From a virus, in IMG/VR virus record IMGVR_UViG_3300006923_000008, positions 41,987 to 105,986 of that record: a DNA stretch of 64,000 nucleotides; one strand, given 5' to 3'. The notes below the pieces were generated by a model. The model searched no databases and was not told where the DNA came from. It worked only from the letters and a program-made list of their open reading frames with translations. Position numbers and translations under genes: made by a program. Numbering within the stretch: position 1 is the first letter of the stretch; each line of letters begins with the position of its first letter. Positions 1 through 64,000 of the stretch are shown here, piece after piece.

Positions 1-2
1 TA

Positions 3-245
3 GCTGCAAATAAAAGCTCTAAGGGGAAAATTGAAATAGATCCTGTTGAAAGCAGAATCTTAGTTGCCGCAACAAGGTCTGAAGATTCTCATATAAATCA
101 AGCTTATTCGTGGATTAAATTACTAATAAAAGAAATAAAAGATGATTACGAAGAAAGCTTTCTTCGTAAGGAAGCCGTAGAATCCTCAGAGAATAGATTG
201 GCTAAATATCAAAAGTTTTTGGAAAATAAAGAATATGAACAGTAA
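3..245 (+). CDS. C-terminal end of an unidentified protein (5' truncated)
   Basis: The reading frame is open from the first complete codon of the window to a TAA and gives 80 residues. The visible part is charged and helical, rich in Lys and Glu, and includes the segment AYSWIKLLIKEIKDDYEE. No family is recognised. It overlaps the start of the next gene by 11 nt, which suggests translational coupling in one operon. The true start lies outside the window. Confidence 0.6.
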   Translation, partial: AANKSSKGKIEIDPVESRILVAATRSEDSHINQAYSWIKLLIKEIKDDYEESFLRKEAVESSENRLAKYQKFLENKEYEQ

Positions 246-3200
246 ATCAAAACTAGAGACTGCAGTAGAGGCGAGCAAAGAGCATTTTCCCGAAACTTTT
301 GAAGAGGCCCGCTTAGACGACTCTCTCTCCACCCTCGAAGAATACCATAAATACTTAAACCAAGTATTTAATATTCTTCCAATGCTGATGTCTGAAGAGG
401 AAGATTCTTATGAAGAAAGAGGCGAGGAGGAGATAGGCTTTTACGGAGAAGAGTCTTATGAAGAAGGGTCTTACGGAGAAGAGTCTTATGAAGAAGGGTC
501 TTACGAGGAGGGTCTGAGTGAGGCTGAGGTAGAATATGATTACGAGCAACAAAAAGATATTCTTATAGAAGCTGCCGAAAAGGCGTTTCTCTCTTCTGGC
601 TCAAGCGGTATTACGGAGGCTCTTTCGGCAGCTTATGACGATTTTGTTATTCGGTTTCAGGGCTATTCGCTTCCCGATCATCTTGAGGCCCCAGTATTAC
701 TCTTATTCCGGATAGCCGGAATAAGAGGCTTTATAGAGACGCCCTTTGAAGAAGTTAGGTCTTACTTCTTAAGCGAAAAAAAAGAAGCAGAAAAGGAGCC
801 TATACCTGACGCGATTAATATTTTCGAAGAAGAATCAGGTGAGAAAGATCTGCCCTCAGCCTTGCTAGAAGAGCTAGAGCCTAGAGAGCATCCTCCGAAA
901 GGCATGGTAGAGATTTCGGTCTTCGACAAAGAGCTTGTTCGTAAGCCTGCCCTATTTAAGAGAAAGACCTATGGTAGATTGCAGCGATCACTGGTAACAT
1001 CTTCTCGGGCATTTATCTCAGATACGTCGCCCTACTCCTATAAGTCCTTGTTTGACAAGGCCATACAGGAAGGTGCAGAAGTTACTCCGATTACATTTTC
1101 TGCATTTTTCAAGAAGTATAACGAAAAGGCTTTAGGAGGAAAGACTGGTCCAGATGGAGTTTTTGTATATTCAACTGAATATACAAATGAGTTGCTATCT
1201 GGCATAAAAGTAGAGTTAAAAAGTTTCGAAGAAAAAGCGAAAGAATGGTCGGACTATACTCGTAACAATGAGAAGCATGGGGATCGTGATACAGTTGAAA
1301 GAGTAGAGGCTCATCGTCAGAATCTAGCAGATAACTTTGATAGATTTGTATCATCTATTAAAATGAGAGATCTTTTTGTAAAAAATCAAGGAGAAAAACT
1401 AGACGATAAGATCTACTTGACGAATCATTTAATAGAGGATCCTTATCTCTCCTCAATATATTCAATTTTATATCATATAGCGCTTCCAGATCTTAGCCTA
1501 GGCACCTTTCTCCAGAAGAAAATTGATGAGTTTAAGTATAGCAAGAAATACTCAGAGAGTATTAAGAAAATGTATGAGTATGGCTTCTCATCAACTTTTC
1601 ACGATAAAATCTATAATGCTTTTCGCAAGAGTATAGAGAGTAAGGCCAAAGAGTATTTGGCAGGAGAATCTTTTTCTAGCTCAAGAGGAATGTGCGGCTT
1701 TATAACCTCTAATATTGGAAAAGAGAGAATTTATTATACAATAAAAAAGGAGTCTGTCCCTCAGATTAAGGCTGAGCTTATAAGCTGTACTGTATGTGGA
1801 AAGACTATTGTCAATGGGTTCGAGAAACAGCCTGGCACTGAAGAACAGAGAAAAAGAAAAACGATTGAAGCCAAGATGAGCAAGATTGACATTCAGGTGC
1901 AAACTTACTCTCTCTTTAAGAAGGAGACTAAAAAGGATAAGGACGGCAGGCTTGTTGTTGGAAAAGTTGAACCTCTCCCTATCGAGAAGATTAGAGCGTC
2001 AGGGGCTAGATTTGCGCCTCCCAAAAGCTACATTTCCGTAGTAGGCGGAAAGAGAATCAAAGAGGCCTGGAGCTCCATATATAAGAGGTCAAACGAAAGC
2101 ATGACTTGGGATGAAATCGAAGACCTAATTTCTTCGGATAGGTTTGAGAAATCGGCAGAGGGGCTTTTGAGGCGAGCAGAAGCTATGAGATTTCTTGGGT
2201 GCATACCTTTGACTACAAGAGGTATTTCGATAAAGGGCCAACGCTTCTTCTGCCCTTACCCAGAAGGTGATGGAAGAAATAGCGCCTTTCCTTATGAAGA
2301 GGTGGCTTCCTCTCTATCTCGCGAATCCTTTGGTCAATGTGGATTTTCTGTAGATCTCTCCGGAGTTATAGATGGTTCGGCACCTTCCGATAAGACCTCC
2401 CTCCCAATACTAGCTGCCAGCTCCTTTTCCGACAAGAACGTCTACCGGAGCAAGGCAAGCTTAGATGGTGCATTGGAGCGGGCCGTAAAGGAAGAGAAGG
2501 TAGATGAGGCTACTGCAGAAAAGATAAGGAGATACTATAAGTCGAAAAGCAGTGGCGGATGGAAGTTTTCCAAAAATTATTTTAGATGTCCAACCCATCT
2601 TTCTTTTTCAAATAAAGAAGAATTTGAATCTCTTATAAGAAAGTATAGAATGGCCGCAGAGGGTCTCTATCTGGTAACTCCGCTGGCCGGCCCAATTAGC
2701 GAGGCCCCATTAGCGATAGATGAATTTGACTTTGAAAGCGGCATTATCCCTCCTCCGTCTGATGGTATGGGTGGGTTTAAGAACCTTCCAGAAGGGACGT
2801 CCGTATTCCCCGTATGCGGGGCGGGGGTTAGCGCGTCTTCAATCGATCCCGCTGGGTTCAGTGCTCTTATCGGAAATCTTAGTGCAGAAGGAAGAATGGC
2901 CGTTATTGATTTCATGCTAAAGCTTGGAGTAGATGTGTCAGATATGGCATTCTTTATAGATTTGCTTGGAGAAGAAGGCGGAGGCGGCAGCCTAGAATCC
3001 GTCGAAGCTGCAGAGCGAACAGAAAAGCTTGCATCTATTCTTCGTATGGCAGCAAGCAGTAAAAGATTTGGTCTTACTGGAGCGGCAAAAAGAGTTACTT
3101 CCGTAAAGTTTTCTGCAGAAGATCTAAGTATTATCGGCGGGGTAGTATTGAGGTGCAGGCATGGACACAAATTTACTATAAACAACTCTGTGCATTTTGG

Positions 3201-6200
3201 AGCGAAGCATTACCTACATGATATAACCAAACTCTATCATAGGACTAGCACTGGAAGCACATCTACAGAAGACATCTTAGCAAAGAACTCTCTATACAAG
3301 CTTCTCCAAGCCTCTGGCGAGGCTTCTGTGAAAGCAGCAGTTGATCAAGGCCTCCTTGTTAAGGGCGTCCCTGAAACGACCAGAAGAGATGCCCGTCGCT
3401 CATATGCGGAAGTACGGTCTAAGCGTGGGCTTAGACCTAAGGACGTAAAGTTTGAATATAACGGAGAAGAGTACAGCTTTCCTCGGAAGGGAGCGCGAGA
3501 TGTAAAGCTTGCTTGGGGTGCCCCGAATAGCTCAGAGGCAGGAACTGTTACTATGACCCACGGAACAGTTTTAAAAAGACATATTCTTGAAGAATACTAC
3601 GAAGCCTCTGAAGATATGGGAATAGGTACTGGAAAAGGCATACGCTTTGAGGCATCTGATAGAGCCAAGAAGTATGCAGACACAGGTGGAATTGATTTTA
3701 GAGCTTCAGCTGATGATGGCTCAGTTCTTGATTCCAAAAGTATAGCCTCCGAGCAAATTTTTGATCTAATGAATAAATTTATTGCACGCGTTATGTCAGA
3801 AATGCTTAGTTCATGCTCTAATTTTTTAAGGCTTTCTTCATCCTCTGTTATTCGAGCGCCATTGCTTGGAGATAAGCTCGTTTCGTTTTCAGACTCATAC
3901 AAAGGTAATAAGAGTGAGTTCGAAAAGGCCATCATTCAGCTGATTGACTTTTCTAGAAATCATTTATTTGAAGAAATAAGCTCAACTCATCAATATCTAG
4001 AGCCTCTATTAGGCAGAGTATCAGGGAGGGCAGTTTTTGACAAATATGACTTCTCAAGCTTCCTTGAGAGCTTTGAGTCTGAAAAAAGATTTTTATTCTT
4101 TTTGGATCAAGATTTTCTAAGAACGGTTACAGAAAAGGTTTTCGAAGCTTTGCTAAAAGAAATATCCTCCTTAATAAATAATGACAAAACTCTATCAAAA
4201 GGTGAAGTTGCACGGGGAATTGGAGCAATTGGAAGCTATTTGATTTCAGGCAGACGAAAGCATGGTAAATTCGAAAGCTCAGTTTTCGAATCCCCTGGAG
4301 CGATTGCATTATACAAGTTGATTGGGCCGGAAAACAAGGATCTTGCACATCTCACAAAGGGGTTGATATCGGCAGATACTACCTTAAAGTTGTCTAAGCA
4401 ATATGGAAGAGAGTATTACGGAAGAGTGGCTGCTGCTGCCTCTGCTCATTATATTGCAGAAAAGCTTTCTATAATTTATAATCTATACTTTAGGGACATA
4501 TCTCCAAGATATGTATATTATGAATTCGTAGGAGTAGAAGAGGATGTCTTTTTGACGCCCGAGTCTATAATCGAATATTGCTCTGTATCTCCAATCGTTG
4601 AGCCGGTTATTCTCGAAGTGCCAGAAGACGAAGATTCATTGGATGATATTTTTGACACAATTATGACGAATATTGGTTTATTGAAAATTGATATAAAACA
4701 AATTCCAATTGGACTTAATTCTGCTTCTTTAAACGAGTATCACCAAGACTTGGCGATAAAATATATTCGAACTCAACTTTCTGCCGAACTAGACACCCAG
4801 AGGGTCAGCTTTCCGCATGGACTAGAGAATGAGGGAGCGGGCTTAAACGCAGACTCCATAACAGGCCTCCTGAAGGATTTTGGATACTCACATACGCCTC
4901 CGGTAAGAGGTAAGGCCACCCCTCATCTTTCCAAGCTAGCTCCAGAGTTAGGGTCTTTCTGGAAGGGAAGGGATGGCTCCGTATACGTAGTTCAGCCAGG
5001 AGATACGGAGACTATATACAGGATAACTCCCAGAAGAGAAGGAGGCCCTGTCGTAAGTCTTGGTGTATCTGCAGCAGGTGAAGATGAAGACGCGTTAATA
5101 CGAGAGTTCTCTCTGCTTCCTGCAAAAGCCTCTTTGGTCTTAAATAAGATTCTTAGTGTGCGACCTGTTACTAAAATTCTTATGGGGAAAGATTCTAAGT
5201 ATGCAAGAAAGCTTTCTCCAAGTGGCTTTCTTTCTGCTGAACATGAGTCCCTCAGACAGGAGGGGGTCATGGCAGTCCCAACATGGAGCGCCATGCATTA
5301 CGAGTTTAAAAAGAATAAGTTTACTCATCCTGTTTTTAGAATTTGCGATCAGAAAGGAAAGGAGAATCCGTTTGGAATAATAGACCCTTCTTTTGATGGG
5401 TTTTTGGCAGCTGGCTTTATTATAATTATGACGGCAACAAGCCAGGACGAGCTAAGAAGTGCCATAGGAGAGGCTCCGGTTCTTTTGGAAGAGGGCGTTT
5501 ATCGCAAGCTGCTGACAGATGCCGGAATTGGCCCGGAGTACTCTTTGTATAGAGTTCCTAGTCGAACGGTCGGCCTCAAGATTGCCTCAAAAAGCCTTCT
5601 GAGCCTTCTGGATCACCCAATGACAAGAGTCGTGTCTGGGAGCGAAGGTTCTGCTGTTATAAATGATAAATTTGGATTTAACAGTTCAAGTGGATTTGCA
5701 ATAGGCCCTCAGGAGGTCAGGCATGGAGAGGCCAACTTAGTTCCGCCTACTATCGGCGCCCCTAGTTTTACTGGAATTTCTATTCCGATAGAAGTTGATC
5801 CAAAAAATTTCAAAGCCAATGATCTCTCAATTATAACCGCAAATATAGAGGTTGCAATATCTGAGGGAAATGTCATTGAGATCTCTGACATGCTGCAGAG
5901 AAGACCTCTGCAGTATGCTAATGGCCTTTTGATGAATATAATGAGGGTTTATAATGACTTCCAAGACAGAAAGGACAAGTTGGGGGTCAAGAGTCGAGAG
6001 AAAGCGGAGGCCTATGCTAAGGCTAGAACGAAGAGTTTGTTTAGCGAGTATCGTGGGTTGCCATTTAATGTTAGTATGGGGTCAGGTCTAACGAGTTTCC
6101 AGAGAAAGAAAAAAGATATAGTAGAAACGGGGCCTATAGGGTTCGGAGAAAAGGCCGGAGGATACGAGGTTGCGTCTGGAATATATATTCCGTTGAATAA

Positions 6201-7077
6201 CTATGTTTTGCTAAATAAGATGCTAACTCTAGAATGCTTCTCTGAAGAGTGGGCGGGACAGCAAATTTTGCTTGGAGATGACATATATGACTCAGACGTT
6301 AAGACTCTCGTAAAAGACTTCTTAATTAAGAGTCACGGACTTGACCATATTGCAAATAAGATTGGAGTTAAAAATCCAGAAATCTTGCTTGATCCTTATG
6401 GGAATAGGCACGAGCCCGATCTAAAGGGGAAAGTTGAAGAGGGCGACTACAACAGCCTTGGCCTAAGAATTAAGGGTAAGACTTCAGAAGTCAAGAATAT
6501 GAGGAATAAGCTGAGAGACACTTCTGGTGGTAATTTCTATTTTGTTAGCGGCAGTAATGAAGATGAAAGATCTTACATGCAGATAAGGAACTTACTGTAT
6601 GACTATAAATCTACAACCCATTCTACTGAAGATGTTCTATCTGAGATCCAAGACAAGGATTCAGATAGAACCCTGACTATGCAAGAGATCTATTCCCTTC
6701 ATTCAGAAACCCTTGCTGGATACGGAGTTTATCAAGAGCCTATTGGTCCTGTTTATCCCACCCTCCCTTCTGCTGCAAAAAAGGGGAAGAAAGTTATGGG
6801 TGTTAAAAATGTAGAGAAGGCCCTCGCCAAGTACTATACTGATAGAATCGAGGACGCTTACAGTGAGTTTACAGCCTACCAGAAGAAGAGGGAGCTCGAA
6901 AAAAATAGCTCTCAAAATGTCGAGAACACCTTGAGAAAGGACGCGAAAATTAGCGATCAATGGCCTGTTGGCAAAAAACCTGAAGTTTTAAAGGCGAGCA
7001 AGTATTCTGAGGCTATTATTGTAAGCGAAGGCCTCCGGAGAACCTGGGAGCTGATCATCGGAACAGAAGTACAATAA
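235..7077 (+). CDS. Giant 2280-residue protein of unknown function
   Basis: This single uninterrupted frame of 6.8 kb is the largest complete gene here. Residues about 50-110 are very acidic and contain a perfect 30-nt tandem duplication encoding Tyr/Glu/Gly repeats. The rest looks globular, with scattered cysteine and histidine pairs that could bind metal: CTVCGK near residue 525, then CPYP, FRCPTH and LRCRHGH further on. There is no signal peptide or convincing membrane segment. I see no polymerase, helicase or nuclease motif that I can name. It lies directly upstream of a small coiled-coil gene and the replicative polymerase, so a role in replication, transcription or early takeover is more likely than a tail role, but that is inference from position only. 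The ATG at 235 has only a weak ribosome binding site and overlaps the preceding gene. Confidence 0.85.
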   Translation: MNSKSKLETAVEASKEHFPETFEEARLDDSLSTLEEYHKYLNQVFNILPMLMSEEEDSYEERGEEEIGFYGEESYEEGSYGEESYEEGSYEEGLSEAEVEYDYEQQKDILIEAAEKAFLSSGSSGITEALSAAYDDFVIRFQGYSLPDHLEAPVLLLFRIAGIRGFIETPFEEVRSYFLSEKKEAEKEPIPDAINIFEEESGEKDLPSALLEELEPREHPPKGMVEISVFDKELVRKPALFKRKTYGRLQRSLVTSSRAFISDTSPYSYKSLFDKAIQEGAEVTPITFSAFFKKYNEKALGGKTGPDGVFVYSTEYTNELLSGIKVELKSFEEKAKEWSDYTRNNEKHGDRDTVERVEAHRQNLADNFDRFVSSIKMRDLFVKNQGEKLDDKIYLTNHLIEDPYLSSIYSILYHIALPDLSLGTFLQKKIDEFKYSKKYSESIKKMYEYGFSSTFHDKIYNAFRKSIESKAKEYLAGESFSSSRGMCGFITSNIGKERIYYTIKKESVPQIKAELISCTVCGKTIVNGFEKQPGTEEQRKRKTIEAKMSKIDIQVQTYSLFKKETKKDKDGRLVVGKVEPLPIEKIRASGARFAPPKSYISVVGGKRIKEAWSSIYKRSNESMTWDEIEDLISSDRFEKSAEGLLRRAEAMRFLGCIPLTTRGISIKGQRFFCPYPEGDGRNSAFPYEEVASSLSRESFGQCGFSVDLSGVIDGSAPSDKTSLPILAASSFSDKNVYRSKASLDGALERAVKEEKVDEATAEKIRRYYKSKSSGGWKFSKNYFRCPTHLSFSNKEEFESLIRKYRMAAEGLYLVTPLAGPISEAPLAIDEFDFESGIIPPPSDGMGGFKNLPEGTSVFPVCGAGVSASSIDPAGFSALIGNLSAEGRMAVIDFMLKLGVDVSDMAFFIDLLGEEGGGGSLESVEAAERTEKLASILRMAASSKRFGLTGAAKRVTSVKFSAEDLSIIGGVVLRCRHGHKFTINNSVHFGAKHYLHDITKLYHRTSTGSTSTEDILAKNSLYKLLQASGEASVKAAVDQGLLVKGVPETTRRDARRSYAEVRSKRGLRPKDVKFEYNGEEYSFPRKGARDVKLAWGAPNSSEAGTVTMTHGTVLKRHILEEYYEASEDMGIGTGKGIRFEASDRAKKYADTGGIDFRASADDGSVLDSKSIASEQIFDLMNKFIARVMSEMLSSCSNFLRLSSSSVIRAPLLGDKLVSFSDSYKGNKSEFEKAIIQLIDFSRNHLFEEISSTHQYLEPLLGRVSGRAVFDKYDFSSFLESFESEKRFLFFLDQDFLRTVTEKVFEALLKEISSLINNDKTLSKGEVARGIGAIGSYLISGRRKHGKFESSVFESPGAIALYKLIGPENKDLAHLTKGLISADTTLKLSKQYGREYYGRVAAAASAHYIAEKLSIIYNLYFRDISPRYVYYEFVGVEEDVFLTPESIIEYCSVSPIVEPVILEVPEDEDSLDDIFDTIMTNIGLLKIDIKQIPIGLNSASLNEYHQDLAIKYIRTQLSAELDTQRVSFPHGLENEGAGLNADSITGLLKDFGYSHTPPVRGKATPHLSKLAPELGSFWKGRDGSVYVVQPGDTETIYRITPRREGGPVVSLGVSAAGEDEDALIREFSLLPAKASLVLNKILSVRPVTKILMGKDSKYARKLSPSGFLSAEHESLRQEGVMAVPTWSAMHYEFKKNKFTHPVFRICDQKGKENPFGIIDPSFDGFLAAGFIIIMTATSQDELRSAIGEAPVLLEEGVYRKLLTDAGIGPEYSLYRVPSRTVGLKIASKSLLSLLDHPMTRVVSGSEGSAVINDKFGFNSSSGFAIGPQEVRHGEANLVPPTIGAPSFTGISIPIEVDPKNFKANDLSIITANIEVAISEGNVIEISDMLQRRPLQYANGLLMNIMRVYNDFQDRKDKLGVKSREKAEAYAKARTKSLFSEYRGLPFNVSMGSGLTSFQRKKKDIVETGPIGFGEKAGGYEVASGIYIPLNNYVLLNKMLTLECFSEEWAGQQILLGDDIYDSDVKTLVKDFLIKSHGLDHIANKIGVKNPEILLDPYGNRHEPDLKGKVEEGDYNSLGLRIKGKTSEVKNMRNKLRDTSGGNFYFVSGSNEDERSYMQIRNLLYDYKSTTHSTEDVLSEIQDKDSDRTLTMQEIYSLHSETLAGYGVYQEPIGPVYPTLPSAAKKGKKVMGVKNVEKALAKYYTDRIEDAYSEFTAYQKKRELEKNSSQNVENTLRKDAKISDQWPVGKKPEVLKASKYSEAIIVSEGLRRTWELIIGTEVQ
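441..500 (+). repeat. Perfect 30-nt tandem duplication in the giant gene
   Basis: Bases 441-470 and 471-500 are identical, and a partial third copy follows. The unit keeps the frame and encodes an acidic Tyr-Gly-Glu-Glu-Ser-Tyr-Glu-Glu-Gly-Ser repeat. Perfect identity suggests a recent slippage duplication in a tolerant, disordered region. Confidence 0.9.
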
Positions 7078-7086
7078 GGAGCTTAT

Positions 7087-7383
7087 ATGAACGAAGAAGA
7101 AACAGAGTCGACTGGTATGGTTAGAATTTTCAACGAATCAGAGGGAGGCTCAACTACGTGGTCAATGGATGACGTAAAAGAATATGTAAAGCAATATATG
7201 GTTTATGAGGTTTCGATCAAGGATCTGCAAGAAGCCCGAAGAGAGTGGTCCGCAGACTATATAAAGTCAAAAAGCCTTCCGAAAAAAGAGCTATCGCAGG
7301 CCCTTCGTAGTGCAAAGCAAGATATTGATATGGATATCGTAAATGAAATTTATGACCATATTCACAGCTTGGTGTCTGAATAA
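7087..7383 (+). CDS. Small coiled-coil protein, possibly DsbA/GapR-like DNA-binding
   Basis: This 98-residue protein has a good AAGGAG ribosome binding site. After about 25 variable residues it is almost entirely helical and charged (residues about 28-95), with the pattern EYVKQYMVYEVSIKDLQEA followed by basic and acidic heptads. The layout resembles small double-stranded DNA-binding coiled-coil proteins of T4-like phages (DsbA) and the GapR/DUF2312 type. The resemblance is in pattern only and is not a firm assignment. It sits 9 nt after the giant gene and is followed by a strong terminator, so it probably ends that transcription unit. Confidence 0.75.
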   Translation: MNEEETESTGMVRIFNESEGGSTTWSMDDVKEYVKQYMVYEVSIKDLQEARREWSADYIKSKSLPKKELSQALRSAKQDIDMDIVNEIYDHIHSLVSE

Positions 7384-7411
7384 TCTTAGGACAAAGTAAA
7401 AAACGTGCCTA

Positions 7412-7458
7412 ATATAGGCGTGGAGGGCCATATCGGCTCCCACGCCTATATCTTTTTT
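7412..7458 (+). terminator. Rho-independent terminator ahead of dnaE
   Basis: A perfect 12-bp stem (7412-7423 ATATAGGCGTGG pairing with 7440-7451) closes a 16-nt loop and is followed by CTTTTTT. The AAGGAG of the next gene begins at once after the T-run. Transcription of dnaE must therefore pass through this hairpin, or start within or just after it. Confidence 0.85.
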
Positions 7459-7468
7459 AAGGAGAAAA

Positions 7469-10400
7469 ATGTCAAAAGGACCATTTGTATCGCTTCACAA
7501 TCACACAGAACTAGGAAGCCCTCTAGACGGAATGAACGATACACTCGATCTCTTTAAGAGGGCGAAGGAGGTGGGGCACCCAGCTGTAGCTGTAACAGAT
7601 CACGGAACATTAACTGCCAGTTATGACGCATATCTTGCGTCTCAAAAGACCGGAGTGAAATATATTCCTGGAATTGAAGCTTATTTCGCGAATGATCTTT
7701 CAGAGAGAAAGAGTCACCACCTTGTTCTTCTTGCTCAAAATGCAGTTGGGTATAAAAATATCTTAACTTTAAATTATCTGGCATTTCAAAATCAAGTTGC
7801 TGGCTACATGGGAAAGAAGACGCCCAGAATTTCCTGGGAGCATATCGAAAAGTACAATGAGGGCGTTTTTGCCCTTACCGCCTGCAGCAATGGTCTAATC
7901 GGAAAAACTCTTGTAACAGAAGAAGACGAAGAGCTTGCCACGCAATACGTCAAGAGATTTCACTCTATTTTTAATGATAGATTCTTTTTGGAGTTGCAGC
8001 CGCACGCTTTACACGCTGTTAATAAAAATGGAAAAGAGGTTAATCAAGTTAGGCTAAACGAATCTTTGCTCAAGATATCCAGCGAATTAGGAATTCCATA
8101 CGTCATAACATGCGACGCTCATTATCGAGATAAAGAGCACGCAAAATATCACGACTTCATGTTGGCCATCAAGGACAAGAAGGCTGTTGACGATCCTGAT
8201 AGATTCCGCTATGGAGTTCAGGATATGTACCTGAAGGAGCCTTCTGAAATAGTTGACTTTTTTGGCCAAAAAGTAGCGTCAAAAGGCATGGAGAATACAA
8301 TTAAAATTATGGAGGCTTGTGAGGAGCCTCACTACATAAAGCCAAAGGGAGCAAGGCTGCCCTCTTTTCCTGTGCATGGAGAGCCGGACTATAAAGAGTT
8401 TTCGGCATGGTACAAGAAAACTAGATCAACCTTATCTGAGGATAAGGCTCTTCTGAGATATCGGTGCATCCAAGGGTTTAAAGATAAGCTTGGCGGCTTA
8501 GAAAAAGAGGAAAAAGAGCGCTATTGGGATCGTGTCAAAGTCGAGCTCTCTGTTCTGGAGGATAAGAACTTTTCTTCCTACATGCTTATCGTTGCAGACT
8601 ACATAAATTGGGCGAAAAAGAAGATGCCCGTTGGCGCCGGAAGGGGATCAGCATCCGGTTCTTTGGTCGCATATTTGGCCGGAATTACAGACGTAGACCC
8701 AATTAAATACGATTTAATTTTTGAGAGATTTCATAATAATCAGAAGACATCTTTTCCAGACATTGATACAGATTTTTCGGATCCAGGCGCAGTCAAGGAA
8801 TACGTAAAAGAAAAGTACGGAGAAGATAAGGTCGCCTCCATCTCAAACTGGAGTACTTTGTCTCCAAAAGTTGTTATAAAAGACGTAGCCAGAAGCCTTC
8901 GTCTGGGAGGAGATAAGTCGGCGGCATTTAAGATATCAAATAACATTACATCTATCATGCCTGATTCAAAAACCTTAGACAAGGCTATGGCGGATAGCCC
9001 TCAGTTTTCTGCGTATATGAGCAAGTACCCCGAGCTTTATCAATATGGAAATAAGCTACAGAATCTCACAAGAAACTGGTCCATTCACGCCGCAGGTTTG
9101 GTTATCGGTGAGAATCCGCTTTACGAAACAGTCCCTCTGAGAATTGATGGAGACAACAACGTCGTAACTCAGTGGGAGAAGACTAGGTGTGAAGACAATG
9201 GTCTTATTAAGATGGATCTTCTGGGCCTAAAAACGCTGACTGTTATCGACAATACCTTCAAGCTAATCGAGAGCTCTACGGGGAAAAAGCTGACAACAGA
9301 AGACATAGACTTTGCCGATCAAAAAGTCTATGCGATGTTAGGGCGAGGAGAAACTCTTGGAGTTTTTCAGCTTGAGTCTTCTCTGACCCCATTCTGTATA
9401 AAGCTAAAGCCAAAAACCATTGAGGATATCTCTGTTATTAACGCAATTGGAAGACCATCTTGTCTGCCGGCAGAAAGAAAGAAGTACGCAAAGCGTCGGC
9501 TTGGGCTGGAAGAGGCGACTTATGAGCATCCCAAACTCAAGAGGGCTTTAAAGAAGACCTTTGGAGTCCTAATTTATGAGGAGCAGGCAATGTTTATTGC
9601 CCAAGATTGTGCCGGATGGGACCTGAACCAAGCGGATGCCCTTAGAAAGATCAGCAAGCTAAAGGGCAAGGATGAAGATCTGGTTCTTAGGACTGAAGCG
9701 AATTTCGTAAAGGATTGCATGTCTTTTTCTGGGATGGATTACAAAACAGGCTCCTTAATATGGAAGCATTATATTGAGCCTCTTGGCCTGTACAGCTTTA
9801 ACAAATCTCACTCAATATCCTATTCGAAGATATCTTTTCAGACAGCTTGGCTAAGATGTCATTATCCTGTGCAGTTTATGTGCGCGCTAATCAACTCTGA
9901 AGACCCAAATAGCGACAAGGCGCAGGAGTATGTCTCTGAATGCAAAAACATGAAAATTGACGTAACTCATCCCAACGTTAATAAGTCGGCAGGAGAGTAT
10001 CGCGTTCTAAACGCTAAATCGATAGCAATTGGGCTTTCCGCCGTAAAAGGGCTCGGAGAAAAGGCCATAGAGAGCATCACGGAAAATCGTCCTTATAAGA
10101 GCTTTGCTGATTTTGTCTCCAGAAACAATAGCCGCACAGTTGGAAAGACCGTAATTCAATCCTTGGCAAAGGCCGGCGCTCTTGATGACTTCGGGCTGAC
10201 CAGAATGGATATGCACGATAATTACCAAAAATACAGAACCAAAATGAAGGCAGCCCTGAAGAAGGCTATTACAAAGGATATTCTTGCTGCGAATCCAACA
10301 TGGAAAAAAATTCCGAAAGAAAACATTCCCGAGCTAACGGCAAAATTTGACATACCTCTTGGCTCAAAGCGGTTTTTAGAGATAATGGACTCACTTACAT

Positions 10401-10840
10401 TTACTACTTCCGAAGAGGAGTGGGATAGAAAGGAGACTCTTTTAAAAGAGAGAGAAGTAATGGGGAGATCTTTGTCGGGAAGTCTGCATGAAGTTTTTAA
10501 GGACTTTTTCACAGGAGGTCCAATGGTAACGCCTTTATCAGGTGTTGCGGCTCAAGGAGATGGTGCTCGATTAAAAATCGAGGCAATTATCAAGACAAAG
10601 ATCAAAGAATTTAAAATTAAAAATGGTAAAAATATAGGAAAGAAATTCGCAAAATACTTAGTAGAAGATGTTAACGGAGATACTTGTGGTTTGACTATTT
10701 GGGCTGATGACTATGCCTTATATCGTACCATTCTAAAAGATGGAACTCCTATTAAGGCAATATGCAAAGTAAATAATTATTTGGATCAAAAAGATCTTGC
10801 TCTCTCTAGTCTTGAGAGAGTTTATGGAAAATCACTATGA
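7469..10840 (+). CDS. dnaE: DNA polymerase III alpha subunit (DnaE type)
   Basis: This is the replicative DNA polymerase, a C-family enzyme, 1123 residues long against about 1160 in E. coli. The N-terminal PHP domain keeps metal-type residues (H10-N-H12, T43-D-H-G46, GIEAY near 70). The palm carries GAGRGSASGS near residue 387, the catalytic PDIDTDF at 430-436 (D431 and D433 match E. coli D401 and D403), and the third acid D583 in KMDLLGL. A helix-hairpin-helix region follows near 865, and an OB-fold-like C-terminus lies at about 1025-1110. No DnaQ-like 3'-5' exonuclease is inserted, so proofreading would need the PHP domain or another protein. The start has AAGGAG 5 nt upstream. The stop overlaps the next gene (ATGA). 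Very few phages replicate with their own DnaE, so this is informative for lineage. Confidence 0.97.
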   Translation: MSKGPFVSLHNHTELGSPLDGMNDTLDLFKRAKEVGHPAVAVTDHGTLTASYDAYLASQKTGVKYIPGIEAYFANDLSERKSHHLVLLAQNAVGYKNILTLNYLAFQNQVAGYMGKKTPRISWEHIEKYNEGVFALTACSNGLIGKTLVTEEDEELATQYVKRFHSIFNDRFFLELQPHALHAVNKNGKEVNQVRLNESLLKISSELGIPYVITCDAHYRDKEHAKYHDFMLAIKDKKAVDDPDRFRYGVQDMYLKEPSEIVDFFGQKVASKGMENTIKIMEACEEPHYIKPKGARLPSFPVHGEPDYKEFSAWYKKTRSTLSEDKALLRYRCIQGFKDKLGGLEKEEKERYWDRVKVELSVLEDKNFSSYMLIVADYINWAKKKMPVGAGRGSASGSLVAYLAGITDVDPIKYDLIFERFHNNQKTSFPDIDTDFSDPGAVKEYVKEKYGEDKVASISNWSTLSPKVVIKDVARSLRLGGDKSAAFKISNNITSIMPDSKTLDKAMADSPQFSAYMSKYPELYQYGNKLQNLTRNWSIHAAGLVIGENPLYETVPLRIDGDNNVVTQWEKTRCEDNGLIKMDLLGLKTLTVIDNTFKLIESSTGKKLTTEDIDFADQKVYAMLGRGETLGVFQLESSLTPFCIKLKPKTIEDISVINAIGRPSCLPAERKKYAKRRLGLEEATYEHPKLKRALKKTFGVLIYEEQAMFIAQDCAGWDLNQADALRKISKLKGKDEDLVLRTEANFVKDCMSFSGMDYKTGSLIWKHYIEPLGLYSFNKSHSISYSKISFQTAWLRCHYPVQFMCALINSEDPNSDKAQEYVSECKNMKIDVTHPNVNKSAGEYRVLNAKSIAIGLSAVKGLGEKAIESITENRPYKSFADFVSRNNSRTVGKTVIQSLAKAGALDDFGLTRMDMHDNYQKYRTKMKAALKKAITKDILAANPTWKKIPKENIPELTAKFDIPLGSKRFLEIMDSLTFTTSEEEWDRKETLLKEREVMGRSLSGSLHEVFKDFFTGGPMVTPLSGVAAQGDGARLKIEAIIKTKIKEFKIKNGKNIGKKFAKYLVEDVNGDTCGLTIWADDYALYRTILKDGTPIKAICKVNNYLDQKDLALSSLERVYGKSL

Positions 10841-11334
10841 TAAAATGCAGAAACTGCAAATTTGAGGTAAAGGCCTCAATGAGACACTCTCTAGTAAAGA
10901 ATTGCTGCCCAGCTTGCGGCGGCGCGCTCCTGGGGGAGCTTCACAGCAGAAGGCTGTCTCTCTTTAGGCAAAGGCTTGTTAATCAGCCATTTTCGGAAAA
11001 GCTAGAGAGCGATGATATTTTCGATATAGCTCTTTTTATGCTCGTAGAGTTCTTTCCGCCTGATATCGAGCCCCCCGTCCCCAACGACGAGGAGGCCGCG
11101 CCAGAGGGCTCGGAGGCAGCGGAGGAGGCTTCGGAGGCGGTGGCCGACGTGCCAACCGAAGAAGAATCCTACGAGGCCATACGGGATCAGGTGCGCGTCG
11201 AGGCCCTCTCCAATGAGGCTTTATCCCCGGATCTTTTAGACGCAGAACTAAAGGTTCAAAGGCTAAAGAGAATTGCCAAAGAAAGCAAGATTAGGAGCCC
11301 CGGAACATTTGTAAGGAGACTTTCAAGTGATTAG
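10837..11334 (+). CDS. Zinc-ribbon protein with an acidic, GC-rich linker
   Basis: The protein has 165 residues. The N-terminus holds a C4 zinc site (C4-x2-C7 and C24-x2-C27). Residues about 75-115 form an acidic low-complexity Glu/Ala/Pro segment, and a basic helical C-terminus follows. The DNA for the acidic segment (about 11062-11200) is strikingly rich in G and C compared with its surroundings. The gene overlaps dnaE by 4 nt and the next gene by 8 nt, so it belongs to the replication operon. It may be a replisome or transcription adaptor, but no family is identified. Confidence 0.8.
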   Translation: MIKCRNCKFEVKASMRHSLVKNCCPACGGALLGELHSRRLSLFRQRLVNQPFSEKLESDDIFDIALFMLVEFFPPDIEPPVPNDEEAAPEGSEAAEEASEAVADVPTEEESYEAIRDQVRVEALSNEALSPDLLDAELKVQRLKRIAKESKIRSPGTFVRRLSSD

Positions 11335-11671
11335 AGCGGTTGGGAATAAGCGATTGGATTTGAGCGAATCTGAGTTTCTTTACTATAAATCTTTGGTAAA
11401 AGAGTTTGGAGACAAAGGCTTTTTAGGCTTGTTTACGACTGATAAAAATGGTATAATAACATCAGTAACTCCGCCTGTAAATAACACGGTGAATGTTGGT
11501 ATTATTTACTATATTTTGAATGTGATGATGAACCAACGAGTTAGAATGTTAGACGATGAACTGAAAAAAGTCAGCGAAAATATTGCCGCTCAGGGATCCG
11601 TGGCTAAGCTAAATGCACGGATCGAGCGCCTGGAGGCGACGATTTTTGGAGCTGACGATGAAACTGCATAA
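11327..11671 (+). CDS. Small conserved-looking protein with C-terminal coiled coil
   Basis: This 114-residue protein starts at a GTG that overlaps the upstream stop (GTGA) and has a clear AAGGAG 8 nt before it. Residues 10-60 look like a small alpha/beta domain ending in a hydrophobic stretch (VGIIYYILNVMM). Residues 65-108 form a coiled coil with heptads around LNARIERLEATIF. No family is recognised. The position between the zinc-ribbon protein and the SSB operon suggests a replication or recombination accessory. Confidence 0.75.
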   Translation: MIRAVGNKRLDLSESEFLYYKSLVKEFGDKGFLGLFTTDKNGIITSVTPPVNNTVNVGIIYYILNVMMNQRVRMLDDELKKVSENIAAQGSVAKLNARIERLEATIFGADDETA

Positions 11672-12212
11672 TAAATTATCAATAGATAATTTCTCTATAC
11701 AGAATATAGATATTAAATCCATAGAAGAGGTTGCTGCATCGCTTCCTACAAATGGAGTAGTTGACCTTAATATCGCTGAGGTTGGCCTCCTCAGAACCCT
11801 AGAGGGACAGAATCTTTGTCAAGAGAGGATCGTCCAGATTGATAGATGGATTGGTCATCTTGAGTCATTGAAGAACAAAGCTTGGTCTGATGCCGCCCTA
11901 AGCAAGGCAATTAAGTCTGGACTGAAGACTGCAAAGGACAAAGAGTGGTTTGCGCAAGCAGATGACGATTATATAGAAGCTTGCAATAATTTAATTCTAG
12001 CTAAGGCTTCAAAAAAGTGGCTAGAAAATAAGGCAGGATATTTTTTGGGCTGGCATTACGCTCTCAAGACATTCCTAAAAAGAGATTATTCAATTGAAGT
12101 TGCAAGTAGCGCAGGCTACGGAGCTTCTGCGGCTGACACTTCTACCTTCCCCGGAAGTTCTCGGCCAAATGATTTTGGAGCAGAATCCGAAGAAATAGAG
12201 TGGGGAAAATAA
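11658..12212 (+). CDS. Helical protein upstream of SSB, possible recombination mediator
   Basis: The ATG at 11658 is chosen because GGAG lies 6 nt before it and it overlaps the preceding stop by 14 nt. An ATG 45 nt upstream is in frame but would extend deep into the previous gene. The protein has 184 residues and is mostly helical between 30 and 150. Its central region (HLESLKNKAW, then YIEACNNLILAKASKKWLEN, then GWHYALKTFL) resembles in pattern the small helical mediators that load recombinases on SSB-coated DNA (UvsY-like). It lies next to SSB and near recA. This functional suggestion is inference only. Confidence 0.75.
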   Translation: MKLHNKLSIDNFSIQNIDIKSIEEVAASLPTNGVVDLNIAEVGLLRTLEGQNLCQERIVQIDRWIGHLESLKNKAWSDAALSKAIKSGLKTAKDKEWFAQADDDYIEACNNLILAKASKKWLENKAGYFLGWHYALKTFLKRDYSIEVASSAGYGASAADTSTFPGSSRPNDFGAESEEIEWGK

Positions 12213-12240
12213 ATCCACAATAATAAGGCCAAAAAATAAC

Positions 12241-12298
12241 ACGCAATACCGCGTAATAAAACAAAAGGCCAAGAGTGTTAATATAACACCACAAGGAG
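12241..12298 (+). promoter_or_regulatory. Structured leader of the SSB gene (candidate translational operator)
   Basis: The 93-nt gap before SSB contains two small hairpins: ACGC/GCGT at 12241-12254 and GTGTTA-ATA-TAACAC at 12275-12289. The second ends 3 nt before the AAGGAG at 12293-12298. T4 gene 32, also an SSB, represses its own translation through a structured leader, so an analogous control is plausible here. This is unproven. Confidence 0.35.
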
Positions 12299-12305
12299 TA
12301 TTTAT

Positions 12306-12929
12306 ATGTCAAATATGGTTTTTGGAGAAGTTGATTGGAACGCTGCAGATTCTGATTCAGGTCAGAAGTCTGACTTTGCAAGGCTAGTTGAGGGAGAGAA
12401 CGTTGTACGAGTGATGGGAAACCCCGTTCAGTTTTACATCCATTGGGTAACCACTCCCGCTGGCGCGAAGAGCAAGATCAACTCTCCCGCGAATCACCCG
12501 GAGCTGGTTCGTCGCCTAGAAGATTCAGGCTTTAAGCGACAGGCTCGATGGCTCGTCAAGATCCTTGATCGAAATGACGATACCTTCAAGCTTCTGGAGA
12601 TTGGACCTCAGATTTATAATTCGATTAAATCGCTTTATAACAATTCAAAATGGGGCAAGGTTACTGGATATGACATCTCTATCAATAGAGGTCCCAAGGG
12701 TCAGCAGCCGCTTTATAGCGTAACTCCGAATCCGAAGGAGCCGCTATCTAGCGATTTCAAGAGTAAATTCGTTGACTTCAATGACAGGGTCAACCTAGAG
12801 AAGCTAATCTCCCCTTCCACGCCAGAGGCGGTAGCAACCAAGATGGGTTGGGATACTTCTTCTGCAACTCAGGGCGCAGATACAGCTACTGCTAACAGCG
12901 AGGATTTCGACTTCGACTTCGAGGACTAA
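12306..12929 (+). CDS. ssb: Single-stranded DNA-binding protein (gp32-like)
   Basis: The protein has 207 residues. A central OB-fold-like region (about 30-150) contains alternating aromatic and basic residues (VQFYIHW, FKRQARWLVKILDR, KWGKVTGYDI). The last residues are the acidic tip DFDFDFED, the hallmark through which SSBs recruit partner proteins. The organisation resembles phage gp32-type proteins more than bacterial Ssb. It would coat single-stranded DNA during replication and recombination and interact with the nearby RecA, polymerase and primase. It has a good AAGGAG site and is followed by a strong terminator. Confidence 0.88.
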   Translation: MSNMVFGEVDWNAADSDSGQKSDFARLVEGENVVRVMGNPVQFYIHWVTTPAGAKSKINSPANHPELVRRLEDSGFKRQARWLVKILDRNDDTFKLLEIGPQIYNSIKSLYNNSKWGKVTGYDISINRGPKGQQPLYSVTPNPKEPLSSDFKSKFVDFNDRVNLEKLISPSTPEAVATKMGWDTSSATQGADTATANSEDFDFDFED

Positions 12930-12951
12930 GATCCTTTTGCATGATTAATTT

Positions 12952-12990
12952 AAAAGGGCGTATAGAGTATAATCTCTATACGCCCTTTTT
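12952..12990 (+). terminator. Strong intrinsic terminator touching the RuvC start codon
   Basis: A perfect 16-bp stem (12952-12967 AAAAGGGCGTATAGAG pairing with 12974-12989) has a 6-nt loop and ends in a T-run. The ATG of the next gene follows at 12991 with no room for a ribosome binding site outside the hairpin. Confidence 0.9.
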
Positions 12991-13530
12991 ATGAAGAAAA
13001 TATTAGGTTTAGACATATCCTCTTCAACTGTCGGTTGGAGCTTAGTAGAGTATGATGATAAGTCGGAAATTCTTTTGGAGTACGGCCACATCAAGCCGCC
13101 TAAATCGAAGAAAGGCTCTCTGGCCTTTCGTGCTGCAGATTATTTCGATACGATCAAGGACTTCTTGAAGAAAAAGGATCCAGATTTCGTGGCAATTGAG
13201 GCTTACGCAAGTAGATTTCCGAAGGGCAGAAGTACAGCAAGGACAATAATTACACTTTCGTTTTTTAACGAGATAACCTCTGTAGCTTGCCTGAAAGCAT
13301 TAAATGTGGAGCCAGAAAGCTATGCTGTAGTTACGATTAGGTCTTGCCTCAGCAAGCTTGCAAAAACAAAAATATCTTCAAAAGAAGAAGCTTTTGAATA
13401 TGTTAAGACTTATTTTTCTAACTTTAAAGTTAGAGATAATCGAGCAGGGAATCTTGCAAAAGAATGTCTTGACGAGGCAGACGCTATTGCGGTTTGTCTG
13501 ACTTATATCTATAAACATAGGAACAAATAA
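12991..13530 (+). CDS. ruvC: RuvC-like Holliday junction resolvase
   Basis: The protein has 179 residues, close to bacterial RuvC (about 170). The RNase H-like fold is shown by LGLDISSSTVGW with the first catalytic acid at D8, VAIEAYASRF with E70, and the C-terminal acid pair in LDEADAIAV (D161 and D164). It should cleave branched DNA from replication and recombination before packaging. The start cannot be moved downstream because D8 is part of the active site, yet the ATG directly follows a terminator and has no visible ribosome binding site. Expression may be leaderless or rely on read-through. The stop overlaps the groEL start by one base (TAATG). Confidence 0.88.
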   Translation: MKKILGLDISSSTVGWSLVEYDDKSEILLEYGHIKPPKSKKGSLAFRAADYFDTIKDFLKKKDPDFVAIEAYASRFPKGRSTARTIITLSFFNEITSVACLKALNVEPESYAVVTIRSCLSKLAKTKISSKEEAFEYVKTYFSNFKVRDNRAGNLAKECLDEADAIAVCLTYIYKHRNK

Positions 13531-15176
13531 TGGCCAAAGATTTAACCTTTAAGAGTGAAGCAAGAAAGAAGATTCTTTCCGGCGCTGAAAAGTTAGCCAA
13601 AGTTGTGGCAGTAACGATGGGCCCTCAAGGAAAGAATGTAATTCTGGGCAAATATGTTGGAGCTCCAGTTCTCACTAAAGACGGAGTCACTGTTGCAAGG
13701 GAGATTACTTTAGAAGAGCCCGTAGAAGAGCTTGCGTGTCAACTCATAAAAGAGGTAGCGGGAAGGACGGCTGCCGTAGCAGGTGACGGAACCACTACAG
13801 CTACAGTTTTGACTCATGAAATTTTGAAGCGGGGATGTAAGCTTATTGATGAAAACTATAGTCCCTTGAACTTTAGGATTGGAATAGAGTGGGCTCTAAA
13901 ACAGATTACCAAGAATCTAAACACAATGGCTATCGATGTATCCTCCTTGGAGGATCTTGTGAATATTGCGTCAATATCTGCAAATAATGATCCGGAGCTT
14001 GGCAGCAAAATAGCAGAAGCATTTCATGCAGTAGGTATGGACGGAACAGTTGTTGCAGAGGCATTTCCTGGCGCAGGAAATTCTGTTAGATTTGCAGATG
14101 GAGTTGAAATAAAATCTGGATTTGTAACTCCTGCCTTCCTAACCGAAGAAGGCCAAACAGATGTTAGGCTTAATAATTGCAAAATTCTCATTTGCAATGA
14201 TGATATTTCAAATCTGACATCTTGCCTGGGGTTATTTAATCAATTATCTGAAGACAATATTCCCGTCTTAATCCTCGCCAAATCCGTAAAGCAGGAGGTT
14301 CTCGCTACTCTTGTTGCGAACAATAAGCTTGGTAGGTTGAGGGCTGTCGCTGTAAGCCTTCCGATATTTGGATCCGCTCAAAATGAATGGCTAGAAGCCC
14401 TCTCTGTTCTCGTCGGCACAAAAGTATTCTCAGGAGAAGGAGGCGTTCCCCTTAAGGAGGCCAAGGTTTCTGACCTAGGATCTGCCAAGAGAGTGACGGT
14501 TGATAGATATTCCACAAAAATATTAGAAGGAAATAGGGATCAGGCCAGATTCGAAGAAAAGCTTGAGCTTTACAAAAAAGACTTGTTGACGCTTATTGGA
14601 GACAATGAAAGGCTCGATACAAAAAAGAGGATAGCTTTTATCCAGAATAAAGCGGCAGTTGTTGCTGTCGGATATTCTACGGAGTTAGAGCTTAGGGAGA
14701 AGGGCGACAGGGTTGACGACTCTATTTGCGCAACAAGAGCTGCAATAGAAGAGGGGTACGTTCCTGGCGGAGGTACGGCTCTTCTTCGTGCGGCAAGTCA
14801 AGTAGATCTAAGCCTTCTGGATGAAGAGCTTGTTCCAGCCGCACGCGTACTCATAGACGCGTGTGAAAGGCCTATGCGACAAATTGCTGCAAATGCTTAT
14901 GCTGATGGCGATAAAATTGTGGACAAAGTATTGAAGAAGCTTAATAATAACTATGGATATAATGCTGCTACAAATTCATTTGAAGACTTAGTTAAATCAG
15001 GCGTTATTGACCCGAAAAAAGTTACAAAGACTGCTCTAGAAAACGCAACAAGCATATCTCTTTTACTCATAAATACTGACGCTGTAGTTTCCGAGCAGCC
15101 AGAAAATCCATCAAGCTGGCAGGCTCCTGCCGGCTGGAGGCCCCCTCAAGAGGGAACCTTAGCACACAAATACTAG
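13530..15176 (+). CDS. groEL: Phage GroEL-type chaperonin
   Basis: This is a 60-kDa chaperonin of 548 residues, the usual GroEL length. ATP-site residues are kept: D51 in TKDGVTVAREI, D86 in AGDGTTTATVL, and D397 in DDSICATRAA (E. coli D52, D87 and D398). The PGGGTAL loop is also present. The C-terminus ends in a Pro/Trp-rich segment (SSWQAPAGWRPP) instead of the Gly-Gly-Met tail. No GroES-like gene is visible in the window, so it may work without one, as reported for the Pseudomonas phage EL chaperonin, or may use host GroES. It is coupled to the RuvC gene by a one-base overlap and probably folds phage replication or capsid proteins. Confidence 0.97.
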   Translation: MAKDLTFKSEARKKILSGAEKLAKVVAVTMGPQGKNVILGKYVGAPVLTKDGVTVAREITLEEPVEELACQLIKEVAGRTAAVAGDGTTTATVLTHEILKRGCKLIDENYSPLNFRIGIEWALKQITKNLNTMAIDVSSLEDLVNIASISANNDPELGSKIAEAFHAVGMDGTVVAEAFPGAGNSVRFADGVEIKSGFVTPAFLTEEGQTDVRLNNCKILICNDDISNLTSCLGLFNQLSEDNIPVLILAKSVKQEVLATLVANNKLGRLRAVAVSLPIFGSAQNEWLEALSVLVGTKVFSGEGGVPLKEAKVSDLGSAKRVTVDRYSTKILEGNRDQARFEEKLELYKKDLLTLIGDNERLDTKKRIAFIQNKAAVVAVGYSTELELREKGDRVDDSICATRAAIEEGYVPGGGTALLRAASQVDLSLLDEELVPAARVLIDACERPMRQIAANAYADGDKIVDKVLKKLNNNYGYNAATNSFEDLVKSGVIDPKKVTKTALENATSISLLLINTDAVVSEQPENPSSWQAPAGWRPPQEGTLAHKY

Positions 15177-15194
15177 ATAACGATTGGAGAATAA

Positions 15195-16355
15195 ATGTCA
15201 AAGTTATTGAGTCCTTCTGAGGCGCAGAAGGAAATTACGAAGTTCTTCGGAGAAGACGCGATCTTTTTTGATGGAAATATATCTACAAAATACGAGGCTA
15301 TAAGCACCGGAAGCCCCTCTTTGGATGAAGCAATTGGAATCGGAGGTATTCCGCGAGGAAGAATCACCCAGCTTGCAGGCCAAGAGAGCTCTGGCAAGAC
15401 CATGCTTTCTCTTTCATGTATAAGAGAATATCTGAATGAAAATCCTGATAATACGGCATTATTTATCGATGCAGAGTATACTTACGATCCAGCGTGGGCC
15501 GCAAAGCAGGGTGTTGATACGTCTCGCGTAATGGTCATCAAAACGAATGATGCAAAGATGATATTTGAAGGTTTGCTGGGAAAGGTGAAAGTAAATAAGG
15601 CTACAAAGAAAGTCTCAAAGGGTATGAGAGGAATCTTGGATCATGTAATTGAAGGCACTGATCCAAGATTTAAGAACCTTGGCATTATAGTTTTGGACTC
15701 TATTGCAGTTTTGAACACCCCTCTTGAAATTAGAGCCGAAGTCGGAAAAGCCAACATGGCTCCTATCCCAAGATTTTTGTCGACAGAACTGAAAAAGCTA
15801 ACTCCTGTAATTGCTCATGCAAATATTGCGTTTATAGGAATCAATCAGGTGCGAGTAGACTTGGGGAAGATGTTTGGAGACCCGACCTCATCTCCCGGAG
15901 GAAGAGCCCTAAAGCACGCATGCAGCCTCATGATTAATATGGCTCCAAACTTTTCCTCTGACTCTGTTATCGCCAATGAGGATGGAGAGAGAATAGGGCA
16001 TACCGTTCGGGCTAAAGTTGAAAAAAATAAGGTTGGAACACCATTTTCAAAAGCTGAGTATAAAATAGAGTATCAAAAAGGAGTTGTTCAGAAGGACAGA
16101 GAGGTTTTTGACTTAGCAATCAAGTATGGCCTTATAACGAGGCCATCTTCTCAGTCTTATGAAATTGGAGGAAAAAAAGTTAGAGGTGCAGACGCTGCTT
16201 TCGAGTTCCTAACGAAGGAGCATCCTGACCTTATCGAAGAGTACGCCTCCTCAATTCGAGAGGCTTACCTTGGAGAGGGCGACTCAGAGACATCAGTAGA
16301 AAATGGAATAGAAAACGTGGAAGAGGAAAATCCGTTAATAGCGAGGTTAAAATAA
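15195..16355 (+). CDS. recA: RecA/UvsX-type recombinase
   Basis: The protein has 386 residues. Walker A is GQESSGKT at 62-69, followed by LFIDAEYTYDPAW and Walker B in LGIIVLDSIA. The loop-2 region is INQVRVDLGKMFGDPTSSPGGRAL. The extreme N-terminus is short and the last 25 residues are acidic, as in bacterial RecA and phage UvsX. It catalyses ATP-dependent strand exchange and recombination-dependent replication. GGAG precedes the ATG at good spacing. It lies 18 nt after groEL and 1 nt before a zinc-finger gene, in the same operon. Confidence 0.96.
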   Translation: MSKLLSPSEAQKEITKFFGEDAIFFDGNISTKYEAISTGSPSLDEAIGIGGIPRGRITQLAGQESSGKTMLSLSCIREYLNENPDNTALFIDAEYTYDPAWAAKQGVDTSRVMVIKTNDAKMIFEGLLGKVKVNKATKKVSKGMRGILDHVIEGTDPRFKNLGIIVLDSIAVLNTPLEIRAEVGKANMAPIPRFLSTELKKLTPVIAHANIAFIGINQVRVDLGKMFGDPTSSPGGRALKHACSLMINMAPNFSSDSVIANEDGERIGHTVRAKVEKNKVGTPFSKAEYKIEYQKGVVQKDREVFDLAIKYGLITRPSSQSYEIGGKKVRGADAAFEFLTKEHPDLIEEYASSIREAYLGEGDSETSVENGIENVEEENPLIARLK

Positions 16356-16356
16356 T

Positions 16357-16695
16357 ATGCTAGTTCGTTGTACGCCTGGGTGTAAAAAAAGTGATGGGAT
16401 GACAGATGCATCTCTTGATGTGGAAGCAGATTCTGTTGTTTGCAATAATTGTGGAGATACACTAGAAGGAATCTCTTCTTATGCAAAGCTTTCAATGAAG
16501 GCCGCTGGAGATATTGTTCGAAATAGCAAAAGAAAGGCATTCATGTTTCCGTGCAAAACATGCGATAAATCAGTTGAAGCCACAACTTCTACGGGAACTC
16601 TAACCGGAAAGGGCTGTCCCAATAATGGAGATGGCTGCAAGATAGACATTACTAGCTACATGCTTAATACGCTAGAAACCTTAGAAGAGAAATAG
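16357..16695 (+). CDS. Two-site zinc-finger protein
   Basis: This 112-residue protein has two cysteine-rich modules. The first is CTPGC near residue 5 with CNNC near 29; the second is CKTC near 66 with two cysteines in GCPNNGDGC near 87-93. Similar small cysteine proteins occur next to replication genes in many large phages, but their role is not known. It starts one base after recA and lies directly upstream of a primase that lacks a zinc domain, so it may supply DNA-template recognition in trans. That link is inference. Confidence 0.78.
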   Translation: MLVRCTPGCKKSDGMTDASLDVEADSVVCNNCGDTLEGISSYAKLSMKAAGDIVRNSKRKAFMFPCKTCDKSVEATTSTGTLTGKGCPNNGDGCKIDITSYMLNTLETLEEK

Positions 16696-16705
16696 GGACT
16701 ATTAA

Positions 16706-17467
16706 GTGGTTACAGATCTTGAAAATCTCTCTAAGCTAGTTAGCATCTGTCACTCCAATCTAAGATCCTCTCAAGATTGCTTGAGGTATCTTCTTAAGGA
16801 GCGAGGTTTGTCCAAAGAACTTATCAGAAGTAATAGGCTGGGATACTTTCCGCAAAGCATAGATATGCTAAAGAAACATGTGTCAGAAGAAGCTTTGGCG
16901 AGATTGAACATCACAAATTTTACTGGAGGCAGTGACTTTGCGAGTTACTTCTATCTAGTCTTTCCTATTTTCTCAGAGCATAATGATCCAGTTGGAATTA
17001 GTGGCAGATCACTTCTTGCCGACATAGAGAGGAAGAGTATTGGAATCCCTAAGTATAAAAACTCCTCTTATAAAAAGGGCGATATACTATATGGGCTGAA
17101 TCATTCAAAAAGCTCAATTTTAAAAAAGAATAATGTATATGTTGTAGAAGGGTTTTTTGATTACCTCTCTATGGCCCAGAACTCTATTAAAAATACTGTA
17201 GCGATATGTGGAACTGCATTTTCGCAAAAACATTTCATAAAACTAGCCAGATATACAGATAAGATTACGTTTATTATGGATAGTGATGCAGCAGGAAAAG
17301 CTTCTGCCGAAAGAATATATGAAAAGTATATCAACAAAGGCATGAGGCTTAGATTTCTGACTCTTCCCGCTGGAGCCAAGGATGTAGATGAATACTTCTC
17401 TGCTCCCAATAAAACTAAGGAGTCTTTCTTTTCAGACTTCAAGCAAAGTATTCCGGAGATTTGGTAA
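16706..17467 (+). CDS. DnaG-like primase (TOPRIM core without zinc domain)
   Basis: This 253-residue protein starts at a GTG. The N-terminal YLLKERGLSKELIRSNRLGY matches the RNA polymerase basic domain of DnaG. The TOPRIM domain has its conserved glutamate E148 in VVEGFFDYLSM and the DxD pair D192/D194 in IMDSDAAGKA. Bacterial DnaG is about 580 residues with an N-terminal CHC2 zinc domain and a C-terminal helicase-binding domain; both are missing here. It should synthesise RNA primers for the DnaE polymerase. No replicative helicase is visible, so it may lie outside the window. Confidence 0.88.
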   Translation: MVTDLENLSKLVSICHSNLRSSQDCLRYLLKERGLSKELIRSNRLGYFPQSIDMLKKHVSEEALARLNITNFTGGSDFASYFYLVFPIFSEHNDPVGISGRSLLADIERKSIGIPKYKNSSYKKGDILYGLNHSKSSILKKNNVYVVEGFFDYLSMAQNSIKNTVAICGTAFSQKHFIKLARYTDKITFIMDSDAAGKASAERIYEKYINKGMRLRFLTLPAGAKDVDEYFSAPNKTKESFFSDFKQSIPEIW

Positions 17468-17470
17468 ACG

Positions 17471-17911
17471 ATGAAAAAGAAAAAGGGCAAATCATATCAG
17501 TATAAAATTGTCGAAATATCGTTTGAGTCTGCAAAATTAAATAATTTTTCATCTGATCGTGGCATGGGCCAAGTTATGATGGCAAATACATCGGACGAGA
17601 GGATTCTAGATCTTAAGCAGGAGCTTCTTGACGAAATTTACGAAATAGTAAACGGACCTCACCTGACTGATCATCAGAAGAAGATATTGTTTATGAGGCT
17701 AATGGGCAAAACGCAAAATGATATAGCAGAACACCTAGGAATCACTCAGTCTGCAGTCCATAAGGCAATGCATGGAAACATTGATTATAAGAACCATAAA
17801 AAAAGATATGGCGGGATAGTCAAGAAGCTTCAGAAGATCTGCAAAAATAACAATAGAATCAAGGACATACTGGAAAAAATTCAAGAGATAAACAGAGAGG
17901 AAGCTGATTAG
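17471..17911 (+). CDS. Sigma-region-4-like helix-turn-helix protein
   Basis: The protein has 146 residues. Residues about 70-100 form a clear sigma-70 region 4/LuxR-type helix-turn-helix: LTDHQKKILFMRLMGKTQND, then IAEHLGITQSAVHKAMHG. The C-terminus is basic and helical. There is no region 2, so it is not a complete sigma factor. It could be a divergent late sigma factor or coactivator (T4 gp55/gp33 type) or a simple DNA-binding regulator. It is the last gene of the replication cluster, immediately before the virion genes and the first intergenic TACTAAT motif, which fits a role in switching on late genes. That link is inference. Confidence 0.75.
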   Translation: MKKKKGKSYQYKIVEISFESAKLNNFSSDRGMGQVMMANTSDERILDLKQELLDEIYEIVNGPHLTDHQKKILFMRLMGKTQNDIAEHLGITQSAVHKAMHGNIDYKNHKKRYGGIVKKLQKICKNNNRIKDILEKIQEINREEAD

Positions 17912-17912
17912 C

Positions 17913-17919
17913 TACTAAT
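17913..17919 (+). promoter_or_regulatory. TACTAAT motif in the gap before the virion genes
   Basis: The first of eight intergenic copies. It is followed by AT-rich DNA with TATAAT-like sequence (about 17930-17938) and lies 92 nt before the start at 18012. The 100-nt gap contains no gene. Confidence 0.35.
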
Positions 17920-18011
17920 TATATTTAGATATATAATAGCGAAACAGCCCTGTTAGTCGAACTTGTTTGTTTCTATTAATAAAGATAAATTTTACAGCGA
18001 GGAATAAATTG

Positions 18012-18488
18012 ATGTCAGACCTAGATGAGGTGCTCTTAAAGTTAGCTAAGGATAAGGTAACCGATTTATCGGAAAAAGATCGAATTCAACTAACTGATGA
18101 TCTGCCGATAAAAAAGGTTGCGTTTGATATGTACAAGGTATTTGGCGATCAATATGATGACCTCTGGAGGTCCGAAGATATTAATGGAGAAAGCTTTTTA
18201 GTAAGAAGTTCTGATCCTAAATATCAAACAAAAGAGGGTGGAGACTGGAGCGCTTCCAGCAATTACGATCATAATAGTGTAACTTTATCCTATAAAAATG
18301 TTCCTATTTGCGCTTTTTCCTCTGATGAATACGGATATTCATCAGAGGATATTTTTATATTCAAATCAGCACTACTGGATATGGCCACAGACGATAGTTC
18401 TTTTGTAAGTAAAGTTTTAGACTCCCAAACACAGGCAAAGGCCTCCGCAATAAGGGGTCTTTTCCCCGAAATCTTTAAGACAAACTAG
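18012..18488 (+). CDS. Unknown protein, 158 residues
   Basis: The ATG at 18012 has GCGAGGA 8 nt upstream. A TTG 45 nt earlier is in frame but lacks a site. The N-terminus is helical and acidic (MSDLDEVLLKLAKDK), and the middle looks like a small beta-rich domain (GDWSASSNYDHNSVTLSYKN). No family is recognised. It opens the virion-associated gene block and is followed after 10 nt by another gene of unknown function. Confidence 0.75.
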   Translation: MSDLDEVLLKLAKDKVTDLSEKDRIQLTDDLPIKKVAFDMYKVFGDQYDDLWRSEDINGESFLVRSSDPKYQTKEGGDWSASSNYDHNSVTLSYKNVPICAFSSDEYGYSSEDIFIFKSALLDMATDDSSFVSKVLDSQTQAKASAIRGLFPEIFKTN

Positions 18489-18498
18489 AGGGAATGTA

Positions 18499-20055
18499 AT
18501 GGATCAACTAAAGAAAATTGTAGAGCAGGCCAAGAAGGCCCTGGATAAGCTCAACAATGGCAAAACTTATCCCACTAGCTATGTGGCGGGAAGGCTTGAG
18601 GCTTCTGCGGCGAACAACCCTGGCGATGCCCTAATTGGACATATGAGAGATGTTTTTGTCAAGAAAGCATCTAGCCAAACATTCGTTTCTCAAAAAGAAA
18701 TTTCTGAAACTTACGATCATCTTTATGGGATGTCAGGTGGACGATCCGCATTTAGAACCGAGCTAGAAGATTTGCTTGTTTCCAAGCAAGCAACTGAGCC
18801 GGCAAAGAGAAGCGAAGTTTCTTCTAGAATTCCTTACGAGAATAAGCTTGAGCCGCTTTACGCTTCTTCCAAGCTTTCTGATGAGCTCTCTGGAGCATTT
18901 TCCCTAAACAAGAAGGCGGCATTTACTGCAGCCTCTGACAATACCCTCAGAAAGGCAGAGAAGTTTGCAAAACTACAGTTAAGCGCACTCGGATATCAGC
19001 CGTCTGAGGTTACTGCAGTCAAGTCAAACGAGCATTTCGTTTTATGCAATGCCTCCATAAGTACAACAGACTTTATGCAGGTAAATGTTCCGATTCCGGT
19101 TCAGGTATCTAACGGTCTGCCGACACTTCCTACTTCATTCATTCAGCAGGACGAACTGGTCAGTCTTAATAGGGAAAATCTTTTTATCTTTGTTAAAGAC
19201 GCAAGCAACTTTACCAAAAAGTCTTCTCAAAAGAAATATGAGGCGCAAAGAGCCTACGGAGAACTGAAGATAGAGAGCCCGGCTATTCCATCTGCTTTAG
19301 AGAAGTACGCAAATCTGGATAATGATCTAGTCGCTGCGGCAACTATATTTAGTAGAGATCAGGTAAGTGCTGCAATCAATATCGTTTCTGCAGAACTTTC
19401 TAGCTTGGGCCTAAATAGAGCTCAGATTAAGCTTGCATCTGCTAATAAGAAGACTCTGGAGCTTAGGGCTTCAATCCCCTCTTCTCTAGGCCAAGTAGAA
19501 GTCTCTATTCCTGTCGATATGCCAAACGGAAATCCGGTTATTCCCTCTCATTTTTCTGTTGCCGGACAGAAGTATCGCCTGAATACAGCTGGGCTAAAGA
19601 GCGTGCTTTCGCATGCGGCAAAGACCGAATCTATTAACAAGGTCTCTAGGGAAGCAGAAGAGATGGGCAGAATGACCTACTCTCAGCTTGTTAACCAGAT
19701 TGATGGTGGAGTAGCTGAGTCAAACCTGAAGCAGGCAGAGGCTGCACTCAAAGTAATTGAGGAAAAATTTGGAGGCCAAAAATACATTGCCTCTTTGGAT
19801 CGTTTTTCAAAACTTCTCAAGCATGCATCGGGAAGCACGGAAAGAGATGAGCTTATAAAGGCTGCATTTGACAGAGGCGATCTGATTAATGTTCCAACTT
19901 CCGTACAGCTTTACTGCCCTCGTCTTGGCCTGCCTGTAAGCAAGGTTGCCTTTGATGCGAAGGGCCGAGTTGTGCCGATGACCAGAAAAACACAGACAAA
20001 AGATTCAGACGCTACAGGGGTTCTGATCTCTACATCTAAAGTATCATTGACATAA
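18499..20055 (+). CDS. Probable virion protein with an internal domain duplication
   Basis: The protein has 518 residues. Two similar beta-rich segments are seen, at about 155-235 and 290-375. Each begins with a helix ending in LGY or LGL, continues with a hydrophobic strand pair (MQVNVPIPVQVSNGLPTLPT versus VEVSIPVDMPNGNPVIPS), and ends with a helix. This suggests an ancient tandem duplication. There is no enzymatic motif, signal peptide or membrane segment. The GAGGG site before the ATG is good. Position at the head of the packaging and structural module supports a virion role, not proven. Confidence 0.8.
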   Translation: MDQLKKIVEQAKKALDKLNNGKTYPTSYVAGRLEASAANNPGDALIGHMRDVFVKKASSQTFVSQKEISETYDHLYGMSGGRSAFRTELEDLLVSKQATEPAKRSEVSSRIPYENKLEPLYASSKLSDELSGAFSLNKKAAFTAASDNTLRKAEKFAKLQLSALGYQPSEVTAVKSNEHFVLCNASISTTDFMQVNVPIPVQVSNGLPTLPTSFIQQDELVSLNRENLFIFVKDASNFTKKSSQKKYEAQRAYGELKIESPAIPSALEKYANLDNDLVAAATIFSRDQVSAAINIVSAELSSLGLNRAQIKLASANKKTLELRASIPSSLGQVEVSIPVDMPNGNPVIPSHFSVAGQKYRLNTAGLKSVLSHAAKTESINKVSREAEEMGRMTYSQLVNQIDGGVAESNLKQAEAALKVIEEKFGGQKYIASLDRFSKLLKHASGSTERDELIKAAFDRGDLINVPTSVQLYCPRLGLPVSKVAFDAKGRVVPMTRKTQTKDSDATGVLISTSKVSLT

Positions 20056-20059
20056 TATT

Positions 20060-20581
20060 ATGAAAGATCGAAAATCTAAACTCCTAAACATTATGGCCGG
20101 AACCTCTGCGAAGAACCTCTCTAAGCTTGAGGATCTTCACAAAGTCGCTGCAGCTGATCAGCATGGTATTTTTCAATCTTTCCAATCAAATGTTGAAGAT
20201 TATGTGACTAGACAAAAGTACCTCTCCCAAAGAGGCGGAGAAGTTCCGTCCAGAGAGACAGAGGCTCTTTATGATCTCGGCTCAGATCATGAAGACTCAA
20301 AGGCGGAAGTACGAGAGGTAAGTCCCTCTCTGTCAACCAGATACTCTCCTGATAGAGTGGGGGTTCAGGCTAGGCGCATTGGTGACGGTATAATGCAGGA
20401 TCCATATACAAATAAGATCTACGATTATAACGAAGGATTCAAAACTGAAGATGGAAGAGAAATCGCAGGCGGCAGTGTTGGACTGCAAACTGATCTTATG
20501 AATCTTGCAAGCCAATTGGACGAAAAAGGCCTGATAAAAGAAGCGGACATGTTAGACTGGGTTATCAAGAAAGCCTTCTAA
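20060..20581 (+). CDS. Unknown protein with C-terminal G-x(3)-EA helical motif
   Basis: The protein has 173 residues. The middle is polar and low in hydrophobic residues, so probably flexible. The last 25 residues form an amphipathic helix pair, with LDEKGLIKEADMLDWVIKK near the end. The same pattern recurs at the ends of other proteins in this window. It starts 4 nt after the preceding gene with a weak ribosome binding site, and a terminator follows about 60 nt downstream, so it closes a transcription unit. Confidence 0.75.
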   Translation: MKDRKSKLLNIMAGTSAKNLSKLEDLHKVAAADQHGIFQSFQSNVEDYVTRQKYLSQRGGEVPSRETEALYDLGSDHEDSKAEVREVSPSLSTRYSPDRVGVQARRIGDGIMQDPYTNKIYDYNEGFKTEDGREIAGGSVGLQTDLMNLASQLDEKGLIKEADMLDWVIKKAF

Positions 20582-20643
20582 AGAGGGTTGGGAGCTAAGT
20601 GCTGTATTGAAAATTATAGCAATATTAATTCTCGTAGACGCTT

Positions 20644-20681
20644 AAGGCTCTGACTTGGTAAAATAAGTCAGAGCCTTTTTC
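20644..20681 (+). terminator. Intrinsic terminator
   Basis: A 13-bp perfect stem (20644-20656 AAGGCTCTGACTT pairing with 20665-20677) with an 8-nt loop and a TTTTT tail. It ends 25 nt before the next start codon at 20706. The gap 20582-20705 shows no gene. Confidence 0.88.
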
Positions 20682-20705
20682 TTTCAAGAGGTTACCAGGG
20701 GAAAT

Positions 20706-21398
20706 ATGAGTAAGAAAGTTTTAAATCATCCAGATAAGGAAGATATTATCTCAAAGTTACTGGAAGGCGACTCAGTAAAGTCAGTTGAGGCTTGGCTGAA
20801 AAAGAAGTATCCAAGAACAAGAAGGCTCCATGTGTCATATATGACGCTTCAAAAGTTTAGAGGAGAGAACCTAAACCTGAAAGGCAACCTTCTTGATGAC
20901 GTAAAAAACAGAAGAACAGAGATAGATAAAAAAGCTTTAGAGGCAGAGACTAAGATGGTTATAAACTCATCTTCTGCCTATCAAAGAAAAATAGATGAAA
21001 TAGCCGGAGCAGAGCTTGACGTTTCTCGAAGACTTCTGGAGATGGATAAGCTGATCGGATCAAGGATAGAGTATTATTATAATCTTCTGGAAAGCGGTGC
21101 AACAACTACCATTAGAGATGACAAAGTTTTTATCGAATATATAAATACAATGAAGACTTTGATGCAAGATTGGAAAAAGTATATTGAGGGTGTTGCTGAT
21201 AAGAGAATTGATCATAATGTCAATATCAATGTAGTTAACGAGCAGGCAAGAGTTCTGAAGGAAGCCGTTCTTAGCGTTCTGCAGGAGATAGACCCAAGTC
21301 TAGTCACAGTATTTGTAACGAGATTAGATAACAAATTAAATATGTTAGATGCTAATAATAGGGCTCTTATAGAAGGAGAGGTCATAGATGTTTACTGA
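20706..21398 (+). CDS. Possible small terminase subunit
   Basis: The protein has 230 residues. Residues 10-55 have a helix-turn-helix layout (KEDIISKLLEGDSVKSVEAW, then YMTLQKFRG), like the DNA-binding end of small terminases. A long coiled region follows at about 60-200 (IDEIAGAELDVSRRLLEMDK), suited to oligomerisation, and then a compact C-terminus. The family is too divergent to name firmly. Position about 5 kb ahead of the large terminase supports it. A plain DNA-binding regulator is the alternative. Confidence 0.65.
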   Translation: MSKKVLNHPDKEDIISKLLEGDSVKSVEAWLKKKYPRTRRLHVSYMTLQKFRGENLNLKGNLLDDVKNRRTEIDKKALEAETKMVINSSSAYQRKIDEIAGAELDVSRRLLEMDKLIGSRIEYYYNLLESGATTTIRDDKVFIEYINTMKTLMQDWKKYIEGVADKRIDHNVNINVVNEQARVLKEAVLSVLQEIDPSLVTVFVTRLDNKLNMLDANNRALIEGEVIDVY

Positions 21399-21642
21399 TG
21401 GCAAGCTTCGTAAAACTTTTCGCCTAGAAGATATCAATAGCCTGATATCTTTTGAGAAGTGGATCCGAGATAACACGAAGCTATACAAAGAAGATCAGGT
21501 CATAGATTCAGATCACTTTAGAATCTTTATTGAATACTTGAAAAATGAAATGAATAAAGTTAGGCTACTAGACAAGAAAGAGTGGCTTAGTCAATTTGGA
21601 GTTCTTTTGGAGCGACTAGAAAAGGACGATGAAGATCAATAA
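21388..21642 (+). CDS. Small unknown protein, 84 residues
   Basis: It overlaps the end of the upstream gene by 11 nt and the start of the next by 14 nt, and has a GAGAGG site. The sequence is charged and mostly helical (LISFEKWIRDNTKLY, FRIFIEYLKNEMNKV). No family is recognised. Tight coupling on both sides suggests it works with the possible small terminase or the following virion protein. Confidence 0.75.
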   Translation: MFTDGKLRKTFRLEDINSLISFEKWIRDNTKLYKEDQVIDSDHFRIFIEYLKNEMNKVRLLDKKEWLSQFGVLLERLEKDDEDQ

Positions 21643-23140
21643 GTATTTTTATGAAAAGCTAGTAAAGCTTTCTTCCGGAGTTGGTAGCGACGAATTTGTG
21701 GGGCTAACCAAGCGTGCTCGTTATCTTTCTTCGTTGTCGATTAGCTCTGATGAAAAATTATCCCAATATCTTACAGTAAAGAGTGCGGCTTCAGAGATAG
21801 GCGCTGCGCTTACCGACAGTAATATAAGAAAGATATTAGAATCTGATATTAAAAGCAAAAATGATGCTTACTATATGATTGTAAAGGCAAGGATGACTTC
21901 GAAGGGAATAACAAAACTTGCCTATCCAAATTACGGGCTCTCTCCAGAGGCAATAACAGAAGAATATAATGTTAACGCGTGGCTAGAACTTGTATATAAA
22001 ATATATAACTCAGTAGAAACAGGAGAGATGTCAAAAGAGAACGCCCTGGAATACTACAGCAATTCCTTAGATGAAAAGGAAAAAGTCGGATTTCTTAAGT
22101 GGTTCGACTATTATAGCGCAGGAGAACACTTGAAGTATAGCCTTGAAGAGGAGCTAGACATGAAGAAAAAAGCGGTTTACCAATCTGGACTAGGACAAAG
22201 CGGCGGTGCCTATAGCGCTACGAACAATATGCCTGGGAATAGCTTTGATGGAGGAACTTTTCAGGAGGTTTCTCAGCGGCCTGCAAGAAACTCAGAGGAA
22301 AAAAATGCATTTTCCACTTGGAAACAACAGCTCTATGGAGCGATCAGAAGAGTGGACAAACTAATTAGGTCCGATCGATATGTCGATCATGAAGAGTATA
22401 GGGACTTGTCGGAAGCTCTCAACAGTCTTAGTATTTTGGCGAAAAAAGTAAAACTTGCCAGGACCTTATCCGATGTCACATATAAGACGGCATCAACTTT
22501 TGAAAGGGCTGGGGCCAATGAGGCTGCGGGCATTCTGAAGAAAATTGCACAAGAAGTACCTTCAGATGAGCCAATCTCTCATGCGCCTCAGGTAGAACCA
22601 ACGCAAGAGTCTGTGCCAGCAGCACAGCCACCGGAAGCAGAGCTGGCAATCCCAACCTCAGATGAGCCGGAAGAGGCCGCAGATAGCAAGTCAGGCTTTA
22701 AGGTTCCATCTGCAGATGAAGTAGAGCCGAAGGATCTCAAGGAGATCATGCCAATGCCTGGGGCAAGGCCAGGAGAGTATGAAGAATTGGCCGGAGATGT
22801 TAGTCTCGAAATTGCCTCAGCAAAGCTAGATGAGGTCGCGGGAATGCTTGCAGATAGAAGAGTCATCAGGCAATTGGCTGAGTTTGATATTATGCTAGAC
22901 AAAATCGGGATCGCATCCCTATTTCCGGAGCTTGCAGAATCTCAGAGTAAATTAATTGACGCATTCTCATACTCTCTAACTAGAGTAACCAAAATGATGG
23001 GTCAGCTCGCAAATGCAAGAGTGCTCGTAAGCACAAGTGAGGGAGTGCCCGGTTCCCCTGAGACAGCCGAAGAATCTGAGGAGCAGTTATCTCCAGACGA
23101 CTTAAGCGCTGAGCAGCCGGTCGAGCAACCTTTAGAGTAA
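21629..23140 (+). CDS. Probable virion protein with acidic, Pro/Glu-rich C-terminus
   Basis: The protein has 503 residues. The N-terminal 280 residues are helical. A G-x(3)-EA-like helix lies at residues about 288-310 (TFERAGANEAAGILKKIAQ). Residues about 310-370 are a disordered Pro/Glu/Ala linker, a short helical domain follows at 375-465, and the tail is acidic. Many adjacent large-phage genes of unknown function have this makeup. No enzyme motif is visible. The gene overlaps its upstream neighbour and is followed 4 nt later by the nucleotidyltransferase gene. Confidence 0.78.
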   Translation: MKINKYFYEKLVKLSSGVGSDEFVGLTKRARYLSSLSISSDEKLSQYLTVKSAASEIGAALTDSNIRKILESDIKSKNDAYYMIVKARMTSKGITKLAYPNYGLSPEAITEEYNVNAWLELVYKIYNSVETGEMSKENALEYYSNSLDEKEKVGFLKWFDYYSAGEHLKYSLEEELDMKKKAVYQSGLGQSGGAYSATNNMPGNSFDGGTFQEVSQRPARNSEEKNAFSTWKQQLYGAIRRVDKLIRSDRYVDHEEYRDLSEALNSLSILAKKVKLARTLSDVTYKTASTFERAGANEAAGILKKIAQEVPSDEPISHAPQVEPTQESVPAAQPPEAELAIPTSDEPEEAADSKSGFKVPSADEVEPKDLKEIMPMPGARPGEYEELAGDVSLEIASAKLDEVAGMLADRRVIRQLAEFDIMLDKIGIASLFPELAESQSKLIDAFSYSLTRVTKMMGQLANARVLVSTSEGVPGSPETAEESEEQLSPDDLSAEQPVEQPLE

Positions 23141-23144
23141 GCAC

Positions 23145-23921
23145 ATGAAGACAGAGGGACTATATGGGCAGATTTTAGATATCTGCAAAGAAAACTTCAT
23201 TTCTAAGCCTTATGTGGTAGGCGGGGTTCCCAGGGATATTACCCTTGGCATGGCAAGGGAGTTTGAGGATATAGACCTTACAACGAATCATCCTGATGTT
23301 GCTCGTCTTGCGATTACAATCGCCTACACTTTTGATGAGTTATTCAAACTATTTCCAGATGGCCATGTAGCCGTATATTTTGATAAATACACATTAGATT
23401 TTTCAAGCAACTTTCTTTCCGAAGGAGCAATTGAGTATATTGATAAAGAACTTGGGATTAAAGACGAATTTTATCACGAAGTCTATAGCCGAGATTTTAC
23501 AATGAACACTCTGCATATGGACATTGAAACAAAAGAGATTACAGATCCTACTGGTCGCGCCTTAGAAGACCTAGACAAAAAAATAATAAAAACCTGTGTT
23601 CCTCCAGAGATTACAATAAGCGATGATCCAAAGCGTGCATTTAGAGCTATAAGTTTTGCTGCACGCTTTGGATTCGATTTAGATCCCGAGCTAGTATCCT
23701 TTATTAAGGAGAACAGAAATAATTTCAAAACGGATGGGCCACTCTTTGTTAAGCCGACGTCTATCTCAAAGGTAATCGCCAGAGCGCTTAAGGCCTCTCC
23801 CGAGGTTACGCTAAAGCACCTTATGGATATGGACCTCCTTACCTCTGTTCCTTTAGTTGGACGATTTAAGGATGAGCTCATCAAAAGAAGGCTTATTAAA
23901 TACTATCTGGATAATATCTAG
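23145..23921 (+). CDS. CCA-adding enzyme / poly(A) polymerase family nucleotidyltransferase
   Basis: The protein has 258 residues. The class II nucleotidyltransferase core is clear: VGG(26-27)VPRD(30-31), the metal-binding D42-I-D44, YSRDFTMNTL near 125, TDPTGRALEDL, and the template motif DDPKRAFRAISFAARFGF near 165-180. It would add CCA or single nucleotides to RNA 3' ends. It is short compared with bacterial enzymes (about 400 residues), because the C-terminal body and tail domains that fix tRNA specificity are missing, so the substrate is uncertain. No tRNA gene was recognised in the window. It sits between virion and packaging genes, an unexpected place for an RNA enzyme. Confidence 0.93.
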   Translation: MKTEGLYGQILDICKENFISKPYVVGGVPRDITLGMAREFEDIDLTTNHPDVARLAITIAYTFDELFKLFPDGHVAVYFDKYTLDFSSNFLSEGAIEYIDKELGIKDEFYHEVYSRDFTMNTLHMDIETKEITDPTGRALEDLDKKIIKTCVPPEITISDDPKRAFRAISFAARFGFDLDPELVSFIKENRNNFKTDGPLFVKPTSISKVIARALKASPEVTLKHLMDMDLLTSVPLVGRFKDELIKRRLIKYYLDNI

Positions 23922-23930
23922 TCTTAGAAT

Positions 23931-23937
23931 TACTAAT
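23931..23937 (+). promoter_or_regulatory. TACTAAT motif
   Basis: Lies in the 41-nt gap, 25 nt before the GTG at 23963, and is followed by TTATATAAAA. Confidence 0.35.
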
Positions 23938-23962
23938 ATTATATAAAACAATAGGAATAAAA

Positions 23963-24403
23963 GTGATTAGAGGAAAGCTTCATCAATGTCCATTCGGCCT
24001 CCCTGTTGCAGAGGGGTGCATTAGCATTGGTGCGGTTAGAAAAGATGGAGAAAAGAATAGGGCGATCGCAAGAGATATGACTCCATTGGATTTGGCTGAG
24101 CATGAAGAAGAGCGCAAAGAGCTTGCTGAAAAAAATATGGATCTAATGTTTTTGGCTGAAGAAAAAATAAAGTGCCCATTTGCGGATAGAGTCTTTGAAG
24201 ATAAAGGCTCTGTAGATTGTAAGTATGACGAAGATCAAAGCAGACTCCCTGCTGGAAACGTTGGACTAACTGGAAGCCCCCTATATCCGCGCATGATGAT
24301 TGGCAATATGCCGGAAGCACAATATGGATACCCCTTGGATCAGTATTCTGATAATAATGAGAGCAGAAGCGTATACTACGGTATATATAGCCTTGTAGGA
24401 TAG
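23963..24403 (+). CDS. Cysteine-motif phage protein of unknown function
   Basis: This 146-residue protein starts at a GTG with AGGAAT upstream. Two cysteine modules, HQCPFGLPVAEGC near residue 8 and KCPFADRVFEDKGSVDC near 70, look like a metal site. The C-terminal third is a Gly/Pro/Tyr-rich flexible tail. Proteins with CPFGLP and CPFA/CPYA motifs recur in large phages near the terminase, in my recollection, but no function is established. It precedes the acidic 336-residue gene by 8 nt. Confidence 0.75.
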   Translation: MIRGKLHQCPFGLPVAEGCISIGAVRKDGEKNRAIARDMTPLDLAEHEEERKELAEKNMDLMFLAEEKIKCPFADRVFEDKGSVDCKYDEDQSRLPAGNVGLTGSPLYPRMMIGNMPEAQYGYPLDQYSDNNESRSVYYGIYSLVG

Positions 24404-24411
24404 GAGATAAT

Positions 24412-25422
24412 ATGTCTAAAGAATTTGAGCAGATAATTTACAAAGAAGCAACACAGCCAGAAGAGTCATATGTTTATGACGAATCTGATGATGTATTTTT
24501 TGCCGAAGAGCTACAGGGAAGTCCCGAAGGTCTAGTCGGAGCCATCATTGGTATGGACGAAGATTTGGACCCAGAGCTCTCTGACAAAACTCTCAAAGAA
24601 GTCTTAGAGCCAATGGTGGAGGGAGAGGAAAGCTTCGGAGAGCTATCAGAAGAGCTGGCAAAGATGGACGAAGAGGTTACCGAACTTCTAGAGGAGCATG
24701 GAGATACAACTCTTGGGGACCTCCTTCCTGGCGCGGATGTAAGAGCGGAAGAGCTTGAAGAAGAGGCTGAGGAAAAAGAGACTGACTATGTGAATGATGG
24801 TGACTTAGAAAAGTTTATGGCCTATATAAATGACCAGTATCCTTCTAGGATCCCTCAGCATGATGGCCGGACTACGGTCGGCTGTGAACGAGCTTTAAGC
24901 TTCTTGGACAGAAAAAACCATGAGATCTCTAGGGCCATCAGGGATGATCACGATAATGTCTTAGACATACAGGCTCTTGAGGCTATTCGTGTCAGCATAA
25001 TGCGAGACACCCTTGTGCTAAAAGACCACCTGAATAAATTGAATAAAAAGGTCAAAGAAGAGCATTCGAAGAAAGCCTCTGTAAAGATACCTCCGGCTTG
25101 GGCTGCTGCATCTGGCGAAAGTGTTGCCTATGGAGATCTAGTAAAGGAAGCAGGAACTCCTTCGAACATAGTTATATCTATAACCCCTTTCGAAAGGGCT
25201 ATTTCAGGAATGATGATAAACGCTCACGTTTCTGCAGGCCATCCAATGGAAGAGGTATATGAAACTCTGTCAAAAAAGTATGACCTAACTGACCGTGAAG
25301 AGCTTTCTATAATGCAGATTCTTGCCGACAGTGGATTCCATATTTTCAAGGATAGAGGGTCTTTTTTTCAGGAAGGAGATGACGGAAAAAACGTAGATTT
25401 TATGAAGAATTATTTCGCATAA
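24412..25422 (+). CDS. Acidic unknown protein, 336 residues
   Basis: The first 130 residues are very acidic (runs such as ELEEEAEEKE) and probably disordered. Residues 130-220 are helical, and 225-336 form a more hydrophobic helical domain (ERAISGMMINAHVSAGHPME). No family is recognised. AGGAGA precedes the ATG. It belongs to the operon that leads into terL and may be a packaging accessory or head protein. Confidence 0.77.
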   Translation: MSKEFEQIIYKEATQPEESYVYDESDDVFFAEELQGSPEGLVGAIIGMDEDLDPELSDKTLKEVLEPMVEGEESFGELSEELAKMDEEVTELLEEHGDTTLGDLLPGADVRAEELEEEAEEKETDYVNDGDLEKFMAYINDQYPSRIPQHDGRTTVGCERALSFLDRKNHEISRAIRDDHDNVLDIQALEAIRVSIMRDTLVLKDHLNKLNKKVKEEHSKKASVKIPPAWAAASGESVAYGDLVKEAGTPSNIVISITPFERAISGMMINAHVSAGHPMEEVYETLSKKYDLTDREELSIMQILADSGFHIFKDRGSFFQEGDDGKNVDFMKNYFA

Positions 25423-25437
25423 TCAATCGGATATACA

Positions 25438-26034
25438 ATGAAGATAAAGCGACAAAATTTAACTGAAGATTATAGCTCAAGCTCTAAGGCTGACTGGATA
25501 GATGATTTCTCTAAAAATATTGAGAAAAGCGCTGACTATTTAGCCAACCTCAAAACGATCATGAAAAAGAGAAATGACTTTTCAAGCATCGAAGAGAAGA
25601 TGGCAGATATAAGAACCCGAGCTGGATTCGATCTCATAAAAGATATTGATAGCTCAAAGACGGAAAAGATCGCCAACGCAACTGAGATTGATGCCTGCTC
25701 TTGTAGCGGCAAGAAGTGTAGAGAATGTAACCCGGAACTCTTTAGATCCTTAAGAATGATTGTCAATTATATAAAGGATCTCTTGGCAGATCGGCCTGAA
25801 CTTGGAGCGCTCGCGGCGCTCACAATTTGCCGACAGCATCCCTCTCTGGGATATGCAGGAGTCGCCCGTCTGATAGACGAGAAGAAGCTTAAAGCTTTAA
25901 TTGAAAAACTAGTGGGAGAAAAAGACGTAGAGGAAGTAAAATATATTCCGGAAGAACTCTCTCATAGAGAAAGCGATGAGCATGACATAGCTAATGAAAT
26001 AGCCGACTACATGCAACACGCACAGACTGGATAA
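25438..26034 (+). CDS. Unknown protein with a CxCx(4)Cx(2)C site, upstream of terL
   Basis: The protein has 198 residues. A possible zinc site (CSCSGKKCREC) lies near residues 82-92 between two helical regions. The C-terminus is acidic. The stop is immediately followed by the terL ATG with no spacer, so the two are translationally coupled. A role in packaging is possible by position only. Confidence 0.75.
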   Translation: MKIKRQNLTEDYSSSSKADWIDDFSKNIEKSADYLANLKTIMKKRNDFSSIEEKMADIRTRAGFDLIKDIDSSKTEKIANATEIDACSCSGKKCRECNPELFRSLRMIVNYIKDLLADRPELGALAALTICRQHPSLGYAGVARLIDEKKLKALIEKLVGEKDVEEVKYIPEELSHRESDEHDIANEIADYMQHAQTG

Positions 26035-28884
26035 ATGGCACCAAAAAAGAGCGAAAAAGATTTATTTGAACAGTTAAAATCAAATTTTCTCGATTTCGAT
26101 CCTGCGCACTTTACTAAGAATAACCTAACTTTAGATGGAGCTGAATTTAACGTTTTAGATAACGGCTGGAAATTCATGTCCGATATCTATCGTTATATCG
26201 CACTTCAAGCAACAAGGCCCGATGGGAAGCCGGTTGTAATAAAGAAAGGTCGACAGGTTGGCGCCACTATGATGGCCGGAGCACTTGACCTGTTCTTTAC
26301 CAACAGTGGTCTGTTCACAGATCCGAATATTCGAGTGATTCACCTATTTCCAGCTTTAGGGCAGGTGAAGAAGTTTTCTCAGGATAAGTTAGAGAATCTT
26401 ATTCGAACCGCAAAAGATGACTTCATAACCAAAAACAAGCTAAATACTCCAAACTCCGTCGACAACCTTACGATGAAGCAGTTTAATACCGGAACCCTCT
26501 GGATAGACAGCCTTGGAACAGACGGAGACAGAATTCGTGGCATGACCGTTGATGTTGGCATTTTCGATGAGTGCTTTCCTTACGATCAGCATATAGAGAC
26601 ATCTGATGGAAAGGTTAAGATAGGAGAGCTATTTAGGCGATTTGAGGCCGGAGAAGAGCTTCCGATGGCCAGAACATTCAACGAATCTATAGAAAAGTTC
26701 GAATATAAGAAGATAAAAAAAGCTTGGAACAGAGGCTCCAAGGGCTTAGTTAAAATTACAGCTGGAAAGTGGCGAATAAAATGCACTGGAAACCACAGAT
26801 TCCTTACGAGTCGAGGATGGGTTCCTGCAGAAGAACTTTTGTCCGGAGATCTGCTCAAATCACGCAAAGAAGGAGCTCAGCGCTCCAGAGCTCTAAATGA
26901 TGATCAGAGGCAGCTAGTTCTTGGATCTTTTCTTGGAGATGGCCATCTTGATCGGACTTGTGACAAAGGCCATAGACTTATGGTAAATCACGGAGAGGCC
27001 CAGGAAGAGTATTGCAAATGGAAGTCAAAAATAATTAATGCGAATGTAACTAGAATTGAAAAAAATGGATTTAGCCAAAAGCCTGCGATAAGATTTTCCT
27101 CAAAAATGTTTTGTATGAACCTTGATCTCCCAAAGACAAAGTCTACTTGTCCACAAGAAGTGCTAGACGAGCTAGATGAGAGAGGTCTGGCTATTTGGTT
27201 TATGGATGACGGATCTGTAAACGCAAGGTGGAAGAGCTCTGCAGCCGGAACGTTGCACACCTCTTCATTTGATGAGGATTCTCAAAAAAGAATCGTTAAG
27301 AAGCTTAATTCTATGGGAATAAAGTGTCACTATTCAAAATACTTTTCAAAGCAGCGAAATAAACATTATTTTTACGTCCTCATTAACAAGGACGGATTCA
27401 AAAGCTTATCCGAATTAATCTCTCCATATGTGCATCCATCTATGTCACATAAGCTGCTAAAGCCATTTGCCGGAGAAACTTATAGCTGGAACCAAGATTT
27501 TAAGGAATACTCATGGACAATTGTCAATAATGTAACTCCCGTTGAGAAGAAAGAGGTCGTTTACGATATTGAGGTAGAAGATAATCACAATTTTATTTTG
27601 TCGTCAAGAAAAGGCTCAAGCGGAACCGGAGGTCCTATCGTTCATAATTGCCAAGAGATGTTGCCGCATGCAATCGGCAATGCAACAAAGATTTTAACTG
27701 CCGCAAAATACGGCCCTGTTGGTCAGGGGGTGCAGGTTTATTTTGGAACCCCTAAGAGCAAGAACAGTCACTTCGCAACAATATGGGGAACTTCAGATCA
27801 GCGCTATTACCATCTTGGGTGCATTAATTGCAAGAAGACTTATCCCTTTTATCTTCCAGATGATAATCGGTGGCAGTCAATTTGGTTATATGAAAACATA
27901 GTTCAATGCCCTCTTTGCGGAACAAAACAGAAGAAAATAGAAGCTATAGAACTTGGAAAGTGGGTGTCAACAAGGCCTTTTGAGGAATCCGACTTCGTTG
28001 GATTTCACATCAATCAGCTTTATATTCCATATTTTACAAAAGAAAATATAGAAAAGTTAATGCCGGAAAATAATCCTGCCCAAACAGAGCGAATCTGGAA
28101 AAATGAAGTTATTGGAGAGTTTTACTCTGGCGCAGGCTCCCCCCTTACTAAGGCAGAAGTTTATAACTTATGCAGGGATCCGGATAGATATTTTGCAAAA
28201 TCTATTAGCTCAAAGGAAAAAACTGTTTATCTTGGTTCTGACTGGGGTGGAAAAGATGACGATCCTAATTCAAGAGGAGGGCAGTCCTTCTCTTGTGTAG
28301 TCGTTCTGTCTGCAAGTCCAGATGGGATCTTATCTATAGAACACGCCCATAAGTTAAAGAAGAATACATTTGATTTTAAAAAAGATACTATAAAAGAGAT
28401 GTATCGAAGGTTTGGTGTAACGAGAGGCGTATCAGACTGGTTCTTTGGACAAGACGTTGTTTCGGATCTTCAATTAGTATACGGAGATAGGTTTCTTGGA
28501 GCTCAAGGAAGTGGAAGCTTGGCCAAACCAGTAAAATATAGAGAGGATGAGCTAATTATTTCTTATAATAAAGATTTATTAATTGACGAATTAATTGAGC
28601 TGTTTAGAAAGGGAAAGGTTAGATTTCCATGGAAGAGCTATGAGCACATGGAGTGGCTCATTGATCACTGCACATCTATGGAGACCAAAATAAGGACATC
28701 CGGAGGTCAGCCCATAAAGACTTACGTCAAGGGAAACTCGCCAAATGATGGATTTATGGCGCTAATATACGCCTATATGGCGTATAAATTCGACCTAACC
28801 AAGGGGTTCTCTATGAGGCCTGGGCTAGATAAAAGACTCGAATATCCAAGGCCTGTAATCGCGAATATTAAGAGGAGAATTTAA
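26035..28884 (+). CDS. terL: Large terminase subunit containing an intein
   Basis: This is the ATP-driven DNA-packaging motor and nuclease. The precursor has 949 residues; removing the 359-residue intein leaves 590, normal for TerL. The Walker A-like motif is GRQVGAT (R73-T78). Walker B is VGIFDE, with D178 and E179 directly before the intein at C180. The C-terminal RNase H-like nuclease carries D736 in YLGSDWGG, a later acid near VSDWFFGQD, and NSPNDGFMAL. A zinc-like set (CINC, CPLC) occurs after the intein. Because the intein splits the ATPase active site, splicing should be required for packaging. It starts directly at the end of the preceding gene and is followed 2 nt later by the portal gene. 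Confidence 0.96.
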   Translation: MAPKKSEKDLFEQLKSNFLDFDPAHFTKNNLTLDGAEFNVLDNGWKFMSDIYRYIALQATRPDGKPVVIKKGRQVGATMMAGALDLFFTNSGLFTDPNIRVIHLFPALGQVKKFSQDKLENLIRTAKDDFITKNKLNTPNSVDNLTMKQFNTGTLWIDSLGTDGDRIRGMTVDVGIFDECFPYDQHIETSDGKVKIGELFRRFEAGEELPMARTFNESIEKFEYKKIKKAWNRGSKGLVKITAGKWRIKCTGNHRFLTSRGWVPAEELLSGDLLKSRKEGAQRSRALNDDQRQLVLGSFLGDGHLDRTCDKGHRLMVNHGEAQEEYCKWKSKIINANVTRIEKNGFSQKPAIRFSSKMFCMNLDLPKTKSTCPQEVLDELDERGLAIWFMDDGSVNARWKSSAAGTLHTSSFDEDSQKRIVKKLNSMGIKCHYSKYFSKQRNKHYFYVLINKDGFKSLSELISPYVHPSMSHKLLKPFAGETYSWNQDFKEYSWTIVNNVTPVEKKEVVYDIEVEDNHNFILSSRKGSSGTGGPIVHNCQEMLPHAIGNATKILTAAKYGPVGQGVQVYFGTPKSKNSHFATIWGTSDQRYYHLGCINCKKTYPFYLPDDNRWQSIWLYENIVQCPLCGTKQKKIEAIELGKWVSTRPFEESDFVGFHINQLYIPYFTKENIEKLMPENNPAQTERIWKNEVIGEFYSGAGSPLTKAEVYNLCRDPDRYFAKSISSKEKTVYLGSDWGGKDDDPNSRGGQSFSCVVVLSASPDGILSIEHAHKLKKNTFDFKKDTIKEMYRRFGVTRGVSDWFFGQDVVSDLQLVYGDRFLGAQGSGSLAKPVKYREDELIISYNKDLLIDELIELFRKGKVRFPWKSYEHMEWLIDHCTSMETKIRTSGGQPIKTYVKGNSPNDGFMALIYAYMAYKFDLTKGFSMRPGLDKRLEYPRPVIANIKRRI
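26572..27648 (+). mobile_element. Intein with LAGLIDADG homing endonuclease in TerL
   Basis: The intein has 359 residues, C180 to N538 of the precursor. Block A starts CFPYDQHIETSDG, block B has the TGNH motif (KCTGNHRFLTSRGW), block F is VYDIEVEDNHNF, and block G ends IVHN before C539. Two LAGLIDADG helices are visible: LGSFLGDGHL and AIWFMDDGSV, each ending in an acid. It can excise itself and, through the endonuclease, invade intein-less terL alleles. Both splice-site nucleophiles and the penultimate His-Asn pair are intact, so it should be active. Confidence 0.95.
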
Positions 28885-28886
28885 AG

Positions 28887-31109
28887 ATGAGAAGAACAGG
28901 TAAGCCCCCTACTCCTCTGACGAAAAAGACTGCAGAGTCTATTTCTGAAGTGCGTCGTGCTCAGATCTCAGACGCAGCAAATAAGCAGATGGACAGAGAT
29001 GAGAATCAGTCTCCGATTGGAGCTATAGCTCACAGCTCTAATTTTAGAAAGAAGAGTTTAAATCTAATAAAGAGTGGATCAATATCCTCTCCTATGCCGG
29101 GGCCCACAGTTTCGTCCACTTCCGATAGAATGTCCCCAGAGATATATTCTCCTCTATTCCAGCTTGCAAACCTGAATCTCCCAAGAGATCGGGTGACGAT
29201 GAACGCCTGGAATCGCGTTTTTTACGACACGCATCCTCTCGTTAGAAACGCAATAAATCTTCACGCATCATATCCTATAAGCAAGATTAATATCACATGT
29301 AAAAACAAAAAAGTTCAACAGTTCTTCATGGAGATGGCAGAAAAGATTGATTTATACTCAATTGTTTACGGAGCAGCATTGGAGTTCTGGAAATTGGGCG
29401 AAGCATTTCCCTATGCAGAGCTAGATGAGCAGGCGGGAATCTGGAAGCGAATCACAATCTTAAACCCTGATTACGTCCATGTTAAGAAGACAGTTATTGG
29501 AAACAATACAATAGTCTCCTTGAGACCTGACGCAACTCTTCAGCGACTGGTAAACTCAACCTCTCCTGCCGACTTGTCTATGCGAAAATTCATACCCAAG
29601 CATATCTTGAACTATGTTCGTCGTGGTCAAAACATTCCTCTTGATGAATTTAACGTTTCTCACCTAAAGCTATTGAGTTCTCCGTATGATATCCGAGGCA
29701 CATCCGTTATCGTCTCTATATATAAAGACCTGATGCTCTATGATCGGCTTAGGGAATCAAAGTTTGCACAAGCAGACGGAATGATAAACCCCCTGACTCT
29801 GGTTACCCTTGGAGGAGAAGGCGACTATCGTCCAACCCAATCTGACATTGAGGCCTTTAAGAATCTTTTGGAAGAAGCTCAATATGATAAAGACTTCAAG
29901 ATTGTAACCCACAATGGCGTTAAGATCGAACGCTCTGGCTTCTCTGGCTCGACCCTAGATATCGGAACTGATATTGAGCATATCGTTACAAACATTTACG
30001 CAGGCCTCATGACTCCAAAGGCATTAATGGATCAGGAAAGCTCCTGCCTTAAGGTTTCTGATAATGAGATCTTAACGGAGTCTAGTGGGTGGAAGTTCTT
30101 TGATGATCTAAAAGAAGACGATAAAATCGCTACAGTAAATCCCGAAACACAGGCTTTGGAGTTTCATAGGCCAACATTTTATAAAGACTTTAAGTTTACA
30201 GGAATGATGTATGCATTTAAGAATCAGAATGTTGATGTTGAAGTAACTGATTTTCACGAAATGTATCTCTCTAAAGATGGGGGAGCAACTTATCAGAAGA
30301 GTCGTGCTCTGGAGGTCTTTGATATTGACGAGATTAATTCTGACGAGAAGTTCGATATTAATCATGAAAACAATGTTCTCTTTATGACAACAATTGATAA
30401 CCTAACACCTACTGATCCTGATTCCAAATTTGTTACAGCAATGGTTCGTCCTAGTGATGTAACTATTAATTGGGTTAACGAAGAAAGAGTATTCTGCGTT
30501 GAAGTTCCTAATCACGTATTTGTAACCAGACATAATGGCAAGGTTGCTATACATGGAAACACATACGCGTCATCGTCTGTCGGTCTAGAAGTTTTGCGTC
30601 AGAGATATGATATTTTCAGAAATATGATTAAGAAGTGGCTTGAGAGAAAGGTCTTCGCCCCAATCTGTGAGATACAAGACTTCTTTGAATACAAAGATGG
30701 GGAGAAGAGACTTCTTGTTCCGTCAATTGACTTTAACCACATGAATCTTTACGATATGGCCGACTTTATAACTTCTGTTGGACAGTTTGTTGGAAACCAG
30801 CAAGTTTCACTGCAGACTCTGCACAGAAGTCTTGGCCTTAGCTATGAAGAGGAGCGTAGAAGAATTCGAGAAGAAATGATCGATAATCAAATCTTTGCAA
30901 AAGAGCAGCAAGTCCTTGGAGGCATGAAGCTTGCAGAGCTGCAGAGTCTTGATCCCTCTAAGTCAATCACTGAGCCGCCTGGAACAGAGACTGCTGGCGG
31001 AGCAGAGGGCGGTCTTCCCGGTGTAGAAGATGCAGGAGGAATGGAAGGCATGGAGGGAATGGGTGGAGAAGCGCCCGATATGGGAATGCCCCCAGAGGGA
31101 GTTATGTAA
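28887..31109 (+). CDS. Portal protein containing a mini-intein
   Basis: The precursor has 740 residues and 568 after removal of the intein. The exteins show portal features: helical clip and stem regions, and the conserved run around VTNIYAGLMTPKALMDQESS joining TYASSSVGLEVLRQRYDIF. The C-terminus is Gly/Met-rich. The protein forms the dodecameric DNA gate at the capsid vertex and docks the terminase encoded just upstream. The assignment rests on position after terL, size and overall pattern. It starts 2 nt after terL. Confidence 0.88.
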   Translation: MRRTGKPPTPLTKKTAESISEVRRAQISDAANKQMDRDENQSPIGAIAHSSNFRKKSLNLIKSGSISSPMPGPTVSSTSDRMSPEIYSPLFQLANLNLPRDRVTMNAWNRVFYDTHPLVRNAINLHASYPISKINITCKNKKVQQFFMEMAEKIDLYSIVYGAALEFWKLGEAFPYAELDEQAGIWKRITILNPDYVHVKKTVIGNNTIVSLRPDATLQRLVNSTSPADLSMRKFIPKHILNYVRRGQNIPLDEFNVSHLKLLSSPYDIRGTSVIVSIYKDLMLYDRLRESKFAQADGMINPLTLVTLGGEGDYRPTQSDIEAFKNLLEEAQYDKDFKIVTHNGVKIERSGFSGSTLDIGTDIEHIVTNIYAGLMTPKALMDQESSCLKVSDNEILTESSGWKFFDDLKEDDKIATVNPETQALEFHRPTFYKDFKFTGMMYAFKNQNVDVEVTDFHEMYLSKDGGATYQKSRALEVFDIDEINSDEKFDINHENNVLFMTTIDNLTPTDPDSKFVTAMVRPSDVTINWVNEERVFCVEVPNHVFVTRHNGKVAIHGNTYASSSVGLEVLRQRYDIFRNMIKKWLERKVFAPICEIQDFFEYKDGEKRLLVPSIDFNHMNLYDMADFITSVGQFVGNQQVSLQTLHRSLGLSYEEERRRIREEMIDNQIFAKEQQVLGGMKLAELQSLDPSKSITEPPGTETAGGAEGGLPGVEDAGGMEGMEGMGGEAPDMGMPPEGVM
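30045..30560 (+). mobile_element. Endonuclease-free mini-intein in the portal protein
   Basis: The intein has 172 residues, C387 to N558 of the precursor. Block A begins CLKVSDNEILTESSGWK and includes DDKIATVNPET. Block B contains VEVTDFHEMYLS, block F is VFCVEVPNHVFVTRH, and block G ends VAIHGN before T559 as the +1 residue. No LAGLIDADG or HNH motif is present and the length is that of a minimal splicing domain, so it cannot home by itself. The penultimate residue is Gly, with the His one further upstream (H-G-N), an unusual variant that may slow splicing. Confidence 0.85.
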
Positions 31110-31111
31110 AG

Positions 31112-32515
31112 ATGAAAAAGCTTGGAGAAGAAGAGCTTCCGGAGCCATCGCCTATAGTCTCGGAAGAAAGCTCGCCGGAAAATGATGCTCAAGCAAATGA
31201 GATTGAGAAGAGAAAGGAGGAGAGGGCCAAGCGGACCGCCTTGATGCTTATTGAGGCTGGCCTAAAGGAGGCTGGCGGAAAAGGGCTTCTGGGGACAAAA
31301 GAGGTAGATGTTTCAGATAGAATGTCTTCTGCCTTTGTGTCGCTCCTATCGGGAGGCAGCCCTTCCGTCAATCCTTTGATCGGAAGGATTAAGTCAAAGA
31401 AAAATCTGGGAGTAGAATACAACAGCGAATATAACAAAAAAGCCAAAGAAGAATTCCGAAAAATTATGACGGAAGCTAGAACTATTTACGTTGGAAGATT
31501 TGATCCGCTCTATAGATTCCAAAAGGAATCTGAAAAAGATAGACTTTCTGATGAGAACGTTCATGACGCACATAGCGATATGATTAGTCGATTAATTTTG
31601 TCTAAAAACAAAATATCGTTTTTGAGAAAAAATAGTCCAGCTTATATCATTACGAAAGAAATGATTCCCCATTTAGTAAGCTTATTCCAAGCCTTAAAAG
31701 AAAGTTTCAATGAGCATAAAGAAAAAGATAATGACGAAAGTTTATCTAGGCTTTATTACTCAATAGTAAGCTTGAAGTCATTCTTAGATGCCTATGAGCC
31801 TGCTCGTATCAACTTTAAGCCTCAAGTTTCACAAACAGAAAAGAAGGATAAGGCTAGAAAAAAGGGAAAAAATCCCGAAGCGCCCACGACAACCCTTCCT
31901 CTTGACATAGAGAGTCTGCGCATCAGACAGATTATCCCCTTTCAAGGCTTTAGTCAGGAGGACGGAGGGCTGCCAGAAAGCCCTCATAGAGTGGCGGACC
32001 CTTTATTAGAAGATCTTGTTTTTGGGATTGAGTTTAACAGAGATGTGGGAGGATTTGACTCCAAAGAAATATTGGAATCACTTCTTAATAGTAGGCAGAT
32101 AAAAATTTCTTCAGCATTAGAAGATAGGGGAAGCTATTCTTCTGCTATAACAGAGTATGGCAAGATTAATATAGTCAAAGTTATAGTCAGAGCAAGAGCG
32201 GTTGCTCAGGCGCGAAAAGCAGGCTCTCAGTTTATTTTTAAAGTTGAAAGAAGTGGTAGTAGCGCACATATGGAGGAAGAAGTTACTGCAAGCAAGACAG
32301 ATCAGCTCAAAAAGCTTTCTTATGCAACAACATCGCCACTATATGAAGCTAGTTCTCCAAGCGGTGAGAAGATTTCGTTTACCCCAACTGATTTAGTTGC
32401 GGGCACAGGATATCTAACAGATTCCAAAGGAAAGAGATTTAGGCCCAAGAAAATGAAGGCCAAATCTCTCGCCTCAAAAGTGACGTCAAAGGGATTTGGC
32501 AAAGTTAAAAAATAA
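31112..32515 (+). CDS. Unknown head-module protein, 467 residues
   Basis: It starts 2 nt after the portal gene with GGGAG upstream. The first 60 residues are acidic and charged, 60-250 are helical and Lys-rich, and the C-terminal third is more beta-rich and ends in a basic tail (RPKKMKAKSLASKV). No family is recognised. Its place between portal and protease suggests an internal head or portal-associated protein. Confidence 0.77.
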   Translation: MKKLGEEELPEPSPIVSEESSPENDAQANEIEKRKEERAKRTALMLIEAGLKEAGGKGLLGTKEVDVSDRMSSAFVSLLSGGSPSVNPLIGRIKSKKNLGVEYNSEYNKKAKEEFRKIMTEARTIYVGRFDPLYRFQKESEKDRLSDENVHDAHSDMISRLILSKNKISFLRKNSPAYIITKEMIPHLVSLFQALKESFNEHKEKDNDESLSRLYYSIVSLKSFLDAYEPARINFKPQVSQTEKKDKARKKGKNPEAPTTTLPLDIESLRIRQIIPFQGFSQEDGGLPESPHRVADPLLEDLVFGIEFNRDVGGFDSKEILESLLNSRQIKISSALEDRGSYSSAITEYGKINIVKVIVRARAVAQARKAGSQFIFKVERSGSSAHMEEEVTASKTDQLKKLSYATTSPLYEASSPSGEKISFTPTDLVAGTGYLTDSKGKRFRPKKMKAKSLASKVTSKGFGKVKK

Positions 32516-32516
32516 A

Positions 32517-33062
32517 ATGGATAAAAAATCTTATAGAAATAAGCGATTGGAAAGATTGAATACCGAATTCAATTTAAATTTGCCAGGGCAAGCGTCTGGC
32601 GAAGAAGGGCTCTCTGGAGATGCTGGAAATGGAGTAGGAAGAGGCTTGGTCATGCCAGGAGAGTCAGTAATGCCTGCAACTCATTCAGAGGCCGAAGATC
32701 GTGAAGAATTTCCAAAGAAAAAACGAAAAACACATGACTTAGAGTATGATAAGCTCCTAGCTCTTCTAATAGATCTTTCTGATGGAATGGACAAGCAGGA
32801 GGAATACAGGTATTCTAACTTTGCAGATTTTTTAATTCAGAAAATAGCACAACAAAAAAATTTAGACTACCAAGTTCTTCTGAAAGATCTGCTTATAAAA
32901 ATCAATAATTCTGACATTATGGGAAAACAATCTCTTATAAAGTCGATTGTAAAAGAATATAACTCTTTGTTAATAGAGTCTGTGGAAGATGGAGGGTCCG
33001 AATCAGAAGCTCATAATGCCGCATATCATGTAGTCGCACAGATGGTGGTAGGTCATGTTTGA
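32517..33062 (+). CDS. Unknown helical protein
   Basis: The ATG at 32517 lies one base after the preceding stop and is preferred over an in-frame TTG 21 nt upstream. The protein has 181 residues. The first 75 are polar and Gly/Glu-rich, and the rest is helical (DKLLALLIDLSDGMD, YQVLLKDLLIKIN). It overlaps the next gene by 8 nt. The function is unknown; the context is the head module. Confidence 0.72.
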   Translation: MDKKSYRNKRLERLNTEFNLNLPGQASGEEGLSGDAGNGVGRGLVMPGESVMPATHSEAEDREEFPKKKRKTHDLEYDKLLALLIDLSDGMDKQEEYRYSNFADFLIQKIAQQKNLDYQVLLKDLLIKINNSDIMGKQSLIKSIVKEYNSLLIESVEDGGSESEAHNAAYHVVAQMVVGHV

Positions 33063-33381
33063 GTATAGCGCAAGACAGTTGAGCGACCCCGAGCTTATTA
33101 AGGAAGCGCAAATGCTAGAACAGAATGCGGTATATGTTGCAGAGCAACTTCATAACATCATTAAGATAATGATTAGCGGCATGGCCCCAGAGTCTAGAGG
33201 AAAGTCTTTTCACAATATTAAAAATAAAATTTCTGAATTTAATAGAATGGAACTTTCCAACAAGAAGAGTCCAGGCGGAGCTTCTATCGGCGTCAGCTTG
33301 GGTCTTATTAAGAATGTGTTGAATAGTAAGGATCCTTATTTCATAAATATCGTTTTAAGTGAATTATCTTCCAGATTATAG
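33055..33381 (+). CDS. Small unknown helical protein, 108 residues
   Basis: An ATG embedded in the end of the upstream gene starts a 108-residue protein that is helical throughout (LIKEAQMLEQNAVYVAEQLH). No family is recognised. A 39-nt gap follows that holds a weak AT-rich hairpin (TATTTTA/TAAAATA, about 33393-33411) just before the next gene. Confidence 0.72.
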   Translation: MFEYSARQLSDPELIKEAQMLEQNAVYVAEQLHNIIKIMISGMAPESRGKSFHNIKNKISEFNRMELSNKKSPGGASIGVSLGLIKNVLNSKDPYFINIVLSELSSRL

Positions 33382-33420
33382 AATCTGCTATTTTAAACAG
33401 TAAAATATATAGGATTTATA

Positions 33421-35697
33421 ATGAACAAAGTATCTTGGCCATATACAGGAAGTGCAGAAGCGGAAATGGGCTCGATGTCTCCCAAGGGGGATTACTCAGA
33501 TATCGAAGGGCCTAATGATTTCGGAGACTTTTCTACGCAGAATTACGGTTTATTAGACCATCAAAAAAGCTCCGGCCCAGAACATCAGGTTCCAACTTCG
33601 TATTCAGAGGGCATGCTCTCTCCTCTTCAGGATTCCGCAGATGATATGGAGGCCGATGATAAAGAGGATGAAGACCTAGATGTCTTAGCAAGTGCCTTCT
33701 GCTCTTTAATGAGAAAGGGCTCTAATATTCTTGGAATAGGAAGACAAAGCATTCCGGCCCTTAACTCATTGGCGGCTAGAGGTCATAACGTAGTTTCTTT
33801 ACAGAAAGATGCTTATCCTCATGGAGTTAATCTCTTAAGCTTTCCTGTAGAAGCTAGCGATCCAATGTTTTATAAGGGAAGATATAAGCTGGATGGAGTT
33901 TTGTCCGAATCATCCTTCGATAACGCAGAGGTTGCCGAAATATCTTTGAGAAACATTTACAGCCAGATGAGGCCTATGGCGTATGGCCTCATTGTCTCTA
34001 ATGGCTCTTTTGATCTTGAGACTATAGTTAAAAAGTGTAATTTTGAAATTATCAAAAAGCATTCGGGCGAAACTACGAAGTTTTTAATAAAGAAAAATGA
34101 TTTAAACAAAATTGCAGTTATTCGATATTACAATTTAGACAAGAAGGAATTATCCATATTTGAATGTGACGTTGCAGATACCCATATGGAGCGAACAATA
34201 GGCCTGCAGGCCTACTCGGGCCTCTTAGATAGATGCGGGTTGATCTTTAAGTACAGCAGGCCTACAGACGTGATGTTTCACATGGGAACTGTCAACTTTC
34301 CTATTGATGTTGCTTTTCTAGATGAAAATGACACTGTTGTTAAGCTCTGCAGAAATATAGAGCCTGGATCTCTAGAGATATTTGGATCGGCCAATACAAA
34401 GACAGTTTTGGAACTTTCTGCCGGAGCAGCCAAAGAGATAGGCATCGAGATTGGAGAGAAATTATTCTTAAATTATGGAGAGCAGATCTCTGAAACTTTT
34501 AAGAAAGAATCTCGAATACTAGAGGCGGCAGGGCTAGATAGATGTATTTACAAAGAGTCCTCTTATGCAGAGAACTCTTTTTATAACCTTTATAACTTCA
34601 ATTTATATTTGAAAAATTCAGAAAATACAACAGCAACATCTCTTATTAAAAACGCTAAGAATTACAATGTAGAAAAAACTAAAGTCATTTGTTATGATTT
34701 GAATTTCATCTTTGACTCAAAAGAGGCAAGCCTATATAGACGGGAAGAGACTAGCGATCTTACTAAAATTGCGGTAAGTCTATTCGGAGAGACATTTTCT
34801 ACAAAGGGGGACTTTATAAGAGTTTCAGAAGAAGCTCTTATCGAAAATGGTTTCTTTGGAAAAATTAACAGAAAATATGCCCTTGATGCTCTAAAATATG
34901 CTCGAAGCATTAATGCTAACGAACATGAGGATCTATATTTGAAGCGCATCTATAAAGATTCGTCTAATATTTTAAGCAAGATCTCCTTTATATATAGAGG
35001 CGATCTAAATATCAAGTTAGCAACAGAGCTTTTAAATGCAAAAATAAGAGGAATTACCCAAGATGAAAGCTTTTCCTTGAATGCGGACTTCATAAGAGTT
35101 CCTCGAAATTTTGATGATAATAACTGTCTAAGCGCACTAGCGAGCAGATATCCTAATTGCAGCACTCTCCTGAGGGCTGGGGAGCTCTCCAAGGCGGCTG
35201 GAGCTCCAGTTTCTGATCACACAAAAGAAGTTGCAAAAAAGGCAGCAAGATATTTCAGTAGGGCAAAAGACTCTTGCACGGAGCTTGCTGATAATCTTAA
35301 TCAAAATGTTTCTGTTTATCAGCAGCTGGCTGATAAGCCGGGCGTAATCAAGAATAGCAAGGGTGAGTACAGAGAGTCCTGCAAACGTAATTCTAAAATT
35401 GCGAAGAAATGCCTTCTCAACATTCAGGAGGGAATTAGAATCCTGAACGAGATACAAGACGCTTCTACAACTGAGGAGATAATAAGTAGTATCGCTGGGT
35501 CTTCGAAATCATTTTCAGACTCTATAAAGGATGTCTTTGATCTCTCAGACAATCTTGGCTCTCCAGACTTCGTACAAACTCTAGACTCCAATACTGGCAT
35601 TACCGTTATAGCTCTAAAAGATCTAAGGACTATTCTCGATAGAGCAAAAGAGTACATAACGAAAAACATTTTGGGTATGATAATACTATCCAATTAG
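33421..35697 (+). CDS. Multidomain protein with methyltransferase-like and DUF192-like domains
   Basis: The protein has 758 residues. The first 80 are polar and acidic. Residues about 100-215 have a Rossmann-like methyltransferase pattern (ILGIGRQSIPALNSLAARGH, then GVLSESSFDNAEVAE, then MAYGLIVSNGSF), though the glycine motif is weak. Residues about 254-354 match the DUF192 fold: RTIGLQAYSGLLDRCGLIF, then PTDVMFHMGTVNFPIDVAFL, then VVKLCRNIEPGSLEIF, ending VLELSAGAAKEIGIEIGEKL. The last 330 residues are helical with no recognised domain. DUF192 proteins are usually small secreted bacterial or archaeal proteins of unknown role, so finding one inside a head-module gene is odd. A virion or host-modifying role is possible. 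Confidence 0.8.
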   Translation: MNKVSWPYTGSAEAEMGSMSPKGDYSDIEGPNDFGDFSTQNYGLLDHQKSSGPEHQVPTSYSEGMLSPLQDSADDMEADDKEDEDLDVLASAFCSLMRKGSNILGIGRQSIPALNSLAARGHNVVSLQKDAYPHGVNLLSFPVEASDPMFYKGRYKLDGVLSESSFDNAEVAEISLRNIYSQMRPMAYGLIVSNGSFDLETIVKKCNFEIIKKHSGETTKFLIKKNDLNKIAVIRYYNLDKKELSIFECDVADTHMERTIGLQAYSGLLDRCGLIFKYSRPTDVMFHMGTVNFPIDVAFLDENDTVVKLCRNIEPGSLEIFGSANTKTVLELSAGAAKEIGIEIGEKLFLNYGEQISETFKKESRILEAAGLDRCIYKESSYAENSFYNLYNFNLYLKNSENTTATSLIKNAKNYNVEKTKVICYDLNFIFDSKEASLYRREETSDLTKIAVSLFGETFSTKGDFIRVSEEALIENGFFGKINRKYALDALKYARSINANEHEDLYLKRIYKDSSNILSKISFIYRGDLNIKLATELLNAKIRGITQDESFSLNADFIRVPRNFDDNNCLSALASRYPNCSTLLRAGELSKAAGAPVSDHTKEVAKKAARYFSRAKDSCTELADNLNQNVSVYQQLADKPGVIKNSKGEYRESCKRNSKIAKKCLLNIQEGIRILNEIQDASTTEEIISSIAGSSKSFSDSIKDVFDLSDNLGSPDFVQTLDSNTGITVIALKDLRTILDRAKEYITKNILGMIILSN

Positions 35698-35705
35698 GCG
35701 CAAAT

Positions 35706-35891
35706 ATGTTTATAAAATTTAGTGATAAAACAAAGAAAATCATAGTGAAAACATCTAAGGATGGATATAGTAGTGAGCTCAATGAAGACTTCGATACTAT
35801 CAATTTATATAAGAAAAGTGACAGCAAAGATGTGGATGATAGAAGAATTGAGATTCTAAATACCTACCTAGATGATGATGAAGCCGAATAA
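35706..35891 (+). CDS. Small acidic protein, 61 residues
   Basis: A short frame with AGGCG upstream of the ATG, 8 nt after the preceding gene. It has a basic first half, an acidic second half and an acidic tip (DDDEAE). No family is recognised. It could be a real small virion-module gene; its size and coding-like codon use favour this only moderately. Confidence 0.55.
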   Translation: MFIKFSDKTKKIIVKTSKDGYSSELNEDFDTINLYKKSDSKDVDDRRIEILNTYLDDDEAE

Positions 35892-35943
35892 AAATATGTT
35901 ATTCAAAAAAATATTACACAAAAAGTCATAAAACTAATATTTG

Positions 35944-35951
35944 TATAAATA
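35944..35951 (+). promoter_or_regulatory. TATAAATA late-promoter-like element
   Basis: The 86-nt AT-rich gap before the protease-scaffold gene contains TATAAATA, identical to the T4 late-promoter consensus, 26 nt before the ATG at 35978. A single match in AT-rich DNA is weak evidence. Confidence 0.4.
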
Positions 35952-35977
35952 CTTGATTAATTCTTATAAGGTTTTTT

Positions 35978-38900
35978 ATGATAAAGAAGATATGCTTTTC
36001 TCCAAATAATTACGATATAGAGACACATACGCACGAGGCCGTATGTGCAAATCCTGTTATCGTAAAACGATTTACAAAGTTGGCAAAAAGCCTTCGTAAT
36101 ATTGCTCCCAAGTCTGACGACTTTCTATATTTTTCGATCATTTTTTTAAAGGCCGCAGAGTCAGCCCTTATAGACGGAGAGGGAAAGATAAAGAAAGTAG
36201 GAAAGGAAGACGCCTGGGGCTTTTTCGATCAAAACTGGAAGTGGCATGGCAATGTTCCTGCTCACAAAAATAATAATTCCGATATATTCCCCGAATCTGA
36301 GCTAAAAAAGGCTACATCAAAATGGATAGGCCTCCCGCTTTGTAGAGACCACGAATCAAGCTCTGTAGACGGAATACGAGGAATCATTCTAGATACCCAT
36401 TACGATGAGAAGTTTAAGCAGGTCGTTGGACTCTGCGCCCTTGATAAGGTCAACTATCCAGACCTTGCCAGGAAGGTTGAAACCGGAATGGTTCGATACG
36501 GATCAATGGGTACAGCAGTAGAAACCTCTATCTGCTCAGATTGCCAAAACAAAGCAACAAATCAAAATGAATACTGCAAGTGCATCTCAAGCAGGGCTGC
36601 TCATGGAGAGGTCAATGTTGGGCTCAAGCCAATTGAGTACAGCCTAGTGGTTCAGCCTGCAGAGCCTGGAGCAGTCCTTCTAAAGTGTATAGCCTCCTTG
36701 CAGGAATACAAAAAAGAATTTACAAATTATGGTGTAGACAATGTTTCTGAAATGTTAGGAAGGCTTAGCCTTAAGCAAGCGGAACATTTGGATGGCATAA
36801 TGAAAACTGCCTGCGGAGATAATAGCTGCTCCGTAGATGATAGAGACCGTATTGTAAGAAGTTTTCTAGAAAATAATGGTCTTTTAAAGACTTCATTTAC
36901 TGACGAATCAGAAGAGGCAAGAAACATAGCAGAAACCCTAAAGACAATGCCCGATGCGGCTAGTCTTTTGGGAGATCCAAATGTCAATGATGATGTCAAG
37001 AGAGTCATCAAGATGCTTATGGGGGAGCTGGAAGAGAAATTCCGACCAGATCTCTCTGGCACAAACAGAGAGGAGTTTTCATCTTATGAAAACTCAGACG
37101 GAAGAGGTCCAGGCGATGTTGCAGAGCAAAGCGCTGCAACATCTAGAATAGGACTTCTTGGCGGCGGAGATACAGGGGACCAGCCTGACTTCGCTGGTGA
37201 TGAGGATGATATTTTAAGTTTTCCGGCCAGTGGAGAGCCCGCTGTTTCGGTAATTAGCAGTAAGCAAGATCAACACGTTAAAACTGCCAATAATGGTGAT
37301 AGCAGCGATTTTGTTAACGACTTTTCAATTAATTCAATAGTGGAGGATATTATGAACGAGTCAAGATTGAGGAAGAGAGCTGAGCTACGCCGTAGAATTG
37401 CTTACATGCAGGGCGGCTCAGAGGGTGCGGAGCCTAACACATTTAAGAGTGAGCCTACCGATGCGCAGAGCAAAGATAAGCAAATGCTACAGACAGGAAG
37501 CATGGGCGGAGATTCCGGCATGTTCCCTGGCGACAAGGAGACAAAGGAGAAGCTGAGTCGAGCTCAACTCCAAGAGCGTAAGCTAAAGCGTTTGGCTTAC
37601 ATGCAAGGCGGATCCGAAGGCGCTGAGCCCAACACCTACAAGAGTGAGCCGCAAACTTATGGCGATGACAAGCACATGCTACAGACAGGAAGCATGGGTG
37701 GAGATTCCGGCATGTTCCCTGGCGACAAGGAGGTCAAAGAGAAGATGAGCCGAGCAGCTTACAATGGCCCCGGGCTAAGCACAAGATTCTCTGTGAAAAG
37801 AGCTCTCAATGGAGCCGTAGACAAGAAGGCGAGTCTCCTAGAGGTTTTTGCTGGAGACAAGAGGGTGATCGCGGCTACTGGCCAAGAGATCTTTGGGCCC
37901 AGCCTAGAGGATAACTGGGAGTGGCTAAAGAGCCGTGATTACGGTCGCGAGGTTTGTTCTCAAATTCGCATTGCTGGATTAACTCATGTTACCAGCTTGC
38001 TTAAGACTGCTCAGGAGTTGCCTGCTGCACCGGAGGAGGCTGCTATGCCTCCAATGGAAGCAGAAATGCCGATGGAAGCAGAAATGCCGATGGAAGACGA
38101 AATGCCGATGGAGCTAGACGCTGAAATGCCGATGGACGAAGAGCCGGAAGAGCCCGGAACTGCAGTCGACAATAGGCTGGCTGAAATGGAGCAGCTAATC
38201 GATGAGGTCAGAGATCTTGTTAGCGAGCTTGAGGATGGAAGGACTGCAGATGTAGACGTCAATGTCTTTACCGGAGAAGAAGGCGCTGCTGCAGAGGGTG
38301 CTGATGCAGAAATGACAGCACTATCATCTAAGATGCTTACCAATCTGAAGACGGCCTTCGAGCGTCTTGATGGATCTGCAGATGAGCTCTCTATGGTGGC
38401 AGAAACCTTTGATAATATTAGCAAGCTATCCTCTGCTCAGAAAATTGAGTTTAGAAAGCTTGCAAGTGATGCGATTAAGGACGCTGATAGGGCGACCGGT
38501 GAGGCGAAGGCAATTGTTCGACTTGCAATGGATATGGCAGAAGATTTCGCTCCGACAGAGGATATGGCTGTGGATTCAACTGTTAATCTTGCTGATGACC
38601 TTATGGATGATCCAGCAGCGGAAGAACCAATGGAAGACCTCGCGGATGATGGCACAGAAGAGCTGGTTACTGCGGCTATGCAGCTAAGAAGGGATCGCCG
38701 GGAAGCCATCCTAAAGCAAGCGGAAAGTAGATTCGCAGCCGACAAGCTAAATAAGAAAGCAATGGACGAAGACTCTGACGAAATGGGAGCAGAATCCTGC
38801 GCTGACGATGCGGTTGTTAACGAAGCTGCTGATGCGGTTGTTAACGAAGCTGACGATGCGGTTGTTAACGAAGCTGCTGATGCGGTTGTTAACGAAGCTG

Positions 38901-39292
38901 AGGATGATCTAGAAGTTGAGGCTTCCGATAAGAGTGGAGCACTAAAGGCTGCGCTTGCGAGTAAGATGGAAGAGAAGCGTGCAAATGAAGCTAGGGAAGA
39001 ATATCGAATCAAGCTTCGTAGAGCGTATGATGTTGGTCTAGAAATGCAAACCAAGGGTCTGTTGCCGTCATCTAAGGCTTCTTTGGACCGACAGGTAGAT
39101 GAGATCATGTCTTTCGACAACAATGCCTTTGAGGCGTTTAAGAGGAGCATTGCAAGCGCACGCTCAGTTGGGACAGTTAAGATTGCATCTGATCTCGGCG
39201 GCCTAAATATTGGCGTTAAAACTGAAGATAACACTGCAAGCGTGCCGGGGCCTATGTCTGCCGATTCCCTATCTTCACTCTGGGACGAGTAA
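35978..39292 (+). CDS. Prohead protease fused to acidic scaffold
   Basis: The protein has 1104 residues. Residues about 60-240 resemble a phage prohead protease: H125 in PLCRDHESSSVDG and S176 in RYGSMGTAVE lie 51 residues apart, as in HK97-type serine proteases. A cysteine cluster (CSDCQNK, CKC) near 186-205 could bind zinc. From about 460 onward the protein is a scaffold-like acidic region with repeats: a duplicated 60-residue Gly/Met block, Met/Glu/Pro repeats near 690, and four 8-residue repeats near 945-975, then a coiled C-terminus. Protease-scaffold fusions cut themselves out of the prohead. An internal start at 37352 could make the scaffold alone. Confidence 0.8.
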   Translation: MIKKICFSPNNYDIETHTHEAVCANPVIVKRFTKLAKSLRNIAPKSDDFLYFSIIFLKAAESALIDGEGKIKKVGKEDAWGFFDQNWKWHGNVPAHKNNNSDIFPESELKKATSKWIGLPLCRDHESSSVDGIRGIILDTHYDEKFKQVVGLCALDKVNYPDLARKVETGMVRYGSMGTAVETSICSDCQNKATNQNEYCKCISSRAAHGEVNVGLKPIEYSLVVQPAEPGAVLLKCIASLQEYKKEFTNYGVDNVSEMLGRLSLKQAEHLDGIMKTACGDNSCSVDDRDRIVRSFLENNGLLKTSFTDESEEARNIAETLKTMPDAASLLGDPNVNDDVKRVIKMLMGELEEKFRPDLSGTNREEFSSYENSDGRGPGDVAEQSAATSRIGLLGGGDTGDQPDFAGDEDDILSFPASGEPAVSVISSKQDQHVKTANNGDSSDFVNDFSINSIVEDIMNESRLRKRAELRRRIAYMQGGSEGAEPNTFKSEPTDAQSKDKQMLQTGSMGGDSGMFPGDKETKEKLSRAQLQERKLKRLAYMQGGSEGAEPNTYKSEPQTYGDDKHMLQTGSMGGDSGMFPGDKEVKEKMSRAAYNGPGLSTRFSVKRALNGAVDKKASLLEVFAGDKRVIAATGQEIFGPSLEDNWEWLKSRDYGREVCSQIRIAGLTHVTSLLKTAQELPAAPEEAAMPPMEAEMPMEAEMPMEDEMPMELDAEMPMDEEPEEPGTAVDNRLAEMEQLIDEVRDLVSELEDGRTADVDVNVFTGEEGAAAEGADAEMTALSSKMLTNLKTAFERLDGSADELSMVAETFDNISKLSSAQKIEFRKLASDAIKDADRATGEAKAIVRLAMDMAEDFAPTEDMAVDSTVNLADDLMDDPAAEEPMEDLADDGTEELVTAAMQLRRDRREAILKQAESRFAADKLNKKAMDEDSDEMGAESCADDAVVNEAADAVVNEADDAVVNEAADAVVNEAEDDLEVEASDKSGALKAALASKMEEKRANEAREEYRIKLRRAYDVGLEMQTKGLLPSSKASLDRQVDEIMSFDNNAFEAFKRSIASARSVGTVKIASDLGGLNIGVKTEDNTASVPGPMSADSLSSLWDE
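37352..39292 (+). CDS. Nested scaffold protein from an internal start (candidate)
   Basis: An in-frame ATG at residue 459 of the protease-scaffold gene is preceded by GTGGAGG (37340-37346) with a 5-nt spacer, a site better than many true starts here. It would give a 646-residue acidic protein starting MNESRLRKRAELRRRIAYM, exactly where the repetitive scaffold region begins. Phage lambda makes its scaffold Nu3 by the same device inside the protease gene C. Translation from here is inferred, not shown. Confidence 0.5.
   Translation: MNESRLRKRAELRRRIAYMQGGSEGAEPNTFKSEPTDAQSKDKQMLQTGSMGGDSGMFPGDKETKEKLSRAQLQERKLKRLAYMQGGSEGAEPNTYKSEPQTYGDDKHMLQTGSMGGDSGMFPGDKEVKEKMSRAAYNGPGLSTRFSVKRALNGAVDKKASLLEVFAGDKRVIAATGQEIFGPSLEDNWEWLKSRDYGREVCSQIRIAGLTHVTSLLKTAQELPAAPEEAAMPPMEAEMPMEAEMPMEDEMPMELDAEMPMDEEPEEPGTAVDNRLAEMEQLIDEVRDLVSELEDGRTADVDVNVFTGEEGAAAEGADAEMTALSSKMLTNLKTAFERLDGSADELSMVAETFDNISKLSSAQKIEFRKLASDAIKDADRATGEAKAIVRLAMDMAEDFAPTEDMAVDSTVNLADDLMDDPAAEEPMEDLADDGTEELVTAAMQLRRDRREAILKQAESRFAADKLNKKAMDEDSDEMGAESCADDAVVNEAADAVVNEADDAVVNEAADAVVNEAEDDLEVEASDKSGALKAALASKMEEKRANEAREEYRIKLRRAYDVGLEMQTKGLLPSSKASLDRQVDEIMSFDNNAFEAFKRSIASARSVGTVKIASDLGGLNIGVKTEDNTASVPGPMSADSLSSLWDE
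37398..37744 (+). repeat. Two imperfect direct repeats of about 145-150 nt in the scaffold
   Basis: The blocks at about 37398-37551 and 37597-37744 both encode YMQGGSEGAEPNT, then SEP, then MLQTGSMGGDSGMFPGDKE. The second half is nearly identical at DNA level (37486-37535 against 37679-37728). This looks like a domain duplication in the flexible scaffold region. Confidence 0.85.
38807..38902 (+). repeat. Four 24-nt tandem repeats in the scaffold
   Basis: Four nearly identical in-frame units begin at 38807, 38831, 38855 and 38879, each encoding DAVVNEA plus Ala, Asp or Glu. They alternate between GCT-GCT and GCT-GAC endings, which suggests duplication of a two-unit block. A second microrepeat encoding EAEMPM lies at about 38052-38135. 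Confidence 0.9.
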
Positions 39293-39301
39293 GGAGAAGT
39301 C

Positions 39302-39814
39302 ATGTATAGCCTAAAAAAGAATGGAGATAATATTGCTCAGGAATTTGCAGGGCTATTGAAGGGCGCCGCACCGCGCACTCCAGCCAAGGAAGCCGTTGTT
39401 AAGACGGCTTCCTTGGAGGAGGCTCCTGCGGAAGCTGAAAATGTTGTTTCAGATTCTGAGCTAGAAGACCTAATTTTGGACTCCGAAGAAGAGAGGGAGC
39501 ATTATGCTTCCGATTTAATTGATGTTTCAGGACTAGACTCTTACGCAAGTGAAGGCTTAGTTCTGACTGCAAGAGCAAAACATATTATCGATGGTCTCAA
39601 GAAGATTTCTAAAGATCTAAGTAATAAGGGAGAGTCTTTTGCTGCGGATGTAGTAGAGGCTACTGCAAAGAGCATAATTGGAGACTTCAAAAAAGAAGCA
39701 GCGAAAAAGACCGAGATAACTGACTCTTTGAGCAAAATGGCAAAAGAGTTAAGCGATTCTGGGGATCAGTTTGCTGCGGACATGGTTCTTTCTACTATGA
39801 GTAAAATTGCTTAA
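39302..39814 (+). CDS. Small protein with two C-terminal helical repeats
   Basis: This 170-residue protein has an AAGGAG site. The first half is Ala/Glu-rich and flexible. The second half holds two related helical units: ISKDLSNKGESFAADVVEAT at about 98-120 and MAKELSDSGDQFAADMVLST at about 145-168. They match the G-x(3)-(E/A)A motif found at the ends of other proteins here. It follows the scaffold gene by 9 nt and is followed by a terminator, so it may be a minor scaffold or head protein. Confidence 0.77.
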   Translation: MYSLKKNGDNIAQEFAGLLKGAAPRTPAKEAVVKTASLEEAPAEAENVVSDSELEDLILDSEEEREHYASDLIDVSGLDSYASEGLVLTARAKHIIDGLKKISKDLSNKGESFAADVVEATAKSIIGDFKKEAAKKTEITDSLSKMAKELSDSGDQFAADMVLSTMSKIA

Positions 39815-39840
39815 AGAAATTTCCTATTAATAGTAAAATA

Positions 39841-39872
39841 AAAAGGGAGGAGAGTTATCTCCTCCCTTTTTT
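39841..39872 (+). terminator. Intrinsic terminator 14 nt before the next start
   Basis: A 13-bp perfect stem (39841-39853 AAAAGGGAGGAGA pairing with 39858-39870) with loop GTTA and a T-run. The ribosome binding site and TTG start of the next gene follow at once. Confidence 0.88.
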
Positions 39873-39886
39873 AATGGAGAAATAAA

Positions 39887-40579
39887 TTGCTAAAAGTTAT
39901 TCATAGTGGTAACGCTCTTCCTATGAGTCTTTCTGTTGATCCAACCGCAGAGTTTGAGCCAGGAATGTTTGCTCAACTTGGACTGATAGGAAATGATATA
40001 GTTGCCAGTGTAAGTGATGGAACAGCTCCATTAGGAATCATAGATGATGTTAGAACATCCGCATTTACTAGCGCACAGGTAGACGAAGTTATATTGGTAG
40101 ACGCTCAAGCATCGACTATTGATGCAAATGGAAAACGAGTATCCACAGTTGATGTAACTGGAGTTCTTGAGTATCCCAATATTATAGACAATAGCTTTAC
40201 TGCAACTACTTCTGTTGTTTTGAATTCTGTAAATGGAATCGTTACCATTCCCGCTGGAACTGAGCCAAACTATGACTCAACAGAAGACGGAACGAATGAC
40301 AGCTTTAGAATCATAGTAAACTATATTTACAGAATAGCCGGAAAGCCCGGTGATGATACTACAGTTGGAAGTGGCCGAATAACGATCCATTATCAACGTG
40401 GAATATATGCTACTGATCAATTTGACACAACTCAAGCCTACCCGCTAAACACAACTCTTTATATTGGGCTAGACGGGAAGCTTACCTCCTCTCAGCCTAC
40501 CGAAAGCCATCCTGGCGTTGCAATTTGTACGGGGCCGCCGTCCTCCTCCATTGGCACATTAGAGTTCATGTTACTTTAG
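39887..40579 (+). CDS. Possible head decoration or structural protein
   Basis: This 230-residue protein starts at a TTG with GGAG 7 nt upstream. No nearby ATG fits. The sequence is beta-rich and acidic, typical of capsid surface or stabilising proteins (ASVSDGTAPLGIIDDVRTSA, then VILVDAQASTIDANGK, then LYIGLDGKLTS). The phrase about a shifted value being 'reset' near the end (HPGVAICTG) matches the style of head decoration proteins that resemble the 211-residue gene downstream. The family is not named with certainty. Confidence 0.7.
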   Translation: MLKVIHSGNALPMSLSVDPTAEFEPGMFAQLGLIGNDIVASVSDGTAPLGIIDDVRTSAFTSAQVDEVILVDAQASTIDANGKRVSTVDVTGVLEYPNIIDNSFTATTSVVLNSVNGIVTIPAGTEPNYDSTEDGTNDSFRIIVNYIYRIAGKPGDDTTVGSGRITIHYQRGIYATDQFDTTQAYPLNTTLYIGLDGKLTSSQPTESHPGVAICTGPPSSSIGTLEFMLL

Positions 40580-40587
40580 CATTAAAC

Positions 40588-40594
40588 TACTAAT
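40588..40594 (+). promoter_or_regulatory. TACTAAT motif
   Basis: Lies 8 nt after the preceding stop and 36 nt before the ATG at 40631. AT-rich DNA follows. Confidence 0.33.
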
Positions 40595-40630
40595 TATTTA
40601 ATTTTTATTGATATTCTCTTGGAGCAAGAT

Positions 40631-41017
40631 ATGAAAAACCTTTGGAGCAAGGAAGACCTCGCAAATTTTAATGATAGCGAAGTATTTAAAGAGCTAGAAA
40701 CACGAGTTATTGATACAGTAAAGCGTGCTGAAATTTTAAATAGAAAAATCGCAGAAGAGCAAACGGAGCAAAGCCTTAAAGCTATAAACGAGGCGGCAAA
40801 AGGTGCTGCAGACTCCCTGGCAAAGGTTGATGAGGCAGCTGCAAATCTCGCAGATGATCCTGAGGCTGAAGAAGAAGACGATGATGTAACTGAAGAGGTT
40901 TTGGAAGAGCTACGCTTATTGGCGCAAGAAGCTATAAACAAAAACGATATCAAGCTAGCCTACAAGATAGAGCGAACTATCGATGAGATTTCAGAACGAG
41001 AAATAATATGCAAATAA
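40631..41017 (+). CDS. Small acidic coiled-coil protein
   Basis: The ATG at 40631 has GGAG 6 nt upstream. A TTG 12 nt earlier is in frame but would place the ribosome binding site inside the gene. The protein has 128 residues and is nearly all helical and acidic, with an EEEDDDVTEE segment near 85. It overlaps the next gene by 10 nt. It is possibly a scaffold-like or virion assembly helper; no family is recognised. Confidence 0.74.
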   Translation: MKNLWSKEDLANFNDSEVFKELETRVIDTVKRAEILNRKIAEEQTEQSLKAINEAAKGAADSLAKVDEAAANLADDPEAEEEDDDVTEEVLEELRLLAQEAINKNDIKLAYKIERTIDEISEREIICK

Positions 41018-43122
41018 ACAAAGTATCTGACACTTCATCTCTTGACTCTTTCTTTGAAACGATGGACCGCTTCAATAAGAAGGCGGGATTATTCTCTAGC
41101 CTTGATGAGTTGATGGCCGGAGGATCCAAGCTTACAAAAATAAAGGGCCTTACGGGCCCAGGCGCAAAGGTTCTTAAGCAAATTGGCCCAGAAGTAGAAG
41201 TGAAGGCTATTTTGCAAGCCTTTGAAGATGGAAACAATACTCTTCTCGGCTCTCAATATAGAAGTGGAAATGAAGAGATAAAAGCTTTGATCTACCATCT
41301 GATGGAAGAGGGAGGAGATCTTAGCGCACTAACAAGAAAAAGTAAAGCAGATTTGGTCGTTGATTACAGACGTTCCAAAAATCTTCCTGCGGTTCAGTCG
41401 CCTTCTTCTGTTGCAGTCCGCTCTGCACCTAGTGCTCCTATGGGTCGCCAAACTCTGGAGAGTCTAGCCGAAGAGTTTCCTTTTGCCAAAAGAGTCCTGA
41501 GAGCAACAGGAAAAGAGACCGGTCCCACAATAGACGCCATTCTTGATGAGCATACTAACATATGGGAGTACGCAAGCACTGTCACGAATGGCCTAAGAGC
41601 AGAAGGAAAGGCTGACCCTACACAGCTTAAAGAACTAACTAATGCTATTGCCGGAAGCAGAGCTAGGATAGACACTGTTCTAACTCAGAAAGTTGATGAA
41701 CTTGATAGCCTAATGTTGACTGCCCCTAAGGATCTGCCGAAAGATGGAGCTAAAGCTGCAGAAAATATTCTTAGAGAAACTGCAGAGAGAATGTATAAGG
41801 CCTCTGAGGAATCTGTCGAAATGGCAGCTAAGAAGCTAGCCGAGATGGAGAAGGCACTTGCCGATGCTTCTAAGAAGACTGGAAACAAAGCGTTAATGGA
41901 TCCCGCGAAAGATCCCCTGAAGACTATTCAGCGGGCAAAAGAAGATACAATCGCGTCGATCAAAGCTCTTGAAAAGAAGTCTCAGAAGTCACCCCTTTTA
42001 AGCAGAATTAGGAAGGCCGGTTGGGCAGTATCTCTCCTAAAGATCCTAGGATTTGCAGGACTTGTAGGAGCCGGAGTTATGGGCGCCAAATATCTAATGA
42101 GAGATGACGATACAGGCTCAGTTGGCGGAGCGCCAGGAGCATCAGGAGCTCGTGGAGATATCGGCGGAGCTTCAGCGACTACTGAAGACGCTATAAAACG
42201 CTATCTAGAAACCGGAGATACATCGGCTTTAGCCAAAGCACTACAAGGATCAAGATTTAGTAATCTTATGATTTTTCCCGAGCCCATAGATGGACTTAGC
42301 TTCGCATTTTTTGACTCAGGAAGGCTGAAGAGTCCAGGCGAGCGGGTACTTCTACCTACACACCCGGAGACCTTGACGATCTTAAGGTCTTTTACAAGTG
42401 GGCCGGGAATGATGGTTTATAATTACGAACGCAGCAAAGTATCCAATCCCCAAAGTGCATTAAACAAATCTGTTCAGGTAATTTACCAGTATGGATTTTA
42501 CGCCACGTCACTCGGCAACACTAGGGCCAGAAAGTATATAATGGGCAGACCATTTAGGGCATTCCCTAAAAGAAAATTTCTAGGAAGAAGGGGCGAAGGG
42601 CTATCTCCGGCACAACAGAAAGATAGGCGGCCAGAAAGGTTCCTGAGAACATCAAGTGATTCAGATAGACTTCAAAAATTAAATACTTTTAAGAAAGTAT
42701 CTTCAAATAATTCTAATTCTACTAATAATCATCAAAATACTGATGTAACACTGTTTAAAGAAGCAGATGAAACATCAAAGTCTTATTGTAAAGATGCCGT
42801 TAAGGATCTCAATAATAATGACAAAGAAGTCCGAGAGTATTTTACAGGTCTAGGTAGACTGTATGATGAAAAATCGGAAAATCCCAAAACAGATTTTGGT
42901 TCTCTTTATAACATAACAGATGGTTCTGGTTCTGAACTGGTTAATTCTGCTCATCCAAAGTCGGTAGTAATCTTAGATTCTATTGGCAACGGAGGACTCG
43001 TAGAAAACGGATTAGAGCAAAAAGAACAAAGTGAAGGTGTCGCAATGAGCGCCCCCACTGGAAATTATAGATCTAATTACGCTTGGGTACGTAATATGTT
43101 AGAGAAGAAGGGAAGCAAATAA
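41008..43122 (+). CDS. Virion-module protein with one central membrane segment
   Basis: The protein has 704 residues. The N-terminal 330 residues are helical, with coiled-coil segments near 210-310. A hydrophobic stretch at about 337-360 (WAVSLLKILGFAGLVGAGVM) is a probable membrane segment or fusion helix. A Gly-rich linker follows, then a compact domain at about 400-510 and a polar Ser/Asn-rich tail. A large phage protein with one membrane segment next to the capsid genes could be an ejected internal protein, but no family is recognised. Confidence 0.76.
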   Translation: MQINKVSDTSSLDSFFETMDRFNKKAGLFSSLDELMAGGSKLTKIKGLTGPGAKVLKQIGPEVEVKAILQAFEDGNNTLLGSQYRSGNEEIKALIYHLMEEGGDLSALTRKSKADLVVDYRRSKNLPAVQSPSSVAVRSAPSAPMGRQTLESLAEEFPFAKRVLRATGKETGPTIDAILDEHTNIWEYASTVTNGLRAEGKADPTQLKELTNAIAGSRARIDTVLTQKVDELDSLMLTAPKDLPKDGAKAAENILRETAERMYKASEESVEMAAKKLAEMEKALADASKKTGNKALMDPAKDPLKTIQRAKEDTIASIKALEKKSQKSPLLSRIRKAGWAVSLLKILGFAGLVGAGVMGAKYLMRDDDTGSVGGAPGASGARGDIGGASATTEDAIKRYLETGDTSALAKALQGSRFSNLMIFPEPIDGLSFAFFDSGRLKSPGERVLLPTHPETLTILRSFTSGPGMMVYNYERSKVSNPQSALNKSVQVIYQYGFYATSLGNTRARKYIMGRPFRAFPKRKFLGRRGEGLSPAQQKDRRPERFLRTSSDSDRLQKLNTFKKVSSNNSNSTNNHQNTDVTLFKEADETSKSYCKDAVKDLNNNDKEVREYFTGLGRLYDEKSENPKTDFGSLYNITDGSGSELVNSAHPKSVVILDSIGNGGLVENGLEQKEQSEGVAMSAPTGNYRSNYAWVRNMLEKKGSK

Positions 43123-43185
43123 CCTAGATAGATGTAAGCAATTTCGTTTATATTTAAAAGTAAAATACTTTAAGGAGATTTTAAA

Positions 43186-43821
43186 ATGGCTCTTAAACTA
43201 CTAAATCCCGGATTACGACCGCTAGGTCAGTTCGATCTTGAGGATGATACTATGGGCACCCTTGAGGGCGGCGAGCATGTTGGTCTAGACGCAACTGCCG
43301 TTGGCGCTGAAGGTTATGCTGCAGACGTTTCAAGCGGAGGCCCCTTCGTTGGTGCCGACCTCGCCGGAAACCGTGCGAGTGTTAAGTTTGATGTTGGTTC
43401 CCGCGTAGCCGGCGAACTATCTGGTCTTGCCGATGAAGGTACCACTGGCTACGGAACTCTATTCGGTCGCACCATCGGTGCCAGCGCCGGACGGACGACT
43501 GTTGTTAACGGCGCGGTCGTCGTAGGCCCCACCACAGAGAGAGGCTCAGGCAAGGTAACCGTTTGGTCACAGTCTGGTCTTTACGCCGTTGATGGCGCTG
43601 CTGCTACCGATGCAGCCTCACCGCTTTCTGGTGCGACAGCTGTAAATGATGCTGTTCACGCTGATGCGGCTGGCCTCCTGACCACTGCTACTACTGCAAC
43701 TCAGGTCGCAATTTTCGTTGGACACATGGCAGATACGTCACTTGTCTCCACCACTAACACTGCTGTAGGTAACGCAAAGACCATCGAGGCTTCCGCAATC
43801 TACCTACTAGATCCGCGATAA
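43186..43821 (+). CDS. Head decoration or stabilisation protein (probable)
   Basis: The protein has 211 residues, is Gly/Ala/Val/Thr-rich and beta-rich, and has a strong AAGGAG site. It lies 14 nt before the major capsid gene, the usual place for a capsid-stabilising protein, and its segments KVTVWSQSGLYAVDG and AIFVGHMADT match the beta-rich style of such proteins. Codons are richer in C and G at third positions than in neighbouring genes, as in the capsid gene, which fits high expression. The assignment rests on context. Confidence 0.75.
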   Translation: MALKLLNPGLRPLGQFDLEDDTMGTLEGGEHVGLDATAVGAEGYAADVSSGGPFVGADLAGNRASVKFDVGSRVAGELSGLADEGTTGYGTLFGRTIGASAGRTTVVNGAVVVGPTTERGSGKVTVWSQSGLYAVDGAAATDAASPLSGATAVNDAVHADAAGLLTTATTATQVAIFVGHMADTSLVSTTNTAVGNAKTIEASAIYLLDPR

Positions 43822-43835
43822 GTTAGGAGTATAAA

Positions 43836-44843
43836 ATGACAAATCTATTTAACACACATGGTGAGATCAATGCCTCTAACGTACAAGAGGCTCTATCACA
43901 GATCGTCAAGTATGCTTCAATCATCGAAGATCTTCAGCCGTCAAGTAACGCTCAGGCCGCAGCGCCTAGCCTAAATGATGGTCAGAGAGATGAGATGATC
44001 AAGCAGGCTCTAATGACGCAAGAAGGCAAGATTGCTCTAGGTCAAGCGATGGCGAACCCGATTCGTCGCAACCTTGACTATCAGGGTGTGGCGCGTAAGG
44101 CTCTCGTAGTCGATCCGCTTCCCCAGGGTGCTCTTCCGGTTTACGACCGTGATATCGATGTAGCGGCTGTTGTTGTTTCCAGCAACGGTGCAGCTCCTGA
44201 GTCACGCGTATTCGGTGACCGCGTAAACGTTCCCGAGTTTGAGGTTGTCTCAAACCCGACCGTTCGCATCGCGGAAGTCAAGCGTCGTCGGTTCAACGTG
44301 ATCGATCGTGCCCAGCAGAAGGCTCGTCAGGAAATTCAGGCTCACGAGGATGCTAACGTATTCTCCGCGCTTGAGTTCGCTGGTGACTCTACTCAGGGTG
44401 GTGAGAACGCGGCTGTAGACCTATCCCCCGCTGGTACTTCACTTGAGAAAGACGGTCTCATCAACCTCAAGCGCCAGATTGACCGCTGGGACTTGGTAAC
44501 CTCCAAGTACTTCCTAAACATCAATGAGTTCACCGACATTCTCACCTGGGAATCTGCTGGTAACACAAACTCACAGGTTGACCCCGTCACCCAGCGTGAG
44601 TTGCTACAGACCGGTCTTTACGGCCACGTCTTTGGCGCTGACATCATTGTGTCCAAGGTTGTTCCTTCAGGCCGTGCATTCGCTTGTGCGGATCCTGAGT
44701 TCGTCGGCGTAATGCCTGTCCGTCAGGACATCGAGGTACTACCTGCTGATGAGCCGAAGCAGCTGAAATTAGGTTGGGTCGTGAATGAAATAATCGGAGT
44801 CGGTATTGTTAACCCCCGAGGCGTTGCAACTGGTACTGTGTAA
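43836..44843 (+). CDS. Major capsid protein (HK97 fold)
   Basis: The protein has 335 residues. Features of the HK97-fold capsid protein are a helical N-terminal arm (about 1-80), then QGALPVYDRDIDVAAVVVSS, the long spine-helix region KVKRRRFNVIDRAQQKARQE in outline (about 147-175), a P-domain around GLINLKRQIDRWDLVTSKYF, and a beta-rich C-terminus typical of the A-domain (FGADIIVSKVVPSGRAFAC). The gene has capsid-like, more GC-rich codon use, an AGGAG site and a strong terminator after it. It should form the icosahedral shell around the scaffold made upstream. Confidence 0.9.
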   Translation: MTNLFNTHGEINASNVQEALSQIVKYASIIEDLQPSSNAQAAAPSLNDGQRDEMIKQALMTQEGKIALGQAMANPIRRNLDYQGVARKALVVDPLPQGALPVYDRDIDVAAVVVSSNGAAPESRVFGDRVNVPEFEVVSNPTVRIAEVKRRRFNVIDRAQQKARQEIQAHEDANVFSALEFAGDSTQGGENAAVDLSPAGTSLEKDGLINLKRQIDRWDLVTSKYFLNINEFTDILTWESAGNTNSQVDPVTQRELLQTGLYGHVFGADIIVSKVVPSGRAFACADPEFVGVMPVRQDIEVLPADEPKQLKLGWVVNEIIGVGIVNPRGVATGTV

Positions 44844-44871
44844 GTCACATAACTAGCTGAAAACACTAGAT

Positions 44872-44908
44872 AAAAGGCCCCAGAGGAAACTCTGGGGCCT
44901 TTTCTTTT
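44872..44908 (+). terminator. Strong terminator after the major capsid gene
   Basis: A 14-bp perfect stem (44872-44885 AAAAGGCCCCAGAG pairing with 44890-44903), a GAAA tetraloop and a T-rich tail. It insulates the capsid operon from the endonuclease gene. Confidence 0.93.
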
Positions 44909-44997
44909 GCAACCCATCGTTCCTTCAGCTGCTGCGAACTATCGGCGGCCCAACCTAATTTTCTGCAAATAAAATACGTTTTCTCCATAAACCTGAG

Positions 44998-45014
44998 TAT
45001 AATATATTTATAAT
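44998..45014 (+). promoter_or_regulatory. Candidate promoter of the HNH gene
   Basis: Two TATAAT boxes (44998-45003 and 45009-45014) lie 42-58 nt before the ATG at 45056, downstream of the terminator. The -35 region (about 44975-44985) is poor. The 212-nt gap otherwise holds the terminator and no gene. Confidence 0.45.
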
Positions 45015-45055
45015 ATATTTGAAGCGAAAATCGCATCGCAGCTTAAGGAGCTAAA

Positions 45056-46495
45056 ATGAATCTAAAAACATGCAAGACTTGCACGACCGAAAAAACTATC
45101 GATCAATTTCCAAAGAACAAAAGCAATAAAGACGGACTCAGCAGTGATTGCAGCATTTGCAGAAACCAGAAAAACAGAGATGCATATAAAGCAAAAAAGG
45201 AAAAGGAGAGACTCCTTAATCCAAAACCAACCGCAAGGGACGGCTATAAAATTTGCTATAGCTGCAAAGTAGAAAAACCACTTTCTAAATATGGAAAGAA
45301 TAAGCATATCGTTGGAGGTCTTGAAAATAAGTGCAAAGACTGCAGAAATGCATACCAAAAGTCTTTGAACGACAAAAAGAATTCAAAGAAGGCAGCAAGG
45401 AGAAATCTTTCTGCTCCGAGTGGGCATAAGATTTGCAAAAAGTGTAATTCAGCAAAGCTATATTGTGATTTTGGAAAAACAAAACTAACGAAAGATGGCC
45501 TAGAGGGCTCCTGTCGAGATTGCCGTAAGGCAAAGAGGGCTAAGGCTGCTGCCAAAAAACAAGGGAAAATTGCTGTAGGCATAATACGTTTAAGCAGCAA
45601 AACTTGTTCAAAGTGTAAAAAAACCCTGGACATCAGCTCCTTCTCAAGCGATGCAAGTCGTGGTGATGGATATGAAACAAAGTGTAAGCCATGCAAACGC
45701 GGTGCCTATAAAAACTATTATGCTGAAAACGTTGAGTTAATTGCAGAGAGATCAAAAGTAAGATTTGAGAATAACAGAGAAGAAATTCTTGCTAAGAATA
45801 AAAAGAAATATCATGGTAACGAAGCCTTTAGGGTCAAGGAGATCAAAAGGCGAAGCAAATATGGCCAAACATTTAATGGTAGATTTTCCGCATACAGATC
45901 TTCGGCTAAGGCTCGCAATATAGAGTTCAATTTATCTGAGGAGCAATTCAAATCCTTCTGGCAGAAGCCTTGCAATTACTGCCATTCCGAAATAGAAACG
46001 ATTGGAATAGATAGAGTCGACTCAAGCGGATCCTACGAAATGGACAATTGTGTCCCCTGTTGCACCTATTGCAACTATATGAAGAATGATTTATCCACGG
46101 AAGCCTTCTTCTCTCATATCTGCAAGATTCAGCAGTTCTCCGAAGATGGAATCACAGAAAATAGAAGGCCGAGAATCTTCAAGACCGGAAATGCAAAGAA
46201 CGATTATCACCGTACTGTTGATGGAAAATTTGCTCACTATAAGAGCGGTGCCAAAAAAAGAAATATCGATTTCCTATTATCGAAAGCCCAGTTTGAGGAA
46301 TTCTGGCAGCAATCCTGCAGTTATTGCGGATCCACAATTAACACGGTTGGGATCGACAGAATTGATTCATCAAAACCCTATAGCCAAAGCAACTGCACGC
46401 CCTGCTGCACTACTTGCAATTCTATGAAAAATGATAAATCTGAAAAAGATTTTAAGCGCCAAATTTCTTTGGTTTATAGAAGCGTTTCCTGCTGA
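45056..46495 (+). CDS. HNH endonuclease with four zinc knuckles and two HNH domains
   Basis: The protein has 479 residues. Four N-terminal CxxC...CxxC modules begin near residues 6, 67, 126 and 188; each follows the pattern K-x-C-x2-C-x(n)-F-x(n)-G-x(3-5)-C-x2-C. Two homologous HNH-like domains follow, at about 275-350 and 395-465. Both contain SYCG or NYCH, GIDR(V/I)DSS and CC-x2-CN-x2-KND. It is a free-standing homing endonuclease by type and place, just behind the capsid gene with its own promoter. The fourfold DNA-binding repeat plus doubled nuclease is unusual; most HNH homing enzymes have one nuclease domain and about 150-250 residues. It would spread by cutting DNA of related phages. 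Confidence 0.88.
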   Translation: MNLKTCKTCTTEKTIDQFPKNKSNKDGLSSDCSICRNQKNRDAYKAKKEKERLLNPKPTARDGYKICYSCKVEKPLSKYGKNKHIVGGLENKCKDCRNAYQKSLNDKKNSKKAARRNLSAPSGHKICKKCNSAKLYCDFGKTKLTKDGLEGSCRDCRKAKRAKAAAKKQGKIAVGIIRLSSKTCSKCKKTLDISSFSSDASRGDGYETKCKPCKRGAYKNYYAENVELIAERSKVRFENNREEILAKNKKKYHGNEAFRVKEIKRRSKYGQTFNGRFSAYRSSAKARNIEFNLSEEQFKSFWQKPCNYCHSEIETIGIDRVDSSGSYEMDNCVPCCTYCNYMKNDLSTEAFFSHICKIQQFSEDGITENRRPRIFKTGNAKNDYHRTVDGKFAHYKSGAKKRNIDFLLSKAQFEEFWQQSCSYCGSTINTVGIDRIDSSKPYSQSNCTPCCTTCNSMKNDKSEKDFKRQISLVYRSVSC

Positions 46496-46578
46496 TTAAC
46501 CTTCCTCTTATATCGGTCTATATATTAATTATTTTGTTATGAGCAGATAGCAATGACAGTTAATTAAGTAGGGCCGAC

Positions 46579-47070
46579 ATGATTCCAAAGAGACTTCAAT
46601 CCAGGCAGAAAAGAATAGAGGCAACCCCTCTCAAAGACCGTGCTCAAGCGAAAACTTTTTCAAGAAGAGAAGTTGGACTCGCCAATGCAGAAGAGGAGCC
46701 TGGGAACGAAAAGTTCGACACATTTTTCGATTACGAAGACGACTTGGCCGGCCTAAAGTCCTCTTCTGAACAATATAGTGAAATGTTAAATTCCGAACCA
46801 TATATTGTGCTTGAAGATGTCGAACCAGAAGAAAATGAGAATACAGAAAGAACATTTACTCCCATTATAATGGAAGAAATAATTCCAGAAATATTAGCCG
46901 CAGCAAAGAATAGCTATGATAATGACAAAAAAAGTGCTTTGCCATTTAAGTTCATTCAATGTGAATTTACTAAGAAAGATGGCAATAGATGTAAGCGACA
47001 AGCTCCGAAGAATTCTGCACTATGTTCTTCTCATAGAAAATATTTAAAAAAACAAAATAATAGCAAATAA
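46579..47070 (+). CDS. Protein with a C-terminal C3H zinc motif
   Basis: The protein has 163 residues. The first 110 are polar and acidic. The C-terminal 40 form a compact metal site with CEFTKKDGNRCKR followed by ALCSSHRKYLKK (Cys, Cys, Cys, His). Similar short zinc modules end many phage proteins of unknown role. It may be a DNA-binding or regulatory accessory. It starts with a weak ribosome binding site. Confidence 0.72.
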   Translation: MIPKRLQSRQKRIEATPLKDRAQAKTFSRREVGLANAEEEPGNEKFDTFFDYEDDLAGLKSSSEQYSEMLNSEPYIVLEDVEPEENENTERTFTPIIMEEIIPEILAAAKNSYDNDKKSALPFKFIQCEFTKKDGNRCKRQAPKNSALCSSHRKYLKKQNNSK

Positions 47071-47114
47071 ATTTCTCTATTATTTTTTAATTAACTTTTA
47101 TAAAAGGAGTGATA

Positions 47115-47336
47115 ATGACGCATTATGAAACATCAGACTTAGCTCTGGCCGCATATCTAACGCTTAAGGGGCTGAAGCTTCTTAGCGCCAAGAGACTGGA
47201 GTCTGGACGATTTCAGTTTATCTTAGAGGATTTGGAGAGGACAGCCGAAGAGTTATCTATAGATTTCTTTAGTAGCGAATTTTGCGAGTACGATAACAAG
47301 ATTAGATCGCTAAAGAAGATTCTATATTCAAAATAA
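47115..47336 (+). CDS. DUF5659-type small protein
   Basis: The ATG at 47115 is placed 6 nt after AAAAGGAG. A GTG 6 nt earlier overlaps the ribosome binding site. The 73-residue sequence YETSDLALAAYLTLKGLKLL, then the F-Q-F-I-L-E-D strand, then an acidic helix and a C-terminal basic helix follow the pattern of DUF5659, a small domain known from phages and mobile elements with no set function. The stop overlaps the next start (TAATG). Confidence 0.75.
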   Translation: MTHYETSDLALAAYLTLKGLKLLSAKRLESGRFQFILEDLERTAEELSIDFFSSEFCEYDNKIRSLKKILYSK

Positions 47337-48832
47337 TGAACCAAAGCATATTTTTGAAAGCTAAATATTTAAAAAACGAATGTAAGGAAGTAGAGGATTT
47401 GTTTTTTGAGCATTATATTTCGTTTTTCAAAGAAGTGCAATCTGTAACTGGGAAAGATCTTTCTAAGCTGAATAACGGTGATGCATCTTTGTCCAAAAAA
47501 ATATTGACTCTTGACCATGAGAGTAGTGACGAATCAAAAGTAAGCGAAGAGCGAGAGCCTAATCATGATGACAAAAAGGGCTTTTTAAGCGAAAGATTGA
47601 AGCCAATTTATAAAGATATCTTGTATGGATCTCATCCGGATAAGTATCCGGCAGGATTATCAGAAAGAGAGCGCAAAAGACTTTCTTCTATATATACGGA
47701 TTGTGTTGAGGCGGCTAACTCTTCTGATTTTTTTGGCCTTGTAGATTGTGCTTATCGATCATTTATCGAATTCCCAAAGTTTGATAAATCAGAGAAAGAA
47801 TTACTTGAAAAATCATGCAGTGAATTTAGGGACAAGATTATAAAGTATAAAAAAACTTACCCTTGGATTTGGGGCATTGAAATTTCTGGAGATACCCTAC
47901 AGCTAAAGGCACTTGGAGTTGGAACTGCGGAATTAGCTGCTGACGCTGTAACTGGAGCAAAGCTTGCGGATAACGCAGTTGATTCAGAGCATTATGTAGA
48001 CGGATCCATTGATACTGCTCACATTGCTGATGATCAGGTTACTCTAGCCAAGATGGCCGGACTCGCTCGTGGCACCTTCATTTATGGTGATGCCTCTGGT
48101 GACCCTGCTAATTCAGGCGTTGGAACCCTTGGCTACATGGTAGTATCTGACGGAACAGATCTCGGATGGGGTCAGGTTTCTACTGCTGGTATCGCTGACA
48201 ATCAGGTTACTCTTGCGAAGCTAGCAGACTTTGGAGCCCGAGGAAGCTTTATGCGAGGCGGTGTCGCTGGCGCGCCTGAAGAGCTAGCTCTAGGTACCAC
48301 TGATTACGTACTGATGTCAGACGGCACAGATGTTGCTTATGGTCAAATTGTAGACGATAGTATTGCTAACGATGCTGCAATTGCGAATTCAAAGCTTGCT
48401 AACAGCACAATCTCTGGCGTTTCACTCGGCGGAACACTCGGAGCGCTAAGCGATGCTACGGATTCTGGACTATCAATGTCAAGCTACGACGGCAGTGCCG
48501 CCGTATCCGACCTAAAACTTGATTTCCTCCAAGTAACAGGAGGCCTAACTGCTGACCTGGGAGCTCCAGCTTCTAACGTTAGAACCGGAGCTTCAATTCT
48601 TTCAGACGAATCTGTTCTAATTGGAGATCACCCGCTTGCGGATAGTCCTCAGCTGTTTAGAAATGGCGTTCTGTACCAAGGAACTTACATGAAGTCTGTA
48701 GCTCCTACTGCTGATGGTGAATGGGGCCTTATTGATAACGGAAGTGATGTTGACCTCAAGATCTGGGAGCAGACTGCGTCTGACTTTGATGGTGACGACT
48801 GGATGGTTATTTGTGTTCCGACATCTGTATAA
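47336..48832 (+). CDS. J-domain-like segment joined to a phage fibre protein
   Basis: The protein has 498 residues. Residues about 80-150 look like a J-domain: LKPIYKDILYGSHPDKYPAG with the HPDK signature at 100-103, flanked by helices (SERERKRLSSIYTDCVEAAN). From about 180 the character changes to a fibre: AELAADAVTGAKLADNAVDS, then GSIDTAHIADDQVTLAKMAG and Gly/Asp-rich beta repeats to the end (APTADGEWGLIDNGSD). The fibre half uses more GC-rich codons. A J-domain would recruit Hsp70; a fibre would be on the virion. The join may be a recombination fusion, possibly helped by an A-run near 47850. The frame is intact. Confidence 0.82.
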   Translation: MNQSIFLKAKYLKNECKEVEDLFFEHYISFFKEVQSVTGKDLSKLNNGDASLSKKILTLDHESSDESKVSEEREPNHDDKKGFLSERLKPIYKDILYGSHPDKYPAGLSERERKRLSSIYTDCVEAANSSDFFGLVDCAYRSFIEFPKFDKSEKELLEKSCSEFRDKIIKYKKTYPWIWGIEISGDTLQLKALGVGTAELAADAVTGAKLADNAVDSEHYVDGSIDTAHIADDQVTLAKMAGLARGTFIYGDASGDPANSGVGTLGYMVVSDGTDLGWGQVSTAGIADNQVTLAKLADFGARGSFMRGGVAGAPEELALGTTDYVLMSDGTDVAYGQIVDDSIANDAAIANSKLANSTISGVSLGGTLGALSDATDSGLSMSSYDGSAAVSDLKLDFLQVTGGLTADLGAPASNVRTGASILSDESVLIGDHPLADSPQLFRNGVLYQGTYMKSVAPTADGEWGLIDNGSDVDLKIWEQTASDFDGDDWMVICVPTSV

Positions 48833-48869
48833 TCAAACATTGATTAGCAAAAACTAATTGAATAAATTG

Positions 48870-48899
48870 AAGGGCCGGGGAAAATCCCCGGCCCTTTTT
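48870..48899 (+). terminator. Intrinsic terminator after the fibre-fusion gene
   Basis: An 11-bp perfect GC-rich stem (48870-48880 AAGGGCCGGGG pairing with 48886-48896), a 5-nt loop and TTTTT. The TACTAAT motif starts 3 nt after it. Confidence 0.93.
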
Positions 48900-48901
48900 G
48901 C

Positions 48902-48908
48902 TACTAAT
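48902..48908 (+). promoter_or_regulatory. TACTAAT motif between a terminator and a start
   Basis: Located 3 nt after the terminator and 26 nt before the GTG at 48935. Because the terminator cuts off upstream transcription, this gap is a good place for a promoter. Confidence 0.42.
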
Positions 48909-48934
48909 TATTATTGTTCAAGAGGAGCGTAAAA

Positions 48935-49381
48935 GTGGGAACAACATCATTTGTAAGAAGAGCAAAAGAAGAAGTAATTGACGGAGAGACCGTTACCACT
49001 AGGGTTGCTTACAAAACGAATATTGCCGGACAGGTCGTAAAGTTTACTGAATATGTGGAAGATGAAAATTATTCCGTTTCAAAAAGAGCGATTGATGATC
49101 CTGCTCTGATGGCAGAGATAGACAGAAGGGCAGAAGAGATTTTGGCCTCAGACTCCCGTCTTCTTGTTGCGGATCTATCTTCTCAGATAATCCCCGAAGG
49201 AGTTGGGCCTTATACTCTTCCATCTTCAATGCGAGAAAATACTTTGGCAATATATCTAAATGGACAAATGATAAACGATGAATGTGTAATCGCAAATAAT
49301 GCATTTGTTGTTTCTGCTGATTTTGCAGAAGCTATCCAGGCAGATTCTTCATTATTTGCGATTTATGTTGAGGCAGACTGA
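48935..49381 (+). CDS. Probable virion/neck protein, 148 residues
   Basis: The GTG at 48935 is chosen because GAGGAG lies 8 nt upstream. A TTG 21 nt earlier is in frame but would run over that site. The protein is acidic with a beta-rich C-terminal half (GPYTLPSSMRENTLAIYLNG, then CVIANNAFVVSADF), like small virion adaptor or tip proteins. No family is recognised. It overlaps the next gene by one base (TGATG). Confidence 0.75.
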   Translation: MGTTSFVRRAKEEVIDGETVTTRVAYKTNIAGQVVKFTEYVEDENYSVSKRAIDDPALMAEIDRRAEEILASDSRLLVADLSSQIIPEGVGPYTLPSSMRENTLAIYLNGQMINDECVIANNAFVVSADFAEAIQADSSLFAIYVEAD

Positions 49382-49704
49382 TGGGAATGGGGAGCTATAA
49401 ATTAGGTGCAACGGCCAGAATCGTTTTGCAGGTTACAGAAGGAGGAATCGCTGAGACTAGTTCGATTTCTCCTACCATTACTTCTCTTATTAAGCCGAAT
49501 AAAACAGTCGATGGAAACTTCCCAGTTACGATGGTAGAGGCAGACAGCGATTATGGAACATATTACTATGATTATATCCCTGCTGACGTAGGAGACTATA
49601 TGGCAATCATAACGTATACCGTAGATGGCACAGAGTATACAACTCTAGAACACTTTACCGTTTATTCAAACTCAAGAGGAGCCCCAAGAGCGGAGTCAAG
49701 ATAA
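49381..49704 (+). CDS. Small Ig-like virion protein
   Basis: This 107-residue beta-rich protein has an Ig-like pattern: ATARIVLQVTEGG, then NFPVTMVEADSDYGTYYYDY, then YMAIITYTVDG and a C-terminal strand with EHFTVYS. Such domains often decorate phage heads or tails. Single-base overlaps at both ends tie it to its neighbours. Confidence 0.78.
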   Translation: MGMGSYKLGATARIVLQVTEGGIAETSSISPTITSLIKPNKTVDGNFPVTMVEADSDYGTYYYDYIPADVGDYMAIITYTVDGTEYTTLEHFTVYSNSRGAPRAESR

Positions 49705-50612
49705 TGCCCAATAATAGAAACAAAGCCATACGAGGTGAAACCCTAGAACTAAGTATTCAGTACTATGGCCCAGATGGCTTGGAAGCTGACGCTGGCAGCA
49801 TTCCACAGATTGAGCTAACGGATCCAGACGGAGCAATTGTAGTTGCCTCTACATCAACTGGAGTTGTCAGAGAGGCGGTTGGCCTCTATACCTATTCATA
49901 TGCAGTAGGCGCTTCTATCGAAAAAGGTCTCTGGACAGATACGTGGACAGGCGTAGTAGATGGAGTCACCCTTTCTAATGAATTTAAATTTCTAGTAACA
50001 GACGAAGCATCTGCAGTTGCAGGCGCTGCGAGACTTGGCGATGAAGTAGACTTTGATTTCACTCAGGCAGAGCTTACCGGATTAAATATACTTCTTAAGC
50101 TACTGAAGGCTAGACTCCAATCAGATGGGCAGAAGCCTTCAAGAGATCAATATGGAGCCTTTATCTTAGATGGGTATGGAGAAATGGTAATGGAGGATTG
50201 CAATGTTTTCACAGACGAAATCCTCGCCTGCTTCCTATCCTCTTCTCTATCTGAATTCAATATGGTTCCGTTCTTTACGTCGTTCAGCTTTGGGGAGCAA
50301 ATTATCTACAAAACCTTCTCTCATGCGATAGTTGAAGGTGCCTTAATTTTGGCGCTATCCTCTCAGGCTTTGGTCGAGAAGGGTCGAGACTTTACAATCA
50401 GTGATGGAGGGATTTCCTACCAGCCCCCTGCCCTGGGAGACTTTCTGGCAACTCATTACCAGAACTTTATGACCTCTTATCGAGAGAGGCTTAAGTTTAT
50501 TAAAAACTCTATTCGTCCAGGCCCCACTGGATACGGAACATACTCCAATATGAGCAGCGGAGTGCCCGCTGCACAACGCCTAAAGCATCTTCGTAGTAGG
50601 CGTATCATTTAA
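49704..50612 (+). CDS. Virion protein with N-terminal Ig-like domain
   Basis: The protein has 302 residues. Residues 5-100 repeat the Ig-like layout of the preceding protein (LELSIQYYGPDG, then QIELTDPDGAIVVAS, then LYTYSYAV, then NEFKFLVTDE). Residues about 120-290 form a helical domain ending in KGRDFTISDGGISYQPPALG and ERLKFIKNSIRPGPTGYG, a combination that I associate with head or neck proteins of large myoviruses. It probably joins head and tail parts or acts as a virion adaptor. No enzymatic motif is seen. Confidence 0.78.
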   Translation: MPNNRNKAIRGETLELSIQYYGPDGLEADAGSIPQIELTDPDGAIVVASTSTGVVREAVGLYTYSYAVGASIEKGLWTDTWTGVVDGVTLSNEFKFLVTDEASAVAGAARLGDEVDFDFTQAELTGLNILLKLLKARLQSDGQKPSRDQYGAFILDGYGEMVMEDCNVFTDEILACFLSSSLSEFNMVPFFTSFSFGEQIIYKTFSHAIVEGALILALSSQALVEKGRDFTISDGGISYQPPALGDFLATHYQNFMTSYRERLKFIKNSIRPGPTGYGTYSNMSSGVPAAQRLKHLRSRRII

Positions 50613-50638
50613 TAGTAGCCGCTGCACTTGCTTTTCTC

Positions 50639-50645
50639 TACTAAT
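50639..50645 (+). promoter_or_regulatory. TACTAAT motif
   Basis: Lies at the head of the 254-nt gap 50613-50866, before the helix-turn-helix remnant and 221 nt before the next start. A small hairpin CGGCT/AGCCG follows (about 50666-50679). Confidence 0.3.
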
Positions 50646-50704
50646 ATAAGGATCAAAGAATCAACCGGCTCAAAAGCCGAAAGATTCAAGACGCTTTTAT
50701 CTAA

Positions 50705-50824
50705 AAAAACATTGCTGAGACCTATAACAAAATCGGAACGGTTAAGGGCGCTGCACGATCCCTGGGAGTCGGAGCAACCACTTTTAAGCGTTATATGAAA
50801 AGGCACAATATCCCCCTGGATTAA
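50705..50824 (+). pseudogene. Remnant encoding a helix-turn-helix, start missing
   Basis: This frame encodes 39 residues ending in a TAA, including IAETYNKIGTVKGAARSLGV and ATTFKRYMKRHNI, a clear Fis/Mu-type or NUMOD-like helix-turn-helix. There is no ATG, GTG or TTG start, and an in-frame stop at 50702 separates it from an upstream basic stretch (INRLKSRKIQDAFI). It looks like the 3' end of a decayed gene, possibly the DNA-binding end of a homing endonuclease. A short gene with an unusual start cannot be excluded. Confidence 0.45.
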
Positions 50825-50832
50825 TGGCGAAT

Positions 50833-50859
50833 CCTATTATTATTCTGAATAATAACAGG
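50833..50859 (+). promoter_or_regulatory. AT-rich hairpin just before the repeat-protein gene
   Basis: An 8-bp stem TTATTATT/AATAATAA with loop CTG, extended by CCT/AGG across one mismatch, ends 7 nt before the ATG at 50867. It contains the only purine-rich stretch (CAGGA) that could act as the ribosome binding site, so it may control translation. Confidence 0.4.
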
Positions 50860-50866
50860 AATTAAT

Positions 50867-52453
50867 ATGTTATCAAGAGCAAGTAGAATTAAGGATTTAC
50901 TCAAGGAAGCGGCAGTAAGCGTTGAAAAGCAAGAAAGCAGAGATAAGTTCTCTGAATTATTTCCTGTCGAAAATGCAAATATGATGTTTTCTTTTTCGGA
51001 TCAATATTATTCAGCATTTCGAAGCAACTTCGGATCCAATGAGGAATATCTTCAAAGCATAAATCAATTCAAAGGCAAGCCAAAGGAAGAGATCATTGCT
51101 GCAATTCGCAGCGGAGGTGTATCGAAGAGTCCGAAGGACTTGGAAATTGACAAGGCAAATGCAACTCATCCACAGCTAAAAGATCCGGAGCATGTCAAGG
51201 GATTGGAGACATTAAAGAAGTCTGAAGTTAATCCGAGATATTATCCCTGGATTTTCAAGATGCTTTTTAATGAAGAAGCGGATCCGATAGAAGAAATCAT
51301 AAAAAGCGTTTTATTTTACCAAAGAAATCCGGAGCAGCTTGAGAAGCCATTGGAATCCTTTAATCTTCTCTCCGAATTAAGAAGCTATTTTGATGAAAAA
51401 CTTGCTTCAAATAAAGAATATTATTATTCAAAAATAGAAAAACACGCTCTGGATCCGAAATATACGGATTACATTTATCAATCGGATGACTTCATCACAG
51501 TTTTGAGTGGAACCACTCAATCCTCTCAGTATTGGGCCAGGGGAACCACTTGGTGTACTTCTTATCTTAAAGGAAATAAGTTTGCAAATTATGCTTCAAA
51601 AAATATTTACCTTTATTACGTAATAACAAAGCAAGATTCGGAATTTTTTGAGAAATCAAATCCGATGAGAAAAATATCTATTGGATTTACCAAAAGAGAT
51701 GGAAAGCCGCAGCTTTTAACGAATCAAAATGCTACAGTCAATACAGATAATCGTGATTTAAGCTTGAACCAAATTCAAGAATATTTGGGATCCGAAGCGG
51801 ATTCGATAATTTCGGCTATCTATGCGGATATAGGCAGAAGAGAAGATACGAAATTCAATAAAATAATAGCAGAAACAACTCCGGAGGAATTGGAACTCCA
51901 GATTGCAGCAATCAATGATGATTCTCAGATAGCAAGCATTTTGCTGCAATTTACGCAAAATAATGCGGCAAGAGCGGATACGAAAAAGGTTGCCGCAAAG
52001 AATTTGGCAGAGAAAAGTCCTGAAGAGTTCTTTGGTTATGGCCTGCACAAGACTCCTGAATACGCAGAGTTTAAAATACCTGCCGCAAAGAATTGCGCAG
52101 AGAAAGATCCTATATGCTTCTTTCATTACGACCTACATGAGATTCCTGAATACGCAGAGTTTGGAATACCTGCCGCAAAGAATTTGGTAGAGAAAAAGCC
52201 TAAACGCTTCTTTTCTTATGGCCTACATAAGCTTCGTGAATACGTAGAGTTTGGAATACCTACCGCAAAGTATTGGGCAGAGAAAGATCCTGAAGAGTTC
52301 TTTTATTACGGCCTACATAATATTCCTGAATACGCACATCTTAACCCAAAGAACAAAGCTCCCGAAGAAAACAAACTCCAACCTCTTGAAGCGTGGCTCC
52401 GCACCAACGGCTTCAGAAAAGAGGCAAAAGAGCTGTCCGCATTACTCTGTTAA
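50867..52453 (+). CDS. Unknown phage protein with WCT motif and four tandem repeats
   Basis: The protein has 528 residues. Residues 1-180 are helical. The middle (about 195-330) contains WARGTTWCTSYLKGNKFANY, then NIYLYYVITKQ and KISIGFTKRDGKPQLLTNQN, a layout seen in phage proteins with a conserved Trp-Cys-Thr motif and no proven role. Residues 376-495 are four 30-residue repeats (consensus AAKN-x-AEKDPEEFF-x-YGLH, then IPEYAEFGIP). The last 20 residues carry the G-x(3)-EA helix (LRTNGFRKEAKELSALL). It opens the accessory island. Confidence 0.8.
   Translation: MLSRASRIKDLLKEAAVSVEKQESRDKFSELFPVENANMMFSFSDQYYSAFRSNFGSNEEYLQSINQFKGKPKEEIIAAIRSGGVSKSPKDLEIDKANATHPQLKDPEHVKGLETLKKSEVNPRYYPWIFKMLFNEEADPIEEIIKSVLFYQRNPEQLEKPLESFNLLSELRSYFDEKLASNKEYYYSKIEKHALDPKYTDYIYQSDDFITVLSGTTQSSQYWARGTTWCTSYLKGNKFANYASKNIYLYYVITKQDSEFFEKSNPMRKISIGFTKRDGKPQLLTNQNATVNTDNRDLSLNQIQEYLGSEADSIISAIYADIGRREDTKFNKIIAETTPEELELQIAAINDDSQIASILLQFTQNNAARADTKKVAAKNLAEKSPEEFFGYGLHKTPEYAEFKIPAAKNCAEKDPICFFHYDLHEIPEYAEFGIPAAKNLVEKKPKRFFSYGLHKLREYVEFGIPTAKYWAEKDPEEFFYYGLHNIPEYAHLNPKNKAPEENKLQPLEAWLRTNGFRKEAKELSALLC
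51992..52351 (+). repeat. Four exact-length 90-nt tandem repeats
   Basis: Units begin at 51992, 52082, 52172 and 52262, all 90 nt and in frame, with strong but imperfect identity (GCCGCAAAGAAT opens three, ACCGCAAAGTAT the fourth). Each encodes one 30-residue helical repeat. Confidence 0.93.
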
Positions 52454-52624
52454 TATTCTGGAGCGAACATTAAATCCCCCAATTACTAGTAAATCACTAG
52501 ATGCCTACGTTAAATGTGCGTTGATATCTCCTGTAATATTCTTGCCCTGTACGCTGTCCATAGTTCAGCGCCTTAATAGCGTTAACATTCCCCTGTAGCT
52601 ACTAATTTTCCATAATCTTTTGTA
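52454..52624. other. 171-nt gap without a gene
   Basis: No start-to-stop frame with a ribosome binding site is seen on either strand. The minus strand has a 33-codon open stretch without a start codon (about 52509-52610) with a protein-like sequence (NAIKALNYGQRTGQEYYRRY), which could be a gene fragment. A TACTAAT motif lies at 52600-52606, 18 nt before the next ATG. Confidence 0.5.
52600..52606 (+). promoter_or_regulatory. TACTAAT motif
   Basis: Lies 18 nt before the ATG at 52625, the closest spacing seen. Confidence 0.33.
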
Positions 52625-53413
52625 ATGAACAGAAGATTAAAGAAGCTTGTCGCATTGTCAGGTTGGCTAGCTTCTAGCGGCCTGAGGAAAGAGGCAAGGC
52701 AAGTTTTCAAATATTCTATGCCGCGCAATGAAGGCCCCCTATGGGAGCAGCCGAGTTATGGCGCAGAATCTTATGACGAATTTTACCCAGATCTAGAAGA
52801 TGAATTAGTCTCCAGAGAAAAAGAAGAGGACAACCTTTATCATGGACGCAATGTAATCTGGATAGGCACTACCGGCAAAATGGTAAGAGCGGACTCCCAT
52901 TACGTTTATCCGATCCAAGGGAATGTCTTCTATGACGAAAAGATTTCTCAATTAACTGATAAGATTAATTCATCTCCAGAAAAAGTAATCCTTTACGCTC
53001 CCTATGGCGAGATGTCAAAGGTTGGGGTTTCCGAAATTGAAGAGTCAATAAAATATCAAGAAGATTATGGCCATGCTCCGCTTACAACTGGCGATGAAGA
53101 GCTTGACCAGTACCTTGCGGATAAAAAAGAGTGGTTGAGTAATAACTCTGATTATGATGATAATTACAACATTGTTGAAGAATCATATGATGAGCTCAAG
53201 AAAGATATGGAGCTTCAGTTAACAGAGGCGGAAGAGAATAGATCCGGAGACTTTGGTGAGTTTATATTCCAAATTAGAGACGGAAATCATAGAGCTTTTG
53301 CTGCGATAAATGCTGGTGAAAAATATATTTGGTTAAAGATCTCTGACAATCAAGTGCAGGACATAGAAAGTGGGAGAGAATGGCTTAAGGGATATGGGGA
53401 TATTCTAGAATGA
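52625..53413 (+). CDS. ParB/sulfiredoxin-like protein
   Basis: The protein has 262 residues. The N-terminus carries the recurrent helix WLASSGLRKEARQVF (about 14-30). Near the C-terminus, FIFQIRDGNHRAFAAINAGE followed by YIWLKISDNQ matches the ParB/Srx-type motif (D-G-N-H-R-A-x-A), whose members cut DNA or hydrolyse nucleotides. The middle is acidic and helical. The mode of action is unknown. It has no clear ribosome binding site and overlaps the next gene by 4 nt. Confidence 0.78.
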   Translation: MNRRLKKLVALSGWLASSGLRKEARQVFKYSMPRNEGPLWEQPSYGAESYDEFYPDLEDELVSREKEEDNLYHGRNVIWIGTTGKMVRADSHYVYPIQGNVFYDEKISQLTDKINSSPEKVILYAPYGEMSKVGVSEIEESIKYQEDYGHAPLTTGDEELDQYLADKKEWLSNNSDYDDNYNIVEESYDELKKDMELQLTEAEENRSGDFGEFIFQIRDGNHRAFAAINAGEKYIWLKISDNQVQDIESGREWLKGYGDILE

Positions 53414-54717
53414 ATCGTTTCAATAAGCTATTAGCGCTTAATAAGTTTGCGGCTTCTGCTCAGCAAATTGTAAACCTCGGATATCCAGAGGTTATTGCGA
53501 AAGTATTTATTGAAAGATTTGGAAAAAATGCATTTATAATTGCAAAATGGATGAATGAATATCATTTGTGGGGAGTAAATAAGATCCCGATGGACTGGAT
53601 TAGAAACGTTGGAAGACTCAGGGGAGAAGGGTTGCTTGCTAATTTACTGCAGATGCTAGATGCCGCTCTCAAGGGAGAAGACGCATATGATAAGTGGTCT
53701 AAGGAGAATGGCTATAGTGGAATCGAAAGTTATGATCCCTATTCGCAAGAAACAAGAAGGATAGACCTAGAGGAGCACATTCCACTTATAAAGAAAGAAA
53801 TCAAAGAGATCTTCTTGAAAGACATTTTCTTTGATAGAGATTTGATTAGAGATATCGTATCTGGAGAAGTAAATAATTTAAATCAATATAAGAAGCTTTC
53901 TTACAAAGAAGCTGCAGAGATTTATGCAGATAAAAAAATCTCTTTAGAGATGCCGACCATTAAGCAATATGTAAATGGTTATCGCTGGATTGACTCTGGA
54001 AAGAAGTGTGATATTCTTGGCCAAAAAATGAAAAACTGTGGCTCAGTTGGCGCTATGGGCATAGACGAAGACAGAACGATGCTAATTCTGCTCGACAAGA
54101 ACCAGAACCCACATATAGTCGCGACATATCATCCAAATGAAAAGAGAATTTCCAGCATTGAAGGAGCTGGGAGCTCTCCTGCAAAGGCGGACTATCACAA
54201 ATATATTATAGACCTGATTGAAGATCTGGGAGTTAACTATGAAGACCGAGGCTCTCCTAAATCTAAGCTATTAAAGCTCAAGTATGATCTGAAAGATCTT
54301 AAGCCTGATATCTTAAAGATTCCAGTGGATAGTTTGTTCGATGAATATTTTATAGTAAAGATAAACGATGAAATTTATTACACAAATGGCGCGATCTTTC
54401 TTTCGGAAGCAGACGCTAAGCTCATAGAAAAAAGCTTAAGAGAAAATCAGAAATATATTGAAAATAAATTAAATTTTTCTGACAAAGAAAATCCATCAGA
54501 GCTTGTTTTTGAGGACTTTTTGGGAGGAATCTTTCCGAGTGATAGATTCAAAAGAAAAGACTTATATGATGAATTAGGAGTTGCTCCGGCCTTCCTAAAT
54601 AAAGCAAAAAGCGGACTGTCCGAAAAGCTCAAGACTTTGGAGAGCTGGGCCTTGTCTAATGGATTAAAGAAAGAGTCTTTGGCAATATCGAAGTTATATC
54701 ATTCAAAGGGACTCTAG
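53410..54717 (+). CDS. PcfJ-like phage protein
   Basis: The protein has 435 residues. Residues about 180-275 have a PcfJ-like layout: YRWIDSGKKCDILGQKMKNC, then RTMLILLDKNQNPHIVATYH, then KRISSIEGAGSSPAKADYHK. This domain occurs in conjugative elements and phages and its function is not established. The N-terminus is helical, and the C-terminus ends with the recurrent helix WALSNGLKKESLAISKLY. The last 15 nt overlap the end of the convergent minus-strand gene. Confidence 0.76.
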   Translation: MNRFNKLLALNKFAASAQQIVNLGYPEVIAKVFIERFGKNAFIIAKWMNEYHLWGVNKIPMDWIRNVGRLRGEGLLANLLQMLDAALKGEDAYDKWSKENGYSGIESYDPYSQETRRIDLEEHIPLIKKEIKEIFLKDIFFDRDLIRDIVSGEVNNLNQYKKLSYKEAAEIYADKKISLEMPTIKQYVNGYRWIDSGKKCDILGQKMKNCGSVGAMGIDEDRTMLILLDKNQNPHIVATYHPNEKRISSIEGAGSSPAKADYHKYIIDLIEDLGVNYEDRGSPKSKLLKLKYDLKDLKPDILKIPVDSLFDEYFIVKINDEIYYTNGAIFLSEADAKLIEKSLRENQKYIENKLNFSDKENPSELVFEDFLGGIFPSDRFKRKDLYDELGVAPAFLNKAKSGLSEKLKTLESWALSNGLKKESLAISKLYHSKGL

Positions 54718-55380
54718 GCCCTCCAGATCCTCTCTCTCCTCCTCCATATCTTTTATTACATCATGATATAGTCTAATCTTAAAAAGCCTTAATTGCTTTG
54801 GCGACCACTCTTTGAGGGCTTTAGGCTTATTTGGATGCTTATTCCACACCTCTGTATCTTTGAGCATTTTTAAGATATATTCAGGCTCATATTTGTTTCG
54901 CATAATGTCAGAGAAGCCAGCAGAATAGGCATCAAATTCATAAGGGCGCTTGAAATATGGGAGATCATCCCTTTGGTCGAGGTCTGGGTCATATAGCTTT
55001 GGATCAATAATATGTGTTATCTCATGAACCATGGCATGCTGAATGAATTTCCATCCTCGTTCCGACTTTGTATATTTAAATAAGATGTCTGTATTTAGCC
55101 AAATTGTGTTTGAGCTGGTATCCGCATATGCATAGTAGTTTTCGTCCCATCCTTTTGCGATAAAAGTTTCTTTTGACACAACATTTACTTGGACCTCAAC
55201 CTCTTTTTTGTCATATGGTCGAGTGAGTTTGATCTTATCCCTAATATATATTGGACTATAATGACCTGCTCTAGCAGAGAAATATTTATTTTTTATGCTT
55301 CTAATCAAACCTTCTCTGTTTTTGCTGAGCCAGTGATATAGCTCTTCTGGCGTTTCTATATTTTTAGAAATTTTTAGCAT
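54703..55380 (-). CDS. HExxH metalloprotease-like protein, only minus-strand gene
   Basis: The protein has 225 residues. The zinc-binding HEITH is at H119-H123 in FIQHAMVHEITHIIDP, the typical zincin active site, and a downstream acidic-aromatic segment (YEFDAYSAGF) may supply the third ligand (E, about 145). There is no signal peptide. The gene runs against all others and overlaps the end of the PcfJ-like gene by 15 nt. The divergent arrangement with 55467 suggests separate control, as for an acquired gene (moron). It may process a phage or host protein. Confidence 0.86.
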   Translation of the reverse strand: MLKISKNIETPEELYHWLSKNREGLIRSIKNKYFSARAGHYSPIYIRDKIKLTRPYDKKEVEVQVNVVSKETFIAKGWDENYYAYADTSSNTIWLNTDILFKYTKSERGWKFIQHAMVHEITHIIDPKLYDPDLDQRDDLPYFKRPYEFDAYSAGFSDIMRNKYEPEYILKMLKDTEVWNKHPNKPKALKEWSPKQLRLFKIRLYHDVIKDMEEEREDLEGLESL

Positions 55381-55466
55381 TAGACGGTACCTACGATATG
55401 CTATTAATATTAATATATAAAAATAGGCCTACAAATATTGAGTAATATTTCTTTCAGGGAGGCATA
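55381..55466. promoter_or_regulatory. Divergent intergenic region
   Basis: This 86-nt AT-rich gap lies between the start of the minus-strand protease and the plus-strand gene at 55467. It holds an ATTAATATTAATAT tract that could serve as a -10 region for either strand and a hairpin AAATATT/AATATTT at 55433-55450. GGGAGG precedes the plus-strand ATG. Confidence 0.4.
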
Positions 55467-55676
55467 ATGCGTGAACCAGAAAATTGCGAAATAAAGTATT
55501 GCGGATTCTCTAGGCCAACGAGCCCTGTTGAAATTGACTTCGAAATATTGGGCCTTGAGAACCTGATAAAGAGAGCTGAAGAACGGATCTCAGCACTCAA
55601 ACAAACCTCTTTTCTTGCTCGCTTGGCCATAGATACTGAGTCAGAAAGTTTGCAGGAGTTCTTTGAGAAAGAATAA
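55467..55676 (+). CDS. Small unknown protein, 69 residues
   Basis: It has a GGGAGG site and is followed after one base by the next gene. The sequence starts with a Cys pair (CEIKYC) and continues as a helix with heptad spacing (LENLIKRAEERISALK). No family is recognised. It could act with the HELVH protein encoded next. Confidence 0.72.
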   Translation: MREPENCEIKYCGFSRPTSPVEIDFEILGLENLIKRAEERISALKQTSFLARLAIDTESESLQEFFEKE

Positions 55677-55677
55677 C

Positions 55678-56184
55678 ATGTTTACTATTTTTGCAAAAAA
55701 GAAATCAGAAAATAAGCTGATGAAGCAGATGAGGCTTCTAGCAGACATCAGGACCACCATGATGAATGATGAAGTTGCTAAAGAAATTTGCAGAGAAGAA
55801 GGCGTAGACGAATGGCTTCTTGTTTCTGTTCCGATTCTCTTTGAGGACTTAGAGGTTGCTGCAAAAACTACAGATGGGAGCATTAGCTTGAGCACAAAGC
55901 TTCTAGATAAGCCTCCAGAGATTAGAATGAGATATGTTATTCATGAGTTAGTTCATGCGATCCAGCACATAAAAGATTTTGGTAAGCCTAAAAGCGACGA
56001 AGCACATAATTATCTTGATGAACCAGATGAAGTAGCTGCATTTCAAAAGCAAATAAAATATCACTCAAAAGAGCTTGGAAAAGAAGATGCAGAAGAATAT
56101 GTTGATGACCTTCTTGACCACCATAATGTTCCTGGCGAGGATAAAAAAGACAAGCGCGAGGAACTTTTAGAAGAGGCTGTTTAA
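55678..56184 (+). CDS. HELVH metalloprotease-like protein
   Basis: The ATG at 55678 is one base after the previous stop. An in-frame TTG 15 nt earlier is less likely. The protein has 168 residues. HELVH (H89, E90, H93) lies in YVIHELVHAIQHIKDF, and a later acidic stretch (YLDEPDEVAAFQKQ) fits the third-ligand Glu of gluzincin-like minimal metallopeptidases. There is no secretion signal. It is the second zincin in this island, unrelated in overall sequence to the minus-strand one. Confidence 0.85.
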   Translation: MFTIFAKKKSENKLMKQMRLLADIRTTMMNDEVAKEICREEGVDEWLLVSVPILFEDLEVAAKTTDGSISLSTKLLDKPPEIRMRYVIHELVHAIQHIKDFGKPKSDEAHNYLDEPDEVAAFQKQIKYHSKELGKEDAEEYVDDLLDHHNVPGEDKKDKREELLEEAV

Positions 56185-56195
56185 CAGAACTCCTC

Positions 56196-56202
56196 TACTA
56201 AT
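56196..56202 (+). promoter_or_regulatory. TACTAAT motif
   Basis: Lies 25 nt before the ATG at 56228 in a 43-nt gap. Confidence 0.33.
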
Positions 56203-56227
56203 AGGCCTCGATATCTAAGAGGCACTT

Positions 56228-58213
56228 ATGTTAACTTTATCTGGAAAATCGCCCAATGAAGGCGACAACTCCATCTCTTTAAACTCTTTGATTGAGTTTA
56301 GCATTTTAGATGATGGAACCGGACTAAATCTATCATCATTGGTTGTTGAAATAAGCGGGAGTAGGGCCTTTCAAGGCCTAGATTTCACGGACCCCTTTGA
56401 TGGAATCTTTTCCGAGATAACCAGTGATGCATCTGGAGCACATCTTGTTATAGATTCTATAAATGACTTTGGCGAAGGACAGGTTGTTTTTGTAAAAGTT
56501 CAAATCCAGAATTTAGAAGATAAATTTTATAATTTCGAATATGCTTTTAAGACAATTCCGTCTGAGCCAGAACTTGAAATAAGCTCTCCGACTTCTGGAG
56601 ACCTTGTTCAATCAGATCAGGTGCTTTTTCTGCAGTTCAAAGATGAAATCGATGATATCGATGAAGATTCTATAAATATATATATCAATAACTCTCCTGC
56701 CGTATTGGGAGGAGTTTTTCAGACGCTATACGCAGGCAATTCCTCTGTTATAACAAAGACAGAAGATAGAGCATCAGCAAGGATAGAGCCTACGGAACCT
56801 TTTCGCAATGGAGCGTATACCGTAAAGTATGATGCAGCAGACTTAAGCGGGAATGTATTAAGTGGTAGCTTTTCTTATTCTGTAGATCTCCCTGCGGTTG
56901 TTCTTCCCTCAGTTTTTCCTCAGGTAAAATTTCTTGGCTATGCCCAAGGCATTAAAAAGCTTACGAATATGGGCAGAGGAGACATGTTGCGTGTAAGCTG
57001 GAATAAAACTGTTTCAAGGTCTTATAAGGGTGACTCTTTTGCTCTAATATATGAAGACGAATCTAGACTAGATATCTTTGACTCTACTCCTAAATATATT
57101 GCCGACGACACCGTAACTCATTACGACGTATCTGGCCTGACCCCAGGGCTAACCCTTTCTTACGCAGTAAGAGCTCTTGAGGCTTTTAGCGGAAATCTCC
57201 AGTTAAGCGGAATGACAGAGAAATCTGCAGGAGTTTATGAGATTCCCGCAGATATCACGATCGCCTCTCAGGTTTTGTCTAGCGATACGATTATTAATGT
57301 AAGTTCCACAGAGGGATATCCATCCGCTGGAATTTTAATATTAGACGACTCTGAAGTTATAAGATATACCGGCAAGACCGACACCTCTTTTCTTCTCCCG
57401 ACGAACGGCAGAGGGCTAAACGGCACAAGCAAGGGGATTTTCATTGAAGGTGATTCTGTAAAAATGTTTTTTGCATGCCAAGATAAGAATACCTCAATAG
57501 TCATGGGAACGCCAACCTACGTCGATGGATATTCTAGTGGACGTGAAATTAACGGAACAGGCCTTGTTGTAACTGATTATTCTGATAATGACAGAAAGTT
57601 TTTCCAAGGATTTGACTTCTGCGGATATCACAAGGCTATACCTCAACAGATTTTGCAAGGAACGAATGATTGTGGAAGTTATTTAGGAGGAGAATTTAAC
57701 GGATTTAGAGGAATGAATTTATTCGACAGAATGCTGAATAGAGAAGAGGTTCTGCTTGATCAAGTTGGCGAACCAACAATTCTTCTAAAAAGAATTTGGG
57801 ACGGAGAAACATGCAGCTGTTCAGACCCCAGAAGAATGCACCCTAAGGTTAAGGGGTGCAAGCTTTGTTATGGTACGGGATATGATGGAGGCTATCAGCA
57901 ATATGACTATAGAAGAAGGTCGGATGGTCGAGTCATGATTCAATTCGGAGATACCCAAGAAGACCTGAAGCTTGGAGCTCAAAGTCATCTGGAGCAAATG
58001 TATGAGCCCAGCTGCTGGACTCTTCCTAGTCCGGCTATAAAAGATCGAGATCTTGTAGTTAGATTTGACTTTAACAATGACGTTGAATTTGTTTATGAAG
58101 TTTTAAATACAACTAAAGATAAGCTGTTTTTCAGACATTATACAAGGCAGCGCTTGGCCTTAAAGAGATTAGATAAGACGGATCTGGTCTACACGTTTCC
58201 GTTTGTCCTGTAA
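56228..58213 (+). CDS. Large virion protein with Ig/FN3-like domains and a zinc site
   Basis: The protein has 661 residues. Residues 1-220 show two Ig-like beta domains (ISLNSLIEFSILDDGTGLNL, then SEPELEISSPTSGDL), and 225-330 an FN3-like domain (LRVSWNKTVSRSYKGDSFAL). A beta stretch (about 340-420) precedes a C-terminal region with CSCSDPRRMHPKVKGCKLCY followed by GTGYDGGY (about 540-560), a metal-binding module found in head-tail connector or neck proteins of several phages. The final 100 residues are a beta domain. It is likely part of the neck or baseplate. There is no signal peptide. Confidence 0.8.
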   Translation: MLTLSGKSPNEGDNSISLNSLIEFSILDDGTGLNLSSLVVEISGSRAFQGLDFTDPFDGIFSEITSDASGAHLVIDSINDFGEGQVVFVKVQIQNLEDKFYNFEYAFKTIPSEPELEISSPTSGDLVQSDQVLFLQFKDEIDDIDEDSINIYINNSPAVLGGVFQTLYAGNSSVITKTEDRASARIEPTEPFRNGAYTVKYDAADLSGNVLSGSFSYSVDLPAVVLPSVFPQVKFLGYAQGIKKLTNMGRGDMLRVSWNKTVSRSYKGDSFALIYEDESRLDIFDSTPKYIADDTVTHYDVSGLTPGLTLSYAVRALEAFSGNLQLSGMTEKSAGVYEIPADITIASQVLSSDTIINVSSTEGYPSAGILILDDSEVIRYTGKTDTSFLLPTNGRGLNGTSKGIFIEGDSVKMFFACQDKNTSIVMGTPTYVDGYSSGREINGTGLVVTDYSDNDRKFFQGFDFCGYHKAIPQQILQGTNDCGSYLGGEFNGFRGMNLFDRMLNREEVLLDQVGEPTILLKRIWDGETCSCSDPRRMHPKVKGCKLCYGTGYDGGYQQYDYRRRSDGRVMIQFGDTQEDLKLGAQSHLEQMYEPSCWTLPSPAIKDRDLVVRFDFNNDVEFVYEVLNTTKDKLFFRHYTRQRLALKRLDKTDLVYTFPFVL

Positions 58214-58263
58214 AAAAGTTACGTTATAGAAGGTTGGCCTTGTTATATGGCAAGGTCTTATTT

Positions 58264-58310
58264 CAAACTAAATTTTAGTTTGACAACTTTTATAAATTTT
58301 AAATTTATAA
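58264..58310. promoter_or_regulatory. Two adjacent AT-rich palindromes before the membrane-gene cassette
   Basis: A 19-nt palindrome CAAACTAAA-T-TTTAGTTTG at 58264-58282 is followed by a 21-nt one, TTATAAATTT-T-AAATTTATAA, at 58290-58310. Both have one central unpaired base. They could be protein-binding sites or promoter structure controlling the cassette. A weaker hairpin (GGCCTTG/CAAGGTC, 58237-58257) lies upstream and may be a terminator for the 56228 gene. Confidence 0.5.
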
Positions 58311-58326
58311 CCAAGGAGATAATATC

Positions 58327-58587
58327 ATGCTTTGGATAAAAAATACATCAGGCAAGAAGGATGCAATGTTAACCTTTGCTTTTTTTGCATTTCTAGTAGT
58401 TACTCTTAACATTTTACTGGCTACATTCGGAAATATAACGTATAATTCTTTTGAGATAAAGTTTGCATCTATGGAGGCCGCAACTATGACTGCTTATTTG
58501 GCAGCAACCTTCACTGCATATGTAACAAGGCGCTGGACAGATAAGAAGTTTGTTACAGAGGAAAAGAAAGAAGGCAAAGATGAGTAA
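58327..58587 (+). CDS. Two-span membrane protein, holin candidate
   Basis: This 86-residue protein has an AAGGAG site. It has two hydrophobic segments, about 15-35 (LTFAFFAFLVVTLNILLATF) and 48-66 (MEAATMTAYLAATFTAYVT), and a charged C-terminus (RRWTDKKFVTEEKKEGK). Size, topology and neighbours fit a phage holin, but no endolysin is visible beside it. Another possibility is a virion-associated membrane anchor. The stop overlaps the next start by 8 nt. Confidence 0.7.
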   Translation: MLWIKNTSGKKDAMLTFAFFAFLVVTLNILLATFGNITYNSFEIKFASMEAATMTAYLAATFTAYVTRRWTDKKFVTEEKKEGKDE

Positions 58588-58942
58588 GAAAAAAGCCCCA
58601 AACCCTGTTTTTGAATGGTTTAAAAATCTTGGACTAAAAATTAAGATATTCTTTGGAGCATTATTTGGAATACTTGGAGCTATTTTATTTTTTGTTTTTA
58701 GCAAAAAAGCTAATACAAAGGGCATCTTAGAAGTAGAGCTGAAAAAGGTACGTAAGGAAATTGAGATTGAAAAAGCTGCAAGTGAAGTTAAAAAAAACAG
58801 TGAAAAACTTCTAAGTCTGAAAGAGAAAGCTGACAGAATAAAAAAGGAGATAGCCGAAATTTCCGAAGCCGAAAGGGAGGAGGCTCCAAAAGAAGTTTCG
58901 AATGAAGAGCTTGACGAATTTTTCGATAGCAGAGGACTTTGA
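58580..58942 (+). CDS. Membrane protein with long coiled coil
   Basis: The ATG at 58580 has an AAGG-like site and gives 120 residues. A basic N-terminus and one membrane segment (about 20-45, IKIFFGALFGILGAILFFVF) are followed by a long charged coiled coil (about 50-105) and an acidic end. A single-span protein with a coiled coil beside a holin candidate is typical of i-spanin-like (Rz-like) proteins. The assignment is inference. Confidence 0.68.
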   Translation: MSKKKAPNPVFEWFKNLGLKIKIFFGALFGILGAILFFVFSKKANTKGILEVELKKVRKEIEIEKAASEVKKNSEKLLSLKEKADRIKKEIAEISEAEREEAPKEVSNEELDEFFDSRGL

Positions 58943-59133
58943 TGATAGATAAAATAACTTTTTTAATAGATTATGCTAAAGACGGAGAGATTAAAGATCG
59001 ATTAATCGCCTTAGCGGGAAGTATTCGCTCGAAAGATCATTTGCTGATTGATATCAAAGAGTTTTCGGGCCTAATTGATCCGGAGCTAGTCGAAGAAGGC
59101 CCATTTCTTGGAGACATTGAAATTCAGTTATGA
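58939..59133 (+). CDS. Small acidic protein, 64 residues
   Basis: ATGATG overlaps the preceding stop by 4 nt. The 64 residues form two short helices and a strand (ITFLIDYAKDGEIKDRLIAL, then HLLIDIKEFSGL). No family is recognised. Overlap with both neighbours suggests it belongs to the cassette. Confidence 0.6.
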   Translation: MMIDKITFLIDYAKDGEIKDRLIALAGSIRSKDHLLIDIKEFSGLIDPELVEEGPFLGDIEIQL

Positions 59134-59594
59134 TAAAAAAGCTTCCTTTATTTTGCTGCATAATTTTTTTCGCATTTTTATCTCTTGCTAATAACAGCTA
59201 TGCCGGAGACATTCGTCCAGCAGGAGCAGTGCTGGAAGAGGAGTCTTATGTTTTTACGATTGCTGAGGCAACCAACCTAAAGAAACAAATTGAAGACTTA
59301 GAGAAAGATTTAGCCGCAGCCTCCAAAGAGCTCAACAAGTACAAGGAGCTTGAAGAGGTTAGGCTACAGCAAATTGATTTTTACGTATTAAATGAAGGAT
59401 TTTACCTAAGTCAAATTAGCAGATATAAAGATCTTCAACTTTTAGATCGAAATCTTCTTGATAAATATAGAAAGAGAGATCGGCTGCAAACTGTAGAAAA
59501 TATAGGATTTTTATCTTTAGGAGTTGCTCTAACTATTGGGTCTTTCCTTCTGGCGGATGGCGCTACAGACCTCGCTATATCTACATCGCCATAA
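59130..59594 (+). CDS. Secreted coiled-coil protein with C-terminal hydrophobic segment
   Basis: The protein has 154 residues. A cleavable signal peptide is likely at 1-25 (KLPLFCCIIFFAFLSLANNS ending in AYAG). Residues about 45-85 are a coiled coil (LKKQIEDLEKDLAAASKELN), and a hydrophobic C-terminal span lies near 128-147. It would work in the envelope. The combination with the upstream membrane coiled-coil protein suggests a spanin-like pair for disrupting the envelope at lysis, but it lacks a clear lipobox (FCC lies inside the leader). Confidence 0.7.
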   Translation: MIKKLPLFCCIIFFAFLSLANNSYAGDIRPAGAVLEEESYVFTIAEATNLKKQIEDLEKDLAAASKELNKYKELEEVRLQQIDFYVLNEGFYLSQISRYKDLQLLDRNLLDKYRKRDRLQTVENIGFLSLGVALTIGSFLLADGATDLAISTSP

Positions 59595-59597
59595 TAT

Positions 59598-59604
59598 TAC
59601 TAAT
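59598..59604 (+). promoter_or_regulatory. TACTAAT motif
   Basis: Located 3 nt after the preceding stop and 50 nt before the fibre start. A hairpin TAATTAC/GTAATTA (59611-59629) lies between. Confidence 0.35.
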
Positions 59605-59654
59605 TAAACTTAATTACATGAAGTAATTATAATGGAATCAAGTGGATTAAATTA

Positions 59655-62600
59655 ATGGCGAAATCAAACTATCCAAATAAACTGGACACATCAATAGAAA
59701 TCCCTGCCGTTAGAGATAACATCATAGAGATCGGATCCGATGTGCTTAATAGTCTTCGTTCTGCTATATTTCAGATAGAAAGGACATTAGGCATAAATCC
59801 GCAGGGCGCTGCAGGAAATTCCGTAGCCGGAAGGCTGGAGAAGGCTCTAGATGGAAATGGAAACATTTTATCCGAGGCGTTAGATAAGGCTGGCCTATTA
59901 TCTGGGCCTATTTCTAACGAGGATGTATCGAAGGCAGCTGCTATTGCAGAGTCCAAATTACGCTTAAACTTTCCCACTAAATTATTGCAAGATGAGATTT
60001 CTCAGCTAGACTTGCAGTTGGGCTTGCTAGAGTCTGTAATAGATGAGCTAAGCGCTTTATATGCCACTCACGTCCACCCTTCAGCTACGAATAGGCATAA
60101 GGGCAAGGCAATAGTTGTCGAAGAGATACTAAGCGCTCCATCAGATATCGGAATAACAACTTCAAAAGAAGTTACTGCGCAAGAAGCTTTTCAACAGCTG
60201 TATGATTCGCACATTAATTATAGCGGTACAGATATAACCTCGGCAAACAGGTCCCATACAAGTTCGCAGCTATACTTTGATAATGAAAATGTTTCTGCTT
60301 CTATTAGCGGAGATGACGTTCAAGAGGTAATAGAGGAAATTGTTGACTTGGTCGAAGGACAGGTCGATAATCATCAGAATCTATATCATGCAAATTCAGT
60401 ATTAAGATCAAATGTCTTATCAGATGTTTCAACCCCTACAAAGGGAATCCTCCTTCTGGGCGAAGAAGATGTTTCATACCAGAAATCAAATACTGATGCA
60501 GATAGCTTCATTTCTAATGTACTACTTCTAGACTCTCCTGATGCCCCAAGTCTATCCATAGAGGCTTCTGATATTTTAGAAATTACTATTTCCGGAGAAA
60601 CTTCTTCTTTCCAAATTTTAAGAGCGAACTTATCTATTGACGGAAAAACTCTGGAAAGCATTGACATCTACGGATCTTTCTCTGCCTCTTCTGAAACTGG
60701 AACTACCGCTAAAGTCTACCGAAATAGGAACAGAGAGTCCGAGCCAGTTGGGCTCCTACTTGCCGCAAGAGAATACCAGTCTTCTGGGCTTATCTCTTAT
60801 AGTAATGCAGATGTTATTCAGATTTCAAACCCAAATTCTGCAAACGTAATTACTAACGGAATTCGTCCAGCAGAAATCAGTCTAACGAACAGATATCTTA
60901 AGATATCTTTAGATGGTGCATCGAGCGTAGAAGTGGACCTCTATGATGGAGCTCTTGCTCTGACTGGAGATAGCCAGTCTATTGATTCTATTGCTAAAGC
61001 TTTTAACGCTCAATTTGCAGAAAACAGAATGAGTGTAACGGCTTATCGAGTAGACTTTGACGCAGGTAGGGCATCAGAAATTGCGTTAATTCACTCCATT
61101 CCAAGCTCCACAACGGAAGAGCATACAATAAAGATCTCAAAGGGCTCCGATGACGCAATAGGATCCATTGGCCTCTCTGGCGTTGAGGGCCTAACGGTAA
61201 CTTCGGAAATAGGAACCCAATATTCAATTCAAGGAAAAGACTTTACAGGCTTGAGCACAAAGCTTTCTGCCTTCGGATTAGTTCTTTTGTCTGGAACCGC
61301 ATCTGTATCCTCTAGCTCTATAGACTTCGAGGCAATAGGCGTTAGAAATGGAGATATTCTTGTAATATCAGAATCAGCTGGTGATGACGGAACTTATGTA
61401 ATATTAGATGTAAGCACTTCTTCTTTCGCTGTAGATAGAACTCAGCTTCCAAGCAATCAGTGGTCAAGCGTAACCAGTAATGATACATTATTTACGATTT
61501 ATAGAAACTCAGTCTCTTTGAACGAAATGGCGTTTAAGGTCTTGCCGGGAGGCGATTCCTCTGCGTCTATCGTAGATGTCCTTATGGATAGAGATAGCCG
61601 CTCAATTTTCTATAAAGAAAGGCTGTCATATGGGTATCAGACATACCTTGGATCTGAGAATCTAGTTGCAATTGCAGATTTCTCAGGAGACATAACTCCG
61701 TACGCCAAATCAACTCCCGGTGAACTTTCTATTCAGAAGATCTCGGCTGATCCAAGTGATTTAGAGATAGGATTGAGTCTAGATTCCGGAGAAGTATTTA
61801 AGTTTACAAATATTAAATCAGAATATGTAACTATACACTCCGGAAAGTATAACTTATCCTTATCTATTTTTATCAAAGATTCTGACTCAATAGCCTCAAA
61901 GATTATTGCGGATGCATCTGATTTCACCATAAGCCTTTATGGCTATTCCGGACTAAATGAAGAAGAGAACCTCTTGCTTGGAAGGGTTTTGTATGAAGCT
62001 GGAAACTCAAGAATTACCGGAGCCGGAGGAGATTATCCTCGTCCATTTGGAAAGCTAAGAAAGGGATCAATCGGAACTAAAGATATAGGAACGGATGTAC
62101 TCCATAAGCTTTATCAAGAGCCGCTATCTGAAACTAGATCCAATGGAGTCATCAGGGGCCTGGAAGTAACTCAGGTTACAGACAATGGAACAACATATAC
62201 CGTATCTATATCTTCTGGCGTATGCTATGTTAGAGGGAAGCGTTTTGAGTTAGATGAGATATCTGATTATATCACAGACGTTGAGACTGGTGGGCCACCT
62301 GTATCTGTAGATAAGTTTTATGTTGGAATAAACCAATGGGGAGAAGTCACCTTCAGAGCTCCAGATCCAGCATCTTGTGACTGTCCGTTCTCTCCATATG
62401 ATTATTCAATTTTGGCTTCTGCAGAAAATGATGGATCAGATATTGACATCATCGACTTCAGGCTATTTATTGATAATTTAGACTTAAGAATCTTAAATTC
62501 GATTACGGTCAGCCCCCAAGCGGGGATGGGCCACTTCTCCGACATAAATAAGGCGCTAAAGTACGCTAAGCGGTTCTCTCAGGCGTTCCCGAAGGCCGGC

Positions 62601-64000
62601 ATTCCAACGGTCCATCTGAAGTCCGGAACGCATCAGGTGGTCACAGAGATGGATCTCGCGCTGGCTGACTATACGCCCCGCGAAGCAGCAGACGTTCAAC
62701 CAGCTTATGATGGAGGAATCTGGCTGAACTTTCCTGTAAATATAGTCGGGGAGGGAGAGTCGACTGTTCTGGACTTAGTTAGAACATTTGCTAATGCAGA
62801 CATAGCTGACGATGATCGAGATCGTATTGACGCTGAATCAGTTATGAACAACTGGATGTATATTGCCGGTGCAGGACTGGACTCATCAGCTCCGGATGGA
62901 GACTCGGATACATTGATTTCTGGCGTAATCAATATTCGTGATCTAAAATTCAATCATTCTGGCATCTTAATTTTCGATCCAACAATTGAAGATGGAGGGT
63001 CAAAGCTTAATTTCTCAATTAATATTGAGAACGTAATTTTTGATAGAGCTAATCGAGCTATATTTGATCAATATAACTATGGGATATTAGTGCAGGGGCT
63101 AGATACATCATCTGGTGTTAAAGCTGGAAATATAAGTATTTCTAATTGTGAATTTTTAAATACACATATTAAAACAAATTCTTATGATTCAGCCGACCAC
63201 TGTAATATAAGCATTACGAACAATAATTTTAGAGGATCGGGAGACGGAGTCGTTGATGGCGAAGATCATTACGCAATATTTGTATCTGGTTCTGGCCATA
63301 TTTTTGATTTTGAGGATTCTCCGTCTGAAAATAATATAGAATTTCGCGGAAATACTGCTTCAGATAGTACGGGAAACTCGTCTTCGCCAACTCCAGACGC
63401 CGCAGGAACCCATCTTTGGGGAGATAGAATAAGCAGAAATCTGTCTGCTGGCAAAAAAATTGGAATTGGTGCCGCCGTTGAGCCTCATCACCCCAACCTC
63501 TTGATCCACAGAGGAGGGCCCTCAGATACAACGTCTATTTTACACGCAGGAGATACTCCTGCTACAGCCTCTATAGTTTCGTTTGACTCTAGCGTTATAG
63601 AGGACGCCTTCCTGTCTGTTGGCGCAAATGCAAATTCTAACACAGTTATTGGACGATTTCGCGCATTAGATGATGGCTCTAATTCCAAAGTTACAATTGG
63701 CACAATTACGAATCATAAACTTGAACTTAATACAAATAATAATCTCGCTATTGTCATTGATGAGAGCCAGCGTGTTGGAGTTGGAACAGATACCCCATTC
63801 GGCTTATTAACAGTTCAATCTGCAGCAGCGGCATATGATGCATCTGATGCTTCCGGTTATGCTATTTCAGATTATCACACTATAATATCTCAATATGGAA
63901 ACGATACAGGAAGCGAAATAGGAATTGGATTTAGAATTTCTGCTTCACAAGATGTGACCGATCGAGTCGGAGCATCTATAACCCACGAAAGAGTTGGAGG
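59655..64000 (+). CDS. Tail fibre or receptor-binding protein, 3' truncated
   Basis: The frame stays open to the window edge, giving at least 1448 residues. The N-terminus (1-150) is a helical attachment domain. The middle is a long series of beta domains. A turn (about 945-1035) starts with SPQAGMGHFSDINKALKYAK, then IPTVHLKSGTHQV, typical of a right-handed beta-helix of phage tailspikes, and later parallel-coil repeats follow (NISISNCEFLNTHI, NISITNNNFRGSG). The last part shows the fibre motif RVGVGTDTPFGLLTV near 1370. A short GC-rich stretch (about 62500-62710) suggests domain exchange. It probably recognises host polysaccharide or another receptor. The ribosome binding site is weak. Confidence 0.9.
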   Translation, partial: MAKSNYPNKLDTSIEIPAVRDNIIEIGSDVLNSLRSAIFQIERTLGINPQGAAGNSVAGRLEKALDGNGNILSEALDKAGLLSGPISNEDVSKAAAIAESKLRLNFPTKLLQDEISQLDLQLGLLESVIDELSALYATHVHPSATNRHKGKAIVVEEILSAPSDIGITTSKEVTAQEAFQQLYDSHINYSGTDITSANRSHTSSQLYFDNENVSASISGDDVQEVIEEIVDLVEGQVDNHQNLYHANSVLRSNVLSDVSTPTKGILLLGEEDVSYQKSNTDADSFISNVLLLDSPDAPSLSIEASDILEITISGETSSFQILRANLSIDGKTLESIDIYGSFSASSETGTTAKVYRNRNRESEPVGLLLAAREYQSSGLISYSNADVIQISNPNSANVITNGIRPAEISLTNRYLKISLDGASSVEVDLYDGALALTGDSQSIDSIAKAFNAQFAENRMSVTAYRVDFDAGRASEIALIHSIPSSTTEEHTIKISKGSDDAIGSIGLSGVEGLTVTSEIGTQYSIQGKDFTGLSTKLSAFGLVLLSGTASVSSSSIDFEAIGVRNGDILVISESAGDDGTYVILDVSTSSFAVDRTQLPSNQWSSVTSNDTLFTIYRNSVSLNEMAFKVLPGGDSSASIVDVLMDRDSRSIFYKERLSYGYQTYLGSENLVAIADFSGDITPYAKSTPGELSIQKISADPSDLEIGLSLDSGEVFKFTNIKSEYVTIHSGKYNLSLSIFIKDSDSIASKIIADASDFTISLYGYSGLNEEENLLLGRVLYEAGNSRITGAGGDYPRPFGKLRKGSIGTKDIGTDVLHKLYQEPLSETRSNGVIRGLEVTQVTDNGTTYTVSISSGVCYVRGKRFELDEISDYITDVETGGPPVSVDKFYVGINQWGEVTFRAPDPASCDCPFSPYDYSILASAENDGSDIDIIDFRLFIDNLDLRILNSITVSPQAGMGHFSDINKALKYAKRFSQAFPKAGIPTVHLKSGTHQVVTEMDLALADYTPREAADVQPAYDGGIWLNFPVNIVGEGESTVLDLVRTFANADIADDDRDRIDAESVMNNWMYIAGAGLDSSAPDGDSDTLISGVINIRDLKFNHSGILIFDPTIEDGGSKLNFSINIENVIFDRANRAIFDQYNYGILVQGLDTSSGVKAGNISISNCEFLNTHIKTNSYDSADHCNISITNNNFRGSGDGVVDGEDHYAIFVSGSGHIFDFEDSPSENNIEFRGNTASDSTGNSSSPTPDAAGTHLWGDRISRNLSAGKKIGIGAAVEPHHPNLLIHRGGPSDTTSILHAGDTPATASIVSFDSSVIEDAFLSVGANANSNTVIGRFRALDDGSNSKVTIGTITNHKLELNTNNNLAIVIDESQRVGVGTDTPFGLLTVQSAAAAYDASDASGYAISDYHTIISQYGNDTGSEIGIGFRISASQDVTDRVGASITHERVG

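Follow-up and report, generated by a model that had tools for sequence, protein, structure and literature searches.

A 64,000-nucleotide stretch of viral DNA (the window), part of a 105,986-base IMG/VR record (IMGVR_UViG_3300006923_000008), encodes a 758-residue protein of the head module that carries a DUF192 domain, raising the question of what such a domain does among phage head and packaging genes. DUF192 (COG1430; PF02643) is an already known family, present in 25 of 60 and 26 of 61 bacterial genomes sampled from two phyla, and no known function for it was found in the open-access literature. That literature, searched with a coverage that stops short of most subscription journals and preprints, likewise yielded no report linking DUF192 or COG1430 to phage genes; the phage subfamily, the embedding of the domain in larger proteins and the genomic linkage described below were not found in it.

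A DUF192 domain within a large protein

The protein consists of an N-terminal tail, a methyltransferase-like region, the DUF192 domain, a middle alpha/beta domain and a C-terminal helical bundle, in that order (Table 1). The original prediction placed a DUF192 domain at about residues 254-354, and this is borne out by a PF02643 match at residues 247-348 (73.1 bits, with the cut-off at 27; E = 2.1e-20; profile positions 1-94 of 96). Two solved DUF192 proteins, 3m7a (3.5e-6) and 3pjy (2.4e-5), were also matched by phmmer. In an AlphaFold2 model of residues 231-758 built from 31 sequences (mean pLDDT 82.6), the DUF192 part has the fold of solved DUF192 proteins: 3pjy (7.4e-8; TM-score over the target 0.80) and 3m7a (4.4e-7) were the only PDB matches below 0.001 in a Foldseek search. 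An earlier model of the whole protein from seven sequences was poor overall (pLDDT 55). The middle alpha/beta domain gave no clear PDB match when the predicted model was searched with Foldseek.

In sequence profile and predicted fold, the domain thus resembles cellular DUF192, and an aspartate (residue 296) and a glutamate (residue 331) are retained. DUF192 is normally a small stand-alone cellular protein, often secreted; here, however, it is internal, no hydrophobic leader or signal peptide is visible in the 758-residue sequence, and the domain is followed by about 410 residues instead of the 330 first estimated. The proposed embedding of DUF192 in a large head-module protein is therefore genuine and unusual, and its tie to the head and packaging module is consistent across relatives. 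A Cys-His catalytic dyad (C249, H287) was considered and set aside, as one clade of related phage proteins, encoded between terminase and portal genes, retains the histidine but not the cysteine.

Table 1. Coordinates, in the window, of the DUF192-bearing protein, its parts and the surrounding head-module genes.
Feature	Position	Strand	Basis
Large terminase with LAGLIDADG intein	26035..28884	+	phrog_675, E = 1.9e-53; Intein_splicing, E = 5e-16
Portal protein, phage G type	28887..31109	+	phrog_16240, E = 1.6e-42; Bacillus phage G gp14, about 33% identity
108-aa protein directly upstream of the DUF192 gene, conserved neighbour in the window clade	33055..33381	+	
DUF192-bearing head-module protein, 758 aa	33421..35697	+	ATG start; ORF call, layout matched in relatives
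N-terminal tail, residues 1-84, predicted unstructured	33421..33672	+	pLDDT < 50
Class I methyltransferase-like region, residues about 85-226, without motif I	33673..34098	+	Foldseek PDB, motif test
DUF192 domain, residues 247-348, phage-specific FHMGxV form	34159..34464	+	PF02643; fold match 3pjy/3m7a
Middle alpha/beta domain, residues about 375-592	34543..35196	+	Predicted model, Foldseek
C-terminal bundle of long helices, residues about 599-750	35215..35670	+	Predicted model; conserved in the window clade
61-aa acidic ORF between DUF192 and protease genes, similar in relatives	35706..35891	+	
Prohead protease/scaffold	35978..39292	+	phrog_18299, E = 7.4e-11; matches phage G gp19 and gp21
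Major capsid protein	43836..44843	+	51% identical to phage G gp27

The position of the gene between portal and protease, as initially proposed, is confirmed by the identities of both neighbours. The surrounding genes form a head module of the type found in Bacillus phage G (Donellivirus gee), with homologous capsid, portal and protease (the last 33% identical to gp19) in matching order. Phage G differs in that small genes after the portal are followed by the protease without an intervening DUF192 protein. Phage G, LR745208, Myrna, E3 and Skog have no detectable DUF192 in any part of their sequence, and a hidden homologue sought in the head modules of phage G, Myrna, E3 and Skog was not found; a homologue of the methyltransferase-like region was not found in these four modules either.

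Several further features of the window were recorded. The match of the portal to phage G is broken by an insert at residues about 385-556, which by eye resembles a second intein. The 61-residue ORF is below the usual size cut-off, and the stretch between it and the protease gene is AT-rich, with a similar stretch in relatives. Upstream of the protease gene, a candidate late promoter of the T4 type (TATAAATA) was rejected, because the window holds five matches where 4.35 are expected, which is not significant. Within the protease/scaffold itself, a segment repeated in two copies (YMQGGSEGAEPNT...LQTGSMGGDSGMFPGDKE) resembles the GSMxPxGD of the N-terminal tail of the DUF192 protein, and the two may possibly share an assembly or cleavage motif. 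Elsewhere, the window encodes a GroEL-like chaperonin (13530-15176; phrog_5725, E = 5.6e-129), a 479-residue protein that matches endonuclease VII/HNH families in several stretches (45056-46495), and an ORF (50867-52453) with an internal 90-base tandem repeat of 3.8 copies (51991-52336).

A phage subfamily beside terminase and portal genes

Phage proteins related to that of the window carry a distinct form of DUF192, in which the cellular motif FWMKxT is replaced by FHMGxV. The conserved cellular WMKxT segment is absent from this form; it is a feature of subfamilies rather than a requirement of the Pfam profile, and the PF02643 cut-off was passed by all 50 related records tested. Across three main phage clades, histidine occupies the tryptophan position in 76 of 78 members (the other two have tryptophan), methionine, aspartate and glutamate are invariant, and valine stands where cells have threonine. 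By comparison, 57 cellular DUF192 domains, collected from two phyla with the profile, have tryptophan in 53 cases, threonine in 54 and histidine in none; this unbiased set replaced a first one that was biased by the search pattern (carried by 77 of 80 sequences). The subfamily also stands apart from cellular DUF192 in a tree of 114 domains, where 57 of its 58 rows fall on one branch (SH-aLRT 100; length 0.99). A scan of 84,980 bacterial and archaeal genomes found no member, with seven pattern matches and no relatives among them, for a motif ([MT]FHMG[STK]Vx[FY]) that divergent cellular members could escape. The phage proteins are also much longer, with a median of 675 residues compared with about 190 for cellular DUF192 open frames.

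The architecture of the window protein is shared by viral contigs of up to 232 kb, and a query built from a domain-only alignment (with the virus Rctr197k included) retrieved 80 IMG/VR loci. In 77 of these, a terminase or portal homologue is found no more than 6.15 kb from the DUF192 gene (median 3.5 kb) and always on the same strand. The loci do not count as independent events, since the phages have a portal lineage in common and several contigs nearly duplicate one another. Three gene orders occur, namely TerL-portal-DUF192-protease (as in the window), DUF192-TerL-portal and TerL-DUF192-portal-protease, and separate branches of the domain tree correspond to them. Two of the other three loci have a protease gene just downstream, leaving a single locus without a recognized packaging neighbour; there, a lone DUF192 gene (L105:9914-10276) adjoins a tRNA nucleotidyltransferase-like gene. 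Outside the window clade, the domain is N-terminal, central or C-terminal in proteins of 120 to 1,377 residues, and no additional Pfam domain was found in nine of ten such subfamily proteins scanned. DUF192 is the part common to all these phage proteins, while the remainder varies.

DUF192 in other phages

Among 50,697 annotated phage records searched by tblastn, DUF192 was found in seven distinct phages (Rctr197k, three cyanophages, two crass-like phages and Eggerthella phage LE2-3) and in one 16 kb record that looks bacterial (MT835876) and was set aside; its DUF192 protein has a lipoprotein-like leader. In all seven phages, the domain is encoded among structural or packaging genes. The protein of Rctr197k (Rctr197k_042; 435 aa) also belongs to the FHMG subfamily and is encoded two genes upstream of the terminase, but has no methyltransferase-like region and differs in gene order and flanking domains. 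In the T4-like cyanophages S-SM2, Bellamy and SynMITS9220M01, DUF192 lies inside the T4-GC119/phrog_727 protein (618-708 aa), encoded directly upstream of the terminase gp17; this is a different host protein (with DUF6321), and its DUF192 forms a separate branch of the tree. In some cyanophages, T4-GC119 is described as belonging to a mobile cassette (PMC3037559). The DUF192 gene of LE2-3 stands alone between terminase and portal, in the opposite orientation. Most crass-like rows and those of Bellamy and LE2-3 fall outside the subfamily branch; Bellamy, like the phage subfamily, has histidine at the tryptophan position, and the histidine in Bellamy and LE2-3 suggests convergence.

The crass-like phages (MT835470, MT835492 and related viral loci), labelled as such from gene content and TAG recoding rather than formal classification, encode a small DUF192 protein of about 190-210 residues, which retains the cellular WMKxT and forms a separate branch. 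Its gene is located among virion structural genes in conserved order, with the succession of virion structural protein, 568-aa-type protein and DUF192 kept in nearly all loci examined. A cargo tag shared between proteins was sought in these loci and rejected, as no protein other than the DUF192 protein was found to carry its C-terminal extension. In MT835492, the DUF192 frame is open only if TAG codes for an amino acid.

Candidate roles of the protein

The methyltransferase-like fold proposed upstream of DUF192 has some support from predicted structure but none from sequence profiles: in the seven-sequence model of the whole protein, of only moderate confidence there, residues about 85-226 match many class I methyltransferases in Foldseek (E about 1e-6; probability 1.00), whereas Pfam methyltransferase profiles gave no match at E <= 1 in the 758-residue protein. 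Among the relatives, 39 have a stretch of methyltransferase length ahead of DUF192, in some cases too divergent for a profile derived from the window, and none of the 39 has the SAM-binding motif I ([DE]xGxG); nine others lack the region. Most of these nine retain the N-terminal tail and, if the gene is complete, the C-terminal bundle; the tail, whose motifs near SWPW..G...EMGSM.P.GD and Y..G..SPV are kept in relatives, is conserved even where the region is missing. The region is therefore probably non-catalytic, since motif I is lost and the region can be dispensed with, and on the same grounds an active SAM-dependent methyltransferase with DUF192 as its substrate-binding domain was rejected as highly improbable, despite the structural matches. 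The original suggestion of an enzyme of an unrecognized type is likewise not supported, given these two observations together with the replacement of the cellular tryptophan, lysine and threonine.

An effector packaged in the head, delivered into the cell along with the DNA and directed at a host target, with DUF192 as the active part, would account for a multidomain product encoded between portal and protease, for fusions to enzyme-like folds (methyltransferase-like here; nucleotidyltransferase-like in another locus, L104) and for the mostly small, stand-alone form of cellular DUF192 proteins. It is nonetheless unlikely, as the residues conserved in cells are replaced in the phage form and the protein has neither an evident catalytic signature nor a demonstrated ejection signal. 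A chaperone or scaffold cofactor that assists assembly of portal, protease and capsid and is absent from the virion would fit both the adjacency to protease/scaffold and portal genes and the long C-terminal bundle; proteins of up to 1,377 residues are, however, large for a transient factor, and although no observation made here distinguishes this reading from a virion component, it is considered rather improbable. Quite improbable, too, is an accessory cargo gene (moron) that lies in the late operon by chance and serves host physiology or defence. The rarity of DUF192 in annotated phages, the lone opposite-strand gene of LE2-3 and the insertion of the domain in T4-GC119, which PMC3037559 assigns to a mobile cassette in some cyanophages, are compatible with such a gene, but linkage to terminase and portal on the same strand persists over three gene orders and large sequence divergence.

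Judged from sequence and gene context, the protein probably belongs to virion assembly and is not a stray enzyme from cells. A structural or assembly role is favoured over an enzyme of the cellular type because of the linkage to packaging genes, the sharing of DUF192 by otherwise differing proteins and the rebuilt motif, while the ability of related phages without DUF192 (phage G, Myrna, E3 and Skog) to build heads counts against it, as does the L105 locus, where no packaging gene is recognized nearby. Its gene position suggests a component of the virion close to the head or portal, an assignment with about an even chance of being correct. Such a protein would be made with the prohead as a minor component and then kept in or near the head or portal. 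Its DUF192 beta-barrel may be a conserved module for binding or assembly, with a partner in the head, the portal or the packaging machinery. The domains around it would be lineage-specific, and the methyltransferase-like region may be a non-catalytic remnant that serves as a scaffold.

More broadly, and somewhat less than evenly likely, DUF192 may be a recurrent virion module of tailed phages, acquired independently several times by the head or packaging genes of phage G-like large phages, crass-like phages, T4-like cyanophages and an Eggerthella phage, with a phage-only subfamily whose cell-conserved residues were rebuilt for a portal or head partner; the number of acquisitions is not firmly fixed by a tree of 125 columns with weak deep forks. 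A lineage that keeps DUF192 beside terminase and portal while the remainder of the protein changes provides a concrete handle on the binding partner of this fold. It also points to an unrecognized component of the machinery that builds the heads of large phages, of which crass-like gut phages have versions of their own. Other roles are hinted at by a subfamily member (L104:8702-10720) that joins DUF192 to a region resembling nucleotidyltransferases (Polbeta, E = 0.0014; NTP_transf_2, E = 0.0025; both below cut-off) and is encoded near a nucleotide-sugar epimerase and a terminase.
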